Shown here: piece after piece, positions 1-64,000 of the stretch | Layout of the letters: the number at the start of each line of letters is the position of its first letter | Numbering within the stretch: the stretch's first letter is position 1 | Origin: Pilibacter termitis | GTDB lineage: Bacteria; Bacillota; Bacilli; Lactobacillales; Streptococcaceae | DNA length: 64,000 bases | Direction: 5' to 3' | Assembly: GCF_900167335.1 (NCBI RefSeq) | Contig: NZ_FUXI01000001.1 | Location: forward strand, 101,014-165,013 | The notes under the pieces: model-generated | Seen by the model: only the letters and a program-made list of their open reading frames with translations | What the model was told of the DNA's origin: nothing | Database searches by the model: none | Translations under genes and position numbers: made by a program

Positions 1-205
1 CAACAATCGCAATATCCGTTCCATGCCCACGATATGTTTTCGCAAAACTTTCGTACAGATGAATATCCACTTTTTCAGGTGCCTCACCAAAAATAGAGCG
101 AACAATTTTGCCAATTCTCGCAGCACCTGCCGTATGCGAACTACTCGGTCCAACCATAACAGGCCCAATAATATCAAAAACGCTCTTATAACGTATGCTT
201 TTCAT
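1..205 (-). CDS. sdaAB: L-serine dehydratase, iron-sulfur-dependent, beta subunit (5' part only)
   Basis: Only the first 68 codons lie in the window; the gene runs off the left edge. The translation starts [19 protein letters not shown] and continues with [15 protein letters not shown], the hallmark N-terminus of the beta chain of the two-subunit L-serine dehydratase, which deaminates L-serine to pyruvate and ammonia with an oxygen-labile [4Fe-4S] cluster held by the alpha chain. The ATG at 205 follows a GAGAAGGATG ribosome binding site. The alpha-subunit gene would be expected just beyond the left edge (inference). Confidence 0.85.
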
Positions 206-331
206 CTAAATTCATCCTTCTCATCTTTTCTACTCTCTTCATTTTAATCAAAATAACCACTCAAGTAAATCAATGTCTATTCTTTTTTTGGTTTCAAGAT
301 TATTTCTTCTCCTTAAATTGTTCATTTAACA

Positions 332-496
332 TTTAAGGGCACCTCTAAAAACTCGCACTTATCCTAAATTGCTAGTTTTCCGATTTTCTTCGTCAATCTC
401 CTCAACCTATGAACCACATAGCTTTCGTCGATTTCCTCGATAATCGAAAAACTAGCTAATTTAGTCTTAAGCGGAGTTTTTAGAGGTGCCCTTAAA
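332..496. repeat. MITE-like inverted-repeat element, long form (copy A)
   Basis: The ends are perfect inverted copies of TTTAAGGGCACCTCTAAAAA, about 160 bp apart, and the inside is also largely self-complementary (GCTAGTTTTCCGATTTTC on the left, GAAAAACTAGCTAATTTAG on the right). There is no coding capacity. A nearly identical copy in the opposite orientation lies at 60129-60285, and shorter or decayed relatives occur elsewhere in the window. It fills most of the gap between the serine dehydratase gene and sodA and could fold into a terminator-like hairpin for either neighbour. Confidence 0.85.
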
Positions 497-645
497 AAAA
501 TAGTATTCCCACTCTTTTCTTATGGTTTCCGATAATTTCCCAATGAACTTTTATCTTTCAAGCAGATTACTTCTCTTTTTGGCTCATTCGGTCTACAATA
601 TTCACTGTAAGCATTTACGAATAATTTTTTTTGGAGGGATTCTCA

Positions 646-1254
646 ATGAGCTATACTTTACCAGATTTACCATATGCCTATGATGCACTTGAACCACACT
701 TTGATGTGGAAACAATGCACTTGCACCATGACAAACATCATGCAACATATGTTGCAAATTTAAACGCTGCGGTAGAAAAATATCCAGAGTTATTTAACAA
801 AAAGGTCGAAGAACTTGTTGCTGACCTTGAAAATGTGCCAGCTGACATTAAGATTGCCGTGCAAAATAACGGTGGTGGACACGCAAATCACAGTTTCTTC
901 TGGGAAATTTTAAGCGGAAACGGTGGCGGAAATCCAACAGGTGAAATTGCTGAAGCGATTGAAAAAACATTTGGTAGTTTCGAGTCTATGAAAGAAGATT
1001 TCAAACTTGCTGCAACAGGTCGCTTTGGTAGCGGCTGGGCTTGGCTTGTCGTTGACAATGGAGAGTTGAAAATCACTTCTACTGCCAACCAAGACTCACC
1101 ACTTACTAACGGTCAAACTCCTGTTCTTGGACTAGATGTTTGGGAACACGCTTATTACTTGAAATATAAAAACGTCCGTCCAGACTACATCGCTGCTTTT
1201 TGGAACTTGGTGAACTGGGATGTGGTGAATGAAAACTACAAAAAAGCTTTGTAA
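646..1254 (+). CDS. sodA: Superoxide dismutase, Mn/Fe family
   Basis: A 202-residue cytoplasmic enzyme that dismutates superoxide to oxygen and peroxide. The sequence has the expected N-terminal helical hairpin ([19 protein letters not shown]), the second metal ligand in [12 protein letters not shown], and the C-terminal ligand block [13 protein letters not shown] with Asp and His. Length matches the family. The [11 protein letters not shown] and DVWEHAYY context favours manganese over iron (family knowledge, not proof). The ATG at 646 is chosen because GGAGGGA lies just upstream; an in-frame TTG at 631 has no site of its own. The gene is monocistronic, with a TACAAT -10-like box near 594 lacking a good -35 and a strong terminator after the stop. 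Confidence 0.95.
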
Positions 1255-1272
1255 TAAGAAATTTACCAAATA

Positions 1273-1316
1273 AAAAGAGTAAGGAAGGTTGTTAGTGGCT
1301 TCCTTGCTCTTTTTTC
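1273..1316 (+). terminator. Rho-independent terminator of sodA
   Basis: AAGAGTAAGGAAG pairs with CTTCCTTGCTCTT around a short loop and is followed by a T run, 20 bases after the sodA stop codon. Confidence 0.9.
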
Positions 1317-1320
1317 TTGT

Positions 1321-1422
1321 GTACTCTTAAAACTCCGCTTAATACCAAATTAGATAGTTTTTTCCCGCTTTTCTTTGATGTGTTTCCTCAGAAACTTAAA
1401 CGGAATTATTAGGGGTGTCTAT
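1321..1422. repeat. Decayed MITE-like copy (copy F)
   Basis: The stretch contains CTTAAAACTCCGCTTAATAC and CAAATTAGATAG, matching the interior of the long MITE, and ends in AGGGGTGTCTAT, a mutated right end. The arms no longer pair well. It is identified only by resemblance to the intact copies at 332-496 and 60129-60285. Confidence 0.5.
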
Positions 1423-1485
1423 ATGGGTATTCACATACTTTGACAGCATAAGAAAAACGGGGAATGTTCAAGGAATAGCATGAAA

Positions 1486-2844
1486 CTATTCCCCACCGCT
1501 TTCCTCACTTTCCTCAACAACAAGTGGTTCAATTTCACGAAACAGCACACGTAGTTCGGAAACTCTTGTTCCCTCCATTTTTTCTTTGTGGAGAGTTAAA
1601 TGGTCGTGGTCGTTATCGACATCATAGCTAATTTCCTCATGCTCGTCTGGAATAGTTCCAACAGCAGTCAAAAAATAGCCTGCCATCGTATCGACATCGT
1701 CCATTTCTAAATTGGTATCAAATTCCTCGTTGAACTCATCAATGAGCATACGACCTTGAATAATGTATTCATTCTTACCGATTTGGCTAAATAGCACTTC
1801 TTTTTCATCGGTTTCATCATCAATTTCACCGACAATTTCCTCAAGCAAGTCCTCTAATGTCACAAGACCTGCCACGCCACTATATTCGTCAAGTAAAATA
1901 GCCATTTGATTTTGCGTCCGTTTTAATTCGGTCAATAAATCGTCAATGAAAATGGTTTCTGGCACGAAAAGTGGTTCTTGTAAAATTTCACGAAGATTGA
2001 CGTTATCCCAACCTTTATAATAACCGTTGGTTAAAAGTGTTTTAGTATGCAAAATCCCAATGATTTTGTCTTTGTCGTCTTCATATACAGGAACACGTGA
2101 AAATCTTTCGCCTAGCACTTTTTGAATGTTTTCATGTAAATTGTTTTCAATATCAATCATGAAAGCATCCGTTCGTGGCACCATTACTTCACGTGCAACT
2201 TTGTCATCAAGCGAAAACACACCTTGTAGCATTTCTACTTCTGTTTCTTCAAGCGTTCCTTCATTTGTCAGCATAAATGCCATTTCGTCACGTGTCATTT
2301 TGCTTGTTTCATCATCAAATTCCATTGGTGTGATACGTGAGAGCAAATTGGTACTTGCAGATAAGAGCCAAACAAACGGACTTAATACCGTACCAAACGC
2401 TTTAATTGGCGTAACAGAAATTCCTGCAATCTTTTCGTTTAAGTTTAACGCAATGCGTTTGGGGTAAAGTTCACCAAACACAATGGAAAAATACGTCAAA
2501 AATGCTAAAACAAGAATCGTTGCGATATTTTTCGCCGTCGCTCCTCCACCTAAAACTGCAGAAAGTTTCCCAGCAAGTGTATCCGCAAGGCTTGCCCCTG
2601 CTAAAATATTAATTACTGTAATCCCAACTTGAATTGTTGATAAAAATTTATTGGGGTCTTCCAAAATTTTTAAGATTTTTTTACTTTTCTTGTCATCTTC
2701 TTCCTCTGCTTTTTGCGTAATACGGTTTTTATTCAATGAAATCATTGCCATTTCACTCGCAGAAAAGAATGCGTTCAATGCTGTCAAAAGCAGCAATATC
2801 AAGATTTGTACTAGAATCGACTGACTTTCGGGGTCACCGTTCAT
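1486..2844 (-). CDS. CNNM/CBS-domain membrane protein, hemolysin C / MpfA type (putative Mg2+ efflux)
   Basis: A 452-residue protein with the standard three-part layout: an N-terminal DUF21/CNNM membrane domain (about residues 10-200, beginning ILILLLLTALNAFFSASEMA), a CBS pair (about 210-340, including AREVMVPRTDAFMID and VPVYEDDKDKIIGILHTK), and a C-terminal CorC_HlyC domain (about 355-440). Relatives are annotated as hemolysin-like, but the best-studied Firmicute member is a magnesium exporter; magnesium efflux is therefore the likely role and haemolysis is not implied. The ATG follows GAGGTGGATAATTT. It appears to be a single-gene unit. The exact substrate cannot be read from the sequence. 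Confidence 0.85.
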   Translation of the reverse strand: MNGDPESQSILVQILILLLLTALNAFFSASEMAMISLNKNRITQKAEEEDDKKSKKILKILEDPNKFLSTIQVGITVINILAGASLADTLAGKLSAVLGGGATAKNIATILVLAFLTYFSIVFGELYPKRIALNLNEKIAGISVTPIKAFGTVLSPFVWLLSASTNLLSRITPMEFDDETSKMTRDEMAFMLTNEGTLEETEVEMLQGVFSLDDKVAREVMVPRTDAFMIDIENNLHENIQKVLGERFSRVPVYEDDKDKIIGILHTKTLLTNGYYKGWDNVNLREILQEPLFVPETIFIDDLLTELKRTQNQMAILLDEYSGVAGLVTLEDLLEEIVGEIDDETDEKEVLFSQIGKNEYIIQGRMLIDEFNEEFDTNLEMDDVDTMAGYFLTAVGTIPDEHEEISYDVDNDHDHLTLHKEKMEGTRVSELRVLFREIEPLVVEESEESGGE

Positions 2845-2960
2845 AAATTATCCACCTCATTATTTGTTATTCACCTATTACTCACTAGGTGCTAAAGAAA
2901 ATGTTATCATATTTCTTTTATTCTTTCAAACTTTGGTGGCTGGAAGTAGAATATATTCTG

Positions 2961-3040
2961 TTAAAGATACTTCCAATAACTCTGATTAAGCCAAAACTAG
3001 CAAATTTGGGATAAACGTAAGTTTTTGAAGGCACCCTTAA
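2961..3040. repeat. Short MITE-like copy (copy E)
   Basis: It runs from TTAAAGATAC to GGCACCCTTAA, with CAAAACTAGCAAATTTGGG inside. The left end is more diverged than the right. It lies between the CNNM gene and the terminator of the ECF fusion gene. Confidence 0.6.
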
Positions 3041-3054
3041 TATAATTTTTCCGT

Positions 3055-3090
3055 ACAAAAGCACCTACTCCGTTGTAGATGCTTTGAAAA
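3055..3090 (-). terminator. Terminator of the cobalamin-uptake locus
   Basis: On the minus strand AAAGCATCTAC pairs with GTAGGTGCTTTT (one G-T pair) around a six-base loop, about 15 bases after the stop of the ECF fusion gene. The T tract is short, so termination may be partial. Confidence 0.65.
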
Positions 3091-3100
3091 AATATACTAT

Positions 3101-5770
3101 TTAAATTCCATATTTTTTCCGAGTACGATGAATTTTTTCTAACATTCCATCCGATCCTACATATAGGAAAAATGTTGTAGCAAGTGCGTGTACTAGGTCA
3201 AATGGTAAACCTTGCAAGAGGGAGGCGATAAGCATTTCTTTGGTTATCATCGCTTGCATAATAAGTACGTTTGATATATTCATTATCACACCATAAAGGA
3301 ATAGTGCGGATAAACCGCCAAATATAGCCAATGATAATGGAGTGGCTGAGAGAATTTTTCTTTGGTGCAACCAACCTGCAAGCCAGCCGATAAGGGCAAA
3401 TGAGAGCATTTGCCAAGCAGTCCATGGACCTTGACCGAAGAAAATATTGCTCACAATCGCACTCATTGCTCCAGTGATAAAGCCAACTTCTCCGCCAAGT
3501 GCAATCCCTGAAAGTATCACAATTGCAAGCATTGGTTTAAATTGAGGGAGCATGAAAAATGCCACTCTGCTTGCTACGGCAATAGAAATCAACACCGCAA
3601 TCATCACGAGTTTTCGAGCAATAATTTTTTTTCGCTCAAAACTTAAAAATGAAAACAAAAACACCTCTAATAACGCTAAATTGGAAACAAGAGCATAATT
3701 TCTAACGTCAAGGATTCTTGCTCCTAGAAAAACGGTAAGGACAAGCGTTATAATAAAAAATAGTGTAGAATATTTCCCGATTCCTTCTTTTTTATCTAAA
3801 AGTGGGGGTAAAACTTCTTTTCTTTCTTTTTTTCCTACAACAGTTGTAAAAAATGCTAACATCGAAGCAATATATGAAAATAAAATTCCTCCGTATTTCA
3901 TCAACATTCCTTTGTCACTTGCCATTAAATTTGCCCCTGCACCGCCTGAAAGGAAAGTTTTCAAGCCGTCAAAATTGCGGCTCACATAAAAACTTGTCAA
4001 CATAAAAAGAACTAAGGAAAATGCAAGCAAACCACTTCGTTTATTCGACCATTTTTCCCCTTCAACTTTTTCAGGTAAATCAAAAGCATTCGCCTCTAGC
4101 TCCCACTCGTTTGCGAGAGTTGTATCAAACACTGGATATTCTTCGCCTAACGAAGTCACAATTTCTCTGGCTGTAATGGCTGTTGGCAATTTTTCTCTGG
4201 CAATTAAATTTGCTGATGTCGTGTAAAATTGATTTTCACTGAAAAAACGTGCGGTTTCTTCACTTGAGACAATTTTCCCGTCAAAAAATAACGCACAATT
4301 GTTTGCAATTTCAGCGACAAACTCCAAATCATGTGAAACCATTAAAATAGTAATTCCTTGAAGTTTCAGCTTTTCTAAAATAGTAGCAAATACTTTTTTA
4401 AACCCTCCGTCAAACGCTTTGGTTGGCTCGTCTAGTAGTAAAACGGTTGGTTGCAAAAGCAACAATTTTGCAAGGGCAACTCTTTGCTGTTCTCCACCTG
4501 ATAAGTCAAACGGATGATTGTCTAAAATACTTTGCAAATCACATAATCGCACCATTTGCTCTACTTGTTTTTGAAACGAAACACTTGAGTTCTCACCCAT
4601 TTCCGAAAGCTCTGCAAGCACCGTTTTTTGTGTAAATAAACTACGTGGATTTTGCGGAAGTGTGGCGATACGTTTGCCGTTTGTTGCTTGCTCAAAAAAT
4701 GTTATCTCGCCTCGACTAGCAGGGTATACTCCTGACAAAACCGAGAGAAATGTTGATTTTCCAGTTCCGTTGCCACCGACAATCGCTGTAATCGTCCCTT
4801 TTTCAACAGATAAATCCACTCCTCTTAAAATATCCTCTGTATGCTGTTCGTAGCGAAACCAAAGATTTTTTACAGAAAGTGCGTTTCCTTGCCTGTGCGT
4901 TTTTTCCTTTTCCGTAGAAATTTGCTGACGAATCGAAAGCGTGTTGAACCATTTTTTTCCCTCTTGAATACTTATCGGAGGGGAAGAATTTGTGTTCGTT
5001 GCCCACCATGCTTGCACACTTGCAGGCAAGCTCCAAAAAAGTTTGCTATTTTTTTCTTTTAATGTTTTTAGCAACTCCCTTTTTGGTGATACTGCTTGCA
5101 TTTCCCCATTTTCTAGGACGGCAATTTTATTGACCATTGGAAGAACTTCTTCCAAACGATGTTCAATCATGATAACGGTCACGCCAAGCTCTTTGTGAAT
5201 TTTTTCAACCATTCTTAAAAATTCATTGGCAGCAATCGGATCTAGCTGACTGGTTGGTTCATCAAGTAACAAAATATCTGGGTTTAATGTCATAATAGAT
5301 GCTAAGGCTAATTTTTGCTTTTGTCCACCAGAAAGTTCGCTCACATCTTTGTGAAACCATTCTTGTATGCCGAAAAATGATGCCATTTCTGCAACTCTCG
5401 AACGAATTTTACTCGGATGAAAACCTAAATTTTCCATTGAAAATGCAAGTTCGTGCCAAGTTTTATCCGTCACAATTTGATTTTCTGGAATTTGCATGAC
5501 AAACCCAATTTTTTCCGCCTGCTCTCTTGCACTCATCTCCTGCACTTGCTCACCTGCAATCAAAACACTGCCCATTTTCGTACCATGAGGAGCAATTGCT
5601 GGCTTTAATTGTCTTAAAAGTGTCGTTTTCCCACTTCCAGAATTGCCCATCAAAAGCAGAAAATCCCCCTTTTTCACACTCAACCGAATATCCTTTAGCA
5701 CACGTTTGGAACTTTCAGGATAAGTAAAGGAAAAATCTTTTATTTCGATATAGCTTTCTTCTGTCGCCAT
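3101..5770 (-). CDS. ECF transporter: two ATPase domains fused to an S-like membrane part, probable cobalamin importer
   Basis: This 889-residue protein joins parts usually encoded by three genes. ATPase 1 has Walker A GNSGSGKTT (residues 42-50), signature LSGGQKQK and Walker B ILLLDEPTSQLD. ATPase 2 has Walker A GGNGTGKST (about 330), signature LSGGEQQR (about 423) and Walker B VLLLDEPTKAFD (about 446). From about 577 there are four hydrophobic segments, then from about 720 a six-helix region (SRVAFFMLPQFKPML, FGQGPWTAWQMLSFALIGW) typical of ECF substrate-binding S components. The ATG at 5770 follows AGGAGGCGTATGT and lies inside the last codons of ecfT, so the two are coupled. Cobalamin as substrate is inferred from the upstream riboswitch, the neighbouring intrinsic-factor-like proteins and the eut operon. 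Confidence 0.85.
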   Translation of the reverse strand: MATEESYIEIKDFSFTYPESSKRVLKDIRLSVKKGDFLLLMGNSGSGKTTLLRQLKPAIAPHGTKMGSVLIAGEQVQEMSAREQAEKIGFVMQIPENQIVTDKTWHELAFSMENLGFHPSKIRSRVAEMASFFGIQEWFHKDVSELSGGQKQKLALASIMTLNPDILLLDEPTSQLDPIAANEFLRMVEKIHKELGVTVIMIEHRLEEVLPMVNKIAVLENGEMQAVSPKRELLKTLKEKNSKLFWSLPASVQAWWATNTNSSPPISIQEGKKWFNTLSIRQQISTEKEKTHRQGNALSVKNLWFRYEQHTEDILRGVDLSVEKGTITAIVGGNGTGKSTFLSVLSGVYPASRGEITFFEQATNGKRIATLPQNPRSLFTQKTVLAELSEMGENSSVSFQKQVEQMVRLCDLQSILDNHPFDLSGGEQQRVALAKLLLLQPTVLLLDEPTKAFDGGFKKVFATILEKLKLQGITILMVSHDLEFVAEIANNCALFFDGKIVSSEETARFFSENQFYTTSANLIAREKLPTAITAREIVTSLGEEYPVFDTTLANEWELEANAFDLPEKVEGEKWSNKRSGLLAFSLVLFMLTSFYVSRNFDGLKTFLSGGAGANLMASDKGMLMKYGGILFSYIASMLAFFTTVVGKKERKEVLPPLLDKKEGIGKYSTLFFIITLVLTVFLGARILDVRNYALVSNLALLEVFLFSFLSFERKKIIARKLVMIAVLISIAVASRVAFFMLPQFKPMLAIVILSGIALGGEVGFITGAMSAIVSNIFFGQGPWTAWQMLSFALIGWLAGWLHQRKILSATPLSLAIFGGLSALFLYGVIMNISNVLIMQAMITKEMLIASLLQGLPFDLVHALATTFFLYVGSDGMLEKIHRTRKKYGI

Positions 5771-6648
5771 ACATACGCCTCCTGTAAATTTAATAACAAT
5801 GGAAACCCTAAAAGGCAACCGTACCCAAACCACCCAAATGTCGATTTGACATTGAAAACACCGACTTGTAACATCGGGAAATAGCGAAAATAAAAGACAT
5901 TCATCACAATGTTAAGAATGGAATAGACGAGCAGTCCACTTAGCAATAAAAGACAAAATTTATCTCGCTGTTCAATTTCAAAAATGTGAAAACTTGTTCT
6001 TTTTCCAACGCCGTAGCCTCTTGATTTCATACTATCAGCCGTATCTATCGCATTTTCTAGCGACCAAGTAATCAAAACAGAGACAATCTTAACCATATTT
6101 TTCATACGATTTCGCACATTTCCTATTGTAATTTCTACGCCAATACTTTTTTGTGCTACGGTAATCTCCTTTAGCTGAGCAATAAATCTCGGGATAAATC
6201 TCAAACTCATGGAAAGCAATAAGGAAAGTGACGGAGTAATTTTGCCAAATAAATAGACAAATTTATCCGTTGTCATAATCTGGTGAAAACAACCAAACCA
6301 GAGCATTACGGCTAAAAGCATTCCACCCGTGTAAAGTCCGTAAAGAATGGACTCTAAGGTGAGCGGGTTGCCATTGGGAAAATACCACAAAATCGTTGTC
6401 CCTGCGTGAGAAAATAAGGGATTGATAAGAATTGCCACGAATACTACGGGTAAGAGAAAAGCACTTTTTTTCAACACTTTTCTTATTCCTTGCAAAGAAC
6501 TCAAGTAAAGAAATGCCATTGCTAAAGAGAGAAAAACACCAAGCGGGTGCAAAATCCAAAGCGTCATGGTAAGAGTTATCACAAAAAAGAAAAGGGTTAC
6601 GATAGGATTTCGTCTTGAAAATTCATCTATTTTTTGATTGTTGTTCAT
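5740..6648 (-). CDS. ecfT: Energy-coupling factor transporter transmembrane protein EcfT
   Basis: A 302-residue membrane protein with several hydrophobic segments and the cytoplasmic coupling region of EcfT proteins, including SLRFIPRFIAQLKEI and DSMKSRGYGVGKRTSF with its SRG motif, which docks on the ATPases. Length fits the family. Its 3' end overlaps the start of the ATPase-S fusion by 31 bases. Being next to its own ATPases rather than in a shared ecfAA'T module suggests a dedicated (group I) ECF transporter. The upstream gene ends about 80 bases away, so this is probably part of one transcript from the riboswitch. Confidence 0.9.
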   Translation of the reverse strand: MNNNQKIDEFSRRNPIVTLFFFVITLTMTLWILHPLGVFLSLAMAFLYLSSLQGIRKVLKKSAFLLPVVFVAILINPLFSHAGTTILWYFPNGNPLTLESILYGLYTGGMLLAVMLWFGCFHQIMTTDKFVYLFGKITPSLSLLLSMSLRFIPRFIAQLKEITVAQKSIGVEITIGNVRNRMKNMVKIVSVLITWSLENAIDTADSMKSRGYGVGKRTSFHIFEIEQRDKFCLLLLSGLLVYSILNIVMNVFYFRYFPMLQVGVFNVKSTFGWFGYGCLLGFPLLLNLQEAYVWRQKKAISK

Positions 6649-6727
6649 ACTTCTCTCCTTGCTACTAAGAGCTGGGAAATATCCCGCGTTTGCGAAATAT
6701 TTCCCTATCTCTTAAATTTTTAGCCAT

Positions 6728-7579
6728 TTACTGAGGGGAACCGACATCTTTTCCTAAATCGCACGTGTAGAGCCATTCTACAACATCGCCATTTTGCAAC
6801 ACATAGCGACTAGAACCGTAGTTTGGAAACCAATTATTGACTTTGTATAACCAACCAGACAGTGGACCGCAGTCAAATTCATAAATATTGGCAATTCCCT
6901 CGATGTAGGCACTATTGTAACCAGGAGTAAAGGTCGCCTCTAAATGTATTCCTTTTTCTTTTGTCACTCGTTGAAGCACTTCAAAAGCACTCTCATTTTT
7001 GGAAAACTCGACTTCCATTTTTGGTAATATTACCCCGTTGTTTGGGATAATACTTTTTTTCTCTGGGTCAAGTTTGTCCATGTTTTTCAAAATCGTATCC
7101 ACTCGAATACTCACGGTTGCTCGGTAAGTTTCTTTTGTATCAACCTCTACATCTTCTGGATTAACAGGTTTTGGCTTAGTATTTGAGGAGGAAGTAGGTG
7201 TCGAATTGTTCGGAGTACTAGCAGTTTTACTGCCTCCTTGACTTTGCACTTGACTTCCTTGTTCATCGTTTGCACCATGGTTGACAACATTTTCCGAGAA
7301 TTGAACAACTTCTTCTGTTTTTCCCGCTGTGGATTGACTCGTTGCTTTCTTACTTGCTTGCGTGCTGCTCGAGCTTTTTTTCTCAGAGGAACTCGTTGTT
7401 TTTCCTGTTGCTTTGCTTGTTTGAGACTCTTTTACAACTGTCGAACTATTGGAAGTAGCATTACTCGCTTGGTCGCTTTTGGACGCTTGATTGAAGAAAA
7501 CACACCCAAAGACGATAATCAGCAAGTAAAGTACCCCAAGCAAAATTTTCCCAGTTTTTGTTTTCATTACATTCTTCAT
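6728..7579 (-). CDS. Membrane-tethered DUF4430 (transcobalamin-like) protein
   Basis: A 283-residue exported protein. After a short basic N-terminus comes a hydrophobic segment (about residues 8-26, IVFGCVFF) that could be a signal anchor or an atypical lipobox with Cys. A long Ser/Thr/Lys-rich linker follows (about 30-160), then a C-terminal domain with SAFEVLQRVTKEKGI, CGPLSGWLYKVNNWFPNYG and NGDVVEWLYTCDLGKDVG, the DUF4430 pattern related to the beta domain of intrinsic factor and transcobalamin. Proposed role: membrane-proximal cobalamin binding that hands ligand to the ECF importer (inference). The ATG at 7579 is two bases after the stop of the LPXTG gene; a second ATG at 7567 is possible. 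Confidence 0.8.
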   Translation of the reverse strand: MKNVMKTKTGKILLGVLYLLIIVFGCVFFNQASKSDQASNATSNSSTVVKESQTSKATGKTTSSSEKKSSSSTQASKKATSQSTAGKTEEVVQFSENVVNHGANDEQGSQVQSQGGSKTASTPNNSTPTSSSNTKPKPVNPEDVEVDTKETYRATVSIRVDTILKNMDKLDPEKKSIIPNNGVILPKMEVEFSKNESAFEVLQRVTKEKGIHLEATFTPGYNSAYIEGIANIYEFDCGPLSGWLYKVNNWFPNYGSSRYVLQNGDVVEWLYTCDLGKDVGSPQ

Positions 7580-7581
7580 TC

Positions 7582-10500
7582 CTACCACACTTTCTTTATT
7601 TTCAAGACAAAGGCAGTTAAGACACCGATAATTCCCATGAATAACACCCACAAAATGATTTTTTGATTTTTAGCAAACCAACCTTTTTCAACAACGTCAC
7701 CAGTAACAGGCAATGTATAATCAGCTCTACCTATTTTTTGCGGTTCATTTATATCACTTGCTACATCGGTTGCTTGAGTGGTCGTTTTTGCTTGTTTTTC
7801 ATCGCCAGAATACGTGCCAAGTTCAGAAGTACGTTCTCGGTTAGTCGTTAATGTTTCAGGAGTGCTTGTTGTTTTGATAATGCTTGTCGTTGTACCATTT
7901 ACGCCATTGGCACCATTCGATCCGTTTTTCCCGTTGTTTCCGTCAACTCCATTTGCTCCATTCGTACCATTTTTCCCGTCTATACCATTTTGACCATTGG
8001 CTCCAGCTTTTCCAGTATCGCCTGTTGGACCTTTTTGTCCGTCCGCACCATTGATTCCGTTTGTGCCGTTTGTGCCGTTTGTACCATTCGTACCGTTTTG
8101 ACCGTTTGTTCCGTTTGTTCCGTTAGTACCATTTTGTCCGTCTGTGCCGTTTTGGCCGTCCGTGCCGTTTTGGCCGTCCGTGCCGTTTGTTCCGTTAGTA
8201 CCATTTTGTCCGTTCGTGCCATTCTGACCGTCCGTGCCATTCTGACCGTCCGTGCCGTTTTGACCATTAGAACCGTTATTTTCACCAGTTGAATTGGCAA
8301 TATCTTTTGCATCTCGCATGTCGTAAAGACGGTTTTCGTTGTTTTTCAAACGACTATAAGCTGTTAGAGCGTAAGCGGCTTGATGAGTTGCCATTTTATC
8401 GCTTTTTCCTGTTGTACTTGTACTATAATAAAAACTTCCGTCTTGAAGTTGATAACTTAGCAAGGCTTTTAATGGAGTATTCTTCCCTTTGGTAAAACGA
8501 ACATCGCCTCCTGCATCTATGCCTAATTCTGACAAAGCAGTCACCACTTGAGCAAGAGTGCAAGCATTTTCTTCGCCCCAACTTCCCGCAGGCTTGAATG
8601 TACCAGCGTTTGACATAGTGTCTGAAAGATATTTAATTGCCAAATTAACTGCGGTTGCTACTTTTGGATTGGCATTATTATAATATGGAGCAAGAGCTTG
8701 CAATGCCATAGCCGTCATATCTGGGTCTGGTTCATCTCCAGTTAAATTCCAGCCACCATTTGCTAGTTGTTTCTCAAGAATTTCTGTAATCAATCGTTGA
8801 CGTAAACCAGCAAGTTCCTCACTCTGATATTCTCTACTATCCAAAGCAATCAAAGCATAAATCGTTCCATTCACACCTTGCCATTTCAAATAATCAAAGT
8901 CTTGGAATCCTTTCAACAAATTCATTCCTTCAATATTTTGTGCATTTTTACCCAAGGAAGATAGCGTAAGGATTATTCGACTCATTTCCGTTGATTTTCG
9001 CTCAATTTTTCCCGTACTCGCATTTTTCAATTTGCCTGTTTCTGTATCATAATTGGCTTTGAGATAATTGACGAGTTGTTGGTAATACTTCGTGTAAAGT
9101 GTATCGTTTTTGATATTTCCACGTGCTAAAGCGAGAATTTCCCAATCTTGTTCTGTTGCTACTGGATTTCTTTCTGCAACTTTTTCGATTTGTTGTAACA
9201 CTTTCGTCAAATTTTGATTTGGAAATACATCTTCTGGAACCGTTGGTTTTTCTGGCTCTGTTGGTTTCTCTGGTTCCACTGGCTTTTCTGGTTCTTCCGG
9301 ATCTGTCGGTTTCTCTGGATTCGTTGGTTCTTCTGGTTCTGTTGGTTTTTCTGTTTCTTTTTCCAACTCTAGTGAAATAGTTGGCAAAATCCCAAACGGG
9401 AAAGGTCCCACTGCCACGGCTGTCATATTTGCTGGAACACCTGCTAAAGGAATGGAACGATGACTACCGATAGTAGAACCCATGGAACCTACCACTACAT
9501 TTCCATTTAAAACAGTTTTTGTCTTATCCGTAATCGTATAATTGACCACAAAATCTGTAATCAATTCACTATACTGTTTTGCCGAATTGCTCTTGAACTC
9601 CAACTCTCCGTCAGAATAGACAATACTTGGTGCCAATTTATTGCCAAACCCCGGATTGTAAATAGCAGCCATTTTTTCAATTGCTGGCTCAATTCCTTTT
9701 AAGGTAATTTTCGCTGTATCGCCAATTTTAAATTTCTCATTTGGTCGAGTGATATTTTCCACTTGCACATTTAAGGATTTTGCTTTGACGATATAATAAC
9801 GTTTCGCTCCTTTATGCGTAAGCTCTACGATATTGCGTCCTTCTGTTACGAAAATGTGGAATTTGCCATTTTTATCCGCCTCATACTCCGTCCAAGCTGT
9901 GCCAAATTCTGCTTGATTCAGTGGTTTATGCACACGCACACTCGTTTCTTTTGCAGGTGTAAACTCTAACTCTCCTGCTCCAATCGTTTTATCAAAATAA
10001 ACCGTATCAAAATCGTTTCTTAGTGAAAGACCTGTGTCAAAATTCTCTCCACCGTCAACATTTACCACAACGGAAAGCGTATTTCGTTTGTCTATTCCAT
10101 TGAATTTCAACGCTTTTCCATTTTCGTCCACATAATCCAATGCTCCGTAAGTAACTTTGACAATCGCAAGTCCTTTTTTCTTCGCTGTAATTTTCAACTG
10201 CTCTCGTCCGACATTGCCGATGTTTTCAATTTCTGTGGCATCTCCTAAAAGTTCAAAATGATATTCTGGCTCGACAAAATTATTTGCCACCACTCCTTGA
10301 GTTGCTTGCCACACTCGAAACGTATCAAGGTTGAAACTTTCGCCAATGCTTAAATTCACCGTCCCTGTGTCGTCTAAATTTGTATAGACATTGTTGTTAT
10401 ATTGTGAATCACTTACCTCGCTTGCACCTGTTACAACATCTAAAGTGGCACTTTCAGCATTGCTCCATTCGTTTTCTTTTGTCAAATCTATTTTGACAAG

Positions 10501-12252
10501 AGAGCCGTCTGAGGTGTTTTTGAAAAACTTCACCTGTTTGACAAATCCTGCTTTTGTTGCCTCAAAATGCACATTGATTTTGTCGTCTTTTGGTAAATCA
10601 TTGACAGAATAGGTGTCGTATTCATCTGTTGACAAGCTCTCTTCTTTTTTCAATGGATACTCTGTAAACGCTGTGAAATTTTTCTCCGATTTTTGATAAA
10701 CCCCGATTTTCGCTCCTTTTGTCACTTGCACAAAGGTTGCGGTCGAATTGTACTTCAGCTGATTCATCCCATCTTGCAATTTCTTTGTTACGTTTTGAAC
10801 TATCTTTTCAGAACTTGCTGTATTTGCATAGACGTTCTTTGCATTTTCTAATGCAGTTGAAAAAACTTGCCATGATTCTGCGGTATATTTTGATTCTTTG
10901 CTAAGGAAATTTTCCGCCTCATCAATCACAACTTTCAAAGATTGACGACTTTCCTCGCTTGCAGGAGGTTCTGCCTCAATATTTCGCACCTCTGAAAATT
11001 GGGAAGTGAAACTTTCTAATTCGTACCCACCAAGCGTTTTATCTGGCACGTAAGCAATTGGTTTTTCTCCGTCAAAAATCACTTTGCCCGCTCTAAAATT
11101 CGGAGCCGTTGTTCCTTTGAAAATAACGCTTTTCAGATTCGGTGTATTGGTAAAATTTTTATCATAAATTTCATTTACCGCCAAATCACCTGCAAAAATA
11201 ACCGTTTCTAAAGAGGTGTTGGAAACAAGTAATTTCCCTGTTATCCGTATGCCTTCTGGCAAAGTCAATGTTTTCACCCCTTGCCAATTTGACAGCGGAC
11301 TACTTCCGTCTTGTGCTTGACCGTAACTTGGTCCGTTCGCCGTAGTTGCTTGCGAACAATCCAATTCTTGCAATGTTGCACCAAGGATTTCTCTCGCATT
11401 TCCTATATCATTATTGGCAAGTGTATTGGCAACCATTCCTGTGATTTTTAATTTTTGAATAGCAGAATAATCCCAATTTCCTTCGGTTTGACCATGCTCT
11501 TTTAGAGCATTTTGGATTTTCTCAATGATTTTTCCGTTAGGATTTTCAATGACTATCTCCTCTTCAATCACACTACTTGTTGCGTTCCCGCTCAACGCAA
11601 GCAGTGCTGATGAAACTTCTTGCTCCGTTGCAAGAGGGTTAATCAGAACATCTAATGCTTGCTTTTTCACTTGTTCACTTGCCGTAGAAGCAAACAATCC
11701 TCGCATGAGTTCCGTTTTATTGGCATGAGTGTAAGGAGCATTTGCCTCAATGCCTAAGTCATTGCCATAATCTTCTACTGAAAATTGCCAACGAATAACA
11801 TCTTTCTCTTGAAGAACGCGACTTCCTGCACTTGTGTTGATTTGCTCATGATTAACCGTCACCATCCAACCAGATGTACTCGAATAATCCATTTCTCCTA
11901 AAGAACCATCTCCGCTCCCAGATTGGAGTTTTGTTTTAATATAAGGTGGCGGTGCAACTTTTCCATTATCAATCGAATAAATCCTTGACAAATAAAAACT
12001 ATTACCTGAACCAAACGCATCATAGTTCAATTTTTTGTCATTTAAGATTTTTCGTGTCGCATCTTCGACCGTTGTTCCTTTTGGCAAGCTCACTTTTGTT
12101 GGCTCAACATAATAACCTTGCCCTAAATTATACCCCTCCACATCAACATAAACCTCAACACTCGAATTGTTTTCTGCTGCAAAAACGGCAAGCATTGGAC
12201 TTGGTTGAAATACTAGGACGGCTAATATTACTAATCGCAATAATTTTTTCAT
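7582..12252 (-). CDS. LPXTG-anchored intrinsic-factor-like surface protein with collagen-like stalk (putative cobalamin binder)
   Basis: This 1,556-residue cell-wall protein has, in order: a signal peptide (1-25); a DUF4430 domain (about 30-170, STSGWMVTVNHEQI, KDVIRWQFSVEDYGNDLG); a leucine-rich BspA-like stretch (about 255-420); a FIVAR-like helical repeat (about 438-500); a beta-rich region of unknown type (about 510-985); a Glu/Pro/Lys-rich linker (about 985-1020); an alpha6/alpha6-type domain with GGWNLTGDEPDPDMTAMAL (about 1020-1315), as in intrinsic factor and terpene-cyclase folds; G-x-y triplets (about 1325-1456); and LPVTGD, a membrane segment and KIKKVW for sortase anchoring. Having both halves of a transcobalamin-like fold plus an upstream B12 riboswitch makes cobalamin capture the best guess; adhesion is an alternative. 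Start chosen by AAAGGGAATACG before the ATG. Confidence 0.85.
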   Translation of the reverse strand: MKKLLRLVILAVLVFQPSPMLAVFAAENNSSVEVYVDVEGYNLGQGYYVEPTKVSLPKGTTVEDATRKILNDKKLNYDAFGSGNSFYLSRIYSIDNGKVAPPPYIKTKLQSGSGDGSLGEMDYSSTSGWMVTVNHEQINTSAGSRVLQEKDVIRWQFSVEDYGNDLGIEANAPYTHANKTELMRGLFASTASEQVKKQALDVLINPLATEQEVSSALLALSGNATSSVIEEEIVIENPNGKIIEKIQNALKEHGQTEGNWDYSAIQKLKITGMVANTLANNDIGNAREILGATLQELDCSQATTANGPSYGQAQDGSSPLSNWQGVKTLTLPEGIRITGKLLVSNTSLETVIFAGDLAVNEIYDKNFTNTPNLKSVIFKGTTAPNFRAGKVIFDGEKPIAYVPDKTLGGYELESFTSQFSEVRNIEAEPPASEESRQSLKVVIDEAENFLSKESKYTAESWQVFSTALENAKNVYANTASSEKIVQNVTKKLQDGMNQLKYNSTATFVQVTKGAKIGVYQKSEKNFTAFTEYPLKKEESLSTDEYDTYSVNDLPKDDKINVHFEATKAGFVKQVKFFKNTSDGSLVKIDLTKENEWSNAESATLDVVTGASEVSDSQYNNNVYTNLDDTGTVNLSIGESFNLDTFRVWQATQGVVANNFVEPEYHFELLGDATEIENIGNVGREQLKITAKKKGLAIVKVTYGALDYVDENGKALKFNGIDKRNTLSVVVNVDGGENFDTGLSLRNDFDTVYFDKTIGAGELEFTPAKETSVRVHKPLNQAEFGTAWTEYEADKNGKFHIFVTEGRNIVELTHKGAKRYYIVKAKSLNVQVENITRPNEKFKIGDTAKITLKGIEPAIEKMAAIYNPGFGNKLAPSIVYSDGELEFKSNSAKQYSELITDFVVNYTITDKTKTVLNGNVVVGSMGSTIGSHRSIPLAGVPANMTAVAVGPFPFGILPTISLELEKETEKPTEPEEPTNPEKPTDPEEPEKPVEPEKPTEPEKPTVPEDVFPNQNLTKVLQQIEKVAERNPVATEQDWEILALARGNIKNDTLYTKYYQQLVNYLKANYDTETGKLKNASTGKIERKSTEMSRIILTLSSLGKNAQNIEGMNLLKGFQDFDYLKWQGVNGTIYALIALDSREYQSEELAGLRQRLITEILEKQLANGGWNLTGDEPDPDMTAMALQALAPYYNNANPKVATAVNLAIKYLSDTMSNAGTFKPAGSWGEENACTLAQVVTALSELGIDAGGDVRFTKGKNTPLKALLSYQLQDGSFYYSTSTTGKSDKMATHQAAYALTAYSRLKNNENRLYDMRDAKDIANSTGENNGSNGQNGTDGQNGTDGQNGTNGQNGTNGTNGTDGQNGTDGQNGTDGQNGTNGTNGTNGQNGTNGTNGTNGTNGINGADGQKGPTGDTGKAGANGQNGIDGKNGTNGANGVDGNNGKNGSNGANGVNGTTTSIIKTTSTPETLTTNRERTSELGTYSGDEKQAKTTTQATDVASDINEPQKIGRADYTLPVTGDVVEKGWFAKNQKIILWVLFMGIIGVLTAFVLKIKKVW
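7885..8280 (-). repeat. Collagen-like G-x-y triplet tract inside the LPXTG protein gene
   Basis: About 45 consecutive glycine triplets, mostly GQN, GTN and GTD, are encoded by near-identical nine-base units. Proline is almost absent, unlike animal collagen but like many bacterial collagen-like stalks. The low-complexity DNA leaves spurious open frames in several other registers. It is prone to length change by slippage. Confidence 0.9.
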
Positions 12253-12398
12253 CGTATTCCCTTTCTGCGAGATTTTTTTCGCTTAAAGCTACCTTTAAAA
12301 ACTTCTTATTTTCTACGTGAAACTTGGTTTCATTACTTTCCTTGCTTTCCTCCTTCATATTTTTTGGGCTATCAGGGCAAATACTTTTTGAGTAACAC

Positions 12399-12430
12399 AA
12401 AAAACCATTCCCTCTCTCATAAGGAAATTG
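12399..12430 (-). terminator. Riboswitch-controlled terminator before the LPXTG gene
   Basis: On the minus strand CAATTTCC and GGGAATGG pair around a ten-base loop and are followed by six T residues. It lies just downstream of the B12 aptamer and about 150 bases before the start codon, as expected for a transcriptional off-switch (inference). Confidence 0.65.
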
Positions 12431-12434
12431 TTTT

Positions 12435-12530
12435 GTAACATTTTGGCGAGCGACCCGACTTTTACGGTTGATTAGAGACAGTCTAGGAGTTCCACCTAGT
12501 TCCCTCAGTTCCAAAATTTTTATCTATCTA
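12435..12530 (-). promoter_or_regulatory. Cobalamin riboswitch aptamer
   Basis: On the minus strand the conserved B12-box order is present: GAGGGAACTAGGTGGAACTC, then CTAGACTGTCTC, then ACCGTAAAAG, then AGTCGGGTCGCTCGCC. This matches the aptamer pattern GGTGxAAxTCC, ACxGT and AGCCxGGxxxCCxGCC base for base in its invariant positions. A terminator hairpin follows. The gene it precedes encodes an intrinsic-factor-like protein, which fits repression of B12 uptake when cobalamin is plentiful. No promoter of its own was clear, so it may act on read-through from eutQ or on a weak local promoter. Confidence 0.8.
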
Positions 12531-12557
12531 ATTTTATGGTACCTTTAAAGGTACTCT

Positions 12558-13001
12558 TTATTGATTTGCCCAATCAGCAGGATAGGTGACATACATAAAA
12601 CGTGCTTTTCCTTTTACGGAAAATTCAATGTCACTTCCTTTCGGAATGTAAATAATTTCTCCCTTCTCTACGCGATTTACTCTACCGTCTACAATAATAT
12701 CTAGCGTGCCGTCAATCACATAGTCAATTTCGTCATAATCTAAATGCCAAGGGAAAGTGGACGCTTCCATTTGCATCAACCCACACCCTAAGCGTGGACT
12801 TTCCTCAAGCGTGTATAAATCATGACAATAAACTTTATCCGTTGGATTTCCTGTATCCAGTCTATCTTTTTCCGTCACCTCTACCTGTGGTAAGCTTACC
12901 TTAATAATACCACTTTTATCGGAAATTTTCGATAGGGAAAATTGTTCCATAATAATTTCTCGTACCATTTTTTCAACTGTTTCTTTTGTTAAATTATTCA
13001 T
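12558..13001 (-). CDS. eutQ: Ethanolamine utilization protein EutQ (cupin acetate kinase)
   Basis: A 147-residue protein with a C-terminal cupin fold (LGCGLMQMEASTFPWHLDYD, YVIDGTLDIIVDGRV, KGEIIYIPKGSDIEF). EutQ proteins have been reported to have acetate kinase activity in ethanolamine breakdown. The N-terminus (TKETVEKMVREIIMEQF) is an amphipathic helix of the kind that targets enzymes to microcompartments. It is the last gene of the eut operon, with GAGGAAGTATAA before the ATG, and is followed by the B12 riboswitch. Confidence 0.9.
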   Translation of the reverse strand: MNNLTKETVEKMVREIIMEQFSLSKISDKSGIIKVSLPQVEVTEKDRLDTGNPTDKVYCHDLYTLEESPRLGCGLMQMEASTFPWHLDYDEIDYVIDGTLDIIVDGRVNRVEKGEIIYIPKGSDIEFSVKGKARFMYVTYPADWANQ

Positions 13002-13115
13002 TTATACTTCCTCGTTTTTTCTTGATTATTTTTCTAACAAACAAACTTGCCATTTATCCAAAGAATAAGGGCAACTCTAATGATTTTTCTCAATATGTTG
13101 TTCATTCACTGCTTG

Positions 13116-14204
13116 TTAATCTTTTTTCGACAACATACGATTTGCCATAAATTGAGCAACAAAAATCGCTGTAATCCCTGCAACTAATTTCCCAACAATC
13201 ATCGGGAACAACATTTCTTTTGCTGCTCCAGCTGTAAATCCTAAGTGGTCACCAAATACAAACGCTGCTGATACTGCAAATGCTACATTGATGATTTTTC
13301 CACGGTTGTCCATATCTCCTAACATTTCAAACATCGGAATAGAGTTTGCAAGAGTGGCAACCAAGCCTGCTGCTGCTTTTTCATTCATACCAAGCAATTG
13401 TCCAACTTTTTCTAATGGTTTAGCAAAAAGTTTGGTAATAACAAATACTAAACAGAAAGCTCCCGCAAGTGTTAGAGCGATACTTCCGACAACTTCTATC
13501 CCCTCGGTAACAGGTGCAATATTTTTCACTGGTTTAAAACCAACCAATAAATCCATTGCTCCAAGTACCAAGCCTAAAGTTGCCACAATTACCACACCTT
13601 GCCCGAAAATAGTAAATCCTTTGATCATTTTTTCAGGAATTAAAGCAAGACCTAGCATAATTAAAACTGCAAAAATAACAATCGGAATAAGATTTTTCAA
13701 AATCATAATAATTGGCATACCCGCCGTCAAACCACCTGCCAAACAACCTAGAGGAATCGTTACAATACCGCTTAGTACACCTGTTGCTAAAAAGCGGTGG
13801 TCTTCTTTTTTAATAATACCAAGTGCTACTGGAATGGTAAACACAATCGTAGGTCCAAGCATTGCTCCAAGAATTGTTCCAGCAAATAAACCAGCTTGTG
13901 GGTCTTCTGCAAGTTTTTGTGCTAAATAAAATCCACCCATATCATTTGCCAAAAGCGTTGTCGCAAACATAGACGGATCTGCTCCAATTGCTTTGTAAGC
14001 TGGCACAACGATTGGTGAGAGAATATCAGCCAATACAGGAGCCAATACGATAATTCCGACCATTGACATTGCCAATGCTCCCATTGCGTTAATTCCTTCC
14101 TCGAAATGCTCGCCAAGTCCAATTTTTCCGCCGATACATTTATCCACGGCTCCGATTACCATAAAGGCAACCATAACATACATAATAATTTCATTAATGC
14201 TCAT
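13116..14204 (-). CDS. eutH: Ethanolamine permease EutH
   Basis: A 362-residue polytopic membrane protein with about ten or eleven hydrophobic segments, beginning MSINEIIMYVMVAFMVIGAV and containing NDMGGFYLAQKLAED and ANSIPMFEMLGDMD, typical of EutH. It takes up protonated ethanolamine when supply is low or the medium acidic (family knowledge). It sits between eutN and eutQ as in enterococcal operons; the ATG follows AAGGAGAGTTAAAA. The 110-base gap to eutQ shows nothing strong. Confidence 0.93.
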   Translation of the reverse strand: MSINEIIMYVMVAFMVIGAVDKCIGGKIGLGEHFEEGINAMGALAMSMVGIIVLAPVLADILSPIVVPAYKAIGADPSMFATTLLANDMGGFYLAQKLAEDPQAGLFAGTILGAMLGPTIVFTIPVALGIIKKEDHRFLATGVLSGIVTIPLGCLAGGLTAGMPIIMILKNLIPIVIFAVLIMLGLALIPEKMIKGFTIFGQGVVIVATLGLVLGAMDLLVGFKPVKNIAPVTEGIEVVGSIALTLAGAFCLVFVITKLFAKPLEKVGQLLGMNEKAAAGLVATLANSIPMFEMLGDMDNRGKIINVAFAVSAAFVFGDHLGFTAGAAKEMLFPMIVGKLVAGITAIFVAQFMANRMLSKKD

Positions 14205-14261
14205 TTTTAACTCTCCTTATAAATTTTTATTTTTTTGCAACAAATAAATTTTCTTGCAAGA

Positions 14262-14525
14262 TTATTCTTGTTCGACAGAATCCACTATGCCGACAATGGT
14301 TGAATCTACTGGGATTTCTTGCTCTAGTGCTACTCTTGCAGCACTTCCTGTTACGACAATGACTGTGTCTCCTACACCAGCACCCACATTGTCGGCTGCG
14401 ATAAACGTGTCTTGCGTGCTATTTTCTTGATGATCTAACCGCTCAACGACCATAAATTTTAAGCCTGTTAAACGCTCATTTTTCCGTGTCGACCAAATAT
14501 TCCCGATTACTCTACCAAGAATCAT
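14262..14525 (-). CDS. eutN: Microcompartment vertex protein EutN
   Basis: An 87-residue EutN/CcmL-family protein (MILGRVIGNIWSTRK, AADNVGAGVGDTVIVVTGSAAR) that forms pentamers closing the corners of the bacterial microcompartment shell. Its ATG overlaps the TGA of the preceding gene (ATGA), so translation is coupled, and the GGAGGGGGAG site lies in that gene's last codons. Confidence 0.95.
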   Translation of the reverse strand: MILGRVIGNIWSTRKNERLTGLKFMVVERLDHQENSTQDTFIAADNVGAGVGDTVIVVTGSAARVALEQEIPVDSTIVGIVDSVEQE

Positions 14526-15034
14526 TTACTCCCCCTCCTTGCAATAGAATGTTTTCGCTTTTTCCTTAACTCCTCTTGATAAAGAAATTTCTCAAATTCT
14601 TCATCAGAATGGATAAAGTGAACGCCGTAGCTTTCTAGTTTTTTCATCATTTCACCGATTTCTCGCCAAATACCAAAGCGTGTAGCACTCCGCAGTTCTT
14701 TTAGTGAAAATGAAGTAGAAAGAATGAATACACTTTTTTTCTTTAGCAGAGCTTGCAATATCGTTTTTGTTTCTTCATCGTTTTCTTGAAGATTGGCAAG
14801 TGCCGAAAGTTGCCCAAGCGTGAGATTGGCAACTAAGAGCATATCCGCCAGCGAGATTTCTTGCGAAAGAACAAGATAATTGGTTATTTTTTCAAAAATC
14901 GCCTCGGGAAGATTTTTTTCATCTCCTAACAACATTGCACACAATGTATTTGTTGATGTATCTTTTATGTCTAGTCTTTTTATGACCTCCTCTACTATTT
15001 TTTGAATGAGAATTTCTATTTCTTCGCTTTTCAT
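14522..15034 (-). CDS. Eut-operon protein of unknown function, possibly PduM-like
   Basis: A 170-residue protein not confidently recognised. It begins with an amphipathic helix (EEIEILIQKIVEEVIKRL) like those at the ends of microcompartment cargo, and the rest looks mainly helical (SLADMLLVANLTLGQLSALA) with a basic C-terminus (ELRKKRKHSIARRGSK). Its place between pduL and eutN, and its size, recall PduM-type structural proteins, but no diagnostic motif was seen. The start at 15034 is chosen for the GGAGGGAAGTGC site; an upstream in-frame ATG has none. The stop overlaps the eutN start. Confidence 0.7.
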   Translation of the reverse strand: MKSEEIEILIQKIVEEVIKRLDIKDTSTNTLCAMLLGDEKNLPEAIFEKITNYLVLSQEISLADMLLVANLTLGQLSALANLQENDEETKTILQALLKKKSVFILSTSFSLKELRSATRFGIWREIGEMMKKLESYGVHFIHSDEEFEKFLYQEELRKKRKHSIARRGSK

Positions 15035-15064
15035 GCACTTCCCTCCAATCATATTTACGAAAAA

Positions 15065-15697
15065 TTATTTTACGATTTCCCCACGCATTCCTCTTGTAAA
15101 TCCACAAGCGTTTGCCTCATCTGTGTCAATGTGCATATATGTCGCAAAATCTTTGCTTACACGAATAACCACGTCATCAAAGATCAAAGGACGCACTCCG
15201 CAGGCTTTTACTTTCACAATTTCTTCATTGACCACACCGAATTTTTCAGCATCTTCTGGCGTCATGTGAATGTGGCGTTTAGCAGCAATGAGTCCTTTTT
15301 CTAAATGCACAACATTTTCGCCATTCATCAAAGTAACTCCCGGTGTACCATTGATGTCGCCACTTTCCCGAACAGGTGCGTTTAAACCAATCGAACGCAA
15401 GTCTGTCAGAGACAATTCCACTTGTGAAGAATTTCGAGTTGGTCCCAAAATAATCACGTTGCTAAACATTCCTTTCGGCCCAATAACAGCAATTCTTTGC
15501 CCTGAGGCAAATTGCCCCGGTTGAGACAAATCTTTTGCCTTCGTCAATTCAAACCCTTTGCCAAATAGTGACTCTAAATCCTTTTGTGAAAGATGAACGT
15601 GTCTAGCACTTGCTTCTATTTCAAAGGAATGGTCACTTTCTTTTTCCTTTATTCGTTTCACAACTTCACTAACAATTTTTTCTATGTTTGTATCCAT
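15065..15697 (-). CDS. pduL: Phosphate propanoyl/acetyltransferase PduL (EutD role)
   Basis: A 210-residue PduL-type phosphotransacylase, unrelated in sequence to the classical Pta. Two zinc-binding regions are visible: EASARHVHLSQKDLESLFG and AAKRHIHMTPEDAEKFG. It converts acetyl-CoA to acetyl phosphate and recycles CoA in the microcompartment lumen. The N-terminus IEKIVSEVVKRIKEK is a probable encapsulation helix. In this operon it stands in for EutD. The ATG follows AAGGAGCAACAAA. Confidence 0.95.
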   Translation of the reverse strand: MDTNIEKIVSEVVKRIKEKESDHSFEIEASARHVHLSQKDLESLFGKGFELTKAKDLSQPGQFASGQRIAVIGPKGMFSNVIILGPTRNSSQVELSLTDLRSIGLNAPVRESGDINGTPGVTLMNGENVVHLEKGLIAAKRHIHMTPEDAEKFGVVNEEIVKVKACGVRPLIFDDVVIRVSKDFATYMHIDTDEANACGFTRGMRGEIVK

Positions 15698-15916
15698 TTT
15701 GTTGCTCCTTACTTATAGAATATTTTTTGAAACCTTTTAGGTTTTGGTTTGCTTAGTTGATTGCTTAGCGGGGGAACTTTTAGTTTTGCTAAAAGCAAGT
15801 CATGCAATTATAAATTTTGCATTTACCTGAAAACACGATAGCTCATATTCTCAGGTAAACGAGGTTAGAGTATTCTTTCGTTTTAGGGAATCCCTAACCT
15901 CAATTTACAGTACCTT
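15698..15916 (-). other. Hairpin-rich spacer between eutM and pduL
   Basis: On the minus strand at least three stems follow one another: GAGGTTAG with CTAACCTC, TTTACCTGA with TCAGGTAAA, and AACCT with AGGTT. Part of it (GCTAAA, GCAAGTC and flanks) resembles the spacer after the other eutM copy. None ends in a convincing T run, so RNA processing or stabilisation is more likely than termination (inference). Confidence 0.6.
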
Positions 15917-16201
15917 TTATTTTTCTATTGCTTTAGGCAAAATCGCATCGACTTCTGTGTGTGGACGTGGAATTACGTGAACGCTCATTAATTCACCAAC
16001 ACGTTCTGCTGCTGAAGCTCCTGCATCAGTTGCTGCTTTTACTGCTCCAACATCGCCACGAACCATTACCGTTACAAGCCCTCCACCAACTTGTTCTTTT
16101 CCAACTAACTCAACGTTGGCTGCTTTTACCATTGCATCTGCTGCCTCAATTGCTCCGACTAATCCTCGTGTTTCAATCATTCCTAGTGCGTTTAATGACA
16201 T
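15917..16201 (-). CDS. eutM: Microcompartment hexamer shell protein EutM (copy 1)
   Basis: A 94-residue single-BMC-domain protein ([38 protein letters not shown]) that forms hexameric tiles of the microcompartment facets. It is about nine-tenths identical to the next gene upstream; the main differences are GGGL versus GSGL, the AGASAAERV segment and the last residues (PKAIEK). Structured spacers lie on both sides. AAGGAGAGCAAAAAA precedes the ATG. Confidence 0.95.
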
Positions 16202-16369
16202 TTTTTTGCTCTCCTTATAATTTAATTTTTTGTTCTACCTAAATTGTTTGCTTAGAGGGGAAATTTTTAGCTTGGCTAAAGCAAGTCGTACAACTCAGCT
16301 TACTTCCTAAATTTTCCCCTTCTTCGCAAAAGACTTTCGCTACGCTTTAATTTTGTGTTCTCAGATTTT
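16202..16369 (-). other. Hairpin-rich spacer between the two eutM genes
   Basis: On the minus strand AGGGGAAAATTTAG pairs with CTAAAAATTTCCCCT across about 40 bases that hold a smaller hairpin. The core resembles the spacer at 15698-15916, consistent with duplication of eutM together with its flank. No T run marks it as a terminator. Confidence 0.6.
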
Positions 16370-16651
16370 TTATTTCATTGATTTTGGTAAAATCGCATCT
16401 ACTTCTGAGTGTGGGCGTGGAATTACGTGAACACTTACCAATTCTCCCACACGACTTGCTGCAGCACTTCCTGCTTCTGTTGCCGCTTTTACTGCTCCGA
16501 CATCCCCACGAACCATGACTGTTACAAGTCCTGAACCAACTTGTTCTTTTCCAACAAGTTCAACATTCGCTGCTTTTACCATTGCATCTGCTGCTTCGAT
16601 TGCTCCGACTAATCCACGTGTTTCTACCATTCCTAATGCGTTTAATGACAT
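16370..16651 (-). CDS. eutM: Microcompartment hexamer shell protein EutM (copy 2)
   Basis: A 93-residue BMC protein ([36 protein letters not shown]) closely matching copy 1. The start at 16651 is chosen because GGAGGATTATATT precedes it; an upstream in-frame start has no site. It begins 23 bases after eutE, so shell and enzyme are on one transcript. The C-terminus ends PKSMK. Confidence 0.95.
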
Positions 16652-16673
16652 AATATAATCCTCCAATTATTTT

Positions 16674-18143
16674 CTATTTATTTTTCAACTGCTCAAAAAC
16701 TTGAGCGACAATTGACTCGATGAGTTGTTCTTGACTACAACTTGTTGCGTTGACCTCACATTGCGTATCCATTGCTCGAATTTCTTCAAGTCCCATTTGA
16801 CCAAAAGCAACTCGGCGAATGTTCAGCAAATGAAGTGGGGTAATGTTATCACTTGATGCACTGCCACCAATTGCTCCATTTCCAAGGGTCAAAGCAGGTG
16901 CGAGAGCTGTACTTGCTCCAATTCCACCTAACGCTGCTGGTGTGTTGATGAGCAAGCGATTCACTGGTTTTTTCAATGCAAATTCTTTGATTAACTCACG
17001 ACTTTCCGTGTGCATTGCCATTGTATGCCCAGCACCTTCGCCCATGAGAATTTCAATTGCCAAATTACAAGCCTCTTCGTGATTTTCCACCACGTAATAA
17101 GCCAAAATCGGACAAAGTTTTTCACGAGAGTAAGGATATTGCAGCCCGACATTTTCTTCTGGAGCAAGCAAAACACGTGCGTCCGTTGGAATGGTAATCT
17201 CTGCAAGTCGTGCAATAGTATGCACATCACGTCCAACAATTTGCGGGTTCATCGTGCCATTTGGTCGCAAAATAAATTTTGACAATTTCTCCGCTTGCTC
17301 TTTTGTTAAGAAATATCCTCCATTTTTTGCAAACTCTGCTTTAATCTGAGCATCCGTCGATTTTTCGACAATAACGGATTGCTCAGATGCACAAATAGTC
17401 CCATTATCGAACGTTTTACTATCCATAATACATTTGACCGCTTTGGGAATATCAGCCGTTGAAGTGATATACGCTGGACCATTCCCCGGTCCTACACCAA
17501 TCGCTGGTGTGCCAGATGAATACGCTGATTTCACCATTGCATTCCCACCCGTTGCCAAAATCAAATTGGTCAATGGATGTTTCATCAACTCTTGCGTTGC
17601 TTGCATAGTCGGAATACTAATCACACCTACTGCATCTACTGGTACGTTCAATTCCGCCAATGCCTCACGAATAATTTCAACGGTCGCTAAAATAGATTTC
17701 AACGCTCCCGGGTGAGGTGAGAATACGATACTGTTCCCAGACTTAATCGCAATCATTGCTTTGTAAATCGCAGTTGAAGTTGGGTTCGTTGACGGAATAA
17801 TTCCTGCCACCACTCCGACTGGAACAGCTACCTCTATAAGTTTTTCTTCCATATCCTCACGCAAAATCCCGACCGTTTTCATGTCTTTAATAGAGTCGTA
17901 GACCACTTTTGAGGCAAACAAGTTTTTAATCACCTTATCTTCCCAGCGACCAAAACCAGTTTCTTCATTTGCCATTTTGGCTAATTCCACTCTTTTTGCA
18001 TAGGTTTTTTCAGAAATTGCTCGCACAAGTTCATCTATTTTTTCTTGAGAAAATGTAGCTAGAATTGCTTGAGCTGCCTTTGCTTTTTTCAGTAAATCTC
18101 GCACCTCTTGAATAGAGCGTAAATCTTTATCTTCTAATGCCAA
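16674..18143 (-). CDS. eutE: CoA-acylating acetaldehyde dehydrogenase EutE
   Basis: A 489-residue aldehyde dehydrogenase that turns the toxic acetaldehyde released by EutBC into acetyl-CoA with NAD+. The catalytic cysteine lies in TFDNGTICASEQS, and the nucleotide-binding region includes IIPSTNPTSTAIYKA. The C-terminal tail EQLIESIVAQVFEQLKNK is an amphipathic helix likely to direct packaging. The start codon is TTG, placed directly after the TAA of the upstream BMC gene with GAGGAGGGG in that gene's last codons, so translation is coupled. Length is normal for the family. Confidence 0.95.
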   Translation of the reverse strand: MALEDKDLRSIQEVRDLLKKAKAAQAILATFSQEKIDELVRAISEKTYAKRVELAKMANEETGFGRWEDKVIKNLFASKVVYDSIKDMKTVGILREDMEEKLIEVAVPVGVVAGIIPSTNPTSTAIYKAMIAIKSGNSIVFSPHPGALKSILATVEIIREALAELNVPVDAVGVISIPTMQATQELMKHPLTNLILATGGNAMVKSAYSSGTPAIGVGPGNGPAYITSTADIPKAVKCIMDSKTFDNGTICASEQSVIVEKSTDAQIKAEFAKNGGYFLTKEQAEKLSKFILRPNGTMNPQIVGRDVHTIARLAEITIPTDARVLLAPEENVGLQYPYSREKLCPILAYYVVENHEEACNLAIEILMGEGAGHTMAMHTESRELIKEFALKKPVNRLLINTPAALGGIGASTALAPALTLGNGAIGGSASSDNITPLHLLNIRRVAFGQMGLEEIRAMDTQCEVNATSCSQEQLIESIVAQVFEQLKNK

Positions 18144-18656
18144 TTATTTCCCCTCCTCTTTTTTATAGTTCAAAATTGAGCGAACCAATAATTCTTTATT
18201 TGCAAATTTAATTTCCTTTTTCGTCAAATTTGGCAAATTAATTGCATAAGCAAGCGAGCGAAGGTCAACGACTTTCATTTTGTTCAATTCTTCTTCTGAA
18301 AAATTCTCCTCAGAATGTTCCTCTCCTTGCTCCATTTTTACTTCATTTCTTTCAATCGTTTCGATTGTTTTTTCTTTCTCTTGTTGCTTTTTGGTAAGTA
18401 GCGTATCTGTTTGGCTATCGACTCTTGCAATCACGTGATGACTTAAATAACCATTTAATTGTTTGGCGATTTCTACTCCTGCATCAATTGCTGCTCTTAT
18501 CGCACCAACATCTCCACGCACAACAACAGTCGTTAAGCCACCCTTTGTTTTTTCTGATGATTGAAGATGAACATCTGCTGACTTGAGCATAGCATCTGTC
18601 ACAGCTACCGCCGCAAGAAATCCACGCACCTCCACCATTCCTAATGCTGTTTCCAT
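18144..18656 (-). CDS. BMC shell protein with C-terminal SAP/Rho-N-like domain (EutK-like)
   Basis: A 170-residue two-part protein. Residues 1-85 are a BMC domain (MVEVRGFLAAVAVTDAMLKS, VVVRGDVGAIRAAIDAGVE). A charged linker rich in Glu and Lys follows, then about residues 125-165 read ELNKMKVVDLRSLAYAIN and KFANKELLVRSILNYK, resembling a SAP or Rho N-terminal nucleic-acid-binding fold. Enterobacterial EutK also joins a BMC domain to a putative nucleic-acid-binding domain, but of another fold. It may act as a shell adaptor. It lies between eutL and eutE; its stop abuts the TTG of eutE. Confidence 0.85.
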   Translation of the reverse strand: METALGMVEVRGFLAAVAVTDAMLKSADVHLQSSEKTKGGLTTVVVRGDVGAIRAAIDAGVEIAKQLNGYLSHHVIARVDSQTDTLLTKKQQEKEKTIETIERNEVKMEQGEEHSEENFSEEELNKMKVVDLRSLAYAINLPNLTKKEIKFANKELLVRSILNYKKEEGK

Positions 18657-18667
18657 ATGCTCACCTA

Positions 18668-19321
18668 CTACATTACACGTGGTGTATCAGCGACTCGACA
18701 AACTGTACTAGCAAATGCCTCAACAGCTGCTTTACAAGCTGATTGTGTCCCCGTCAATAATGCTCCTGCAAAGTTTGTTTCAGACGGAGGACCATAGAAA
18801 GTTGCCAATTTCACATCAGCAGATTTCAACGCTTCATCAATGCCCACAATCGCCTCGTTTGGCGGAGCAATCAAGTAAGCAATTGCCTCGCCTTCGGTAA
18901 TGCCTGCCTCATTTGACAAAAAGCTACCTGTTCTGCTGACAACGTGTGCAAGATAAGGAATCGAATCATCCTCGTTTGCACTTACGAACGCTACGTCTTC
19001 TTCGATAACACGAACTGCCGTTTGAAGTCCGCTATTCACTTCTGCTGGCGAAGGACCTGCGATAATCGCAATAACCTCACCTGCTAATTTTGTACTAGCA
19101 TTTCCAGCTCCAGCGTACATACTTCTTGCATAAACGACTTCAACAGCCGCCTCTTTTGTCGCCTCATCTACTGCGATATACGTTACATCATCACAGTCCG
19201 AAGTAATAATCCCAAGCGAGCGAATCCCTTTTTTCAATTTCAACTCTTTTGCCAAAGAATCATCAACATTTGGAATGACTTGCACGCTTAGAACACTTGC
19301 ACTTAATCTATCATTTTTCAT
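18668..19321 (-). CDS. eutL: Microcompartment shell protein EutL
   Basis: A 217-residue tandem-BMC protein forming trimers with a large gated pore thought to pass substrates and cofactors. Recognisable stretches are LSASVLSVQVIPNVDDSLA at the N-terminus and GSFLSNEAGITEGEAIAYL. Length matches EutL. It begins 17 bases after eutC, with GAGGTGACGTAAGA before the ATG. Confidence 0.95.
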   Translation of the reverse strand: MKNDRLSASVLSVQVIPNVDDSLAKELKLKKGIRSLGIITSDCDDVTYIAVDEATKEAAVEVVYARSMYAGAGNASTKLAGEVIAIIAGPSPAEVNSGLQTAVRVIEEDVAFVSANEDDSIPYLAHVVSRTGSFLSNEAGITEGEAIAYLIAPPNEAIVGIDEALKSADVKLATFYGPPSETNFAGALLTGTQSACKAAVEAFASTVCRVADTPRVM

Positions 19322-19338
19322 TCTTACGTCACCTCTCT

Positions 19339-20229
19339 TTACGCCTGTTTCAAATCAATTCCTGATTTTTTCGCATCTAGCATTTTCTTAATCAAATCTG
19401 CAATATATGCTCCTGCCTCAACTGCTGGTGTTCCGCCTTTGTGAATACTGGCAAGCACTGTTCTACGTGCCTCTGGCATACCAACAGTTGGACGATAGGC
19501 AACATATGCACTCATTGCCTCCGCTGTTACAAGTCCGGGACGTTCACCAACGAGCAAGCAGACAACATCTGCATCTGTATATTCCCCAATCGCATCCATT
19601 GCTGGCACACGACAATATTTGACGAAAATAATTTCTCCCACTTCAATGCCGTGCATTTTCAATCCTTGTTTGATAGAAGGCAAAATTTCTTCGATATTTG
19701 CTCCAATGGCAGCTGAAGATAAGCCGTCGCCGACAACAATTTGCACTTTTGGTTTCTTTGGAACTGCCGCTCTGATTTTTTCTTCATTCGCTTTGTCAAA
19801 CTGACGACCACGAGGAGGGCTTGTTAAATAATCATCTTTTGATTCACAAACTGTTTTGACTGAGACGAAATTCATTTTTTCTACTAGTTCCTCTGGCACT
19901 TCTGAGAAAACAGAGTCTTGTGCAGCAGCGTGGTCAGCACGAAAACGAAGTTGAGTTTGCAATTTGTACCTTGTTCCTTCACGTCCGCACCCAAGTCGTG
20001 CTGGCGTGTAAAATTTCATTTTCAAATAGCCTTCACGATTTTTTGGATTTTCCACCAATAGTTGCTTACGAATGTCAATTTCTGTAATATCTTCTAGCAC
20101 ACCGTCCTCAATAACAGAAGGTGATTGGCTAAGTGTTGCGACAGTTTCCTTTACTTGAGTTGTATTGCCAGATTGTGTCATTTCTTTTAAAATTGACTCA
20201 ATCATTGTTCTTAATTCTGTAGCCTTCAT
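19339..20229 (-). CDS. eutC: Ethanolamine ammonia-lyase small subunit EutC
   Basis: A 296-residue subunit of the AdoCbl-dependent lyase that splits ethanolamine to acetaldehyde and ammonia. It contributes to the cobalamin-binding face; [36 protein letters not shown] and [20 protein letters not shown] are typical. Its N-terminus ([17 protein letters not shown]) is an amphipathic targeting helix. It follows eutB by about 40 bases. Confidence 0.96.
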
Positions 20230-20268
20230 GTGTCTTTCCTTTCTATCTCTAGCGTTATTAATGTCTAT

Positions 20269-21633
20269 TTATCTTAGAAAAATAGAAGCATCGCCTGCGT
20301 TTGCTGTTAATTTACCATTTTCCATAATGCCCATTTTTTCCAACCAAATCTCAAATTCACGAATTGGTTTACGGTCGAATAAATCACGAATCGTTGCTGT
20401 TTCATGGAAACCTGTCGTTTGGTAATTCAGCATAATATCATCGCCATGAGGAATCCCCATGATGTACGTGCAATTTGCCGCTGCAAGCAATGTCGTCAAG
20501 TTTTCCATATCGTTTTGGTCAGCTTTCATGTGATTGGTGTAACAAACGTCGCAGCCCATTGACAATCCATGCAATTTGCCCATGAAATGATCTTCCAATC
20601 CTGCACGAATAACTTGTTTCGCATCGTATAAGTATTCTGGCCCGATAAATCCTACTACGGTATTTACCAAGAAAGGATCATATCTTCTAGCAAATCCGTA
20701 ACATCTTGCCTCCATTGTCACCTGATCGGCACCAAAGTGAGCCTCACTTGACAATTCACTCCCTTGTCCTGTTTCAAAATACATAACATTTGGCCCTGCT
20801 GCTTGTCCTTGTTTCAAAGCCAAATCTCTTGCGTCTTGAATAAGTTGACCTGTCACACCAAACGCTTCATTTCCTTTTTGGCTACCTGCGATAGATTGGA
20901 AAATCAAGCCTGTTGGAGCTCCTTTTTCAACTGCTTCCATTTGTGTAGAAACGTGAGCAAGTACACAAGTTTGTGTTGGAATTTCCCATTTTGAACGAAA
21001 TTCTTCGAATTTATCTAAAATGCGAATAACAGACTCGGTAGAATCGTCTACTGGATTTAGCCCAATCAAAGCATCTCCTGAACCATAACTCAACCCTTCC
21101 ATTACACTTGCCATAATACCGTCAACGTCATCTGTCGGATGATTTGGTTGCAAACGATTCGAGAATGTTCCAAGGCGACCAATCGTTGTATTTGCTGTTT
21201 TTTCAATGCGAATTTTTTTGGCTGCAACGATTAAGTCCATATTGCTCATCAACTTACAAACTCCTGCAATCATCTCAGAAGTCAATCCACGAGCGATATG
21301 TTTAATATCAAAATCTGTCGTATTGTCGTTTAGCAAGAACGCACGCAACTCCTCAACCGTCCAGTTTTTAATAGAATTGAAAATTCGCAAGTTCACATCA
21401 TCAATAATAATGCGTGTAACTTCATCTTCCTCATAAGCAATTGCTGGATTATTGAATAAATCATCTAGCGTAAGTTGAGCAAGAACAATTTTTGCTGCTA
21501 CTCGCTCCTCAGAGCTATTTGCTGCCACTCCTGCCAATTTGTCTCCAGATTTTTCTTCGTTCGCTTTTGCCAAAACTTCCTTTACGCTTGCAAAAGCATA
21601 ACTCTTGCCGAATAATTTTGTTTTTAAAATCAT
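20269..21633 (-). CDS. eutB: Ethanolamine ammonia-lyase large subunit EutB
   Basis: A 454-residue catalytic TIM-barrel subunit of ethanolamine ammonia-lyase, starting MILKTKLFGKSYAFASVKEV. Recognised regions include GLTSEMIAGVCKLMSNMDLI, YGSGDALIGLNPVDD and MYFETGQGSELSSEAHFGAD. With EutC it needs adenosylcobalamin, linking this operon to eutT and to the B12 uptake locus downstream. The 157-base spacer between eutA and eutB holds a GCGG/CCGC hairpin without a T run, so it is not an obvious terminator. Confidence 0.97.
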   Translation of the reverse strand: MILKTKLFGKSYAFASVKEVLAKANEEKSGDKLAGVAANSSEERVAAKIVLAQLTLDDLFNNPAIAYEEDEVTRIIIDDVNLRIFNSIKNWTVEELRAFLLNDNTTDFDIKHIARGLTSEMIAGVCKLMSNMDLIVAAKKIRIEKTANTTIGRLGTFSNRLQPNHPTDDVDGIMASVMEGLSYGSGDALIGLNPVDDSTESVIRILDKFEEFRSKWEIPTQTCVLAHVSTQMEAVEKGAPTGLIFQSIAGSQKGNEAFGVTGQLIQDARDLALKQGQAAGPNVMYFETGQGSELSSEAHFGADQVTMEARCYGFARRYDPFLVNTVVGFIGPEYLYDAKQVIRAGLEDHFMGKLHGLSMGCDVCYTNHMKADQNDMENLTTLLAAANCTYIMGIPHGDDIMLNYQTTGFHETATIRDLFDRKPIREFEIWLEKMGIMENGKLTANAGDASIFLR

Positions 21634-21790
21634 TTGTTTGTTCCTTTCTTTTTGTTAATTTATTTTTTGTTTTTCTCGTGTCTCAAATTTTTTTAAGGCG
21701 GTTTCGCCGCAGTTTGCAATACTAAAATTTCAAACAAGCAAATGGTTTCGCTCAATGCAGCTGACTTCCCCCACCTCTTCACTTTTCATT

Positions 21791-23224
21791 TCAGTCAAAA
21801 ACCAACGTTTTTATAATCACAGGCAACACACTTCCACCTGCTATCGCCTCTCCTATGTCAATGTAGTCTCCGTTGTCTGCTGTAATAGAGTCTATTGATA
21901 TAAATGGATAGTCTTTCGGTAACAAATGATAGAGACTTTGTCCGATTGTTTTTGCCATATCTTCTTTTACCACTAAAATAATTGGCAAATTGGCTTGAAT
22001 AAATGGTGTAAGTCCTTCTACAATTTGTTTCGTCAAATCTTGGATTTCTTGGAAACGTGGATTTCGCCAACCGTCAAATGCCAAAGCTATTTTTTGAGGG
22101 CTGTCGTTTTCAAAATGCCACTTAATTTTTTGCAAAATCTGTTTTGGCAACACATTTTCAGCCACTTCCTCTTTCACTTTCTCCAAATGCACAACAGGCA
22201 AATTGGCAATGGGCAAAATGTTTTCAGTAAAACTAATCGTACTTCCACTCACCTCAGTCAAATGTGTTCCTGCACCAACTACGGTTGCTTGTATCGTCTC
22301 CTTAGAATGTTTGACTTCTTTTTCCGAAAAAATACGTGAGCGTTTTATCGCTCTGCCAAGCAATAAACCAATGTCTCCAAATCTCAAAGATTCTTGCTCT
22401 GTAAATTCCTCAAAACAATCGGCAACCCCACCTGAAAAAGTGACAAGTGGAATATTATGCGATACATCAATGCCATGATTGGTAACAAACAAATCATACA
22501 ATTCATGTTGCTCACCAATTCCAATAGCATTCTCCAAAATTTGTGCGAAATGCTGACAAACTTTTTCCAAATCGCTCACTTGATACGGTTTACCAATCGC
22601 TAGTGGAATGTGAAAATGTTCCGCTAACTTCACAACTTTTGGTGTCATATGTTTTACTGTTTGCGTTGCGACATCTAGTTTTATTACACGACCGCCAATA
22701 TCGAAACAACCTGTTGACTCCAAATCTCCTGCTGAAAAGACTACTAGATTGCTCGTTCCGCCACCAATATCCAAATTAACCGCTCGCTCGCCACTTTCTT
22801 TGGAAATAAATTGTGTGCCTGCTCCTTTCCCTGCGATAATGCTCTCAAGGTCAGGACCTGCCGTTGCGACTACAAAATCTCCTGCAAAATTAGAAAGAGC
22901 ATTTAGTACATTACTAGCATTTTCCTTACGTGCAGTTTCACCAGTGATAATAACCGCTCCTGTATGAATCGCCCCTTTTTGAATACCTGCTCGCTCATAT
23001 TCTCTTTCAACAAATTCCTTTAACTTCTCTGCATCAATATTTGACTCATCTAGCAAAGGAGTGAAAATGATTTCACTTCGGTAAACAATTTCTTTTTCAG
23101 AAATATCAATACGAGGAATGGTAAAATCTGACGCAAAATTTTCAACTGTCAACTCCGAAATAATAATTTGACTCGTGCTAGTGCCTAAGTCAATTCCGAC
23201 ACTTAACAGCTTTTCTTTTTCCAT
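21791..23224 (-). CDS. eutA: Ethanolamine ammonia-lyase reactivating factor EutA
   Basis: A 477-residue ATPase of the actin/Hsp70-like fold that exchanges damaged cobalamin in EutBC for intact cofactor. The phosphate-binding loop LSVGIDLGTSTSQIIISEL is at the N-terminus, and a second, AVNLDIGGGTSNLVVF, lies mid-protein. The ATG at 23224 is chosen for its GAGGAGGAATATT site. It is separated from eutW by a terminator that may be EutV-controlled. Confidence 0.95.
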   Translation of the reverse strand: MEKEKLLSVGIDLGTSTSQIIISELTVENFASDFTIPRIDISEKEIVYRSEIIFTPLLDESNIDAEKLKEFVEREYERAGIQKGAIHTGAVIITGETARKENASNVLNALSNFAGDFVVATAGPDLESIIAGKGAGTQFISKESGERAVNLDIGGGTSNLVVFSAGDLESTGCFDIGGRVIKLDVATQTVKHMTPKVVKLAEHFHIPLAIGKPYQVSDLEKVCQHFAQILENAIGIGEQHELYDLFVTNHGIDVSHNIPLVTFSGGVADCFEEFTEQESLRFGDIGLLLGRAIKRSRIFSEKEVKHSKETIQATVVGAGTHLTEVSGSTISFTENILPIANLPVVHLEKVKEEVAENVLPKQILQKIKWHFENDSPQKIALAFDGWRNPRFQEIQDLTKQIVEGLTPFIQANLPIILVVKEDMAKTIGQSLYHLLPKDYPFISIDSITADNGDYIDIGEAIAGGSVLPVIIKTLVFD

Positions 23225-23267
23225 AATATTCCTCCTCTCACACTTTTTAAGCAAAGGTTTTATTATC

Positions 23268-23326
23268 AAAAAAGGACGTTTAAAAGCATGAGAATTTCTT
23301 CTCTCTACTTTTAAGCGTCCTTGCTT
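23268..23326 (-). promoter_or_regulatory. Terminator with ANTAR-type hairpin before eutA
   Basis: On the minus strand AAGGACGCTTAAAAG pairs with CTTTTAAACGTCCTT and ends in T residues, making a strong terminator that overlaps the last codons of eutW. Its 5' arm is shared with the small hairpin AAGC-AAGGAC-GCTT (23313-23326), whose six-base loop has A at position 1 and G at position 4, the EutV recognition pattern. An upstream partner is less clear; AGTGC/GCACT at 23365-23379 has a five-base loop. Confidence 0.6.
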
Positions 23327-24726
23327 GTTTCTTTATCTTCCATGATAAATTGTATTCGATTGTGAGTGCCATTCGCACTTGAAGTAACTTCTAATTTGCC
23401 TGATAATTTTTCTGTCACATACATTTCGATGATGTTCATTCCGAGATTGCGTTTTGCTGTTTTCGTGTCAAATCCTTTGCCGTTATCTTTTACAAGCAAG
23501 TCGATTTTGTTGCGTTTTTTCTTCGCCGTTATCTTGATGAACCCCTCTTGTTTTTCGTCAAAAGCGTGTTCGTAAGCGTTGGCGATGATTTCATTTAAAA
23601 TCAAACTTAGCGTAATCATCTGCTCGGTATTTAAAACGATTTCTTCGTCAATATCTAGCACAATCTTAATTCCCTCTCTTGCAAGGCTATACAAAAGATT
23701 ACGTGTAAGATTTTCAACCATTTCTTTGAGTGAAACAATGCCGTCTATGTGCTGAGAGAGCAACTGATGTGTTTGAGCAATCGCCAAAATGCGTGAGGAG
23801 CTGTCTTGTAAAACTTTTTTCGCCTCCACACTATTCGTCCGCCGCTCTTGCAAACGTAAAAGAGAAACAATTGATTGTAAATTATTTTTAATGCGATGAT
23901 GAATTTCTTGAATCATCACTTCTTTTGTCCGCAACTCAAGCTCCTTGCGTTTCTCCTCAGTTTTGTCTTCTATCAAAACGAGAATATGATTCGATTTTGG
24001 AAACCATATTTTTTTTGTCAAAAAAGTAAAATCTTGATATGGATTTTCACTCACTTCACTTGTTTCATTTTTGACTGTAAACAAGTATTGCAAATACTCA
24101 AAAGTCGTATAATCCAAGCTCATATTGTCGTAGTGATACGTGTTCAAATTCCCTTTGTAGCCTAACTTTCGATAAAGTTTTTCAGCTGGGTGATTATGGT
24201 AAAAGCATTGACCATTTTCATCATAAATCAAAATGCTCTCGACAAATTGGTCATAATAATGCAATTCACCGTCAATAAACACATCAAAAGCAGAAATATC
24301 CTGCACTTCATTCAGTATTTCCTCTTCATTATCACTCTCCAAAATCAAAACCCCAATTGTTTTTTTGTTGTTTCGGATTGGATAAATCGTCTGAAATACT
24401 TTTTTCCCCTCTTGTGTCATTGCAAGCAATCTACGTGAATCGCTCCCCGTTTGAAGTGTTCGGTGAACACCCGGTTCATCTTTTAGCTTGGCAAGCTTGC
24501 CGACCACTTCTTTTTCATAAAGTGATTGTTTTTTCTTTGGACGAAGGTGCCAAACGACAAGTGCCTCATGTGTCCGTTCATCATACACATCAATAAACAC
24601 ATCAAAATTGGCATATTTTTGATTGTCCTTGCTCTTTTGTGCAGTGGCAATAATCTCTGCAATATCTCCACATTCAAGTTTTGTATGCTCTTCACAGAGC
24701 TGTTGTAACAATTTCATCTCAGTCAT
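23311..24726 (-). CDS. eutW: Ethanolamine sensor histidine kinase EutW
   Basis: A 471-residue soluble kinase. The N-terminal sensor region (about 1-270) is of the type that detects ethanolamine; the transmitter has the HisKA_2 phosphoacceptor box EIHHRIKNNLQSIVSLLRLQ and the ATPase motifs LNEIIANAYEHAF and VKDNGKGFD. It phosphorylates EutV. The ATG at 24726 overlaps the end of eutV by eight bases, so translation is coupled; a second ATG at 24717 is possible. No membrane segment is seen. Confidence 0.93.
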   Translation of the reverse strand: MTEMKLLQQLCEEHTKLECGDIAEIIATAQKSKDNQKYANFDVFIDVYDERTHEALVVWHLRPKKKQSLYEKEVVGKLAKLKDEPGVHRTLQTGSDSRRLLAMTQEGKKVFQTIYPIRNNKKTIGVLILESDNEEEILNEVQDISAFDVFIDGELHYYDQFVESILIYDENGQCFYHNHPAEKLYRKLGYKGNLNTYHYDNMSLDYTTFEYLQYLFTVKNETSEVSENPYQDFTFLTKKIWFPKSNHILVLIEDKTEEKRKELELRTKEVMIQEIHHRIKNNLQSIVSLLRLQERRTNSVEAKKVLQDSSSRILAIAQTHQLLSQHIDGIVSLKEMVENLTRNLLYSLAREGIKIVLDIDEEIVLNTEQMITLSLILNEIIANAYEHAFDEKQEGFIKITAKKKRNKIDLLVKDNGKGFDTKTAKRNLGMNIIEMYVTEKLSGKLEVTSSANGTHNRIQFIMEDKETSKDA

Positions 24727-25297
24727 CACTTAACACAATCATTTCTGCTAATTCTTTCATCGAAATACGTCTTTGCATACTTAAAGTACGCATCATGCTA
24801 TAAGCAGCTTCCTCGTCAATGCTTGATTTTTTCATCAAAATTCCTTTTGCACGCTCAATGAGCTTACGATTTTGCAAATCAGTTTCGAGCTTGTCAATTC
24901 TTTTTTGCAACGACATCAACGTTTTCCCTTTGCTCATCGCAATTTTCACCGTAGGAATAAAACTTTTTTCATCAAGTGGTTTTACAAGATACCCACAAGC
25001 ACCGATTTCACTCGCTTTTTTCAGATGTTTTTCACTACTGTATGCGGTCAAAAAGACCACACAACCTGCTAAACCATCTTGACTAATCTTTTTTCCTGCG
25101 GAAATTCCATCTAGTAATGGCATTTCTATATCAAGCAATACCACATCAGGCAAATGTTTCTTGCACGCCTCAATTGCTGCAATACCATCTGCAGCTTGTG
25201 CGACCACTTCAAAACCTGCCTCTTCGAGCATTTCCACAAAATCCATTCTTACCAAGGATTCATCATCAACAACGATTATTCTCCCTTTGCTCAACAA
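24719..25297 (-). CDS. eutV: ANTAR response regulator EutV
   Basis: A receiver domain (about 1-115: IIVVDDESLVRMDF, PDVVLLDIEMPLLDG with the phosphorylated Asp, VFLTAYS, GYLVKPLDE) is followed by a coiled linker and an ANTAR RNA-binding domain (KLIERAKGILMKKSSIDEEA, AYSMMRTLSMQRRISMKELA). Phosphorylated EutV binds paired leader hairpins and prevents termination. The only upstream ATG, at 25312, has no ribosome binding site and itself contains AGGAG; a TTG at 25297, seven bases after that AGGAG, is the likely start. The AdoCbl riboswitch lies just upstream. Confidence 0.92.
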   Translation of the reverse strand: MLSKGRIIVVDDESLVRMDFVEMLEEAGFEVVAQAADGIAAIEACKKHLPDVVLLDIEMPLLDGISAGKKISQDGLAGCVVFLTAYSSEKHLKKASEIGACGYLVKPLDEKSFIPTVKIAMSKGKTLMSLQKRIDKLETDLQNRKLIERAKGILMKKSSIDEEAAYSMMRTLSMQRRISMKELAEMIVLSDD

Positions 25298-25457
25298 TAA
25301 CACTCTCCTCATTGAAAGTTTTTCATGCTTTCAACCAATAAACTTATGTGAAATGTTTTCTATCAAACAAAAATATGAAGAAGAAAACCTAAAACATTCT
25401 GCTCATTGGTTCGTATTTTGTATTAAGCAAAGGAACCGCGTATCTTCCTATGTACTT

Positions 25458-25552
25458 AGTGAATGGACAAAAGACCAGACTTTAGCGATGTGCTATTTAC
25501 TGTGGATAACGGACCGTTGAGGATTTCCACCTCATTCCATTGTACATTCACT
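25458..25552 (-). promoter_or_regulatory. Adenosylcobalamin riboswitch between eutS and eutV
   Basis: On the minus strand a closing stem AGTGAATG/CATTCACT encloses GAATGAGGTGGAAATCCTC, then AACGGTCC, then CCACAGTAAATAG, then AGTCTGGTC, the B12-box order of a compact (class II-like) cobalamin aptamer. Its place directly before eutV parallels the Rli55 riboswitch RNA of Listeria. No clear terminator or EutV-type hairpin pair was found in the 150 bases between it and eutV, so how it acts here is open. Confidence 0.8.
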
Positions 25553-25556
25553 CTCA

Positions 25557-25919
25557 TTATGTTTTGGTAATTTTTGTATCAACATTAAAACCAAGTATAT
25601 CTTTTAATCCTGCCAATACTTCTGTTACCGCCGACTCAACTGAACTAATATCTCCGCTAATGACTACACTGCCACTAAAACGGTCGACAAAACCTATTTC
25701 TACCGCACCGCTTTTGGTTGCAATATCTACTGCAATAATTGCCGCCTCACTCGGTGTAATCGTTAAAATCCCCAACGCACCTTTTGCTTGCGTATTTAAT
25801 CCTAGTTTTGTATAAATCTCTGGATTGGGGCTTGCAATAATATGTGCCATAGTGACTTGTTTCCCCGGCACATATTCTTGAATCATTCTCTGCTTTTCCG
25901 TCAATGAAACCTCCTCCAA
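25557..25919 (-). CDS. eutS: Microcompartment shell protein EutS
   Basis: A 120-residue circularly permuted BMC protein ([40 protein letters not shown]) that forms bent hexamers, thought to help shell curvature. Length is slightly above 110. A GGAGGAGG site precedes the ATG. It has its own promoter and an antiterminator leader upstream and is the first gene of the second transcription unit of the operon. Confidence 0.94.
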
Positions 25920-26031
25920 TTTCTACTCACAATTTGTAAAATGCTCTACAAACGAAAGTAGTATGCTCTATTTTTCTCGCTATCCCCAGAAACACACCAA
26001 CAACATTATTCGTATGCTCCGTTGATAGCAT

Positions 26032-26124
26032 AAAAGGGGGTCTATAAACAAACTATACAAAAATGTAAAGTCAGCTAATAGAACCCCATCGTTCGTCTTT
26101 TTTTTAATGCGTACGTCCTTGTAC
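26032..26124 (-). promoter_or_regulatory. EutV-type dual-hairpin antiterminator leader of eutS
   Basis: On the minus strand the predicted transcript begins with hairpin GTAC-AAGGAC-GTAC (26111-26124), whose loop has A1 and G4. A second hairpin GAAC-GATGGG-GTTC (26081-26094; loop G4 but G instead of A at position 1) shares its 3' arm with a long terminator, GGGGTTCTAT pairing with ATAGACCCC followed by TTTT (26032-26087). This is the arrangement by which ANTAR protein binding blocks the terminator. Confidence 0.75.
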
Positions 26125-26130
26125 ATTATT

Positions 26131-26159
26131 AGTAAAACATAGTTTTTTCATTCTGTCAA
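26131..26159 (-). promoter_or_regulatory. Promoter of the eutS unit
   Basis: On the minus strand a perfect TTGACA (26154-26159) is 17 bases from TTTACT (26131-26136). The predicted start falls at the first EutV-type hairpin. Confidence 0.7.
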
Positions 26160-26214
26160 TAGCAAACGGTTTCTTTTTGTATATTTTTTTTCGTATTTTT
26201 ACTTACAGGCATCT

Positions 26215-27336
26215 TTAAAGCACTTTTTCTAAAATTTTCACCACGTCATCTTCACTTGGTTTTCTAGGGTTGGTTGCAGTTGTCGGGTCTTTTAGAGCAT
26301 TCTCAGCTACTATTTGTATTTCCTTCAATACATCTTGTTTTTTCAATCCCCACTCTTGTAAAGTGCTTGGCATATCAAGTGTCGCACGCAATTTTTTAAT
26401 CGCACGGATAAAATAATTCACTCCTGCTCTGGAAGAGGCACTAGAGCAACCAATCAAACGTGCAAGATTGGCATAACGAGCAGCAGTGATACACTCATTA
26501 TTCACATTCTGCTCAAGTTCAGCATTAAAAGCGACAATTTCAGGCATTAAAATAGCATTCATTCGACCGTGAGGTACGTGAAATCTTGCACCAGCAGCAT
26601 GAGCAATTCCATGATTTAGCCCAAGTCCTGCTTGATTAAAAGCAATACCAGCAAGGGTAGAAGCAATGTGCATTTTTTCTCTTGCTTCCGTATCCTCTCC
26701 ATTTTTATAAGCTCTTGGCAAATATTCAAAAACCAATTGCACCACTTTTTCCGCATAAGCATCAGAAAAATCATTATGCCCCGTTGAAACATACGCTTCT
26801 AAAACGTGCGTTAAAACGTCCATTCCAGTATCAGCAGTAATTTTTGGTGGAACTGTCTTGACCAATTCTACGTCCAAAATCGCAAGTTCTGGCAAGATTT
26901 CATCTGTTACAAGTGGATATTTTGTACCAGTATCTTTGTTTGTAATGACTGCAAAACTTGTCACTTCACTCCCTGTTCCACTTGTCGTTGGAATTGCCAC
27001 AAAGAAAATCTTTGCATTTTCCTCTAGTTTATTGTAGAAAAATTTCATTCCTTTCGCTGCATCAATCGCACTTCCTCCACCGATAGCAACGATTGCTTCT
27101 GGAGCAAATGCCTTCATCTCCTCAATTCCCTCCATTACCTGTTCAATCGGTGGGTCTGGCTGGATATTAGAAAAAATTTTCACCTGTTTGCTTGCCAACG
27201 CTGCTTGCAATTGAGAAAAAATCGGTGTTTCAAGCAAAAATGGATCACTTACCACAAAGATTTTTTCCTCTGGTAACTCCGACAGACAACTAATACTTCC
27301 ATTGATAATTTTTGTTTTCATTTCTAATGTTTCCAT
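26215..27336 (-). CDS. eutG: Iron-dependent alcohol dehydrogenase EutG
   Basis: A 373-residue group III alcohol dehydrogenase that reduces acetaldehyde to ethanol and regenerates NAD+ for EutE. Typical stretches are AIVAIGGGSAIDAAKGMKFF (nucleotide binding), IPTTSGTGSEVTSFAVI, and the metal-binding histidines in GLGLNHGIAHAAG and FHVPHGRMNAILMP. It follows eutT by nine bases with GGAGG before the ATG. Confidence 0.94.
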   Translation of the reverse strand: METLEMKTKIINGSISCLSELPEEKIFVVSDPFLLETPIFSQLQAALASKQVKIFSNIQPDPPIEQVMEGIEEMKAFAPEAIVAIGGGSAIDAAKGMKFFYNKLEENAKIFFVAIPTTSGTGSEVTSFAVITNKDTGTKYPLVTDEILPELAILDVELVKTVPPKITADTGMDVLTHVLEAYVSTGHNDFSDAYAEKVVQLVFEYLPRAYKNGEDTEAREKMHIASTLAGIAFNQAGLGLNHGIAHAAGARFHVPHGRMNAILMPEIVAFNAELEQNVNNECITAARYANLARLIGCSSASSRAGVNYFIRAIKKLRATLDMPSTLQEWGLKKQDVLKEIQIVAENALKDPTTATNPRKPSEDDVVKILEKVL

Positions 27337-27345
27337 AATTTCCTC

Positions 27346-27906
27346 CTAGCGAAATACTTTGCCACTTCTTTCATAATATTCGTCTTCTACATTTTCCAAG
27401 CGATTCATCTCTCTTGCCAAGGCGAAAAAATAGTCAGACAAGCGATTTAAAAATACTAATACTTCATCATTGATTGTGGAAGTCCACATTAATTCCACCA
27501 CTTTACGCTCAGCATTTCTCGTTAGCGTACGTGCAACATGGCAATCACTTGCCAGCAAACTTCCTGTTGGCAAAATAAATCTTTCAATTTGCGAGCAATT
27601 TGCTGTATAAACATCAATTCTTTCTTCTAAAAACATTGCCCACTCTTTTTGTACTCGCCAATCATAGTCCTTCTCAGCAGGTGTTGCCAAATCCGTACTA
27701 CAATCAAAAAGATAGTTTTGAATTTGCCGTAATTCTTGGGAAATTTCAGGGTAGTTTCCCTTTGTTTGAGCAGTAATCCTCCCCACCCAAGAGTTTAAAA
27801 AATCGACATATCCATAACTTTCCACTCGATCGCTTGCTTTACTGACCAATTGCCCACCGATAAGACGTGTCATTCCTTTATCACCTGTTTTGGTATAAAT
27901 CTTCAT
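27346..27906 (-). CDS. eutT: PduO-type ATP:cob(I)alamin adenosyltransferase
   Basis: A 186-residue adenosyltransferase that makes the AdoCbl cofactor of EutBC. The N-terminus MKIYTKTGDKGMTRLIGG is the ATP-binding signature, and ARTLTRNAERKVVEL plus VFLNRLSDYFFALAREMN are the C-terminal signatures of the PduO family. The enzyme takes the EutT position of Firmicute eut operons although it is not of the enterobacterial EutT fold. A longer in-frame reading starting at 28029 runs through a repeat and is rejected; AAAGGAGCAACA precedes the ATG at 27906. Confidence 0.93.
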   Translation of the reverse strand: MKIYTKTGDKGMTRLIGGQLVSKASDRVESYGYVDFLNSWVGRITAQTKGNYPEISQELRQIQNYLFDCSTDLATPAEKDYDWRVQKEWAMFLEERIDVYTANCSQIERFILPTGSLLASDCHVARTLTRNAERKVVELMWTSTINDEVLVFLNRLSDYFFALAREMNRLENVEDEYYERSGKVFR

Positions 27907-28035
27907 TGTTGCTCCTTTCTTCTCGTTTCCTTCGGAAACGCTCGAAACTTGACCTCCGCTTCGCTTCGGCCAAGCAGGGTCACTCGCAAACTTCGTCTGC
28001 TCGAAGTCTTTTCTTCTCGTTTCCTTCAAAAATGC
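27907..28035 (-). repeat. GC-rich palindromic repeat-like element between eutP and eutT
   Basis: The block is richer in G+C than its surroundings. GAAGGAAACGAGAAGAAA occurs at both ends on the minus strand. Inside are self-complementary pieces such as CTTCGAGCAGACGAAG, GCTTGGCCGAAGC and TGACC/GGTCA. The downstream copy of the end motif lies just before the eutT ribosome binding site. Only one copy is present in the window, so the repeat label rests on the internal duplication. Confidence 0.55.
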
Positions 28036-28057
28036 TCAAAAATTTTTTCCCGCTTTT

Positions 28058-28522
28058 TCACTTCGTGATTTCTTGTTTCTTGATAGTTTCGCCTTCTGAT
28101 AAAAAATCATGTAATTTTTCCAAACCTACTTTTTCCTTTGATGAAACATAAAAAATCCGCTCTGCTCCTGCCTCTTTTAGCTGTGTTTCTACAAATCGAA
28201 TTTCTGCATCATCTGTTGCCAAATCCATTTTCGTCACAATCCCAATCACTGTTTTTGGATACATCGCCCCAAAACCTTGAGAAAAAATCTGCTCATGCTC
28301 ACTCACACTTTGCACCAATCCCACCACATCAGCCTCTGCTGCTGTAACAGTCAACGATTGAATAAACTTTCGGTGCAAAATATATTCCCCCGGAGTATCA
28401 ATCATCTCATCAATAAATTCAAGTGTCTGTGTTTTGTTATAATTCAAATCCTCCCCACGCATCGCTTGAATTAAACTTGTTTTGCCGCAACCTACGGCAC
28501 CCATCAAAATAATTTTCTGCAT
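28058..28522 (-). CDS. eutP: Ethanolamine utilization P-loop protein EutP
   Basis: A 154-residue small GTPase-like protein with P-loop GAVGCGKTSLIQAM at the N-terminus and a TKMD nucleotide motif (VIGIVTKMDLATDD). EutP proteins are reported to act as acetate kinases; a role in the operon's acetate branch is likely. It is the first gene of the operon, with GGAGGTCAT before the ATG and an antiterminator leader upstream. Confidence 0.9.
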   Translation of the reverse strand: MQKIILMGAVGCGKTSLIQAMRGEDLNYNKTQTLEFIDEMIDTPGEYILHRKFIQSLTVTAAEADVVGLVQSVSEHEQIFSQGFGAMYPKTVIGIVTKMDLATDDAEIRFVETQLKEAGAERIFYVSSKEKVGLEKLHDFLSEGETIKKQEITK

Positions 28523-28537
28523 ATGACCTCCAAACGC

Positions 28538-28602
28538 AAAAAGACACCAAAAAGAAAACTCTTTTCAGCGTCTTTGCCTGTCCTGCACACAACATTGTAT
28601 GC
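28538..28602 (-). promoter_or_regulatory. EutV-type dual-hairpin antiterminator leader of eutP
   Basis: On the minus strand the first hairpin is GCATAC-AATGTT-GTGTGC (28585-28602) and the second CAGGC-AAAGAC-GCTG (28566-28580, one bulged G). Both six-base loops have A1 and G4, the ANTAR/EutV rule. The second shares AAAGACGC with the 5' arm of a terminator whose 3' arm ends GTGTCTTTTT (28538-28575). The geometry matches the known EutV antitermination mechanism. Confidence 0.85.
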
Positions 28603-28612
28603 GTTTTTTACT

Positions 28613-28641
28613 ATTATAGCGGATTCTTTTTTTTATTTCAA
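28613..28641 (-). promoter_or_regulatory. Promoter of the eut operon (eutP)
   Basis: On the minus strand TTGAAA (28636-28641) is 17 bases from a perfect TATAAT (28613-28618). The predicted start lies a few bases before the first antiterminator hairpin. Confidence 0.8.
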
Positions 28642-28818
28642 GGATTTTTTAGAGTTTATTAGTCTAAAAAATTTAGACTAACAAAAATGGTCATTACCCT
28701 CCCGACTTTTACAGTTACCATCACTCAAAAACATTAAGAAACCTTGAGGATATAAGGATTTTTAATGTTTTTTTATTTATTTTTTTGTTGCGAACGGTTG
28801 TTTGTGTTATAACAAGGT

Positions 28819-29026
28819 ATGTTTATAAAAATCACGAGGATAAACAGTCCGTTTCAATTGTTGAAGGGGATTGAGAAGGGAATAAAGTAAAACAGCGTAC
28901 CATAAATCGTTCGGTCAATTATCAAAGTTAGAAGCGGAAAATCCTCTTTTTTTGGAAAAATTGAAAACAGACTTGGAAAATGGAAGATTTGAACAAACAA
29001 CAAAAGAACTTCAAGTAACCTTTTAA
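28819..29026 (+). pseudogene. Remnant of an IS transposase N-terminus (IS1634-like)
   Basis: Three reading frames in succession give MFIKITR, then VSIVEGD-EGNKVKQRTIN, then LSKLEAENPLFLEKLKTDL ending at a stop near 29026. Joined, these resemble the N-terminus of IS1634-type transposases (pattern: YxSxVEGYR-GKVKQRT-LG-LxKLE). Internal stops and frameshifts show it is dead and no IS ends were found. It lies between the divergently spaced eutP promoter and the pflB terminator. Confidence 0.6.
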
Positions 29027-29075
29027 GGCAATAACCATTATCTCAAATTTAAATACTTAAATCTATAAAAAATGG

Positions 29076-29115
29076 AAAAAGCTACATAAAACGAAAATGA
29101 TTTTATGTAGCTTTA
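29076..29115 (-). terminator. Terminator of pflB
   Basis: AAAGCTACATAAAA pairs perfectly with TTTTATGTAGCTTT around a nine-base loop, with T residues on the minus strand. It is about 50 bases after the pflB stop. Confidence 0.9.
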
Positions 29116-29164
29116 GTTATTTAACTTTTTCAGCAGGATCAAAAATCAGGGGGCTAATTATCCA

Positions 29165-31474
29165 TTATTTATTATTCAAAACTTCATGGAACACACGTTG
29201 TGTCAATTCTTGTTTTTGTTCTGGTGTAAGATATTTCGTGTTTACACAGTAGCCTGAGATACGCACGATAACGTCTTCGCCGTTCATGATTTTGTCATAA
29301 ACTGCATTCAAGTCCATAACGTTCAAGTTTACGTGTTGTCCACCTTTTTCAAAGTAAGCATCTAAGATGTCTACTAAGTTTTCAACTTGTTGTTCACGAG
29401 TTTTACCAAGAGCTTGCGGTGCTACTTGAGTTGTCAATGAAATTCCGTCATTTGCATGAGAGAAGTCCAATTTAGCAAGTGAGTTCAAGTTTTGCAACCA
29501 ACCACCTTTTGCTTTGTTTGAAGGATTTGCTCCTGGTGAGAAGAACTCAACTTCGCTTGTGTTGACACTTCCGTCCTCGTTCAAGTACACACCACGGTGA
29601 ACTGGAGAGTTACCAGTTTGTTTAGAGTACGCAACGTTTGAAGTGATTGTCAACAATGAAACAGTTGCTTCAGCATTTTTGTAAAGTTTGTGACTTGCAA
29701 GACGAGTGTGGAACATTTCCATTACTAATTTTGCAATTTCATCTGCTCTATCATCATCTTCACCATAACGAGGGAAATCACCTTCTGTTTTATAATCATA
29801 GATATAGCCATTTTCATCACGAATTGGCGTTACTTTACCATATTTGATTGCTGAAAGGCTATCTACTGTATTGGCAAAACCACAAATACCGAATCCCATG
29901 TTTGCACGTTGGTGACTAGGCAAGAATGCCATTTGAACAGCTTCGTAATTGTATTTATCTGTCATGTAGTGGATGATATTCAACGCATCAACATATGTTG
30001 AAGTCAACCAATCCAATGATTTTTCAAAGTTTGCAAGAACATTGTCGTAGTTCAATACTTCATCTGTTACAGGTTCAATATCGAACACTTTGTAATCACT
30101 ATGCACATCGTCATATCCACCGTTCAAACCAGTAAGAAGAGCTTTCAAGACGTTTACACGAGCACCAAAGTATTGGATATTGTGACGACCTTCTTCGTTT
30201 TCTGGGTCAAGTGGAGATACACAACATGAGATACAGCTCATTTCGCCGTAACCTTCACGTGCCATTGTAGATACACCTTCATATTGGATAGAAGAGTGTT
30301 TGTGGCTCATATCCATACAGTAGCGTTTGAACGCATATGGCAATTCTTCTGCCCAAAGCACTGTCAAGTTTGGCTCTGGAGAGTTTCCGATATTGTCCAA
30401 TGTATTCAAGAAACGGTAATCCATTTTTGTTATGCGGTGACGTCCGTCATTTCCCATACCTGCCATTGAAGTAGTGATAAATGTTGGGTCTCCTGAGTAA
30501 AGTGCATCATACGCTTTTGTACGAGCAAACTTCACTGTACGAAGTTTCAATACAAAGTCATCTACAAACTCTTGGATTTCACTTTCTGTAAATGTACCAC
30601 GTGCAAGGTCACGTTCTGCAAAAATGTCAAGAACGATTGGTACACGTCCAAGTGAAGTAGCTGCACCATTGATGACACGACATACTGCCATAAATGCGAT
30701 ATTCGTCCATTGAATCGCTTCTTTTACGTTCATCGCTGGGCGACGTACATCTAAACCATACAACTCACCAAAGTTAATAACTTGTTGTAATGCTTGGTAT
30801 TGCAAGTTAATTTCTTCACGCAAACGGATTGTTTCTTCATCAATATCGTTGATTTTGTTCCAATCGCTTGCTTTTTCTTTCATCAAGTAGTCTGCTCCGT
30901 AAAGTGCAAGACGAGTGTAAACACCGATAATACGTCCACGAGAGTATGCATCAGGAAGTCCTGTTACAGTGTGTGCATGACGTGCACGGCGAATATTTTG
31001 AGTGTAAGCACGGAAAATACCGTCATTTACAGTCGTTGCGTATTTTGTGAAAATATCATGAATTTCTGGAGCCACTTCATAACCATTTTCTTTCAAAGTT
31101 GTTTCTGCCATGCGGATACCACCTTTTGGCATAAAGCTCAAGCGGAACAACTCTGAGTTTTGCAAACCATAAATCAATTCATTTTCTTGGTCAATGTAAC
31201 CAGCTGGAATTTCATCAATAGATGCCACTCTGTCTGTATCCATTGGGAAACGATCTGCTTCATAACTTGCTTTTGTTTCTTCAACGATTTTTTTCATTTT
31301 AAGTGAACGTTCTGTTGCACCTGCTAAGAAAGACTCGTCGCCGTCATAAGGTGTGTAGTTTGCTGATACAAAGCGTGAAATACTCGCTTTTGTTTTCCAG
31401 TCTTCACCCTTGAAGCCTTCCCATGCTTTTTCAAAGACATCTTGAGTGATTTTTTCTTTTACTGCTGTTGCCAT
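29165..31474 (-). CDS. pflB: Formate C-acetyltransferase (pyruvate formate-lyase)
   Basis: A 769-residue glycyl-radical enzyme converting pyruvate and CoA to formate and acetyl-CoA under anaerobiosis. The active-site cysteine pair is in [12 protein letters not shown], and the radical glycine is in [19 protein letters not shown] near the C-terminus. Length is normal. The activating enzyme gene pflA, often adjacent, is not in this window. AGGAGGAACC precedes the ATG. A terminator follows, so it looks monocistronic. Confidence 0.96.
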
Positions 31475-31506
31475 GTTTTTGGTTCCTCCTCATTGGAAAT
31501 GAATTA

Positions 31507-31531
31507 TGTAACAGTTCTTTCTGCTGTTACA
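31507..31531. promoter_or_regulatory. Inverted repeat in the pflB leader
   Basis: TGTAACAG and CTGTTACA are separated by nine bases between the pflB promoter and its start codon. It could be an operator or an RNA hairpin; there is no T run. The binding factor is unknown. Confidence 0.5.
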
Positions 31532-31569
31532 CTTCGACAGTGTAATTGCTACAACTTTTTTACAATCCA

Positions 31570-31598
31570 ATAATAACGCATTTATAACGGTTTCACAA
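31570..31598 (-). promoter_or_regulatory. Probable pflB promoter
   Basis: On the minus strand TTGTGA (31593-31598) and TATTAT (31570-31575) are 17 bases apart, about 95 bases before the pflB start. TTGTGA is also half of a Rex site, but the other half is not present. Confidence 0.6.
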
Positions 31599-31850
31599 GC
31601 AACTCACTCCGAATATTGACAAAATCATACAATTTCTGTAATACAACATTTTTCTACTGTATCATTACAGCAGATTAGAATGTACATCTTTTTATCCCTA
31701 GATTTCCTTGACTACTTTTCAACAAGGGAATATACTGAAAAAAAATTAGGTAACGAATTTTTTTCACAAAAATTCACCGAAAGAATGGAGTGTTTTTATG
31801 ACAACAACCTTATTACGTCAACAACTCTTAAAAAGGTAGCTTTTATAAAT
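31599..31850. other. Upstream region of pflB with CTGTA-type dyads
   Basis: No credible gene is present. Two dyads stand out: CTGTATCATTACAG at 31657-31670 (arms CTGTA/TACAG) and CTGTAATACA at 31636-31645. They lie 40-80 bases upstream of the pflB -35 box, where an activator could bind. A 62-codon open frame at 31680-31868 lacks protein-like composition. Confidence 0.45.
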
Positions 31851-31884
31851 AAAAAAGGGGCAGACTAGGAGTGTTTGCCCCTTT
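31851..31884 (-). terminator. Terminator of rpsB
   Basis: AAAAGGGGCA pairs with TGCCCCTTTT, with T residues on the minus strand, about 50 bases after the rpsB stop. It would also work on the plus strand. Confidence 0.9.
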
Positions 31885-31934
31885 TCTGCCCCTTTTGGTG
31901 TTTTTTCTTTTTTAAAGTAGCTAGAAACGTTGAT

Positions 31935-32714
31935 TTAATCGTTATCTCCCTCGACTACTTCAACGATTTCTTCGATAGAATCAGCAGTTTGTCCGTCTTC
32001 TGCAACGAAAACTTCTTCTACTACTTGATCTTCACCTTGATTTCCTTCGATAAAGGCATCTGCCATTTTTCCAGTAATCAATTTTACTGCACGAATTGCA
32101 TCGTCATTTGATGGAATTACTACATCAATTTCATCTGGATCGCTGTTTGTATCAACCATAGCAACGATTGGGATATTCAATTTACGTGCTTCTTGAACTG
32201 CAATGCGTTCTTTCTTAGGATCAACGATATACATTACATCTGGAATGCGTGGCATATCAGCAATACCACCCAAGAATTTTTCTAAGCGATCACGTTGTTT
32301 GTTTAACAAAGCAACTTCTTTTTTAGGAAGAACGTCAAATACGCCGTCTTCTTCCATTTTGTTGATTTCTTTCAAACGAGCAATACGTTTTTGGATAGTA
32401 TCCCAGTTTGTCAAGGTACCACCTAACCAACGATGGTTTACAAAGTATTGTCCTGCACGAATTGCTTCATCTTTGATTGCATCTTGTGCTTGTTTTTTCG
32501 TACCAACGAAAAGTGCCACTCCACCTTCTTCAGCAATTTGTTTCATATATTCGTATGCATTGTCCGCTAATTTAACGGTTTTTTGCAAGTCGATAATATG
32601 AATACCATTACGTTCTGTGAAGATGTATTTCTTCATTTTAGGGTTCCAGCGACGTGTTTGGTGTCCGAAATGCACACCAGCTTCAAGTAACTGTTTCATT
32701 GAAATAACTGCCAT
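31935..32714 (-). CDS. rpsB: 30S ribosomal protein S2
   Basis: A 259-residue ribosomal protein with the standard start [20 protein letters not shown] and conserved stretches [27 protein letters not shown] and [20 protein letters not shown], plus an acidic C-terminal tail. It has its own promoter and terminator. The elongation factor Ts gene tsf, which normally follows rpsB, is absent; pflB lies downstream instead. Confidence 0.98.
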
Positions 32715-32834
32715 TGTTTTGTTTCCACCTTTTTGTTTTTTTCCTCATCCTTACCTCAAACTCACAAAAGGACTTTTCCTAAGCAACTCTTTTGCAATAA
32801 ATAAGAACTGTGGTATTTGTTTTACAACTTTTAT

Positions 32835-32863
32835 ATTATACTAGTTCTTTAGAGGATTTGCAA
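32835..32863 (-). promoter_or_regulatory. Promoter of rpsB
   Basis: On the minus strand TTGCAA (32858-32863) is 17 bases from a perfect TATAAT (32835-32840), leaving a leader of about 115 bases. Confidence 0.85.
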
Positions 32864-32908
32864 GGGATTTGTTTTAGGTGAGGCATTTTAGAGAGAAGAG
32901 TATTTACA

Positions 32909-32936
32909 CCCACACACGTGAACGGTCGTGTGTGGG
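32909..32936. terminator. Strong hairpin after the galactitol operon
   Basis: CCCACACACG pairs perfectly with CGTGTGTGGG around an eight-base loop. The nearest T run (CTTTTTT) is on the plus strand a few bases away, so function as a terminator for the minus-strand operon is only probable. Confidence 0.5.
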
Positions 32937-32980
32937 ATTATCTTTTTTCAAAATAGGAAGTTCAAACAACAAACCAAATG

Positions 32981-33826
32981 TTATGCCTTTCCATCACTTC
33001 CACAAACTTTGATTTTTTCAGAAACTAAATCATAGACTTCTTTCATGCCGAGTGTTCCGTATTTTTTAGGGTCAATGACCATTTCATCTTTTATAGTTTC
33101 ACGTACTCCTTTTGTATAGGCAATTCTGAGGTCTGTTGCATAATTTACTTTACAAATTCCTCCTGCAATAGCTTTTCTTACTTGCTCGTCTGGCACACCG
33201 CTTGTGCCGTGTAAAACAAGTGGAATATCAACTACTTGTCGGATTTCAGCCAAACGGTCAAAGTCAAGTTTTGGCTCCCCTTTGTAAATTCCATGACTCG
33301 TGCCGATTGCAATTGCCAAATAATCCACTTGTGTTCGTTCGACAAATTCTTTTGCCTCACTCGGCACGGTGTAAGGATTGCCACTTCCGCCGTCCAAATC
33401 GTCCTCTTTTCCACCCACTTTTCCAAGTTCTGCCTCTACTGGCACATTGTTCGGGCGACAAGCGTCCGCAACACGACGGCTAACTTCAGCATTTTGCTCA
33501 AATGGCTCGTGACTGCCGTCAATCATGATAGAAGTGTACCCAGTGCGAAGTGCCTGCATCGCAAGTTCAAAACTTGAACCGTGATCTAAGTGCATCGCCA
33601 CGGGAATTTCCACTTGTTCCGCAAGAGCTTTGACGTTTGCCAAATACACACTCAAATCAGCGTATTTCAACGTCCCCGGTGTCGTTTGCAGAATAATTGG
33701 CGAGTGCAAATCATTTGCCGCCTGAATCGCAGCCATCGCCATTTCCATATTTTCAATATTGAATGCCCCTACGGCATAACCGCCTTTTTGAGCGTTTAAA
33801 ATCATTTTTTTACTGGTTACTAGCAT
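32981..33826 (-). CDS. gatY: Class II ketose-bisphosphate aldolase, probably tagatose-1,6-bisphosphate aldolase
   Basis: A 281-residue zinc-dependent aldolase. AMHLDHGSSFELAMQAL carries the zinc and catalytic residues, with GGKEDDLDGGSGNPYT and the phosphate-binding LAIAIGTSHGIYKG and LVLHGTSGVPDEQV downstream. In this operon it should cleave tagatose-1,6-bisphosphate to glyceraldehyde-3-phosphate and dihydroxyacetone phosphate; sequence alone does not exclude fructose-bisphosphate. The start at 33826 is set by AAGGAGAAAACC. It is the last gene of the galactitol operon, ten bases after gatD. Confidence 0.88.
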   Translation of the reverse strand: MLVTSKKMILNAQKGGYAVGAFNIENMEMAMAAIQAANDLHSPIILQTTPGTLKYADLSVYLANVKALAEQVEIPVAMHLDHGSSFELAMQALRTGYTSIMIDGSHEPFEQNAEVSRRVADACRPNNVPVEAELGKVGGKEDDLDGGSGNPYTVPSEAKEFVERTQVDYLAIAIGTSHGIYKGEPKLDFDRLAEIRQVVDIPLVLHGTSGVPDEQVRKAIAGGICKVNYATDLRIAYTKGVRETIKDEMVIDPKKYGTLGMKEVYDLVSEKIKVCGSDGKA

Positions 33827-33836
33827 GGTTTTCTCC

Positions 33837-34880
33837 TTAATCCTCTGCTTTAATTTCATACATCAATTTTATTTGAGTGGAATTTTTTTCAATCATTTTT
33901 TCAAAAGGAATAGATTTATCCTCTAGCTTGTAAATTCCTGTGATGAAAGGTAAAACGTCTATTTCTTTTGTTGCCATATAGCGTAAACCTGCCTCCCACT
34001 CATATCCGGGAAAAGGTGCTGAATAACTCATCCACGAACCTGTGACAAAAAGTTCTCCACGTAAGATTTTTTCAAAAGATTCTGGTGGTAATACCACATC
34101 TCGTGTGGAAGTTCCAACATAAATGACATTCCCTTGTTTTTCTACGATTTCTATCGCTTGTCGCTGTGTTATGGAACTTCCTGCTGTTTCAATAACAATT
34201 CTCGGTTTTTTGTGTGCTTTAAAATATTTTTCTACATCAATATTTTCTGGATTTAAAATAACATCTGCTCCTATTTTTTTAGCTAATGATAGTTTGTTTT
34301 CATTTAAATCAATAACTGTTATATTGCCAACCCCTCTAGCACGTAAAACAGCGAGCGTCAATAATCCTATTGTACCTGCTCCTAATACTACAACTTCATC
34401 TCCTGATAAAATAGTCGCTCTGTCAATTCCATGAATCGCTACGGTCAACGGTTCGAGCATTGCAGCTTCTTTTAAGCTCAAATTTTCTGGCACTTTCACA
34501 GCATTTTTCGCTGGTACTACAACATATTCTGCCATTGCTCCTTGCTCACGACTTCCAATAAAACTATACCTCTCTGCCATCGCCGGTTCCCCTTTTAAAA
34601 AACCTACCGTTGTTTCATCTGGCACTAATGGAGCAACTGCCACACGATCGCCCACTTTAAAATCAATTACATCGTCAGCTATTTCAACCACTTTTCCAGA
34701 GAACTCATGCCCTAAAATCTGTGGAAAACTATGAACTCCTCCCTCAAAATATCGTGGTAAATCTGAACCACAAATCCCTACATATGCCACTTCAATCATA
34801 ATGTTTCCCTTGGTAATTTTTGGAGTGGGAAGATTTTGTAGTTCAAATTCTCTGATTCCAGTTACAGCTAATGCTTTCAT
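33837..34880 (-). CDS. gatD: Galactitol-1-phosphate 5-dehydrogenase
   Basis: A 347-residue zinc-dependent medium-chain dehydrogenase. Zinc ligands are in VGICGSDLPRYFEGGVHSFP and GHEFSGKVVEI; the NAD-binding loop is VVVLGAGTIGLLTLAVLRA. The C-terminal region (GYEWEAGLRYMATKEIDVL) resembles GatD. It oxidises galactitol-1-phosphate from the PTS to tagatose-6-phosphate. The usual structural cysteine cluster appears reduced, a GatD-like trait. GAGGTAGAT precedes the chosen ATG at 34880. Confidence 0.88.
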   Translation of the reverse strand: MKALAVTGIREFELQNLPTPKITKGNIMIEVAYVGICGSDLPRYFEGGVHSFPQILGHEFSGKVVEIADDVIDFKVGDRVAVAPLVPDETTVGFLKGEPAMAERYSFIGSREQGAMAEYVVVPAKNAVKVPENLSLKEAAMLEPLTVAIHGIDRATILSGDEVVVLGAGTIGLLTLAVLRARGVGNITVIDLNENKLSLAKKIGADVILNPENIDVEKYFKAHKKPRIVIETAGSSITQRQAIEIVEKQGNVIYVGTSTRDVVLPPESFEKILRGELFVTGSWMSYSAPFPGYEWEAGLRYMATKEIDVLPFITGIYKLEDKSIPFEKMIEKNSTQIKLMYEIKAED

Positions 34881-34918
34881 ATCTACCTCAACTTTCTTAA
34901 TCTTAAAAAGATTCATTC

Positions 34919-36277
34919 TTATTCGATTTCATCTATATAAATCATCTCTTTTTTATACTTCACAAACGTGTAAAAGAATGCTCCAAGATAAAGTAATAAA
35001 ATAACGAAAAATCCAATTCCCATTTCAAACGTAAACCCTTTCGCTAAGAGATAAGTAATCGGACTTCCTGCTTGATCAAGAGAAGAAACTTTCTCACCAC
35101 CTTTTGCAAGCACTCCTACTTTTTCTCCTAATGTCGTTTGTAAATGAATCATTTGATTACTAATCCAAATTGTAATAAACATAATCACAGAACCAGAAAT
35201 TAAGGTTCGGAAAATATTTCCTTTGTGAATCCCTGTAGCAATTGCTATAAAAAATCCAATCGTTGCCAAATCACCAAAAGGCAATACTTGATTCCCCGGA
35301 ACGATGATAGCAATCAAAATCGTAAGAGGAACAAACAACAAAGAGCTTGCAATTACTTGCGAATCGCCAAGTAAAAGTGCAGGGTCTAAACCAATTTTTA
35401 AATTACTTCCTTTAAATTTTTTATCTAAAATAGATTTTGCTGCTTCTGAAATTGGAAGTAATCCTTGCATGATAAGTTTTACCACCATTGGCATTAGCAC
35501 CATTACACCTGCCATTTGAATACCAAGCTGCATAGCTTTTCCTACTGGATATTTTGCCAATAAACCAATAACTATCCCCATTACTGCTCCTACAATTGTT
35601 GGTTGCCCTAATACACCTAAACGTTTTTCAATCGTTTCTTCTGTCAATTCGATTTTATTCAATACAGGAATTTTGCTAATAAAATCATCTATTGGTACAG
35701 CAAATACACCCATGTACGCACTTGTACCGTGCGGAATAGAAATACCATCTAATCCAAAATAGCCATCTGTCACTTGCCCGAACATATCTCCTAATTTATA
35801 CGCAATAACAGCGTGAATAGCAATCGCTATCATTCCTAAATAAATATTTCCCGTTGCTACTTGCACGATTGCTCCAGTAAATGCCATATGCCAAATATTC
35901 CAAATATCAATATTGATTACTTTGGTTAACTTGAGTGCTACCATCAGAAGATTAACCGCTACTGCAATCGGAATAGCAATTAATCCTAAATCACTTGCCC
36001 ACGCAATTGGAGCTGTTCCAGGCCAACCTAAATCAACGACTTTTAATCCTAGATTAAATTCCTTTGCCATCGCCTCAGCTGCTGGTCCTAAACTGTCACG
36101 TAAAAGACCAACTACCAATCCAATTCCAATAAAGCCAATTCCTATTGTAATACCAGACTGCAATGATTTTCCGACTCCTTGTTTCAAACAAAGTGCTAAA
36201 ATGAAAATGATGATTGGGAGCATTACACTTGCACCCAAATCTACAATATACTGTACGCCATCTAACAATAAATCCAT
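34919..36277 (-). CDS. gatC: PTS galactitol transporter subunit IIC
   Basis: A 452-residue membrane permease with about ten hydrophobic segments, including LCLKQGVGKSLQSGITIGIG, GYFGLDGISIPHGTSAYMG and AKYPVGKAMQLGIQMAG, typical of EIIC of the Gat family. It carries galactitol through the membrane while it is phosphorylated. It follows gatB by 20 bases; GGAGGCGATTCAA precedes the ATG. Confidence 0.93.
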   Translation of the reverse strand: MDLLLDGVQYIVDLGASVMLPIIIFILALCLKQGVGKSLQSGITIGIGFIGIGLVVGLLRDSLGPAAEAMAKEFNLGLKVVDLGWPGTAPIAWASDLGLIAIPIAVAVNLLMVALKLTKVINIDIWNIWHMAFTGAIVQVATGNIYLGMIAIAIHAVIAYKLGDMFGQVTDGYFGLDGISIPHGTSAYMGVFAVPIDDFISKIPVLNKIELTEETIEKRLGVLGQPTIVGAVMGIVIGLLAKYPVGKAMQLGIQMAGVMVLMPMVVKLIMQGLLPISEAAKSILDKKFKGSNLKIGLDPALLLGDSQVIASSLLFVPLTILIAIIVPGNQVLPFGDLATIGFFIAIATGIHKGNIFRTLISGSVIMFITIWISNQMIHLQTTLGEKVGVLAKGGEKVSSLDQAGSPITYLLAKGFTFEMGIGFFVILLLYLGAFFYTFVKYKKEMIYIDEIE

Positions 36278-36296
36278 TTGAATCGCCTCCGTTTTT

Positions 36297-36575
36297 CTAG
36301 TCTTTGATTATGTCTAAAATTTTTTGCTCTAGTGCTTCTACCCCTATACCACTAATAAACGCTGTTCCTTGCAAAACTGGAACTCCAATATCTTTTTTAA
36401 ATCGTCCAGTCGTTACAATCAAGTCCGCACCATCTTTTTGGCTTTCAAGCTCGCTAATGCGATATTGCACTACCTCCGCTTCAATTTTATTTTTCTTCGC
36501 TAAATCTCGAATTAAATTCGCTGCAACGGTTGAAGTTGCAACCGCCCCGCCACAAGCTACGATAATTTTTTTCAT
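36297..36575 (-). CDS. gatB: PTS galactitol transporter subunit IIB
   Basis: A 92-residue EIIB of the galactitol/lactose fold. The phosphorylated cysteine is Cys8 in MKKIIVACGGAVATSTVAAN. It passes phosphate from GatA to the sugar bound by GatC. Its start overlaps the end of gatA by four bases. Confidence 0.93.
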   Translation of the reverse strand: MKKIIVACGGAVATSTVAANLIRDLAKKNKIEAEVVQYRISELESQKDGADLIVTTGRFKKDIGVPVLQGTAFISGIGVEALEQKILDIIKD

Positions 36576-37063
36576 TTCGATTCCTCCATTTTTGCACTTA
36601 CAGTCTCATCATAATGACCTATTTCTTTTTCTACAATGTTTGCCAATTCTATTTGATTGTCTGCCGCAAGCATTTCTTCGATAAATGCTGTGTTTTGGAC
36701 TGCCAAAATCAGTTTTTGCAGGACTTCCAAATGCTTTTTCCCATCACGAACTGCCAATAGAAAAGCGACTCTCACCTCGACAGTATCCTCCTCATCTCCC
36801 CCCATTTCATGAAATAAAATAGGATGTTCAAAAGTGGCAACGATAATTGCATCTTTTTGAACAAAATTCCCATCTGTATGCGGAATCGCAACACCATGAG
36901 GAACAGGTAGTCCAGTCGGATAGTCATACTCTCTGATTTTTAAAGCTGATGCAAAACCTGTTTTGACAAATCCTTTTTTCTCCAGTAAATTACTAAAGTG
37001 TTCAAAAAACTCATTGCGATTTTGAACATTTACTTGATGAAAAATGAAATCCCTAGGTATCAT
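36572..37063 (-). CDS. gatA: PTS subunit IIA, mannitol/fructose-type domain (GatA)
   Basis: A 163-residue EIIA protein. The phosphorylated histidine is in PHGVAIPHTDGNFVQKDA; IREYDYPTGLPVPHG and VAFLLAVRDGKKHLEVLQKL are typical. The start at 37063 is chosen for AGGAGGGAAGTA; it overlaps the end of the DeoR gene by 11 bases, so the two are translationally coupled. Confidence 0.9.
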   Translation of the reverse strand: MIPRDFIFHQVNVQNRNEFFEHFSNLLEKKGFVKTGFASALKIREYDYPTGLPVPHGVAIPHTDGNFVQKDAIIVATFEHPILFHEMGGDEEDTVEVRVAFLLAVRDGKKHLEVLQKLILAVQNTAFIEEMLAADNQIELANIVEKEIGHYDETVSAKMEESK

Positions 37064-37844
37064 TACTTCCCTCCTTAAAAATTGTTGGCGGATAATACAA
37101 TGTAACATCATTCAATAAAATTTCTTTTTCCTCCACTCTTGCAGGTTGACGATCCGTTACAATCGCATCAATTTCCGTAAATTCAGCCATTCTACTAAAT
37201 GCACATTTGCCAAATTTGCTATTATCTGCAAGTATAACGCTTGTTTCGGAATGTTCAATCATCGTTTTAGAATTGGCAGTTTCTCCTAAATGATGATTGG
37301 TAATTCCAATATTTGCAGAGATACCAGAGCAACTGAAAAAACCAATCGTTACAAAAATATCTTTCAGATTGTTGTTTGCCAAATCTCCATACAATGAACC
37401 TTCATTGCGACGAAGTTGTCCACCGGGAACAATTAAATCAATCTCATCATTTTGAATGAGTAAACTGATAATTGGAATAGAGTTGGTTACTACTGTGATA
37501 TTTTTTAATTGACGAATTTCCTCTGCTAAAGCATAAATCGTTGTGCCATAATCCAAATAAACACTATCTCCCTCCTCAATCATTTGGATCGCCTGTTTGG
37601 CAATGATTCTTTTTTCTTCGGAAAATTCCTCTCGACGTTTTTCATAGGCGGTTTCTTTTGTTTTATTTGCTAAAACAGCTCCACCATGCGTTTTTCTTAC
37701 ATGACCTTCTTCTTCTAGTTCATAAATATCTTTTCTCAGCGTCTCTCTCGTTACATCAAGCTGTTCAGAGAGTTTATTGATTTTTAGCGAATGATTGTCA
37801 TGTAAATAATTAAGAATAAATTCTTTTCTTTCGGTTGCATTCAT
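37053..37844 (-). CDS. DeoR-family transcriptional regulator of the galactitol genes
   Basis: A 263-residue regulator with an N-terminal winged helix (ERKEFILNYLHDNHSLKINK, LDVTRETLRKDIYELEEEGH) and a C-terminal DeoRC sugar-phosphate sensor (VYLDYGTTIYALAEEI, NITVVTNSIPI). Being first in the gat operon and divergent from the kinase gene, it probably represses both until a pathway sugar phosphate binds. GGAGGTGTTTAGA precedes the ATG at 37844; a longer reading from 37919 has no site. Confidence 0.9.
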   Translation of the reverse strand: MNATERKEFILNYLHDNHSLKINKLSEQLDVTRETLRKDIYELEEEGHVRKTHGGAVLANKTKETAYEKRREEFSEEKRIIAKQAIQMIEEGDSVYLDYGTTIYALAEEIRQLKNITVVTNSIPIISLLIQNDEIDLIVPGGQLRRNEGSLYGDLANNNLKDIFVTIGFFSCSGISANIGITNHHLGETANSKTMIEHSETSVILADNSKFGKCAFSRMAEFTEIDAIVTDRQPARVEEKEILLNDVTLYYPPTIFKEGSNDT

Positions 37845-37962
37845 TCTAAACACCTCCATATTTTTGTGTTGCAATTCTTTTAACAGAACGCAGGATTTCA
37901 TGCAATTTCTAATAGACATCTCTAAAAACTGCTATTTTTCCATGCAACCCTTTGCAAAAACT

Positions 37963-37991
37963 ATCTTACCACTCTCTCAAATAAAACGCAA
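37963..37991 (-). promoter_or_regulatory. Promoter of the deoR-gat operon
   Basis: On the minus strand TTGCGT (37986-37991) and TAAGAT (37963-37968) are 17 bases apart. The AT-rich DNA between this and the divergent promoter has repeated TTTGC/GCAAA words that could be DeoR sites. Confidence 0.65.
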
Positions 37992-38072
37992 GCATTTTTT
38001 TGCTTTTTTTTATTTTTATTTTGCATTATGTTTGTTTCATTTTGCTTTTTGAGTTTTATGCAAATTAAAACA

Positions 38073-38101
38073 TTGTTTTACTCTCTATATTCATGTATAA
38101 T
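38073..38101 (+). promoter_or_regulatory. Promoter of the divergent kinase gene
   Basis: TTGTTT (38073-38078) is 17 bases from a perfect TATAAT (38096-38101), about 60 bases before the start codon. Confidence 0.75.
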
Positions 38102-38162
38102 TCGTCTTGAATAGAAGTACGTCTCTATTCAAAAAAAATTATACACGAAAAGGAGTTTTATT

Positions 38163-39101
38163 ATGATTCATCTTATTTGCCCAAATCCAGCCATTGATCG
38201 CACTTTGCTTTTGCAAAATTTTGCAAAGTCAACACCAAATAGACCTTATGAGGTAAGAGAATTTGCTGGTGGGAAAAGTTTTAATGTTGCTTATGCCATG
38301 ACTTTTGAAGAACCAACTATTGAATTAGTCGTTCACACTATTATTGGGGGAAAAAATGGTGAATATTTAAAAGAGTTAGCAGAAAAAAGCAAAATCCAAT
38401 TGTCTGCTATTGAAATTGAGGAAAATACACGAGTTTGTAATATCTTAGTAGACAGTGAAAAGCACGAAGTTTATCCAATTTATGAAAATAGCTTTAAACT
38501 ACAATCAAATTTATTAGATCATTTTACAAAAAGTCTTGAGGATTCTATTCAGGACGGAGATACAGTCGTATTTTCTGGTTCGCTCATGCAAGGAATGCCT
38601 CATGACTATATTCTGCAATTTCAAACAAAGTTTAAAAATCAAAAGGTAAAATTTTTTGTCGATACGAGTGGGGAAGCATTAAAACAAGCGTACGAGGGAA
38701 AACCATACGCTATCAAAATAAATGATGAAGAAATTTTAGATTTATTTCCTAAAGCCAAGTTTTCATCAATAGATGATTATGCCAAATTTTTGCAAAGTCA
38801 AGTTATTACTGAAATTCCTTATTTCATTGTTACACTTGGTGCTAAAGGAGTAATTGCAAAGCTGAAAGAGAAAATCTATTATCTATCTCTTGAAAAAATC
38901 GAGGCGAAAAACCCGATTGCCTCTGGAGACTTTTTCTTAGGCGGGTTCGTAAAATACCTCACTCTTTCTGGTGATCCTATTTTTTCACTAAAAAAAGCAA
39001 TTAGTTACTCAACTGCAAACGTGCTAAACTGGTATCCAGAATTATCTATTGAACAAGTCAAAAGTTTTTTTGAAACTGTAAAAATAGAAACTTTATACTA
39101 A
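38163..39101 (+). CDS. PfkB-family sugar-phosphate kinase, probably tagatose-6-phosphate kinase
   Basis: A 312-residue kinase of the LacC/FruK branch of the PfkB family. It begins MIHLICPNPAIDRTLLLQNF, has the substrate loop EFAGGKSFNVAYA, and ends with the anion-hole/catalytic-base motif NPIASGDFFLGGF (usually G or GSGD at that point; here ASGD). In context it should phosphorylate tagatose-6-phosphate to tagatose-1,6-bisphosphate for GatY; 1-phosphofructokinase activity is the alternative. It is transcribed away from deoR-gat. Confidence 0.87.
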   Translation: MIHLICPNPAIDRTLLLQNFAKSTPNRPYEVREFAGGKSFNVAYAMTFEEPTIELVVHTIIGGKNGEYLKELAEKSKIQLSAIEIEENTRVCNILVDSEKHEVYPIYENSFKLQSNLLDHFTKSLEDSIQDGDTVVFSGSLMQGMPHDYILQFQTKFKNQKVKFFVDTSGEALKQAYEGKPYAIKINDEEILDLFPKAKFSSIDDYAKFLQSQVITEIPYFIVTLGAKGVIAKLKEKIYYLSLEKIEAKNPIASGDFFLGGFVKYLTLSGDPIFSLKKAISYSTANVLNWYPELSIEQVKSFFETVKIETLY

Positions 39102-39112
39102 AGAATACCTCT

Positions 39113-39162
39113 AAAAACTCACGTTTACAAAAACGAACAATTTTGGTAAACGTGAGTTTTAA
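39113..39162. terminator. Bidirectional terminator between kinase gene and sua5
   Basis: AAAACTCACGTTTAC pairs perfectly with GTAAACGTGAGTTTT. It serves two convergent genes. ATACCTCTAAAAACTCACG at its left edge matches the end of the MITE family, so the terminator may derive from one. Confidence 0.85.
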
Positions 39163-39166
39163 AGCC

Positions 39167-40198
39167 TTACCCTCTTCCACCACCAAACTCCTCCCCTCCT
39201 GCAGCTTTTTTCAAACGATTCATAAACGCAACGCCCAAGCCGATTTCCTCGAAACTCTCAGCGAAGATGACCTCGACATTTTGTTCGTCTAACGCACGCA
39301 ATCCCTCGAATAAACGCTTTGTTGCGAGTTTTATATTATGCAAAGTGGTCAGTTCAAATGTTGCAGTGACTTGATTTTGAAAAAGTGCAAGAATTTCCTT
39401 ATCAGCGAGAAGTCCAATGCTCATCCCTTGTGCCTTTGCCCAGTTTATCGCTGCAAGAAAACTTTCTGGAGTTGCCTCTGTGATATACACCTTGGCATTT
39501 GGTGAATAATGAGTATATTTCATGCCCGGAGCTTTCGGTTTCTCCTTTTCTGAAAGGAAATGTTCATCCATTTTCACATGAGGAATGAGCGAGTTGAGCA
39601 TTTCTTCTGTAATCGCACCCGGACGAAGAATGGTCGCGACATCTGGAATAGAAAGGTCGACAACAGTTGATTCAACACCAATTTCACTTACACCACCGTC
39701 TAGCACGGCTGAAATTTTTCCGTTTAAATCGTGTAAAACGTGTGCTGCACTTGTCGGTGAAGGTTTCCCCGAAGTGTTCGCACTTGGACCAACAATTCCC
39801 TCGCCCACCTCTTTGATTAGAGCAAGTGTATCTTGATTATTCGGTACACGAAAAGCAGCTGTATTCAGTCCTCCAGTTACAACACTTGGCAAAATTCCCT
39901 CTTTTAGTGGCAAAATAATGGTAAGTGGTCCTGCCCAAAAATGTTCCGCTAAAATTTCTGCGTTTTTTGGAATGTTTTTTGCATAGCGAGCAACCATTTC
40001 TAAATCGGTCACGTGTATAATCAACGGATTGTCACTTGGGCGTCCTTTTGCGAGATAGACATTTTTAACTGCGGTTTCATTGGTTGCAATCGCACCTAAA
40101 CCGTAGACTGTTTCTGTTGGAAAAGCGACTAATTCACCGTTTTTTAACAGCTCGGCAGCTTTTTTGATTTCAGTCTTTGCTAGTTTCTTCGTTTCCAT
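39167..40198 (-). CDS. L-threonylcarbamoyladenylate synthase (Sua5/YrdC)
   Basis: A 343-residue enzyme making the threonylcarbamoyl-AMP used for the t6A modification of ANN-decoding tRNAs. The YrdC domain (about 1-200) has GELVAFPTETVYGLGAIATN, KGRPSDNPLIIHV and GPSANTSGKPSPTSAAHV; the C-terminal Sua5 domain (about 215-335) makes it the long form. It overlaps prmC by 29 bases. Confidence 0.95.
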   Translation of the reverse strand: METKKLAKTEIKKAAELLKNGELVAFPTETVYGLGAIATNETAVKNVYLAKGRPSDNPLIIHVTDLEMVARYAKNIPKNAEILAEHFWAGPLTIILPLKEGILPSVVTGGLNTAAFRVPNNQDTLALIKEVGEGIVGPSANTSGKPSPTSAAHVLHDLNGKISAVLDGGVSEIGVESTVVDLSIPDVATILRPGAITEEMLNSLIPHVKMDEHFLSEKEKPKAPGMKYTHYSPNAKVYITEATPESFLAAINWAKAQGMSIGLLADKEILALFQNQVTATFELTTLHNIKLATKRLFEGLRALDEQNVEVIFAESFEEIGLGVAFMNRLKKAAGGEEFGGGRG

Positions 40199-41096
40199 TT
40201 TCTTCTTCTTTCTTAAAATCCTCTATTTTATGCACGTGAATCATTCGGTCTTTTCCTGCCATATCTTGCAATATTTCTACCTTTCTTGTAGGAAACGCAC
40301 GTTCAAAAATTTCTTTTACTACTTCTCCTTGGCGAAAGCCGATTTCTAGCAAAATTTGACCTGTTTGTTTGAGAACAAACGGAGCTTGCTCGGCAATTCT
40401 TTTGTAAATCGCAAGCCCCTCGTCCTCTGCAAATAGAGCATTTTCAGGCTCATATTGCTTCACACTTTCGTCCATATCGGCAAGTTCTGATTTTGCAATA
40501 TAAGGAGGATTGCTGATAATAAAATCGAATTGCTCAAAATCATCTAGCTCTCGTGTTTGCTCCATAAAAGGCGTGAGTACATCACCCAAATCAAAGAAAA
40601 TCTTCGCTCCAAGTGTTTTAGCATTTTCTTTTGCTACGTTTAATGCACCAATTGAGATGTCCGTTGCCCACATTTTCCACTGCGGTCGCAAAAGTGCAAG
40701 GGAAATCGCAATCGCACCACTTCCTGTACCGATATCTACCACATTCATCGGCAAATTGTCGTCACCTAGCTCAATCGCACGCAAAACAAGCTCTTCTGTT
40801 TCCACTCGTGGTATCAGCGTGTCACTCGTCACTTGAAATTCAAAATCTAAAAAATCTGCCTTTCCTAAAATATATTGTGGCGGAATATGCTTTAAAAGTT
40901 TGGTTTCATCACGTTTTAACTGCATTAAATCATCACTTGCAATAAATTCATTCATATGCACAACCCAATCCGTCAAATTCCACTTTTTTCGTTTTAGAAA
41001 AACATATTGTGCGTTCTCTTTTTCAATTCCCGCAAGTTCTAACCGTTGCTCACTCTCACGAATCGCTTGTAAAATCGTTAGTTTAGATATTGTCAT
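40170..41096 (-). CDS. prmC: Release factor glutamine methyltransferase PrmC
   Basis: A 308-residue methyltransferase that methylates the GGQ glutamine of release factors. SAM-binding [18 protein letters not shown] and catalytic [13 protein letters not shown] are present. It overlaps prfA by 14 bases and sua5 by 29, forming the common prfA-prmC-sua5 operon. The C-terminus is a charged tail. Confidence 0.95.
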
Positions 41097-42162
41097 TGTT
41101 CAATTCTTCTAGCTTTTTCGTTTGATCATAAATAATCAAAGAGTCGATTACTTCATCCAATTTTCCTGCTAAAATCTGATCTAGCTTTTGGATTGTAAGC
41201 CCAATTCTATGATCGGTCACACGATTTTGCGGGAAATTATACGTGCGAATACGTTCTGATCGGTCACCTGTTCCGACAGCAGATTTTCTGCTTGCATCAT
41301 ATTCATCCTGTGCTTGCGTCGCATAATGGTCATAAACACGTGCTTTTAACACTTTCATCGCCTTGTCACGATTTTTCAGCTGACTACGTTCATCTTGCAT
41401 CGCCACGACAATTCCTGTTGGTAAGTGCGTCAAACGTACTGCTGATGCGGTTTTATTGACGTGCTGACCACCTGCACCGCTTGCATGGTAAATATCGACA
41501 CGTAAATCTTTTTCTTCAATATCAATTTCCACATCTTCTGCCTCTGGCATTACGACAACCGTTGCTGTACTCGTATGAATACGTCCTTGCGACTCTGTGC
41601 TTGGCACACGCTGAACACGATGTGCTCCACTTTCATATTTGAGTTTTGAGTAGACATTGTCGCCTGTAATCATGGCAATCGCTTCTTTATAACCACCAAT
41701 TCCTGTCACAGTCGCCTCTAAAACTTCAAATTTCCAGCCTTGTCCTTCGGAATACTTTTGATACATATTGAACAAATCGCCTGCAAAAAGTGCTGCTTCA
41801 TCACCACCTGCTGCCCCACGAACTTCTAAAATAATATTTTTGTCATCATTTGGGTCTTTTGGCAATAAAAGAATCGTCATTTTCTCTTCTAATTCTGTCT
41901 TTTCAGCCTTGGCATTGTTCAATTCTTCCTTGGCAAATTCTGTCATCTCTGGGTCAAGATTTTCAGCGAGCAATTCTTCAGAATCACGAATGGTTTCAAG
42001 CACTTGTTTGTACTTACGATAAGTATCCACCGTTTCACGAATATTTGCCTCCTCTTTTGAAAGAGCCATAAAACGCTTGGTATCGCTAATCACCTCTGGG
42101 TCGCTTAGTAATTCTCCTAATTCTTCATATCTGTCTTCTACTGCTTGTAATTGGTCGTACAT
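41083..42162 (-). CDS. prfA: Peptide chain release factor 1
   Basis: A 359-residue factor for UAA and UAG stops. The GGQ motif is in [20 protein letters not shown]; the N-terminal domain 1 is helical. Length is normal. It starts the prfA-prmC-sua5 set. Upstream lies the repeat next to tdk. Confidence 0.97.
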
Positions 42163-42184
42163 TTACATTCTCCTTACTCTGATT

Positions 42185-42430
42185 TTTTTTACATTCCTTT
42201 TAAAACTCACGCTTATCCAAAATTGATAGTTTTCCGATTTTCTTTGTCAGTTTCCTCAAACTTGTCTAACTGCGACAACCTCCTTAACGCCCCTCTTCGC
42301 TTTTCTTTGTCTGGCTACGAAGTGCTGAAGTCTGGCGGCTGTTCGCAACGTCGCTTGAAACTTCGTTTCAAGTGAATGAACGACATGGCTCACTGCCACA
42401 GACTTCAGAACGCACTTCTTCGCTTTTCTT
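42185..42430. repeat. MITE fragment joined to a long-stem repeat element (copy R1) at the tdk 3' end
   Basis: At 42192-42250 is one end of the MITE family (AAAACTCACGCTTATCC). From about 42279 is the long-stem element: GCCCCTCTTCGCTTTTC, GGCTACGAAGTGCTGAAGTC, CTGTTCGCAACGTCGC, hairpin TTGAAACTTCGTTTCAA, GACATGGCTCACTG, then CAGACTTCAGAACGCAC and CTTCGCTTTTC. The outer arms (GTGCTGAAGTCTG and CAGACTTCAG-CGCAC) are complementary. Related copies are at 49519-49612 and 56400-56716. Confidence 0.75.
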
Positions 42431-43006
42431 ATCACCACTCAACTCAGGGTGGTTATAGTGCTTGCGACAAACAGGATAATATGCCTCATTACCTCCAATT
42501 TGCACTTGCTCTCCCTCATAAACAGGTTTACCATTGACATAACGCAAGTTCATACTTGCTTTTTTCGGGCAGAACCAACAAATTGTTTTTAATTCTTCAA
42601 TTTTATCTGCTAACAAAAGCAAATGTTTCGTTCCCTCAAACATTTCATTACGAAAATCATTTTTCAAACCAAATGCAATAACTGGAATATCCAATTCATC
42701 TACAATTCTAGCAAAATCATACACATGATGTTTCCGTAAAAATTGTGCCTCATCAACCAGTACACAATAAATTTTTTGAGATTGATTTTTCAGTATCTCA
42801 AAAACATCTGTCTCCTCAAAAATCGGAATCGCCTCACGTTTCATACCAATTCTGCTTGAAACCATGCCTACTTTATCCCGATTATCTAAACCGCTTGTGA
42901 AAATCAAAACAGGTTTATCTTGTTCTTCGTAATTATGTGCAACTTTCAAAATCTCAATCGTCTTACCACTATTCATTGCACCGTATCTAAAAAATAATTG
43001 TGCCAT
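42368..43006 (-). CDS. tdk: Thymidine kinase
   Basis: A 212-residue type II thymidine kinase: P-loop [35 protein letters not shown], and zinc cysteines in [16 protein letters not shown] and YYPVCRKHY. The last 20 or so residues ([19 protein letters not shown]) are encoded by the long-stem repeat, which also supplies the stop codon; the normal protein would end near the KHYNHPEL segment. This tail lies outside the catalytic fold and probably leaves activity intact. Confidence 0.95.
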
Positions 43007-43311
43007 AATTCTCCTCGAAATTATAAAGTATCGTCTGCTATTATACAGGTTTTTGGTGGAATTTTAAAGAAAGAATATAGTTATATGTACCTAAATATTT
43101 GTTAGAAATGTTTTTCTTGATAATATTGAGATTTAAGAGGGATAAAAATCAAAGAAAGTTTACGAATTTGCTAGAATTTTCGTTGATTTTTTTGTCATTT
43201 ACTTTATAGACTAATCCAAGTTATTCTTAATTCCATGCCTTTTTACTTAACTACTTTTCCAATTTTCTTTAAAATTTTCAATAAAGTGGTCTTTTATTTT
43301 CTCTACAAATT
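43007..43311. other. Gene-free stretch between tdk and the feo terminator
   Basis: AT-rich DNA with the tdk promoter at its left end. Nothing else was recognised: no open frame of note, repeat or hairpin. Confidence 0.6.
43040..43068 (-). promoter_or_regulatory. Promoter of tdk
   Basis: On the minus strand TTTAAA (43063-43068) is 17 bases from a perfect TATAAT (43040-43045), 35 bases before the start codon. Confidence 0.65.
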
Positions 43312-43339
43312 AAAAAAAAGCTCGCATTAAGAGCTTTTT
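43312..43339 (-). terminator. Terminator of the feo operon
   Basis: AAAAAGCTC pairs with GAGCTTTTT around a seven-base loop; the T run on the minus strand is long. Confidence 0.85.
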
Positions 43340-43386
43340 CTCATCTATCTTGTTTTGCTTTTTTACTGATTGAAATTAAAATTTAT

Positions 43387-43527
43387 TTACGTTCCTCCCT
43401 CACTCCCCTTAGCCCCACAATCACACTGGCAATCTGAACACCCAGAAAATAAGCCACGACGGATTTTTTTTACTACTATAAAAGTTGCTGTGCCGAAAAT
43501 AAGGATAGATAATAAAATTGTTGACAT
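43387..43527 (-). CDS. FeoB-associated Cys-rich membrane protein
   Basis: A 46-residue protein starting three bases after the feoB stop. It has one membrane segment (STILLSILIFGTATFIVV), a basic stretch (KKIRRG) and a C-terminal cysteine cluster CSDCQCDCG. This matches the small FeoB-associated family often found after feoB in Firmicutes, thought to help ferrous iron transport, perhaps in the role of FeoC. GGAGCGTG in the end of feoB serves as ribosome binding site. Confidence 0.85.
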   Translation of the reverse strand: MSTILLSILIFGTATFIVVKKIRRGLFSGCSDCQCDCGAKGSEGGT

Positions 43528-43530
43528 TTT

Positions 43531-45696
43531 TTACACACGCTCCATTTCTTCAAAATCTTTTGAGCTGATACTTGGAAGTTCTGCTTTTTTTGCTGGTTTT
43601 CTTACGAGTAAAAAGAGAATGACTGCTGCAAGCAAAAATGCCAGAACCGTCAAAATATTGATTGCTCGCTTTTCAATCACTACTAGACCAACTTGATAAG
43701 CAAGAAAACTTACCACATAGGCTAAACCACATTGGTAGGCAATTGCCATTACTGTCCATTTGAAATTGTGCATTTCTTTGTGGATTGCTCCGATTGCAGC
43801 AAAACACGGGGCACAAAGTAGGTTAAATAACAAGAATGAATAGGCAGAAAGTGCGGTAAAACTTTGCGTTAAATTCCCCCAAATTTCTTTTCCGTCTTCG
43901 CTTGCTAACTCTCCTGCGTGGAACAAAATACCAAATGTCCCAACAACTGTTTCTTTTGCTACAAGCCCTGTCAAAGTTGCGACCGTTCCTTTCCAATTTC
44001 CCCAGCCGATTGGTGCGAAAATCGGTGCAAGCACTCGCCCTAAACTTGCCAAAATAGAGTCTTCTGTTTCTACCATGTGTAATTGCCATGAGAAACTTGA
44101 TGTGAACCAAATAACAATGTTCATCACAAAAATAATCGTTGCTGCTCGTTTGACAAATTCTTTTCCATGCTCAAATGCGTACCGCACAACGTTTTTCATC
44201 ATTGGCAAATGATAACTTGGCAATTCCATGATGAAAGGCGTAGCATCACTTGAGAATAATTTTGTTTTTTTCAAAGCAATTCCACTTAAAATAATCGCTG
44301 CAATTCCTACCATGTAGGCACTTGGGGCAACCCAGTTATCTTTCGGGAAAAATGCTCCTGCAATTAAGGCGATAATCGGTAATTTTGCCGAACAAGGCAT
44401 GAAAGTCGTAACCATCACTGTAATTCTGCGATCTTTTTCATTTTCAATCGTCCGACTTGCCATCACGCCCGGTACGCCACAACCTGTTGCAATAAGCATT
44501 GGGATAAAACTTTTTCCAGAAAGACCAAATCTGCGGAAAATTCTATCCATCACAAAGGCAATTCTACTCATGTAACCACAGTCTTCTAAAATTCCCAGAC
44601 AGAAAAATAAAACAATAATTTGTGGTAAAAATCCAAGCACTGCTCCACAACCCGCGATAATTCCGTCAATAATTAAAGATTTCAGCCACTCAGCAACCTG
44701 CCAATTTTCCAGTGTTTTCTCGGCAATATTTGGCACCCAATCGCCAAAAATCTGCTCATTTAGAAAATCCGTACCAAACCCTCCAATCCACTGAATAGAG
44801 ATAGAATACACAAGCCACATCAATCCTGCAAAAATCGGTAGAGCAAGAAAACGATTGGTAACAATTCGGTCGATTTTGTCAGAAAATGTAAAAGAAATAG
44901 AATCTCGCTCACCTAAACACAAGGCACTTAATTGCGTAACAAAGTTGTAACGTTCATTGACAACAATCGCCTCTGCATCATCATCAAAGACTTTTTCTGT
45001 AATCTGAATGATTTCCTCAATTTCCTTTTTCTGCATTTCAGACAAATCAAGCGTTGCCTCAGCTTTTTCATCACGCTCAAAAAGTTTAATTGCAAACCAA
45101 CGTGCCTGACGTGTAGGAACGGTATTGCCCAAAACATCTAAAATTTCAGCTAGAGCGACTTCTAGTCGATTGTCATAAGTGGGGAATTGAACTTCTCCAT
45201 GCTCTTGAGCAATATAGAGAGCTTTTTTCACCGCTTTGTTCAACCCTTTCTTTTTCAAAGCACTCATCGGTACAACTGGCACACCTAAACCATAACTCAA
45301 TTTTTGAATATTTAACGGACGATTTTGTTTTTCCAAAATATCCATCATATTTAACCCTATCACAACAGGGATACCTGTTTCCATAAGCTGTGTCGTCAAA
45401 TACAAGTTTCGCTCCAAATTTGTTGCATCCACAATGTCAATAATCGCATTGGCAGAATTGGACAATAAATAATCCCGTGCCACAATTTCCTCGGGCGTGT
45501 ACGGCGACATGGAATAAATTCCCGGTAAGTCTTGCAATTCAATTTGTGTATTTTTCCGATATTGCCCGCTTTTTCGCTCAACGGTTACTCCGGGCCAATT
45601 TCCTACGTGTTGCATACTCCCTGTCAAATGGTTGAACGTACTCGTTTTTCCACTATTTGGATTTCCGGCAAGAGCAATTTCTATTTTATTTTTCAT
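43531..45696 (-). CDS. feoB: Ferrous iron transport protein B
   Basis: A 721-residue inner-membrane iron transporter. The N-terminal G domain has GNPNSGKTSTFNHLTG, DLPGIYSMSPYTPEE and NMMD; the membrane part has two Gate-like repeats, with GCGVPGVMASRTIENEKDR and FLPQIIVLFFCLGILEDCGY. It moves Fe2+ into the cell. It overlaps feoA by 11 bases. Confidence 0.96.
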   Translation of the reverse strand: MKNKIEIALAGNPNSGKTSTFNHLTGSMQHVGNWPGVTVERKSGQYRKNTQIELQDLPGIYSMSPYTPEEIVARDYLLSNSANAIIDIVDATNLERNLYLTTQLMETGIPVVIGLNMMDILEKQNRPLNIQKLSYGLGVPVVPMSALKKKGLNKAVKKALYIAQEHGEVQFPTYDNRLEVALAEILDVLGNTVPTRQARWFAIKLFERDEKAEATLDLSEMQKKEIEEIIQITEKVFDDDAEAIVVNERYNFVTQLSALCLGERDSISFTFSDKIDRIVTNRFLALPIFAGLMWLVYSISIQWIGGFGTDFLNEQIFGDWVPNIAEKTLENWQVAEWLKSLIIDGIIAGCGAVLGFLPQIIVLFFCLGILEDCGYMSRIAFVMDRIFRRFGLSGKSFIPMLIATGCGVPGVMASRTIENEKDRRITVMVTTFMPCSAKLPIIALIAGAFFPKDNWVAPSAYMVGIAAIILSGIALKKTKLFSSDATPFIMELPSYHLPMMKNVVRYAFEHGKEFVKRAATIIFVMNIVIWFTSSFSWQLHMVETEDSILASLGRVLAPIFAPIGWGNWKGTVATLTGLVAKETVVGTFGILFHAGELASEDGKEIWGNLTQSFTALSAYSFLLFNLLCAPCFAAIGAIHKEMHNFKWTVMAIAYQCGLAYVVSFLAYQVGLVVIEKRAINILTVLAFLLAAVILFLLVRKPAKKAELPSISSKDFEEMERV

Positions 45697-46174
45697 GTTC
45701 CTTCTCCTCGTTCAGTGGTGTTACTAAAACTAGCTCTGCCTCGCTTTTTCTAAGCGTTAGCTCATATCCACGTAAATTAATTTCGATAGGGTCGCCTAAT
45801 GGAGCGGTTTTACGGATATAAATTTCCGTTCCTCGTGTAATCCCCATGTCCATTAAACGTCGCTTAATTGCCCCCGTTCCATGAATAGCAATCACTCGCC
45901 CCATTTCGCCTACTTTCAAATCATTCAGCACTTGCCAATTTTCCGTATCTTCTTCTATTTCACTTATGGAAATCAATCGCAAGATACTACGATCAAGTGC
46001 CACTCTCGAATGTGAAAAAGAAACAATGCCACTGTCTCGATTTAAGACAATGAGTGCCACTTTCGCTTTTTTCTTCATACCTAAATCGGTCAAATGACGT
46101 TTTAAATCACCCTCTGCGTGCAATTCCTCCACAATATAGGTCTGATTGACCTTCGCACTTTCTAATGTCAGCAT
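45686..46174 (-). CDS. feoA: Ferrous iron transport protein A with two FeoA domains
   Basis: A 162-residue protein in which two SH3-like FeoA domains are joined. The first covers about 1-75 (LESAKVNQTYIVEELHAEGD, LTDLGMKKKAKVAL) and the second about 80-155 (LKVGEMGRVIAIHGTGAIKR, LMDMGITRGTEIYIRK). Single-domain FeoA is about 75 residues. It probably docks on FeoB. AAAGGAGAAGGC precedes the ATG at 46174. A Fur-type box lies just upstream. Confidence 0.9.
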   Translation of the reverse strand: MLTLESAKVNQTYIVEELHAEGDLKRHLTDLGMKKKAKVALIVLNRDSGIVSFSHSRVALDRSILRLISISEIEEDTENWQVLNDLKVGEMGRVIAIHGTGAIKRRLMDMGITRGTEIYIRKTAPLGDPIEINLRGYELTLRKSEAELVLVTPLNEEKEHEK

Positions 46175-46204
46175 GCCTTCTCCTTTGTACTTTTGAAAAT
46201 CATT

Positions 46205-46223
46205 GATATTGATAATCATTCTC
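46205..46223. promoter_or_regulatory. Fur-type iron box before feoA
   Basis: GATATTGATAATCATTCTC matches 17 of 19 positions of the Fur consensus GATAATGATAATCATTATC. A second overlapping half (AATCATTGATATTGATAAT) extends it leftwards. It lies about 30 bases before the feoA start; a TACAAT -10 box is on the minus strand just upstream. Iron repression of feoAB is the likely effect. Confidence 0.85.
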
Positions 46224-46295
46224 ATTTATGTTTCCATTGTAACACAAACTGTATAAAAAAGTACACGGTTTTTTGAAGATTATTTGAAGTGGGAT

Positions 46296-46342
46296 AAAAA
46301 AACACTAGTTTTTCCTTGAACAACGAAAAACTAGTGTTTTTT
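46296..46342. terminator. Terminator of ppaC
   Basis: AAAAACACTAGTTTTTC pairs perfectly with GAAAAACTAGTGTTTTT around a ten-base loop. Confidence 0.92.
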
Positions 46343-46377
46343 AGATCAAACGGAGATGTTAGAAATTTTCAGCCCCC

Positions 46378-47316
46378 CTACACTTTCCCAAACGCCTCTG
46401 TCAATTGAGGAACGACTTGTTTTTTACGTGACACTACGCCCTCAAGAAAAGCACGATTGTTTGCAAGCGTTGTGTTGAATGCTTTTTCAACAAGAGAACC
46501 ATTTTGCCCAACATGAAGTAATTCAGAATTTGAATTGACAATATCTGTTACAACAAGTAGAAAATCGTCATACCCATTTGCCGCACTCGCACTTGTCATC
46601 GCACTCTCAAGTGCTGATTGTCTTGTCATTACTTCCTCAATGTCAACCGTGTTTACTTGAGCTACACGTACTGTTTTATCAGCAAGTGGGAAAGATTTTG
46701 CATCTAGGTCAATCAATTCTTCTTCTGATTTTGTTGAAAGATTGGTTCCTGCTTTTAGCATTTCCAAACCGTATTTTTCAAGTTCCACACCTGCAATCTC
46801 TGCAAGGTCTTTAGCAACTTGCAAATCTGTTGGATGTGTCGTTGGCGATTTGAGTAGCAACGTATCAGAAATCAAACCTGATAACAACATACCCGCAAGA
46901 TTTTTAGGCAACGCAATACCAGTCTCTTTGAACATACGATAAACAATTGAAGAGGCACTTCCTACTGGTTCTGCACGATAAAAAAGTGGCTCTGCAGTTT
47001 GGAAGTTTGCAATACGGTGGTGGTCAACTACACCAAGAATACGCAATTCCTCAATATCTTCTATTGATTGCTGAAATTCATTGTGGTCTGTTAAAATAAC
47101 CGTTTCAACACCTTCATCTTTCGCACGTTTCACCACTCGTGGTGCGGTTAAATCAAAGTAATTCAACGCAAATGCAGTTTCTTCATTTACTTCACCTAAC
47201 GCTACTGCCTCTGTTGGTAAGTTATTTTCCTTTGCTTTCAAGTACGCAAAAGCCATTGATGAGGCGATTGCATCAGTGTCTGGGTTTTGATGTCCGAATA
47301 CAAAAATTTTTGACAT
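46378..47316 (-). CDS. ppaC: Manganese-dependent inorganic pyrophosphatase
   Basis: A 312-residue DHH-family pyrophosphatase hydrolysing PPi and driving biosynthesis. Metal-binding motifs are [25 protein letters not shown] and [10 protein letters not shown]; the C-terminal DHHA2 domain follows and ends with RKKQVVPQL. The ATG at 47316 follows GGAAAGACAATC; a longer in-frame reading has no site. Confidence 0.95.
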
Positions 47317-47380
47317 GATTGTCTTCCTTTCCAAATTCTTGAAGCTTTTCACTTCATTTTTTTCTTCTTCATTGTATCAT

Positions 47381-48286
47381 TCATTGCATTTTCCGTAAAC
47401 TCTCCAACGTTTCTTTGAAAATTTGTGGCTCGTCCACTTCAAACGTCATTCTCTCTCCTGTCGTTGGATGCGTAAAACCTAGAATTTTCGCATGGAGAAA
47501 TTGCCCATGCCCTTTGAGTGTTTTTCTCGGAGCATAAATTGGATCTCCTGCAACGGCATGACCGATATAATTCATATGCACACGAATTTGGTGCGTTCTA
47601 CCTGTTTCAAGTTTTAATTCGACAAGCGTATATTCGCCAAATCTTTCTAAGACAGTAAAATGTGTAATCGCAGGCTTTCCACCTTCTATGACCGCTTGTT
47701 TTTTTCTGTCCGTTTTATGCCGAGCAATCGGAGCCTCAATCGTTCCTTTTTCGTGCGGTATCACACCGTGGACAAGTGCAATGTATTTCCTTTCTGACGT
47801 ATGATTTTTCAGCTGTTCAGCAAGTGATTCATGTGCCTTATCATTTTTGGCAATCATCAAAAGTCCACTTGTGTCTTTGTCAATTCGATGCACAATTCCG
47901 GGACGCACCACATCATTAATTGTAGATAAATCCTTGATATGATACATCAACGCATTAACTAGCGTGCCGCTTGTGTGGCTAGTCGCAGGGTGTACGACCA
48001 TGCCTTGTGGCTTATTGATCACTGCCACATCCTCATCCTCGTAAACAATTTCTAGCGGAATATTTTCTGCCTGAATATCTAGCACTTCAGGAGTTGGCAA
48101 AGTAATTTCGATTTCATCCATATTTGCCACTTTATAGTTTGCTTTGACAATTTTTCCATTCGCCGTAACAAGTTCTTCTTTCAACCAATGTTGCACTTGT
48201 GAACGTGAATAGTCTGTGAAATTTTCAGCAATCACCTTGTCAATTCTTCCTTTTTGGTTCTTTACTTGAAATGTTAATTTTTTCAT
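47381..48286 (-). CDS. rluD: RluD-type 23S rRNA pseudouridine synthase
   Basis: A 301-residue enzyme with an N-terminal S4 RNA-binding domain (SRSQVQHWLKEELVTANGK) and a synthase domain whose catalytic Asp is in GIVHRIDKDTSGLLMIAKN. It should modify 23S rRNA; the exact positions cannot be read from sequence. Its start overlaps lspA by four bases (ATGA). Confidence 0.93.
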   Translation of the reverse strand: MKKLTFQVKNQKGRIDKVIAENFTDYSRSQVQHWLKEELVTANGKIVKANYKVANMDEIEITLPTPEVLDIQAENIPLEIVYEDEDVAVINKPQGMVVHPATSHTSGTLVNALMYHIKDLSTINDVVRPGIVHRIDKDTSGLLMIAKNDKAHESLAEQLKNHTSERKYIALVHGVIPHEKGTIEAPIARHKTDRKKQAVIEGGKPAITHFTVLERFGEYTLVELKLETGRTHQIRVHMNYIGHAVAGDPIYAPRKTLKGHGQFLHAKILGFTHPTTGERMTFEVDEPQIFKETLESLRKMQ

Positions 48287-48744
48287 TTTTTAGCTTCCTT
48301 TTTTTCCTCTAAAAGTACATAGATAAAAATAATCCCTACACCAATTACCAAAAATGAATCTGCTATATTGAAAATTGGAAAATCAATAAAATCTGTTTGT
48401 AGCATATCTACCACATATCCTTGTTTTACACGGTCAATCAAATTCCCGAAACCACCTGCAATCACGAGTGTAAGTGCGATACTTAACAATTTGCTCTTCT
48501 TTACATTTTTCACTAAAAAGAAAATGGCAACGATCATCACAACGAGTGTCACAATATAGAAAAACCACATTTGCCCTTGCATAATGCTCCATGCTGCACC
48601 GTCATTTTTCGCATAAGTCAATGAAAAAACACCGTCAATCAATGTTTTTTCCTCACCGTAAGAAAAATTTTTGACAATCAAATATTTCACCAATTGATCC
48701 AAAGCAATTAGTGCCACACTTGTCAATAAATAAACTGCTATCAT
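48283..48744 (-). CDS. lspA: Lipoprotein signal peptidase
   Basis: A 153-residue membrane aspartyl protease with four hydrophobic segments. The catalytic Asp pair lies in GGFGNLIDRVKQGYVVDML and FPIFNIADSFLVIGVG. It trims prolipoproteins, possibly including the DUF4430 protein in this window. AAAGGAGACATT precedes the ATG. The lspA-rluD order is common in Firmicutes. Confidence 0.96.
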   Translation of the reverse strand: MIAVYLLTSVALIALDQLVKYLIVKNFSYGEEKTLIDGVFSLTYAKNDGAAWSIMQGQMWFFYIVTLVVMIVAIFFLVKNVKKSKLLSIALTLVIAGGFGNLIDRVKQGYVVDMLQTDFIDFPIFNIADSFLVIGVGIIFIYVLLEEKKEAKK

Positions 48745-48773
48745 AATGTCTCCTTTGTCAAAAAAAACCGCTA

Positions 48774-49493
48774 TTAAACAGAAGTTTTTGAGCTATTCTT
48801 GGCTTTTTTAAATAAATCATTTGGACGAATAATCCCTAAAATTTCTTCATTCCGTTCACCATGCTTGGTAATCAAAATCGCCTCTAAATTTGGCTCATTT
48901 TGAAATCGCTCAATACAAAAATCCGTTGGGAAATTGCTTGGAACGAAGGAAAATTTTGCTCTTTTTTCAGGACGTGCGAGCAAATCTGCTACTTGGTAGT
49001 GCGAAAAATCACTTTCTCCCGCACTAATACGCTCTGCTACCCAAAAACCAATCATTTTCAACGTCAAAAGCCCTTGAAATTCTTGATTTTTGACGACTGG
49101 ATAAAGAGTAAATTTTTTCTTGGCAACAATTTCCAATAATTCGGAAATCGGAATTTCAGCATTGATGAGCGTAATTTTCTTGCGAAATCTCGGTAATACC
49201 CGCTCAGGATGCAGTAATTCATGCTCAATCGCTTCAATTCGTTCAACTGCCCAATCGTTCGGCTCAGCAATGACGAACGCCTCGTTTGTTTGGTCATGCA
49301 CAATCGCATTTCTCAACTGAGCAAATTGAATGAGATCATTGGCGAATGGTGCCAAACGTAAATCTCGCCGTTTTTTCATATGCCCAACCAATGAAACAAA
49401 CGGAATATTGATTGGATTGTCGCTTTTTTCAAGCAACCATTTATTGATTCGATTAAAACTAGACAGAAACCTGTCGCTATTTTTAACGGTCAT
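48774..49493 (-). CDS. CBS-pair protein with N-terminal HEPN-like domain
   Basis: A 239-residue protein. The N-terminal 90 residues are helical and contain FANDLIQFAQLRNAIVHD, whose RNxxxH pattern resembles HEPN domains. The C-terminal part (about 105-230) looks like two CBS motifs (ISELLEIVAKKKFTLYPVV, EAILITKHGERNEEILGIIR). A role in nucleotide-controlled RNA handling can be imagined but is not shown. It lies just upstream of lspA-rluD and could be co-transcribed. Its 5' side carries a degenerate repeat. Confidence 0.7.
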   Translation of the reverse strand: MTVKNSDRFLSSFNRINKWLLEKSDNPINIPFVSLVGHMKKRRDLRLAPFANDLIQFAQLRNAIVHDQTNEAFVIAEPNDWAVERIEAIEHELLHPERVLPRFRKKITLINAEIPISELLEIVAKKKFTLYPVVKNQEFQGLLTLKMIGFWVAERISAGESDFSHYQVADLLARPEKRAKFSFVPSNFPTDFCIERFQNEPNLEAILITKHGERNEEILGIIRPNDLFKKAKNSSKTSV

Positions 49494-49518
49494 ATTTTTT
49501 CCATTCCTCTAAAATTTT

Positions 49519-49612
49519 TTCTTTTGTGAGTACAAAGTGTTGAAGTCTGGCGATGTTGATTGAAATGACTTGACAATCTTTATAATTCAAAACGCCCCAC
49601 TTCGCTTTTCTT
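49519..49612. repeat. Degenerate long-stem repeat (copy R2) at the 3' end of the next gene
   Basis: AGTGTTGAAGTCTGGCGATG and AACGCCCCACTTCGCTTTTC match the outer parts of the element at 42279-42430, but the middle (conserved TGTTCGCAA and TGGCTCACTG boxes) has been replaced. It begins a few bases after the stop codon of the 49616-50047 gene, in the same orientation as the other copies. Confidence 0.6.
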
Positions 49613-49615
49613 TTT

Positions 49616-50047
49616 TCAAAACACCTGTGAGTATTTTCTCAAGAGTTCAAACTCTTTTTCTACGTTTTCTTTGAAATCTAGGATTAAATTTTCATAGATA
49701 AATGATAAGTCTTCGTCACGTTGTCCAAAGCGGATAATGGCTTGGTAGTGGTACAAATATTTCGCTAAATAATACCCCCATAAATCAAAACTCAATAAGA
49801 ACTCCATTGTCACCGCACCTGTGAGAAATTTTTTGTCCGCTAAATAATTCGGCATTAATTTTCTCACTAATACGTCGTTGGATTGCTTTTTCAGTTCAAC
49901 CAAACGGAAGAAATCGCCAAATTCAATCCACCCCTTGTCTAAAAAATATTGCAAGGTTTCATCTATAAATTTACTTGTCAATCCAATCGACAAATAATAA
50001 CTTTTCCATTCTTTTGTATTCAGCGAATCGCTATTACGGTAAATCAA
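49616..50047 (-). CDS. Hypothetical protein, helical, 143 residues
   Basis: Not recognised. The N-terminal third (EWKSYYLSIGLTSKFIDETL, WIEFGDFFRLVELKK) and the C-terminal part (EDLSFIYENLILDFKENVEK) look helical and charged with many aromatic residues; there is no signal peptide or clear membrane segment. The start is a TTG at 50047 preceded by GAGAGGACGACAAAA; no ATG lies nearby in frame. Its stop abuts repeat copy R2. Confidence 0.65.
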   Translation of the reverse strand: MIYRNSDSLNTKEWKSYYLSIGLTSKFIDETLQYFLDKGWIEFGDFFRLVELKKQSNDVLVRKLMPNYLADKKFLTGAVTMEFLLSFDLWGYYLAKYLYHYQAIIRFGQRDEDLSFIYENLILDFKENVEKEFELLRKYSQVF

Positions 50048-50120
50048 TTTTGTCGTCCTCTCTTGCTACGTGCTTGCTTAGCTCATTTATCATAGCATAA
50101 ACTCAGAGAAATTTCCTGTT

Positions 50121-50561
50121 CTACTCGCTATTTTCTGCCCATTTCATGCGAAGTAGTTCGACTTTGGTACATCTATCCATGACAATTTTTTCTACACCAG
50201 CATTTTGCAAAATCTCTGCCGCCTCTTCCGAGAACAAGCCAGATTGTGACCAAAAAACATCCGCATCAATCTCAAGAAAATCACGTGCAACTTCTGGTAA
50301 AAATTCACTTCGTCTAAAAATATCCACAATATCAATATGTCCTGTAACATCTTGCAAGCGTGCCACCACTTTTTCACCTAAAATTTCTTTTCCTGCAAGC
50401 ACTGGATTGACAGGAACAATCTCATAACCTGCCAATTGCAACTGCTCTGCAATTAAATAACTCGAGCGATTTGTCTTGTCACTCATCCCAACAATAGCGA
50501 TACGCTTTGCTTTTTTCAAATAATCAAAAATAATCTTCTCCTCTGGATTGTGAAATTTCAT
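50121..50561 (-). CDS. CoA-binding domain protein (YccU type)
   Basis: A 146-residue Rossmann-type CoA-binding protein: AKRIAIVGMSDKTNRSSYLI at the N-terminus, GYEIVPVNPVLAGKEILGEK, and VFWSQSGLFSEEAAEIL, EKIVMDRCTKVE near the end. Its cellular role is unknown. GGAAAGGAAGTAAAGAA precedes the ATG. It is divergent from plsY. Confidence 0.88.
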   Translation of the reverse strand: MKFHNPEEKIIFDYLKKAKRIAIVGMSDKTNRSSYLIAEQLQLAGYEIVPVNPVLAGKEILGEKVVARLQDVTGHIDIVDIFRRSEFLPEVARDFLEIDADVFWSQSGLFSEEAAEILQNAGVEKIVMDRCTKVELLRMKWAENSE

Positions 50562-50781
50562 TTCTTTACTTCCTTTCCACGCAAAAATCTGGTAAAATTT
50601 CTGAGCAAGCTCTTTTATATAGTATATAATTTTTTGGGCAGAAATGATAATGAAATATTTTAAGGAGTGTCCTTAAATGAAAATTTTTGTACGAGAGATT
50701 TTCTTATCAAAGTCAATAAACATGAAGTGAAAAAACAAAAAAGACTTCAATTGGTCTTTCGTTCACAGGAAGGAGAAAAAC

Positions 50782-51432
50782 GTGGTTATTCCATTTTTAT
50801 TATTACTCGCCTATCTCTTTGGCTCAATTCCAAGTGGTGTTTGGATTGGGAAAAAATTTTTTGATGTCGATATTCGCCAGTTTGGTTCTGGCAATATTGG
50901 TACCACCAATACTTTTCGTGTGCTAGGGAAACGTGCAGGTGTGGTTGTATTGCTTTGTGACATGTTCAAAGGAACACTTGCCACTCTTTTGCCTGTTGTA
51001 TTTCATGTGAACAATATCTCACCAGTTGTTTTTGGGATTTTTGCGATTCTAGGGCATACTTTTTCTATTTTCGTCCGTTTCAAAGGCGGAAAAGCAGTCG
51101 CAACAAGTGCAGGAATGTTACTTGGTGTAGCACCAATGTTTTTTGTTTATGTTATGGTGATTTTTACCATTTCGCTCTTTTTGACAAGCATGGTGAGTTT
51201 CTCCTCGATTGCAGCTGCTGCTTTTGGATTTTTAGGTGTACTCCTTTTTCCAGTTTTCCATTGTCCGATTTTAGCAAACCGAGACTGGTTATTTACGGTT
51301 TTGATTGTGTTACTAGCACTCTTTATCGTCTTGCGACATCGTGAAAATATTGAACGAATGAAAAAACGAGAAGAAAATACAATTGGTTTTGGATTGAATT
51401 TGTTGAAAAACGGGAAAAAAGCGGAGAAATAA
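50782..51432 (+). CDS. plsY: Acyl-phosphate:glycerol-3-phosphate acyltransferase PlsY
   Basis: A 216-residue membrane enzyme starting phospholipid synthesis by acylating glycerol-3-phosphate. The three PlsY motifs are seen: FGSIPSGVWIGKKFF, QFGSGNIGTTNTFRVLG, and GHTFSIFVRFKGGKAVATSA. It has about seven hydrophobic segments. The start is GTG, with AAGGAGAAAAAC just before it. Upstream, TATAAT at 50625-50630 has only a weak -35, and a 17-codon open frame at 50678 with its own AAGGAG site is not convincing. Confidence 0.95.
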   Translation: MVIPFLLLLAYLFGSIPSGVWIGKKFFDVDIRQFGSGNIGTTNTFRVLGKRAGVVVLLCDMFKGTLATLLPVVFHVNNISPVVFGIFAILGHTFSIFVRFKGGKAVATSAGMLLGVAPMFFVYVMVIFTISLFLTSMVSFSSIAAAAFGFLGVLLFPVFHCPILANRDWLFTVLIVLLALFIVLRHRENIERMKKREENTIGFGLNLLKNGKKAEK

Positions 51433-51504
51433 ATCCCGCTTTTTTGCTTTTCTATTCTCAAGCCGCTTGTCTTCTCCATAAGAACGAGAATCAAAAATTT
51501 GTTT

Positions 51505-51786
51505 TCATTCTTCTTTTGTAAGTTGAAACTCTTTCTTTTCGTTTGTTGAAGTTCTTTTTTCAAACTCCATTCTTCCCTTTTCAGAAGGTTCGTTTTGTAA
51601 AATTTCCGACTTTGCGGGTAGTGTGTGTGGCTCTTGTTCTATCAAAACACCTGTAAATCGCCCTTGCTCTTGAACGATTGAGTCTGCTATTTTTCTTACT
51701 TCTTGTTTACTTGTCAAAGTATGGACAAAAGAGCCTGTGATAATTGCAAATAATCCGAGAAGTGTAATTATAATACTTTTTTTCAT
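51505..51786 (-). CDS. Small exported protein of unknown function
   Basis: About 93 residues: a basic start and hydrophobic segment (KKSIIITLLGLFAIITGSFV), then a hydrophilic tail (TSKQEVRKIADSIVQEQGRF and a Glu/Lys-rich end). A signal anchor or peptide is likely. The ATG at 51786 follows AAAGGAAA; ATGs at 51789 and 51801 are alternatives. It is convergent with plsY. No family was recognised. Confidence 0.55.
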   Translation of the reverse strand: MKKSIIITLLGLFAIITGSFVHTLTSKQEVRKIADSIVQEQGRFTGVLIEQEPHTLPAKSEILQNEPSEKGRMEFEKRTSTNEKKEFQLTKEE

Positions 51787-51949
51787 CATTTTCCTTTTCA
51801 TTCCCCACGTTATAAAGATACCATTAAAATCATAACCTTATCTTTTTGGTGTGGCTATATAAAACCCGTTTATTCAGAAAAAAGAAAAAAACTGCCCTAT
51901 TTTTTTATCAAAAACTAAAAAAGCTACTCTTTTGTTTACAAAAACAGAC

Positions 51950-52028
51950 TTAAAGGTACCTCTAAAAACTCACGCTTACCCAAAATTGCTAGTTTTGGCT
52001 TAACCAGAGTTTTTAGAGGTACCCTTAA
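51950..52028. repeat. Short MITE-like element (copy C)
   Basis: Inverted ends TTAAAGGTACCTCTAAAAAC and TTTTTAGAGGTACCCTTAA enclose about 40 bases with CAAAATTGCTAGTTTTGGC. It looks like an internally deleted form of the long copies and lies after ebsA. Confidence 0.8.
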
Positions 52029-52054
52029 CAAAAGTGTTCACACTATTTTCCTAA

Positions 52055-52489
52055 CTAAAAATGTTCAATCTCTGTAATCTCTGCCTTAAATTCTTGCATT
52101 TCACGGATTGCCTCCATAAATGGCTCTTTGTGCCAACGTCTCATGTAAAAAATACGACCGTCTTTCCATTTTTCACAATATATCCTCACACCATGTGGGG
52201 CAATTTGAATGGCACGAATATCCGAAATTTTTACTCTCGCACGTTCTTTTTTGAACAAAGAAACGACAAATAACTCATCATTTTCAAAATAAAAATATCG
52301 ATGAAAACCGATTGCCACGAAGAATAAAAAGACGAAAAATATCACAAACGTCAGCCAATAAACCTCCGTATTTTCCAATGTAAAAATCATACTAATGAAA
52401 AAAATAGTAAAGGTTGCTGACCAATACGTCACACTTGTCGTGAGATCTGGTTGCCAATGATAACGAATTTTCCCGAAAATTTTAATCAT
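52055..52489 (-). CDS. ebsA: EbsA-family membrane protein
   Basis: A 144-residue protein (MIKIFGKIRYHWQPDLTTSV) with two adjacent membrane segments (WSATFTIFFISMIFTLE, WLTFVIFFVFLFFVAIG) and a soluble PH-like C-terminal part (FKKERARVKISDIRAIQIAP). Enterococcal EbsA is a pore-forming-type protein linked to cell-surface phenotypes; its function is unclear. The start at 52489 is set by AAGGAAGAGAAGT. It is divergent from the RNase H-like gene, as in enterococci. Confidence 0.85.
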   Translation of the reverse strand: MIKIFGKIRYHWQPDLTTSVTYWSATFTIFFISMIFTLENTEVYWLTFVIFFVFLFFVAIGFHRYFYFENDELFVVSLFKKERARVKISDIRAIQIAPHGVRIYCEKWKDGRIFYMRRWHKEPFMEAIREMQEFKAEITEIEHF

Positions 52490-52603
52490 ACTTCTCTTCC
52501 TTACGCTTTTGAGTGTGTAAAAAATAGTCTTACTACTCACTTTTTTCAAGTCAATGTGATAGAATTTTAACATAAAAGCATAAAAATAGAAAGTCAATTG
52601 AGT

Positions 52604-53020
52604 ATGATAAAAATTTATGTAGATGCGGCAACGCATACAGAAAAGAAATTAAGTGGCGGTGGCATCGTTTTTATCGAGAACGGCAAACAAACGCAACACT
52701 CCTTTCCGCTTTACGCTACCAACAATCACGAGGCGGAATTTGAAGTGCTACTTCTCTCGCTAAAAATCTTACTAGAGCAAGAAAAAACAAACGAGAGCAT
52801 TTTCCTTTTTTCCGATTCTAAAACGGTTGTTGCCTCGTTGGATAAAGGTTTTACTAAAAATCCTAGGTTTATTCCGTATTTAACGGAATTTTTAGAGCTA
52901 GAAAAAAACTTTTCCTTGCTGATCGTACAGTGGATTCCTGAAAATCAAAACAAAGGGGCAGACAATCTAGCTCGCCAAGGGTTGCAAAAAAGTTTAAAAA
53001 TAAATAAAGGGCATCTCTAA
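52604..53020 (+). CDS. RNase HI-like protein
   Basis: A 138-residue protein with the RNase H fold: first acidic residue in IKIYVDAATHTEKKLSGGG, second (Glu) in NNHEAEFEVLLLSLKIL, third in IFLFSDSKTVVASLDKG, fourth in ENQNKGADNLARQG. It should cleave RNA in RNA-DNA hybrids if active; it is a short form without a hybrid-binding domain. The ATG at 52604 has a weak GAAAG site; a TTG at 52598 is an alternative. Confidence 0.85.
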   Translation: MIKIYVDAATHTEKKLSGGGIVFIENGKQTQHSFPLYATNNHEAEFEVLLLSLKILLEQEKTNESIFLFSDSKTVVASLDKGFTKNPRFIPYLTEFLELEKNFSLLIVQWIPENQNKGADNLARQGLQKSLKINKGHL

Positions 53021-53056
53021 AGACAAACTATAAAAAATAATGGACAGCCATACTTT

Positions 53057-53494
53057 TTACGGCAAATTCACCATTGGAAAATCCACTACTTCTCGTGCTT
53101 TTCCGTCAACATTCATCAAACCTGCAAAGTCGTGAAATGAAAAAATTACTTTGCCGAAAATATCCAAATCAGCTAAGTTTCGTCGCAATTTGACAATTGG
53201 CTGAATGGAAATTGCAGATAACGGAGTAAAAGTATAAATATCATGCACAACAGAGAGTTTCATGGAAACAATTTCCTCAGGTGCGTTCGCTACATTTCTC
53301 AAAAGAATAAAGCTCTCATCGGTCAAATGTGCTAAAATATCCGTCTCCGCACTAAACTCTACGGCAACTAGCACGTCGCCATTCGATGAATAAGGGTTGT
53401 CTGTTGTCGTTTTGACGGGCAAAAAAGTCAAATTCAGGTCATCTGTTGCATAATGCTCTGGCAATAATAAATCAAACGGGATAATTTTCCTCAT
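53057..53494 (-). CDS. Hypothetical protein, 145 residues
   Basis: Not recognised. It appears soluble, with alternating beta-like stretches (NGDVLVAVEFSAETDILAHL, SFILLRNVANAPEEIVSMKL, LDIFGKVIFSFHDFAGLMNV). No signal peptide. TTGGAGGAATT precedes the ATG, so it is probably expressed. A short MITE end lies next to it at about 53500-53540. Confidence 0.65.
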   Translation of the reverse strand: MRKIIPFDLLLPEHYATDDLNLTFLPVKTTTDNPYSSNGDVLVAVEFSAETDILAHLTDESFILLRNVANAPEEIVSMKLSVVHDIYTFTPLSAISIQPIVKLRRNLADLDIFGKVIFSFHDFAGLMNVDGKAREVVDFPMVNLP

Positions 53495-53547
53495 AATTCC
53501 TCCAATAAATAAAGGGTACTCTTAAATTTAAAAGCACCCATTTTTTG

Positions 53548-53736
53548 TTATTTTTCTGCTTCGCTTTCGTAATCTAACCAATTTTCCAACAGCTCGGCAA
53601 AATTCTCATACATCACACGCTTGATACGTGCCACCTCTGCACGATGTTCTTCTTTGTTACGAACAAAAATTTCCTCGATTGTTTCTTGGTTTTTGGCAAG
53701 TTGATGCGTTCTTGCAATCATTTCTTCTCGTTTCAT
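53548..53736 (-). CDS. Small coiled-coil-like protein, 62 residues
   Basis: Highly charged and helical: MKREEMIARTHQLAKNQETI, VRNKEEHRAEVARIKRVMYE, then WLDYESEAEK. No family was recognised. The ATG at 53736 is chosen for GAGGAGAAACAAC; a longer reading from 53796 has no site. Confidence 0.65.
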   Translation of the reverse strand: MKREEMIARTHQLAKNQETIEEIFVRNKEEHRAEVARIKRVMYENFAELLENWLDYESEAEK

Positions 53737-53863
53737 GTTGTTTCTCCTCGTCATTTTATTTGATACTCTTATTTTATCATAAGTAAGGGATTTCATGCTT
53801 AGATTTGCTGTAAAACTTTTTTAAGAGTAGAAAGTGTTGTTCCTCTTTGGATAGAGCATACAT

Positions 53864-53902
53864 AAAAAAACTCACGATTTTCGGAAACCGTGAGTTTTTT
53901 TT
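53864..53902 (-). terminator. Terminator of pheT
   Basis: AAAACTCACGATTTTCG and CGGAAACCGTGAGTTTT pair with one internal mismatch, flanked by A and T runs. It is about 60 bases after the pheT stop. Confidence 0.88.
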
Positions 53903-53956
53903 ATCTAGTTACAAATTGCAGACTTTTGATCGCTGTTTGCTTTTGTTAGGCGTGCC

Positions 53957-56380
53957 TTATCTTATTTCCGCACCAAACATTTCTTCTAATTTACTTGTGA
54001 TTTTCTCCATAGCTGCGTTGATTTCTTCATCTGTCAACGTTGCTTCAGCATTTGAGAAGGTAAGCGAGTAGGCAAGTGATTTTTTACCTGCACCTAATTT
54101 TTCACCTGCAAACAAGTCGAATAAATGTACTTTTTTCAAGAAACGTGTCCCTACTTCAAAAATTGCTTGCGTAATTGCTTGATTGGTAATTTCTTCGTTT
54201 ACCAAAAGAGCAATGTCACGTGTAACAAGTGGGAATTTCGAAATTGGCTCAAAAATTGTTTGCTCCATTGTCACAACTTCTGCAAGTACATCAAGATTTA
54301 GCTCGCAGACGTAAACTTCTGGCAAATCATAGCTTTTCGCAAGATTTGGGTGAACTTGTCCGATAAAGCCAATTTCTTGATTGTCTAGCAAAATTTTCGC
54401 CGTTCTTCCAGCGTGCAAATCATCACTCGTTTTCCATGCGACATAAGAAATTTTTTCAGCGACACCAATTGCTTGGAAAAATCCTTCTAAAATGCCTTTT
54501 GCTGTGAAGAAATCTACTTTTTCCACTTGAGTTTGCCAATCTTTTGTTACTCTTAGTCCACTCAAGGCAAAGGAAAGATGATCGATTTCTTTTGGTAAAT
54601 GAAGTTTCGGATCTTGATTATTTTCAAATACTCTACCTATTTCATAAAACGCTAAATCGCTATTTTTGCGTGCAATGTTATAGCTCAAATTATCCAAAAG
54701 ACCACTGACCAAACTCTGACGTAGGCTGGTGCGTTCTTCGGTCATTGGCCAATCCAAATGTGTGATATTGCTTGCTTTTTCCGTAAACTGCTGGGCTTTT
54801 TCCTCCGTTGTCAAAGCATAGGAAACAATTTCTTGTAATCCATATCCTTCAAGGATTTTTTGCACGTTTCGCACAAATTTTTGTTTTGCAGAAAGTCCAC
54901 TATTTGCGTCCGTTCCTTGTGGCAAGGTAGACGGTAAGTTGTCATAGCCGTAAATACGAGCGACTTCCTCAACAATATCTGCTTCAATCGAAATATCCCA
55001 ACGACGTGGTGGAATTTTAACGGAAAAGTCCCCTTCTAAATCACGATATTCAAACCCAAGTCGATCAAAAATCTTCTCTACTTCTTCTTTGTGAAGTGAT
55101 GTACCAAGTGAACGATTGATTTTTTCTAGCGTAATGCCAACAATCACTTCTTCTGGTGTCCGCTCACTTCCTGTTGCCACACCACTTACGACCACTCCAC
55201 CAGAAAGCTCCGCAATCATAGCAGCTGCCACATCACAGGCAAGAGATACGGTTGCTTTATTAATTCCTTTTTCAAAACGAAGAGACGACTCACTACGAAG
55301 ATTGAACGCTTTACTTGCTTGGCGAATAAGTTGAGGGTCAAACAACGCTGCCTCAAGAGCAACAGTGGTGCTAGACTCATCAATTTCTGTATTTTCTCCG
55401 CCCATTACTCCAGCTAACGCAACAGGCTTGCCTCCGCTTGTGATCACAAGGTGTTCACTTGCAAGTTTGCGTTCTTCACCGTCAAGTGTTCTCAACATTT
55501 CTTCTGCGTTCGCACGGCGAATAAAGATTTCTTTTGCGTTTAATTTGTCATAATCAAACGCATGAAGTGGCTGACCGAAGTAAAGCAAGATGAAATTTGT
55601 CACATCTACTACGTTATTTATCGGACGAATCCCCTCGCTCATCAAGCGATTTTGTAGCCAAAGTGGGCTTGGAGCAATTTTAACGTTTTTAATCACACGC
55701 ATTTTGTAGGTTGGTGTATCTTGTTCGTTTTCTACTTTGATTGAAATATAGTTTTCAACTGTATCATTTTCATCTTCTTTCGGCAATTGATCCGCAAAAT
55801 TTGGTGTTTTGCCAACAATCGCACCGACTTCATACGCTACACCACGCATAGAAAGAGCATCTGCTCTGTTTGGCGTGATAGATAGCTCGATAATGGCATC
55901 ATCCATATCCAAATACTCAAAAACAGGTTTCCCTACTTCTGCATTTTCTGGCAAGTAATAAATGCCGTCCGCATATTCTTTTGGCACAACAGAATCAGAA
56001 AAACCAATTTCTGTAAGGGAGCAAATCATACCAAGAGATACTTCCCCACGAATTTTCCCTTTTTTAATCTTGTAATTCCCTGCAATTCTCGCACTAGGAA
56101 GTGCGACAATGACCTTGATACCGCTCTTTACATTGGGAGCACCGCAAACGATTTGGTAAAGCTCACTCTCTCCGACATCTACTTGGCAAATGCTCAAATG
56201 GTCACTATCTGGATGTGGCACACATTCGAGAACATTCCCGACAACAATTTTCTTTAACCCCTCACTTTTTACTTCGATACCCTCTACTTCGATTCCAGTA
56301 AGAGACATCTTATCCGCCAACTCTTGCGGAGTTAAGTCGTAATCGACTAATTCTTTTAACCATTTGGTTGATACTAACAT
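53957..56380 (-). CDS. pheT: Phenylalanine-tRNA ligase beta subunit
   Basis: An 807-residue full-length beta chain: an N-terminal tRNA-binding EMAP-like domain ([20 protein letters not shown]), the B3/B4 editing region, B5 ([20 protein letters not shown]) and the C-terminal anticodon-binding domain ([20 protein letters not shown]). It forms a heterotetramer with PheS. The gene is intact but separated from pheS by about 2.7 kb of other genes. AAAGGTGAAAACAA precedes the ATG. Confidence 0.97.
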
Positions 56381-56399
56381 TTGTTTTCACCTTTCTTTT

Positions 56400-56716
56400 T
56401 CGCTCTACAAGGGCAAGTGTTTGGCAACTGTTCGCAAACACCTATACGCCCCTCTTCGCTTTTCGTTGTCTAGCTACGTAGTGCTGAATTTTGGTCGCTG
56501 TTCGCAATGCCACCTGAAGCTCTGCTTCAGGCAAGTAAATGGCATGGCTCACTGCGACAAAATTCAATACGCACTACTCCGCTTTTCGTTTTGTCTAGCT
56601 ACGAGTGGCAGGTGTTTGGCAACTGTTCGCAACGTCGCTCGAAACTTGCGTTTCGAGTATATGAACGACGTGGCTCACTGTTGCAAACACCTATACGCCC
56701 CTCTTCGCTTTTCGTT
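56400..56716. repeat. Cluster of about three long-stem repeat units (copy R3) before pheT
   Basis: Unit boundaries are marked by CGCTTTTCG-TTGTCTAGCTACG (near 56456 and 56580). Each unit has conserved boxes TGTTCGCAA and TGGCTCACTG. The outer arms differ but remain complementary: GCTGAATTTTGGTCGC with GCGACAAAATTCA in one, AGGTGTTTGGCAAC with GTTGCAAACACCT in another. A perfect inner hairpin CTCGAAACTTGCGTTTCGAG is in the last unit. No gene is present. The last bases encode the C-terminus of the adjacent acetyltransferase. Confidence 0.8.
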
Positions 56717-57254
56717 TCCATTCATTTTTTGTTTTTTCGTAAATTAAGCAGTCGTGGAATTGTTTGTTGTGAAAAATTTCTTCTTTTAATTCGCCGACTA
56801 AGCGATAGTTATTTGCAGTGATTACGTGCTTAGAATTTTTATTTTCTATATCATGTTTGATAAGTAATTTGTTCAATTCTGTTTCTGTAAAGACATATTC
56901 TTCTATCGTTTTTAGAGCTGTTGACATAATGCCTCGCCCTGTATAGTCTTTGTCAAGCCAATAGCCCACTTCTCCTCGTTTGTTCAACTGGTCTATCGCA
57001 TGAACATCAATCATACCTACCAATCTCTCTTGATAGAAAATATTAAAAACAATCACATTCCCTTTTCCAAATTCTTCTAGCTGACTTACTTGAAAATTTT
57101 CACTATCTTCTATTTCCCTCGTAAATTCCGTCCAGAAAAACCATTGATTAAAAATCTCACGATTGTTCTCGATAACTTCAAATACTTCTCTCCCGTATTT
57201 TTTATTCGGGAGTTTTAGGGTGAGGTCTTGGGTTTTGGTGGTTATTTTTAGCAT
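56691..57254 (-). CDS. GNAT-family N-acetyltransferase (RimJ/RimL type)
   Basis: A 187-residue acetyltransferase. The acetyl-CoA-binding region is EVGYWLDKDYTGRGIMSTAL, followed by the typical second strand LLIKHDIENKNSKHVITANN and YRLVGELKEE. The substrate could be a ribosomal protein, antibiotic or small molecule; this cannot be decided. The last residues (KRKAKRGV) and the stop are encoded by the repeat cluster. It lies between the restriction gene and pheT. Confidence 0.85.
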   Translation of the reverse strand: MLKITTKTQDLTLKLPNKKYGREVFEVIENNREIFNQWFFWTEFTREIEDSENFQVSQLEEFGKGNVIVFNIFYQERLVGMIDVHAIDQLNKRGEVGYWLDKDYTGRGIMSTALKTIEEYVFTETELNKLLIKHDIENKNSKHVITANNYRLVGELKEEIFHNKQFHDCLIYEKTKNEWKRKAKRGV

Positions 57255-57286
57255 GGGTGCCTCCTTGTGTTATGTTGAACAATTAG

Positions 57287-58027
57287 TTAAATTTCAAATA
57301 ATTCGGTGGGATCTATCTTGAATTGTAGCATATTAGCTGTTTCTCTACCGTTGTCTCCACCTTTTCTTTGCATGGTTATTTTTCCTATTCTTAGGCTTCC
57401 TCTTGGTGTGATTTCAACTTCACCTATATAAAATCCCATCACTTCATTAATATTTTTCAAAACCCAACGTGCATTATCTTCTACCTTTTGAGCCACCAAT
57501 ACCCATTCAGCTGAAAATTCTCCCCGTCCTCTTAAAATATCGCTAACAACTAATGTTTTATTTTCAGTAAACCAAGTTAAAATTCTTTCCTGTTCTTCAA
57601 TGGTAAATTCCGTCAAAAACATTCTGCGTTCATCTTTTATTCCTTTTTTATAAGGTGAAATTTCTCCTGTAAAATACTGTAATAGCTTTAAAATTTCTTC
57701 TGGAAATTTCCACATTTCTTGATAATTTCTTACCCAACGCTTATCTACTTGATTAAATCCTTTTTTATTACTTACAAGTTTTACTTGTATATTTTCTATG
57801 TCTAATGCTTGTTTCATTTGTATTTGTACTTTACAGTTTAAATCTGCTTTATAACCACTTAAAACAATAGCTTTAACTGACGATATTTCAGAAAGTTTAT
57901 ACCCCATTATCGTAAGCCATTTTTTTGCCTCATCATCACTTTGCCAATGGTTAAATTTTTCAGCAATCTCTCTTTCATTCTTAAATCCATTTCTTGCTGT
58001 CTGCGAACCTAACTCCTCTAAATTCAT
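57287..58027 (-). CDS. Type II restriction endonuclease, HinP1I-like (predicted GCGC)
   Basis: A 246-residue endonuclease that resembles R.HinP1I along its whole length: MNLEELGSQTARNGFKNERE at the start, VKAIVLSGYKADLNCKV, NIQVKLVSNKKGFNQVDK, DILRGRGEFSAEWVLVAQKV, and KGGDNGRETANMLQFKID at the end. The catalytic set reported for HinP1I, Asp62, Gln81 and Lys83, falls at the same positions here. Prediction: cuts G^CGC, countered by the adjacent methylase. Its ATG overlaps the methylase stop by four bases, so it is made after it. Confidence 0.9.
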   Translation of the reverse strand: MNLEELGSQTARNGFKNEREIAEKFNHWQSDDEAKKWLTIMGYKLSEISSVKAIVLSGYKADLNCKVQIQMKQALDIENIQVKLVSNKKGFNQVDKRWVRNYQEMWKFPEEILKLLQYFTGEISPYKKGIKDERRMFLTEFTIEEQERILTWFTENKTLVVSDILRGRGEFSAEWVLVAQKVEDNARWVLKNINEVMGFYIGEVEITPRGSLRIGKITMQRKGGDNGRETANMLQFKIDPTELFEI

Positions 58028-59007
58028 TCAATTGCCTCCAACATTCTTTTCGTTACAAATTCCATAACGTTCACCGTCATAGCATTACCGACTTGTGAAA
58101 GTAATTTATTAGTGCCTATTTTGTTATTTTTAGCAAGTTGAATAATTTCTTTTGGAAATCCTTGCAGTGCCATTCCTTCATAAGCCGATATTTTTACAAA
58201 TTTCTTATCTCGAACATAGAGAATACCATGACGACCATTTCGGAGAGTTGGTACCTTTCCTTCATATAACCTTAAATCGCTTTGTCTAGTATCTAATACC
58301 AAATAATCATTTTTAAGTAAATCTGAAATGTTATATTTTCCTTTATTATACTTATTGTTTAAATATCTAAGAAAAGTTTCGTTATCCTCTGATAAATAAT
58401 GTCGGTTCTCCTCATCTAAAAACTCTTTTAAATCAACTCGTTTTACTTCATGTAGCCAATTCATTTGACGTTTTTTTAGATATTTTTTTATACCAACGAT
58501 ATAAATTCTCTCACGCATTTGAGGAACCCCAAAGTCTACACTATTTAATACTTGGTACTCAACATCATAATCTAATTCTTTTAACATATTTAAAATAATT
58601 TTCAATGTCCGTCCTTTATCATGATTTACAAGCCCTTTTACATTTTCAAAAATAAAGCACGGAATGTTTTTTTCTTTTAATATTTTTACTAATCCCGTTA
58701 TTACAAGACCTCGTTCATCCTCAAATCCCTGTCGTTTCCCAACAATCGAAAATGTTTGACAAGGAAAACCAGAAACCAAAACATCAAAATCTGGTAAACT
58801 ATCAGAATTAATTTCCATCAAATCGCCAAAATTAGAACCATCTTGAAAAAACAACTGATAGTTTTCATCAACTGCTTGATTAATCTCTGAATGACCTACG
58901 CAAAACAATCCTGCTCTTGCCAATCCCAAACGTCCACCACCAATTCCAGAACAAAAATCCATAAATTTCAATGGTTCCTTTTCAAACAATGTCATTTGTT
59001 CTTGCAT
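58024..59007 (-). CDS. DNA (cytosine-5) methyltransferase, partner of the HinP1I-like enzyme
   Basis: A 327-residue m5C methyltransferase. Motif I FMDFCSGIGGGRLGLARAG, motif IV VLVSGFPCQTFSIVGKRQGF with the catalytic cysteine, motif VI CFIFENVKGLVNHDKG, motif VIII QMRERIYIVGI and motif X (NKLLSQVGNAMTVNVMEFV) are all in order. It should protect GCGC sites. The gene starts 58 bases after pheS with GGGAGGAACACA before the ATG and no clear promoter of its own. Confidence 0.93.
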   Translation of the reverse strand: MQEQMTLFEKEPLKFMDFCSGIGGGRLGLARAGLFCVGHSEINQAVDENYQLFFQDGSNFGDLMEINSDSLPDFDVLVSGFPCQTFSIVGKRQGFEDERGLVITGLVKILKEKNIPCFIFENVKGLVNHDKGRTLKIILNMLKELDYDVEYQVLNSVDFGVPQMRERIYIVGIKKYLKKRQMNWLHEVKRVDLKEFLDEENRHYLSEDNETFLRYLNNKYNKGKYNISDLLKNDYLVLDTRQSDLRLYEGKVPTLRNGRHGILYVRDKKFVKISAYEGMALQGFPKEIIQLAKNNKIGTNKLLSQVGNAMTVNVMEFVTKRMLEAIE

Positions 59008-59065
59008 TTGTGTTCCTCCCTAGCTATTTTCATAGTTTGCTGCTTTTCTTCCTTCAAATCATTTC

Positions 59066-60100
59066 CTAAAACTGCCCCAAAAACCTCTTATCATTCTGAT
59101 AAAACCCACGAATATCATTTACGCCGTAACGCAACATCGCAAAACGTTCTTGACCTAAACCAAAAGCAAAACCGCTATATACTTCTGGGTCAATGCCACT
59201 CATGCTCAACACATCAGGGTGCACCATACCTGCACCTAGCACTTCAATCCAACCTGTTTGCTTGCAGACATTACAACCACTCCCACCACATTTGAAACAA
59301 GAAACATCTACCTCAACACTTGGCTCTGTAAACGGGAAAAAGCTAGGACGTAAGCGAATCGTGCGTTCATTGCCAAAATACTTCTTAATCACCGTCTCAA
59401 GTGTTCCTTTTAAATCGCTCATGGTAATACTTTTATCAATCACAAGTCCTTCAATCTGATGAAATTGATGTGAATGAGTCGCATCATCTGTATCACGACG
59501 GAACACTTTTCCCGGACTAATCATCTTCAAGCCACCTTTTGAAAAATCATGTTGCTCCATTGTACGGGCTTGAACAGGGCTTGTATGCGTGCGAAGTAAA
59601 ATCTCTTCACTAATGTAAAACGTATCTTGCATATCACGTGCAGGGTGATTTTTCGGCAAATTCATTCGCTCAAAATTATAATGATCGCTCTCCACCTCGA
59701 AACCTTCCACGACTTGATAGCCTAGCGAAATAAAAATATCCTCAATTTCTTGACGTGTTTGAGTCAGCACGTGGCGAGTACCCGTTGCGACTTGTTTGCC
59801 CGAAAGCGTCACGTCAATCGCCTCACTTGCTAGAGACAGCTCCAGTGCTTTTTGTTCTAACTCTACTTTTTTCGCCTCAATCGCCTCTGTCAATTCATCA
59901 CGAACTGTATTTGCAATTTGCCCGACTTCTTTTTTCTCCTCAATGGACAATTCTTTCATCCCACGAAGTGCTTGGGTAATCGGTCCTTTTTTACCAAGAG
60001 CATTCACACGAATGTCATTTAATCCTTTTAAATCAGTTGCTTGTGCAATCAGTGCCTGTGTTTCCTCTTGAACTTTTTGTAATTCTTCTTTCAAACTCAT
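59066..60100 (-). CDS. pheS: Phenylalanine-tRNA ligase alpha subunit
   Basis: A 344-residue alpha chain. Motif 2 has [10 protein letters not shown] and [20 protein letters not shown], motif 3 [20 protein letters not shown]; the N-terminal coiled arm ([20 protein letters not shown]) binds tRNA. The phenylalanine pocket appears intact. A T-box leader controls it. Downstream is a restriction-modification pair instead of pheT. AAGGAGAGTAGC precedes the ATG. Confidence 0.97.
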
Positions 60101-60128
60101 GCTACTCTCCTTATGTTTTTTATTTTAT

Positions 60129-60285
60129 GGGCTCCTCTAAAAACTCCGCTTAAGACTAAATTAGCTAGTTTTTCGATTTTCGAGAAAATCGACGAAAGCT
60201 ATGTGGTTCATAGGTTGAGGAGATTGACAAAGAAAATCGGAAAACTAGCAATTTAGGATAAGTGCGAGTTTTTAGAGGTGCCCTT
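60129..60285. repeat. MITE-like element, long form, inside the pheS leader (copy B)
   Basis: About 157 bp, almost identical to the element at 332-496 in reverse orientation: GGGCTCCTCTAAAAACTCCG at one end, GAGTTTTTAGAGGTGCCCTT at the other, with long inner arms around GAAAATCGACGAAAGC. It lies between the T-box terminator and the pheS ribosome binding site, so it is transcribed into the mRNA leader. Confidence 0.88.
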
Positions 60286-60299
60286 ATCTTGTTGATACA

Positions 60300-60515
60300 A
60301 AAAAACGCAAGCCAACGCTCCAAAAGGAACGATTGTCTCGCGGTACCATCCTAGATTATCGGCAAATTTGCCAATCTCTCAATAAGTGTAACGGTCTCCA
60401 CCGAGGTCAAACCCCACTCCAAAAGCGAATTCGCCACATTTCCATAAGAAGCTCCCAGCAACGCTCCTCTCTCTAAAATAGAAAATTATGGGTACTACTC
60501 TTTTTCACGTTTTCT
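60300..60515 (-). promoter_or_regulatory. T-box leader of pheS (tRNA-Phe sensor)
   Basis: On the minus strand the T-box sequence AGGATGGTACCGCG is at 60339-60352, followed by the terminator (CAATCGTTCC with GGAGCGTTG, then GCGTTTTTTTG). Upstream is a long stem I region with GAGCTTCTTATGG, in which TTC (60448-60450) could be the phenylalanine specifier codon. Uncharged tRNA-Phe would favour the antiterminator and raise expression of pheS and the genes behind it. Confidence 0.9.
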
Positions 60516-60521
60516 TATGGT

Positions 60522-60550
60522 ATTTTAGAGGTTTTTTTGGCGTTTGTCAA
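60522..60550 (-). promoter_or_regulatory. Promoter of pheS
   Basis: On the minus strand a perfect TTGACA (60545-60550) is 17 bases from TAAAAT (60522-60527), just before the T-box leader. Confidence 0.88.
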
Positions 60551-60601
60551 GGGGGAGGAGGTATGCACCGAAATCTTCGTTTGACTAAAAGATTATATAT
60601 G

Positions 60602-60674
60602 GACACCTCTAAAAACTCTGTTTAAATCAAAATTAGTAATTTTGAGCAAATGCGAGTTTTTAGAGGTAGCCTTT
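60602..60674. repeat. Short MITE-like element (copy D)
   Basis: ACACCTCTAAAAACTC and GAGTTTTTAGAGGTAG flank about 40 bases with AATTAGTAATTTTGAGC. It lies between the penicillin-binding protein gene and the pheS promoter and may terminate the former. Confidence 0.75.
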
Positions 60675-60692
60675 ATCCCAATCTCTTCAACA

Positions 60693-62819
60693 TCAATCTA
60701 AAGTTTTCCCTTTAGAATAATACATATCATAATAAGCATTGACAATTTCATTGGTAATATACATTTGTTGTTTGCCCTTATAGTCGGTTAATTGCGGGAA
60801 CAATAGTCCGATTGCAATTTCAGGTTTGTCGCTTGGGGCATATGCCACGACATTGGAGTTTACCCCCATTTGTCCGTTCGGTAGAGCTTTTTCGGCAGTA
60901 CCTGTTTTGGCTGAAATACTCAGTTTTGCAGCTCGCATTTCTAGCCCAGTTGTGTAGGCGTCATTTCCGTGAACTACGTCATAAAATCCGTTTTGAATAA
61001 TCGACATCTGCTCTGGTGTAATCGGCACTTTTTCGACTACTTTTGGTTCAATTGTTTTCACTAATTCTCCTAAAGCACCATTATCTGTGTTGGCATATAC
61101 TCCTTGCACCACGTGCGGTTGCAGACGATTTCCGCCATTCGCTACCGTTGAAGCGTAAGTGGCAAGTTGCAAGGCAGTGTAAGTATCATATTGTCCGAAA
61201 GATAAGTCGAGCAATTTCCCCATAACGTCTGGTAAATTCATGTCCTGAGTAACAATCCCTGTCGGCTCATTCGGCAAATCAATTCCTGTTTTAATCCCCA
61301 TTCCGTATTGAGCATATGCTTTTCTAAGTTCACCGTAGACTTTTGCACGTGCATCATAATTTAACGTCATATCAGGATAATATTCTTGTCCAAGCATACG
61401 AATAGTAATTTTCATCATATAGTCATTTGAAGAAAGCTCTAGTGCTTGTTGAGCTGAGATATAACGATTATTGTTTCCTGTCGGGTTGAACACAGAGGCT
61501 TTTAACGGTGTACCTGCAATTTTTATCGGTGTATCTTGGATAACATCATTGCCTGTAATCACACCAGTTTCATAACCAGCCGTAAGCGTAGCACCTTTGA
61601 CAACTGACCCCGGTTCTGTTGGGTTCAACATGGCAGCTAATGTATTCGTTTTTAGCTCTCCGTCTTTATAATCTAGTCCCACCATTGCAAGCACACTGCC
61701 TGTATTAGGATTCATCACCACCATATACGTTCCGGGAGAATAAATAGCTTTCCCTTGTTGCACCGCCTGTTTGAAATACTTCTCAGCGATTTCTTCGACT
61801 TTTTTCTGGAAAGCCATGTCAATCGTCAGCTTTAAGTTGTCCCCTTTTTTTCCTTCTGTTACAACTTCTTGTTTAATAACCGTGCCGTCTTGTTTTGTTA
61901 CGACTTCACTTTTCGTTGGTTTCCCTTGTAAAACGTCCTCGTACTGTTGTTCAAGATAACTCGTTCCCACTCGGTCGTTTCGCTCGTACCCTTTATCCAG
62001 ATATTCCTGCAAATGTTCCGCAGGTAAACCAGTCGTTTCTGTCGAAACCGTGCCTAAAATGTCACGAAGAGAATCTGCGTGTTCATAATTTCTATCCCAC
62101 GTTGTACCTGTGGCGATTCCTTCAAGATTGGCTTCATTTTCGCCAATCACCGCAACATCTTTTGTCGAAATATCATCACTCGTCACCGTCACCGTGTTGT
62201 ATTGCGAGGCTTGGTTCATCTTTTTATAGACAAACGCCGCAGCATCCCCCTCTTCACCGAGAGAGACTTTTTCCTCTGGTGTAACTTTTTCTACTTCACT
62301 TGCATAAATTTCTGCCTCTGTTTTCGCATTTCCATTGGCATCTTTTAAATCAAAATCATTCAGGCGAGCATAGACATTTCGTAAATTCGTTTGATCGGAC
62401 AAAAAGAAATCCGCTCTATCACGATCTGTTAATCCTTTCGGCTCAATTTTCACCAATTTCACCAAACGAAGGGCGATTTCACGCATACTTTGTGCAGAAA
62501 TGTTTTGTCCTCGTGTATAAGTAATGGACGGTTTTGCTACATTTGTAACAAGCGGTTTTCCTGTGGCATCATAAATCTGCCCTCTAGCACTTGTCATTCT
62601 AACCGTTGAACGATTGGATTTTTCTATTTTTGCCATATACACGTCCTTTTCCATGACCTGCATATATCCCAAACGAACAATAAGGGCGACAAATAAAACA
62701 AAAATAATCAAAAACAAGATATTCAATCGAAGTGGAATATGACTACGCCGAGATTTTTTTTCTTTTGGTTGTTCATTCGACTTCATATTGTTCAAGGTGT
62801 CTGATAATTTATTTTTCAC
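60693..62819 (-). CDS. Class B penicillin-binding protein (transpeptidase)
   Basis: A 708-residue cell-wall transpeptidase with one N-terminal membrane anchor (LRLNILFLIIFVLFVALIV), a dimerisation/pedestal region including RGQIYDATGKPLVTN, and a transpeptidase domain with PGSVVKGATLTAG (active Ser and Lys), SSND (SxN) and SAKTGTAEK (KTG). The layout is that of PbpA/PBP2b-type enzymes of lactic acid bacteria. The start is GTG with GGGAGAGTTATC before it. Lack of a PASTA domain separates it from PBP2x. Confidence 0.93.
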   Translation of the reverse strand: MKNKLSDTLNNMKSNEQPKEKKSRRSHIPLRLNILFLIIFVLFVALIVRLGYMQVMEKDVYMAKIEKSNRSTVRMTSARGQIYDATGKPLVTNVAKPSITYTRGQNISAQSMREIALRLVKLVKIEPKGLTDRDRADFFLSDQTNLRNVYARLNDFDLKDANGNAKTEAEIYASEVEKVTPEEKVSLGEEGDAAAFVYKKMNQASQYNTVTVTSDDISTKDVAVIGENEANLEGIATGTTWDRNYEHADSLRDILGTVSTETTGLPAEHLQEYLDKGYERNDRVGTSYLEQQYEDVLQGKPTKSEVVTKQDGTVIKQEVVTEGKKGDNLKLTIDMAFQKKVEEIAEKYFKQAVQQGKAIYSPGTYMVVMNPNTGSVLAMVGLDYKDGELKTNTLAAMLNPTEPGSVVKGATLTAGYETGVITGNDVIQDTPIKIAGTPLKASVFNPTGNNNRYISAQQALELSSNDYMMKITIRMLGQEYYPDMTLNYDARAKVYGELRKAYAQYGMGIKTGIDLPNEPTGIVTQDMNLPDVMGKLLDLSFGQYDTYTALQLATYASTVANGGNRLQPHVVQGVYANTDNGALGELVKTIEPKVVEKVPITPEQMSIIQNGFYDVVHGNDAYTTGLEMRAAKLSISAKTGTAEKALPNGQMGVNSNVVAYAPSDKPEIAIGLLFPQLTDYKGKQQMYITNEIVNAYYDMYYSKGKTLD

Positions 62820-62880
62820 GATAACTCTCCCGATAATCTTTTTATAAGTTCTCTTTATTATAAAGAACTTTCCCGAAATA

Positions 62881-62915
62881 AAAAAGTGGCAATCATAAAA
62901 TTTGCCACTTTTTTA
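62881..62915 (-). terminator. Terminator of thrS
   Basis: AAAAAGTGGCAA pairs perfectly with TTGCCACTTTTT around a short loop, with a T run on either strand. Confidence 0.92.
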
Positions 62916-62934
62916 GGAAATTTAAAAACTCCCC

Positions 62935-64000
62935 TTAATCCTCACGTGAAAAATTCGCCACTTCTTTCACGATTTTTTCCACAAATTCTTCTAGCGTGAA
63001 CACATTGGTTTCTTTTGAACCATAACGGCGAACATTTACTGCTCCGTCTTCTACTTCTTTATCACCTACGACAATTTGATAAGGGATTTTATGTGTTTGA
63101 CTTTCACGAATTTTATACCCCATTTTCTCATTGCGTTCATCTACTACCACACGAAGTCCACGTGTATCCAGAGCTTCTTTTACTTTGTACGCATAATCTG
63201 CATGAGCGTCATTTGAAACAGGGATAATCGTTGCCTGCGTTGGTGCAAGCCATGTTGGAAATGCTCCTTTGTAGATTTCTGTCAAATATGCGACAAAACG
63301 CTCCATTGTTGAGACAATTCCTCTATGGATAACAACTGGGCGATGTGTATTTTCACCATCTTCTCCCACATAAGTCAAATCAAAACGCTCTGGCAATAGA
63401 AAATCTAGCTGAATGGTAGAAAGAGTTTCTTCATTTCCAAGAGCTGTTTTTACTTGCACGTCAAGTTTCGGTCCGTAAAATGCAGCCTCACCGTCTGCTT
63501 CAAAATAATCCAACTCCAACTCATCCATTGCAGCTTTCAACATTGCTTGTGCATTTTCCCACATTGCGTCATCATCGTAATATTTATGTGTATCTTCTGG
63601 ATCACGATAACTCAAACGGAAACGATAATCTGTAATCTCAAAATCCTTGTAAACAGCCATCATCAACTCAAGTGTACGTTTAAATTCTTCTTTGATTTGA
63701 TCTGGACGAACAAATGTATGCCCGTCGTTCAACGTCATTTCACGCACACGCTGAAGTCCACTTAACGCTCCACTTTTTTCGTAACGGTGCATCATACCAA
63801 GCTCCGCAATGCGAATTGGTAACTCACGATACGAACGAATATCATTTTTATACACCATCATGTGATGTGGGCAGTTCATTGGACGAAGAACGAGCATTTC
63901 ACCGTCTCCCATGTCCATTGGCGGAAACATATCTTCATGATAATGATCCCAATGTCCACTCGTTTTATACAAATTCACATCTGCCATAATCGGTGTGTAA
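62935..64000 (-). CDS. thrS: Threonine-tRNA ligase (3' part only)
   Basis: The C-terminal 354 or so codons are present; the frame stays open to the right edge and continues as [20 protein letters not shown]. The catalytic core has [19 protein letters not shown], motif 2 ([20 protein letters not shown]) with zinc-site residues, and motif 3 ([15 protein letters not shown]), followed by the anticodon-binding domain ([20 protein letters not shown]). The N-terminal TGS and editing domains lie outside the window. An upstream T-box would be expected but is not visible. Confidence 0.96.

Follow-up and report, generated by a model that had tools for sequence, protein, structure and literature searches.

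In ECF transporters, the S component topples against EcfT and is expelled when ATP binds (PMC10368641). Single-molecule work on ECF-CbrT gave results consistent with S dissociation as an integral step of the cycle, and ECF subunits are described as "sometimes fused into multidomain proteins" (PMC12075633). In ECF-CbrT from Lactobacillus delbrueckii (PDB 6fnp), CbrT is a separate protein, and one ECF module is shared with seven other S components (PMC10368641). A related operon type was described by Burroughs et al. in 2007: surface proteins with SLBB (DUF4430) and alpha/alpha toroid domains are encoded together with CbiO-like ATPase and CbiQ-like genes, and such operons in low-GC Gram-positives were predicted to scavenge vitamin B12 (PMC1796856). 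Both the B12-scavenging operon type and occasional fusion of ECF subunits are therefore known, whereas the fusion of two ATPases to an S component reported here is apparently undescribed. We found no description of this fusion, or of the additional helical hairpin that it carries, in the open literature searched, and an earlier mention is possible in subscription papers.

The window analyzed here, a 64,000-nucleotide stretch of the Pilibacter termitis genome, encodes an 889-amino-acid EcfA-EcfA'-EcfS fusion at 3101..5770 on the minus strand, with its ATG at 5770 and its stop at 3101. The original prediction of two full ABC ATPases and an S-like membrane part in one 889-residue frame was accurate in coordinates and length, the strand being minus. 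Its description as a three-part fusion holds for the polypeptide, a three-domain A-A'-S chain, but the transporter has four parts, with EcfT (CbiQ family; PF02361, E 1.4e-11) encoded by a separate adjacent gene (5740..6648, minus) that overlaps the start of the fusion by 31 nt. The first ATPase domain comprises residues 8-238 (5057..5749, minus), the best stretch for TIGR04520, for which the fusion scored 333.8 bits against a cut-off of 315. The second spans residues ~296-513 (4232..4885, minus), with the best PF00005 stretch at 315-450. Both halves carry an intact set of motifs, namely Walker A (G42-T50 and 332-339), the signature (LSGGQ at 146-150 and LSGGE at 423-427), Walker B with the catalytic Glu (E171 and E448), and the H-loop (H204 and H480), and these key residues were invariant across 49 fused homologues. 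Judged from profiles and motifs, both halves are ECF-type ATPases.

The remainder of the chain was compared with CbrT and other S families. Residues 718-887 (3110..3619, minus) form a six-helix, CbrT-like S core. The Pfam match to the S-component family was weak (PF07155, E 6e-7, residues 718-864), and in a phmmer search of residues 540-889 against the PDB, CbrT (6fnp) was the top match at E 3e-6. With a profile of 40 relatives, 6fnp was the sole PDB match at E <= 0.01 (E 5.9e-14), making CbrT the nearest solved relative. An AlphaFold2 model built from 49 fused sequences had a mean pLDDT of 85.6 and a pTM of 0.78. A fold search with the full 889-residue model was swamped by ATPase matches; with the C-terminal model alone, Foldseek placed S components at the top, namely TmRibU (at a probability of 1.00 and a target TM-score of 0.70), HmpT, PanT, and ThiT, although E-values for S components were 0.03 or worse despite probabilities of up to 1.00. 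The AxxxA motif in helix 1, which contacts EcfT, corresponds to residues 725 and 729, which are A and S in the Pilibacter fusion; across 49 fused relatives, residue 725 was A in 43 and S in 6, and residue 729 was A in 47. The PF07155 hit, the 6fnp profile match, and the S fold found by Foldseek rule out a non-ECF membrane family for the C-terminus. The C-terminal part is thus, by homology, an ECF S component as originally proposed and a distant homologue of the cobalamin protein CbrT, with the reservation that sequence cannot give specificity.

The AA and S genes of unfused relatives often overlap by 3-39 nt, so that a single indel introduced by sequencing or assembly error could join them. 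This explanation deserves almost no credence, because the same fusion recurs in independent assemblies, many of which share the added hairpin. Granulicatella sp. WM01 carries the same full-length fusion in a syntenic operon. When GTDB genomes were scanned with an alignment of the S domain and the 80 nearest of 333 relatives were examined, a set biased towards the query, 65 were A-A-S fusions, mainly from Clostridia, with some from Coriobacteriales and from MAGs labelled archaeal. Two of the 15 relatives counted as unfused are probably fused as well, one being cut at a contig edge (L069) and the other having a broken frame (L126). Among 398 evenly sampled Bacillota genomes, homologues at E <= 1e-20 were present in 110, of which 16 (4%) had a frame of at least 700 amino acids of the expected kind, the fusions in this sample being called by frame length; a seventeenth long frame (G880) proved to be a different fusion. 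Among strong matches in 396 Lactobacillales genomes, the fusion occurred only in Pilibacter and Granulicatella. The fusion is therefore genuine and widespread rather than unique to Pilibacter, and a frameshift or assembly join can be dismissed. In a tree of S domains, three to four changes between the fused and unfused states were required; constraining the fused proteins to one clade was not rejected (p-AU 0.84), so the fusion may have arisen once and been split again in some lineages.

Several individual loci in this survey showed features of their own. Two contigs labelled Bathyarchaeota and Nitrososphaerota (L064 and L066), with bin names of the termite-gut MAG type, carry a Clostridia-type fusion, which may reflect gene transfer or mis-binning. 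In Cellulosilyticum ruminicola (L126:5391-8861), EcfT is in two pieces and the A-A/S frame is broken with a 39-nt overlap; these broken frames may be a sequencing error or a pseudogene. A single-contig genome has a 737-amino-acid frame (L160:1613-3826, minus) consisting of a signal-peptide-like helix, an alpha/alpha toroid, SLH-like repeats, and a CbrT-like S component, that is, a second kind of fusion in which S is joined to a putative B12-capture protein.

Four hydrophobic segments ahead of the S-like core had been noted as extra and unexplained. Structure prediction placed four helices there (576-598, 620-645, 666-686, and 689-712), followed by the S core to residue 887, and a further helix (600-618) between TM1 and TM2 on the predicted outer side. 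Only part of this region is special to the fusion. TM3-TM4 (residues 666-712; 3635..3775, minus) is ordinary in the S family: all close relatives of the S domain have it, whether fused or not, and the unfused ones have eight helices made up of TM3-4 and the core. TM1-TM2 with its extracellular loop (residues 576-645; 3836..4045, minus) is specific to fused proteins, having been detected by profile in 46 of 65 fused proteins and in none of the unfused ones, and a second sample agreed. About 17 fusions lack the hairpin, which is therefore dispensable for fusion. Many members share a conserved G(L/F)xxF(I/L)SGG pattern in its outer segment. K and R residues abound in the linker preceding TM1, in the loop at 646-665, and at the C-terminus; because of these segments and the even number of helices, the predicted topology places the ATPases, the linker, this loop, and the C-terminus in the cytoplasm.

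A profile of TM1-2 compared with one of TM3-4 gave a probability of 63% (P 7e-5), against at most 3.8% for 24 control windows and 3.5% for a reversed control; with a TM3-4 profile from unfused proteins, the probability was only 3.1%. An origin of the TM1-2 hairpin by tandem duplication of TM3-4 is thus hinted at, but no more than tentatively. Two unfused S proteins of ~400 amino acids (L161:3467-4660 and L163:3572-4795, both minus) have a different and longer hydrophobic N-terminal extension, so the N-terminal position of S proteins appears to be a site of variable decoration.

The covalent chain would impose a 1:1 stoichiometry of A, A', and S and a single substrate, and S could not diffuse off unless the chain were cleaved. 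Cleavage itself was considered: the fused protein might be a precursor that is proteolysed between A' and S, leaving S free as in group II transporters, with the fusion setting only the expression ratios. Linker residues ~563-571 are predicted to be disordered (pLDDT < 50 in the AlphaFold2 model), and the linker varies in length and sequence across relatives, as such processing would allow. Nevertheless, a hairpin conserved in fused proteins only suggests selection for the joined form, and the fusion has been kept across many families with varied linkers; we consider cleavage improbable and prefer the intact chain.

Upstream of EcfT, the operon encodes two proteins with PF14478 (DUF4430). One is a membrane-anchored, transcobalamin C-terminal-like SLBB protein (6728..7579, minus; PF14478, E 4.9e-14), for which ATG 7579 is a likelier start than the GTG at 7651 from which the frame was listed; its domain is conserved at 52-68% identity to 23 homologues, and PDB searches with this protein found no match. 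A lipoprotein assignment for its family was rejected, as only 16 of 70 members had even a loose lipobox and most had a plain N-terminal membrane anchor. The other is a wall-anchored protein of 1556 residues (7582..12252, minus) that combines DUF4430, an alpha/alpha toroid, a collagen-like stalk, and an LPVTG motif, as expected of a transcobalamin-like SLBB surface protein; when profiles of the toroid and of DUF4430 were searched against the PDB, transcobalamin itself was not among the significant matches, and the toroid profile matched squalene-hopene cyclases. Collagen-like NGT/NGQ repeats lie at 7980-8312 of the window and are probably a stalk of variable length. Elsewhere in the genome, a third DUF4430 domain occurs in a 154-amino-acid frame away from the operon (L142, G000:C32:58774-58968), and at 77.9 bits it outscores both operon copies. 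EcfT was present at ~60, DUF4430 at 55, and toroid genes at 49 of ~66 distinct fused loci, a set in which many loci end at contig edges, showing that the layout of EcfT, DUF4430, and toroid genes around the fusion is conserved.

An AdoCbl-II (cobalamin) riboswitch (12440..12517, minus; 41.6 bits against a gathering threshold of 36.5) lies upstream of this four-gene operon, ~190 nt ahead of the wall-protein gene. Cobalamin-class riboswitches were also found at the 5' end of the operon at the Granulicatella locus and at five of eight fused loci in the next scan (L063, L083, L089, L101, and L103); in another scan, which covered seven fused loci and one unfused locus, none of the fused loci had a riboswitch ahead of the operon, although their flanks were often truncated. 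The neighboring ethanolamine utilization cluster (12558..25312, minus) includes the AdoCbl-dependent eutB (20269-21633, minus) and eutC (19339-20229, minus), and a PduO-type cob(I)alamin adenosyltransferase is encoded at 27346..28029 (minus; TIGR00636, E 3.3e-57). No CbiD was found in the Pilibacter genome. The presence of eutB/eutC and PduO together with the absence of CbiD fits a host that imports B12 for use. The gene for the eut response regulator is preceded by an AdoCbl riboswitch of its own (window positions 25425-25565, minus), which presumably resembles the control RNA of Enterococcus and Listeria eut genes. The operon contains no BtuC (FecCD) permease or BtuF with an ATPase, and so does not have the composition of a BtuCDF-type importer; two adjacent FecCD permease matches on other contigs could represent another route for B12 or for iron-siderophores.

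Taken together, we consider it likely that the fused A-A'-S protein and its EcfT partner form an ECF importer that resembles group I in being dedicated to one substrate, here vitamin B12 or a related cobamide. That its substrate is fixed to cobalamin is supported by genomic context only. The same architecture might instead carry cobinamide, another corrinoid precursor, or a tetrapyrrole such as haem, given that CbrT also carries cobinamide (PMC5997447) and that an ECF haem importer exists (PMC7299338). We regard such a substrate as unlikely: the upstream cobalamin-class riboswitches and adjacent B12-dependent genes speak against a non-cobalamin substrate, and the nearest solved relative of S is CbrT rather than any other S family.

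For a cobalamin importer of this kind, we infer a capture relay followed by tethered toppling. The wall-anchored transcobalamin-like protein and the membrane DUF4430 protein would capture B12 outside and hand it to the S domain, which would bind it in an outward-facing state, topple against EcfT, and release it inside. The fused A-A' pair, on binding and hydrolyzing ATP, would then push S upright again, out of the EcfT site but still within the complex. The tie to A', consisting of a ~35-residue cytoplasmic linker and the TM1-2 hairpin, would allow toppling and bar departure from the ATPases. The imported B12 would supply the neighboring ethanolamine ammonia-lyase. The fullest form of this scheme, in which S never leaves the motor, the DUF4430 protein docks on the extracellular loop of TM1-2 after capture at the wall, and full dissociation is dispensable, is put forward as a conjecture that has a real chance of holding but somewhat more of failing. 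If it holds, ECF turnover would not require S to dissociate fully, in this lineage at least. The naturally occurring and widespread fusion, CbrT-like and with its S component tethered, offers a ready test of whether S must dissociate, and if the uncleaved fusion transports normally, S need not diffuse away. The system also connects the 2007 prediction of surface proteins resembling transcobalamin with one particular S component, and so offers a candidate for the Gram-positive equivalent of B12 capture and import.

Compared with known systems, the locus extends the SLBB operons of 2007, for which the accessible part of the paper mentions no fused S domain and leaves the S component unidentified (PMC1796856). 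Unfused operons with AA, S, EcfT, and DUF4430/toroid genes occur in Lactobacillales, Paenibacillus, and Clostridia (L023-L028, L115, and L128). They share with the fused loci the gene order, an S family with TM3-4, and, at several loci, cobalamin riboswitches, but their S gene is separate, often overlapping, and its product lacks the TM1-2 hairpin. Group I transporters such as BioMNY likewise have a dedicated S component whose A and T partners are encoded alongside it; S is held non-covalently there (PMC10368641) and covalently in the Pilibacter fusion. Here S is fused to A-A' and EcfT is adjacent, in a genome with three other EcfT loci, and in place of the free, exchangeable S component of group II, S shares the reading frame of the ATPases in the gene. 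With ECF-CbrT, the Pilibacter system shares homology in the S core, two ECF ATPases with EcfT, and a cobalamin context; it differs in that S is fused to the ATPases, four helices are added at the N-terminus of S, and transcobalamin-like partner genes accompany the transporter.

Follow-up and report, generated by a model that had tools for sequence, protein, structure and literature searches.

REP sequences are palindromes tagged at one end by GTAG or CGTC. BOX is, like RUP, a short repeat of Streptococcaceae, and EFAR has an L-shaped two-hairpin structure and uses hairpins as targets. Several repeats of this kind are described in the literature cited here. ERIC/IRU and YPAL are about 100–200 bp long, form a long RNA stem-loop, and are transcribed with neighbouring genes; terminal inverted repeats, TA termini, target duplication, and an orientation-dependent effect on upstream mRNA are reported for ERIC, and duplications of 3–26 bp for YPAL (PMC2229807). 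RUP of Streptococcus pneumoniae is 107 bp long, with 9-bp terminal repeats and TA targets, and is linked to IS630-Spn1 (PMC2229807). The bcr1 repeat of the Bacillus cereus group, 147–167 bp in length (PMC2267715), is an intergenic hairpin often present in transcripts (PMC3446304). REP/BIME, whose units are 20–40 bp, are palindromic extragenic repeats located mostly downstream of coding regions (PMC3733652), and are tied to the Y1 transposase RAYT (PMC2817692). In Lactobacillales, EFAR is a small repeat of enterococci (PMC3733652), and LPSM of Lactobacillus plantarum, at 800–1000 nt, is apparently specific to that species (PMC5643018).

Here, we describe a repeat of Pilibacter termitis for which a literature search of open-licence PMC text, including a sequence-string search, returned no recognised description; an older subscription paper may cover part of it.

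The repeat unit and its copies in the window

The window, i.e., the whole 64,000-nt stretch of P. termitis DNA that was analysed, contains seven occurrences of AAAGCGAAG, each of them on the minus strand (expectation, 1.05; none of 100 shuffles reached seven). AAAGCGAAG forms the 5' end of a repeat of ~121 nt (GAAAAGCGNA...AGCTAGACA) with the fold of a single long hairpin, and five of the seven sites (42295, 42418, 49600, 56454, and 56703) are element starts. The sites at 15022 (inside ORF 14522-15052) and 53559 (inside ORF 53548-53796) carry no element. The copies and the genes that host them are:

21701..21787, minus strand: degenerate copy; the stop of gene 21791-23269 precedes it by 3 nt
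42263..42305, minus strand: truncated second unit (GAAAAGCG...TTAGACA)
42308..42428, minus strand: full hairpin unit, into which the tdk reading frame extends by 61 nt before ending
42368..43006, minus strand: thymidine kinase gene (tdk, PF00265), extended into the element
49519..49610, minus strand: decayed unit that has kept recognisable ends but lost the hairpin core
49616..50047, minus strand: host gene of the decayed copy
56401..56464, minus strand: third unit of the GNAT array, with an internal deletion, as read from the sequence
56466..56587, minus strand: second full unit, same array as 56592..56713
56592..56713, minus strand: full hairpin unit; the GNAT frame stops 23 nt inside
56691..57254, minus strand: GNAT acetyltransferase gene, final codons supplied by the element

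The truncated unit at 42263..42305 adjoins half of a MITE-like repeat (42195-42262), and pheT (53957-56380) starts 20 nt past the third unit of the GNAT array. The degenerate copy lies 67 nt before the 20269-21633 gene; this gene and its neighbour at 21791-23269 we take to resemble a eutA-eutB pair.

An earlier note on this DNA had claimed that the three sites after tdk, the 49616-50047 gene, and the GNAT gene begin at a stop codon, or within a few bases of it, in the same orientation. All three sites are real and share one orientation, although tdk lies beyond the coordinates that the note specified (49519-57254); the degenerate copy at 21701-21787 was absent from the note. The claimed distance holds for the 49616-50047 gene, whose stop ends at 49616 and is separated by 5 nt from the decayed unit starting at 49610. 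It does not hold for tdk and the GNAT gene, whose frames run into the element, so that the repeat contributes a stop codon as well as a new tail at the C-terminus; in the same-genus genome G001, a diverged genome with an empty tdk site, Tdk finishes at its own TAA. The decayed 49.6-kb copy (90 nt folded) had a fold z of −1.75, compared to −5.75, −6.43, and −7.28 for three intact units of the window, and was absent from the results of a profile search at E ≤ 1e-3. No family was found for its host gene in a Pfam search at E ≤ 1e-5.

The ends of the element are fixed and non-identical (5' GAAAAGCGNA, 3' NAGCTAGACA). A MITE of a DDE transposon would have terminal inverted repeats and a target-site duplication. 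In the present element, the outermost 4–5 nt (GAAA / AGACA) are unpaired, the arms pair from nucleotide 5 inward, and the inverted repeat is thus subterminal; it is also imperfect. Pair types were counted in 293 distinct units (rows with at most six gaps, from 392 aligned hits). At least two Watson–Crick types were present at 29 of the 41 base pairs, and key internal-loop bases were nearly invariant. Pair cells comprised 11,356 Watson–Crick, 229 G-T, 91 A-C, and 325 other combinations; G-T exceeded A-C at 27 pairs and A-C exceeded G-T at six (p 0.0003), which points to the GAAAAGCG strand as the one kept foldable. In a set of 68 units, 29 of 41 pairs had changed on both sides, and paired cells amounted to 96.1%, compared to 84.0% after shuffling. 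Of the 293 units, 288 folded as a single hairpin and 262 had a bulge on the 5' side.

Arrays in the P. termitis genome

The P. termitis genome contains hundreds of copies of the repeat, and GAAAAGCGNAG, marking exact 5' ends, occurs 327 times in it (12 times for the reversed control). Arrays were sampled at the first 100 GAAAAGCGNAG places and at 150 model matches (every candidate that was scored), and degenerate copies are therefore under-represented. The sample comprised 139 arrays with 1–9 profile hits each, and 303 full-length hits in 439 kb; five arrays were dropped (two palindrome echoes on the opposite strand and three short part-hits), 21 MITE-borne arrays were counted apart, and some arrays split by assembly gaps (e.g., L013, L059, L076, L078, L115) were counted more than once. 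Genes were called with a home-made codon-usage caller.

Units follow each other head to tail, mostly through a 2-nt link (AA in 135 of 242 linkers). The copies are mostly non-identical, adjacent units being 79.8% identical versus 78.6% between arrays. The best match of a unit lay within its own array in 92 of 258 cases (2.3 expected by chance), and non-adjacent units of one array were 82.7% identical, indicating that part of array growth occurs by duplication. Hairpin, common orientation, and arrays brought integron attC sites, which IntI recombines site-specifically and which have R-box sequences, into consideration; no genes were present between units in the arrays read. No autonomous copy (a gene between element ends) was found in the sampled stretches; of 39 split part-hit pairs, 38 proved to be long units carrying a nested hairpin, and the remaining one was a 1-kb gap bordered by Ns.

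Distances to stop codons in the arrays sampled across the genome bore out a regular position. Among the 86 arrays whose 5' end was intact and that followed a gene on the same strand, 43 started −3 to +4 nt from the stop (11 at −3 to −1 and 32 at 0 to +4), nine at +5 to +10, and 26 further off, while in eight the reading frame entered the element, tdk and the GNAT gene being examples. In 62 co-directional spacers, 32 arrays started at +4 or less, compared to 7.7 under uniform placement; with the final 12 nt ahead of the next start left out, 13.6 were expected, and none of 20,000 simulations reached 32. Co-directional spacers contained 74 arrays in the sense and two in the antisense orientation. 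With regard to replication direction as a possible cause of the orientation, the sense arrays were distributed over both contig strands (43 plus, 31 minus). Position and orientation of the other copies are thus regular in this genome, and not random as would have spoken against the earlier note. An A-rich target alone was rejected as the cause of the orientation, since a target matrix, which is weak and was built from the same sites, predicted 65–69% sense rather than the 97% seen (74/76). MITE-borne copies, which may trace to few insertion events, had a ratio of 7:3 (Fisher p 0.010). At the one readable empty site (a MITE, window positions 60123-60285), filled copies differed by at most one extra A.

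Nineteen arrays occupy the whole space between two co-directional genes, and end 11–27 nt before the next start; arrays inside compact operons include those in uppS-cdsA-like and dapA-dapB-like pairs (by Pfam). At least 7 T in the 12 nt after the hairpin were present in none of 72 arrays with both ends intact when read in the sense direction, and in 63 when read antisense (only the tail was counted).

On balance, and with slightly better than even confidence, we favour a mobile element that is short, non-coding, apparently of a kind not yet described, and present across Bacilli, and that uses A-rich or TAA targets and forms oriented arrays. The element would insert at A-rich or TAA sites, further copies, mostly non-identical, would be added head to tail with a 2-nt link, and the GAAAAGCG strand would fold as single-stranded RNA or DNA, the fold probably being recognised by a putative mobility enzyme. 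Insertions within genes would be lost, and the excess of copies at stop codons would arise from the use of TAA or A-rich stops as targets at which insertion leaves the gene nearly intact. Of the targeting suggested earlier, the data support an A-rich/TAA insertion site, at which stop codons are tolerated. They do not support targeting to terminators in P. termitis, where a home-made scan detected a terminator no more than 200 nt from the 3' side in 10 (sense) and 11 (antisense) of 113 arrays. Read in the sense direction, an element lacking a T-tract should be transcribed through, while the antisense reading, with a stem followed by a T-rich tail, would cause polarity in operons. Loss of such copies would explain the 74:2 ratio, and antisense copies were probably purged from operons. 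Weighing against this reading, a consensus terminator scan made no call at the window elements in the antisense direction either, the search for an enzyme gave none, and the empty tdk site belongs to a diverged genome rather than to an observed insertion event.

The near-invariant loops and the 74:2 ratio could also reflect selection for an RNA function. In that case, the repeat would be a host-selected mRNA element, whose sense hairpin separates cistrons and protects or cuts the upstream message (in an RNase III-like manner), the stop-adjacent place being functional. Covariation, a sense bias beyond the target bias, and the arrays inside compact operons agree with such a role, as does the orientation-dependent effect of ERIC on upstream mRNA (PMC2229807). 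We nevertheless consider it rather unlikely, given that arrays differ in size (1–9 hits), that MITE-borne copies stand at 7:3, that 20 host proteins run against Pfam share no obvious function, that the same-genus draft G001 (59% complete) gave no element match among its 62 best candidates, and that in other Bacilli most arrays in co-directional spacers are antisense, as are copies at several loci of related Streptococcaceae.

Related units in other Bacilli

The same ends and hairpin shape were found in 33 of 398 Bacilli genomes, representing 21 of 146 genera (P. termitis included). In the model searches over many genomes, the best 62 or best 12 candidates per genome were scored, and copy numbers from these are lower bounds. 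The end-pattern search of the 398 genomes yielded ~438 matches in 32 genomes other than P. termitis versus one match with the reversed control pattern; a few single matches resemble coding sequence. We define these units here as the GAAAAGCG/AGCTAGACA group, the ends of which are imposed by the search pattern. Among 107 units (of 113, chosen by length), 98 folded as a single hairpin, compared to 25 with a shuffled core, and 80 had the 5'-side bulge, which the pattern does not impose. The group is thus characterised by both ends, a length of ~105–125 nt, a single hairpin, and a 5'-side bulge. Judged by ends and fold, it may be one Bacilli-wide group, common descent being only possible.

The other-Bacilli loci were taken from the heads of the match listings and are non-random; genes were called as longest ORFs, and arrays with identical upstream 60 nt were merged (from 82 to 72). 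These arrays share the tandem habit of the P. termitis element, and their 5' end lay −2 to +5 nt from a same-strand stop in 20 of 33 cases. Twenty-seven of the 72 were located between convergent genes, and a home-made scan placed a terminator of the antisense gene no further than 200 nt from the 3' side in 36 of 72 arrays, compared to one on the 5' side; targeting to terminators may therefore apply there. Co-directional spacers contained 25 antisense and four sense arrays, the reverse of P. termitis, which fits polarity only if the copies lie outside transcription units. Antisense copies were also found at several loci of related Streptococcaceae.

A covariance model of the P. termitis element matched none of 10 other-Bacilli loci. 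Together with the imposed ends and the few coding-like matches, this result is what would be expected if two unrelated repeats, one of Streptococcaceae and one of other Bacilli, shared their ends through convergence or as a product of the search pattern. We find this improbable, since a single control match stands against ~438, a single hairpin and a 5'-side bulge were common although the pattern did not impose them, and tandem habit and stop-codon position are common to both. Plasmid and phage searches with the P. termitis element gave no match, while the other-Bacilli units gave one, on a Geobacillus subterraneus plasmid, and none in the remaining plasmid and phage searches. No viral contigs carrying the core pattern were found, and Rfam yielded no match over the window elements, 11 related loci, and 10 other-Bacilli loci.

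Candidate enzymes and comparison with described repeats

Like the present repeat, an element of REP/BIME type or derived from IS200/IS605, mobilised by a Y1 (RAYT) transposase, would be palindromic, extragenic, and present in hundreds of copies with no clear target duplication. Y1_Tnp was found in 8 of 16 other element-bearing genomes examined and also in G019. PF01797 was absent from the other eight (G367, G504, G458, G442, G407, G018, G026, and G082) and from the P. termitis genome (98.7% complete), and the unit is ~121 nt long and head to tail rather than 20–40 nt. This origin was rejected on account of the missing Y1 in P. termitis and its inconsistent presence elsewhere, and we hold it to be very unlikely. 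An origin as a retroelement (derived from a group II intron or retron) was likewise rejected, as reverse transcriptase (PF00078, RVT_1) had no match in the P. termitis genome, although a trans-acting enzyme may have been lost later. A transcription terminator or 3' mRNA end, the latter a role raised in the earlier note, is the least credible reading: the GC-rich stem, the antisense T-rich tail (63/72), and the arrays between convergent genes in other Bacilli (27/72) would suit it, but the sense T-tract is missing (0/72), a consensus terminator scan of 49400-57400 found none at the elements, whichever strand was read, and the position of arrays in compact operons, 11–27 nt upstream of the next start codon, makes a role as a transcript end unlikely.

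More tentatively than the mobile element itself, which remains our preferred reading, we propose that these repeats could be Bacilli-wide single-strand hairpin elements, distinct from REP/RAYT, IS200/IS605, MITEs, and attC, and served by a putative enzyme acting in trans. With the same reserve, such a class of hairpins moved in trans might combine stop-codon or A-rich landing sites with oriented arrays of different copies in operons. Should the shared ends belong to a single mobility system, its enzyme would still have to be discovered; the strong sense bias makes an mRNA effect of intercistronic hairpins testable by orientation swap.

Among described repeats, ERIC/IRU and YPAL of enterobacteria resemble the P. 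termitis element in size range and long stem-loop, but its ends are unpaired over 4–5 nt, at most one A is duplicated at one site, and its copies are arranged head to tail. REP units measure 20–40 nt, compared to ~121 nt head to tail here, and a tag-like GTA(G) follows the stem in only 149 of 293 units. RUP is alike in being a short repeat of Streptococcaceae, while LPSM, also a repeated structured intergenic sequence of Lactobacillales, is far longer. The bcr1 repeat, compared by description rather than by sequence, is, like the P. termitis repeat, an intergenic hairpin of Bacilli, but of a different length.

The repeat unit and its fold

The repeat is about 121 nt long, with AAAGCGAAG as a portion of its 5′ end, and 68 units give the consensus GAAAAGCGAAGAGGGGCG...AGCTAGACA. 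Units occur singly or head to tail, mostly at a spacing of 122–126 nt, long units at ~183–186 nt. The exact 5′ end GAAAAGCGNAG is present 327 times in the P. termitis genome versus 12 times for a reversed control, and a covariance model gave at least 150 genome matches (all candidates scored). A profile search of 106 sampled stretches (439 kb, window included), which scores each long unit as two matches, returned 425 matches forming 139 arrays of one to nine matches; 303 matches were full length. Contigs start or end within the repeat at L006, L010, L019, L032, L113, L121, and L124 (contig ends of this genome); the assembly thus breaks at these points, which makes the array count a minimum. 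The only two opposite-strand matches within 400 nt of any array were palindrome echoes of its own units. A ~60-nt hairpin, ACAGTCTTTCTAAGAATCAAAGATTCTTGAAAGACT, near-identical between copies, lies within the apex of some units, bringing them to ~180 nt (38 long units, at L003, L010, L023, and other loci).

Identity was 79.8% between adjacent units, 82.7% between non-adjacent units of one array, and 78.6% between arrays. Arrays are thus largely built from different copies. Duplication also happens, because the best match of a unit lay within its own array, often two places off, in 92 of 258 cases (2.3 expected). The inter-unit link was AA at 135 of 242 joints.

Every intact unit folds into a single long, imperfect hairpin, with z between −5.75 and −7.28 in the three intact window units; folded as DNA, the two strands of one unit gave z of −7.2 and −6.7. 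Across the 68 units, changes on both sides were seen at 29 of 41 pairs, and 96.1% of cells were paired, versus 84.0% in shuffled and 31–41% in slid controls. In 293 distinct units, the letters of an A-A mismatch (columns 36/91) and of tandem G-A pairs (39/88, 40/87) were unchanged in at least 291, and an 8-nt bulge starting TT[T/C]A had T50, T51, and A53 invariant. In the same set, G-T cells outnumbered A-C cells 229:91 (G-T ahead at 27 pairs, A-C at 6). Because a G-T pair reads as A-C on the complementary strand, the G-T excess identifies the GAAAAGCG strand as the one kept foldable, as RNA or as single-stranded DNA. An RNA role of the element is the main rival to an origin of its position in insertion and selection.

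Position and orientation relative to genes

Proximity to stop codons is a genuine genome-wide feature of this mobile-type hairpin repeat. The earlier note had all three of its sites beginning at a minus-strand stop codon; this holds for the copy following the 49616–50047 gene, which starts just after the stop, while the tdk and GNAT frames enter the element. Genome-wide, among 86 sampled arrays with an intact 5′ end and an upstream gene on the same strand, 43 begin −3 to +4 nt from the stop, 9 begin at +5 to +10 nt, 8 are entered by the frame, and 26 lie further off. In 62 co-directional spacers, the element starts at or before +4 nt in 32, with 7.7 or 13.6 expected under two versions of uniform placement. 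An A immediately precedes the element at 90 of 104 readable sites.

Orientation in P. termitis is likewise not random. Both neighbours could be called for 95 of 113 sampled arrays without MITE carriage, and 74 were sense and 2 antisense to co-directional genes, 10 convergent, and 9 divergent. A matrix derived from the element's own insertion sites predicts 65–69% sense, which the observed 74/76 exceeds (p < 1e-9). MITE-carried copies were 7:3 in orientation. The MITE-like repeat has inverted ends AAGGGCACCTCTAAAAACTC / GAGTTTTTAGAGGTGCCCTT; its flanking motif is present at 21 of 134 classified arrays, and in many MITE-flanked arrays, the hairpin element occupies one internal site (GTGGTTCATA, then AGGTTGAGGAG).

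Other features of the window
331–493, MITE-like repeat
42195–42262, MITE-like repeat
51948–52026, MITE-like repeat
60123–60285, MITE-like repeat
25425–25565, cobalamin riboswitch
12440–12517, cobalamin riboswitch
60322–60516, T-box leader
57287–59007, R.HinP1I-type restriction endonuclease and C5 methylase, within the gap before pheT (the same-genus draft G001 has another, small reading frame there instead)

Each of the 19 arrays chosen for close neighbours, lying −25 to +10 nt from the upstream stop and no more than 30 nt from the next start, takes up the spacer of a co-directional gene pair, spanning from −22 to +7 nt of the stop to 11–27 nt before the following start. Ten of these gene pairs were examined with Pfam and include a prenyltransferase followed by a cytidylyltransferase (uppS-cdsA-like) and a DHDPS followed by DapB (dapA-dapB-like). 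A transcription terminator within such pairs should silence the downstream gene. The 12 nt past the hairpin, counted in 72 arrays whose two ends are intact, average 0.3 T when read sense and 7.8 T when read antisense (at least 7 T in 0/72 and 63/72, respectively). Speaking against the T-rich antisense tail as a terminator, a consensus terminator scan called none at the elements in the window, whichever strand was read.

Related repeats in other genomes

The covariance model matched 6 of 58 genomes and, within the family Streptococcaceae, 9 of 295, P. termitis included in both. The other carriers, among them Floricoccus penangensis, F. tropicus, and one Streptococcaceae MAG, have at least one to six copies each among the candidates scored. 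The model had no match in G001 (59% complete), where Tdk has its own TAA stop and no element separates it from the next gene. Between genera, the stems vary, with the fold and core sequence GTTTATTNACT...AACGAAGTT mostly preserved. One relative's copy sits between 16S and 23S rRNA. Read by eye, another lies between what we take to be rpsH and rplF, and antisense copies lie in a presumed purS-purQ gap in two genera and between apparent PTS genes.

A pattern of both ends only, 80–110 nt apart, occurred in 33 of the 398 Bacilli genomes searched, representing 21 of 146 genera, P. termitis included, with 200 matches in P. termitis, 438 in the 32 others, and 1 control match; a few isolated matches resemble coding sequence. 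These other-Bacilli repeats have the same ends and shape: 98 of 107 units form a single hairpin and 80 have a 5′-side bulge, versus 25 and 17 after shuffling the core with the ends kept. At ten such loci, neither the P. termitis covariance model nor Rfam gave a match. Because the pattern itself imposed the shared ends, common descent with the P. termitis element is no more than likely. A motif, TATACTTTCTTA or a close variant, lies 3′ of the array, mostly ~20–30 nt away, at L160, L231, L236, L194, and L226 in other Bacilli, and is perhaps an additional 3′ part of those families.

Among 72 arrays in other Bacilli, the 5′ end was −2 to +5 nt from the stop in 20 of 33 with the upstream gene on the same strand; it was equally close in 1 of 37 where that gene was on the opposite strand with its start facing the element. 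Their orientation, unlike that in P. termitis, was convergent in 27, antisense in 25, sense in 4, and divergent in 11, with one neighbour missing in 5. A terminator of the antisense gene lay within 200 nt on the 3′ side in 36/72 and on the 5′ side in 1/72.

Origin of the stop-codon position

The position at stop codons is best explained by insertion preference combined with selection. The element would have moved in trans into A-rich/TAA sites, and antisense copies may have been lost via polarity. A search of the P. termitis genome found neither a Y1 transposase nor a reverse transcriptase. Y1 transposases of the REP/RAYT, IS200/IS605 type (PF01797) were matched in just 8 of 16 other carriers of the element, and were therefore rejected as the explanation of the whole group.
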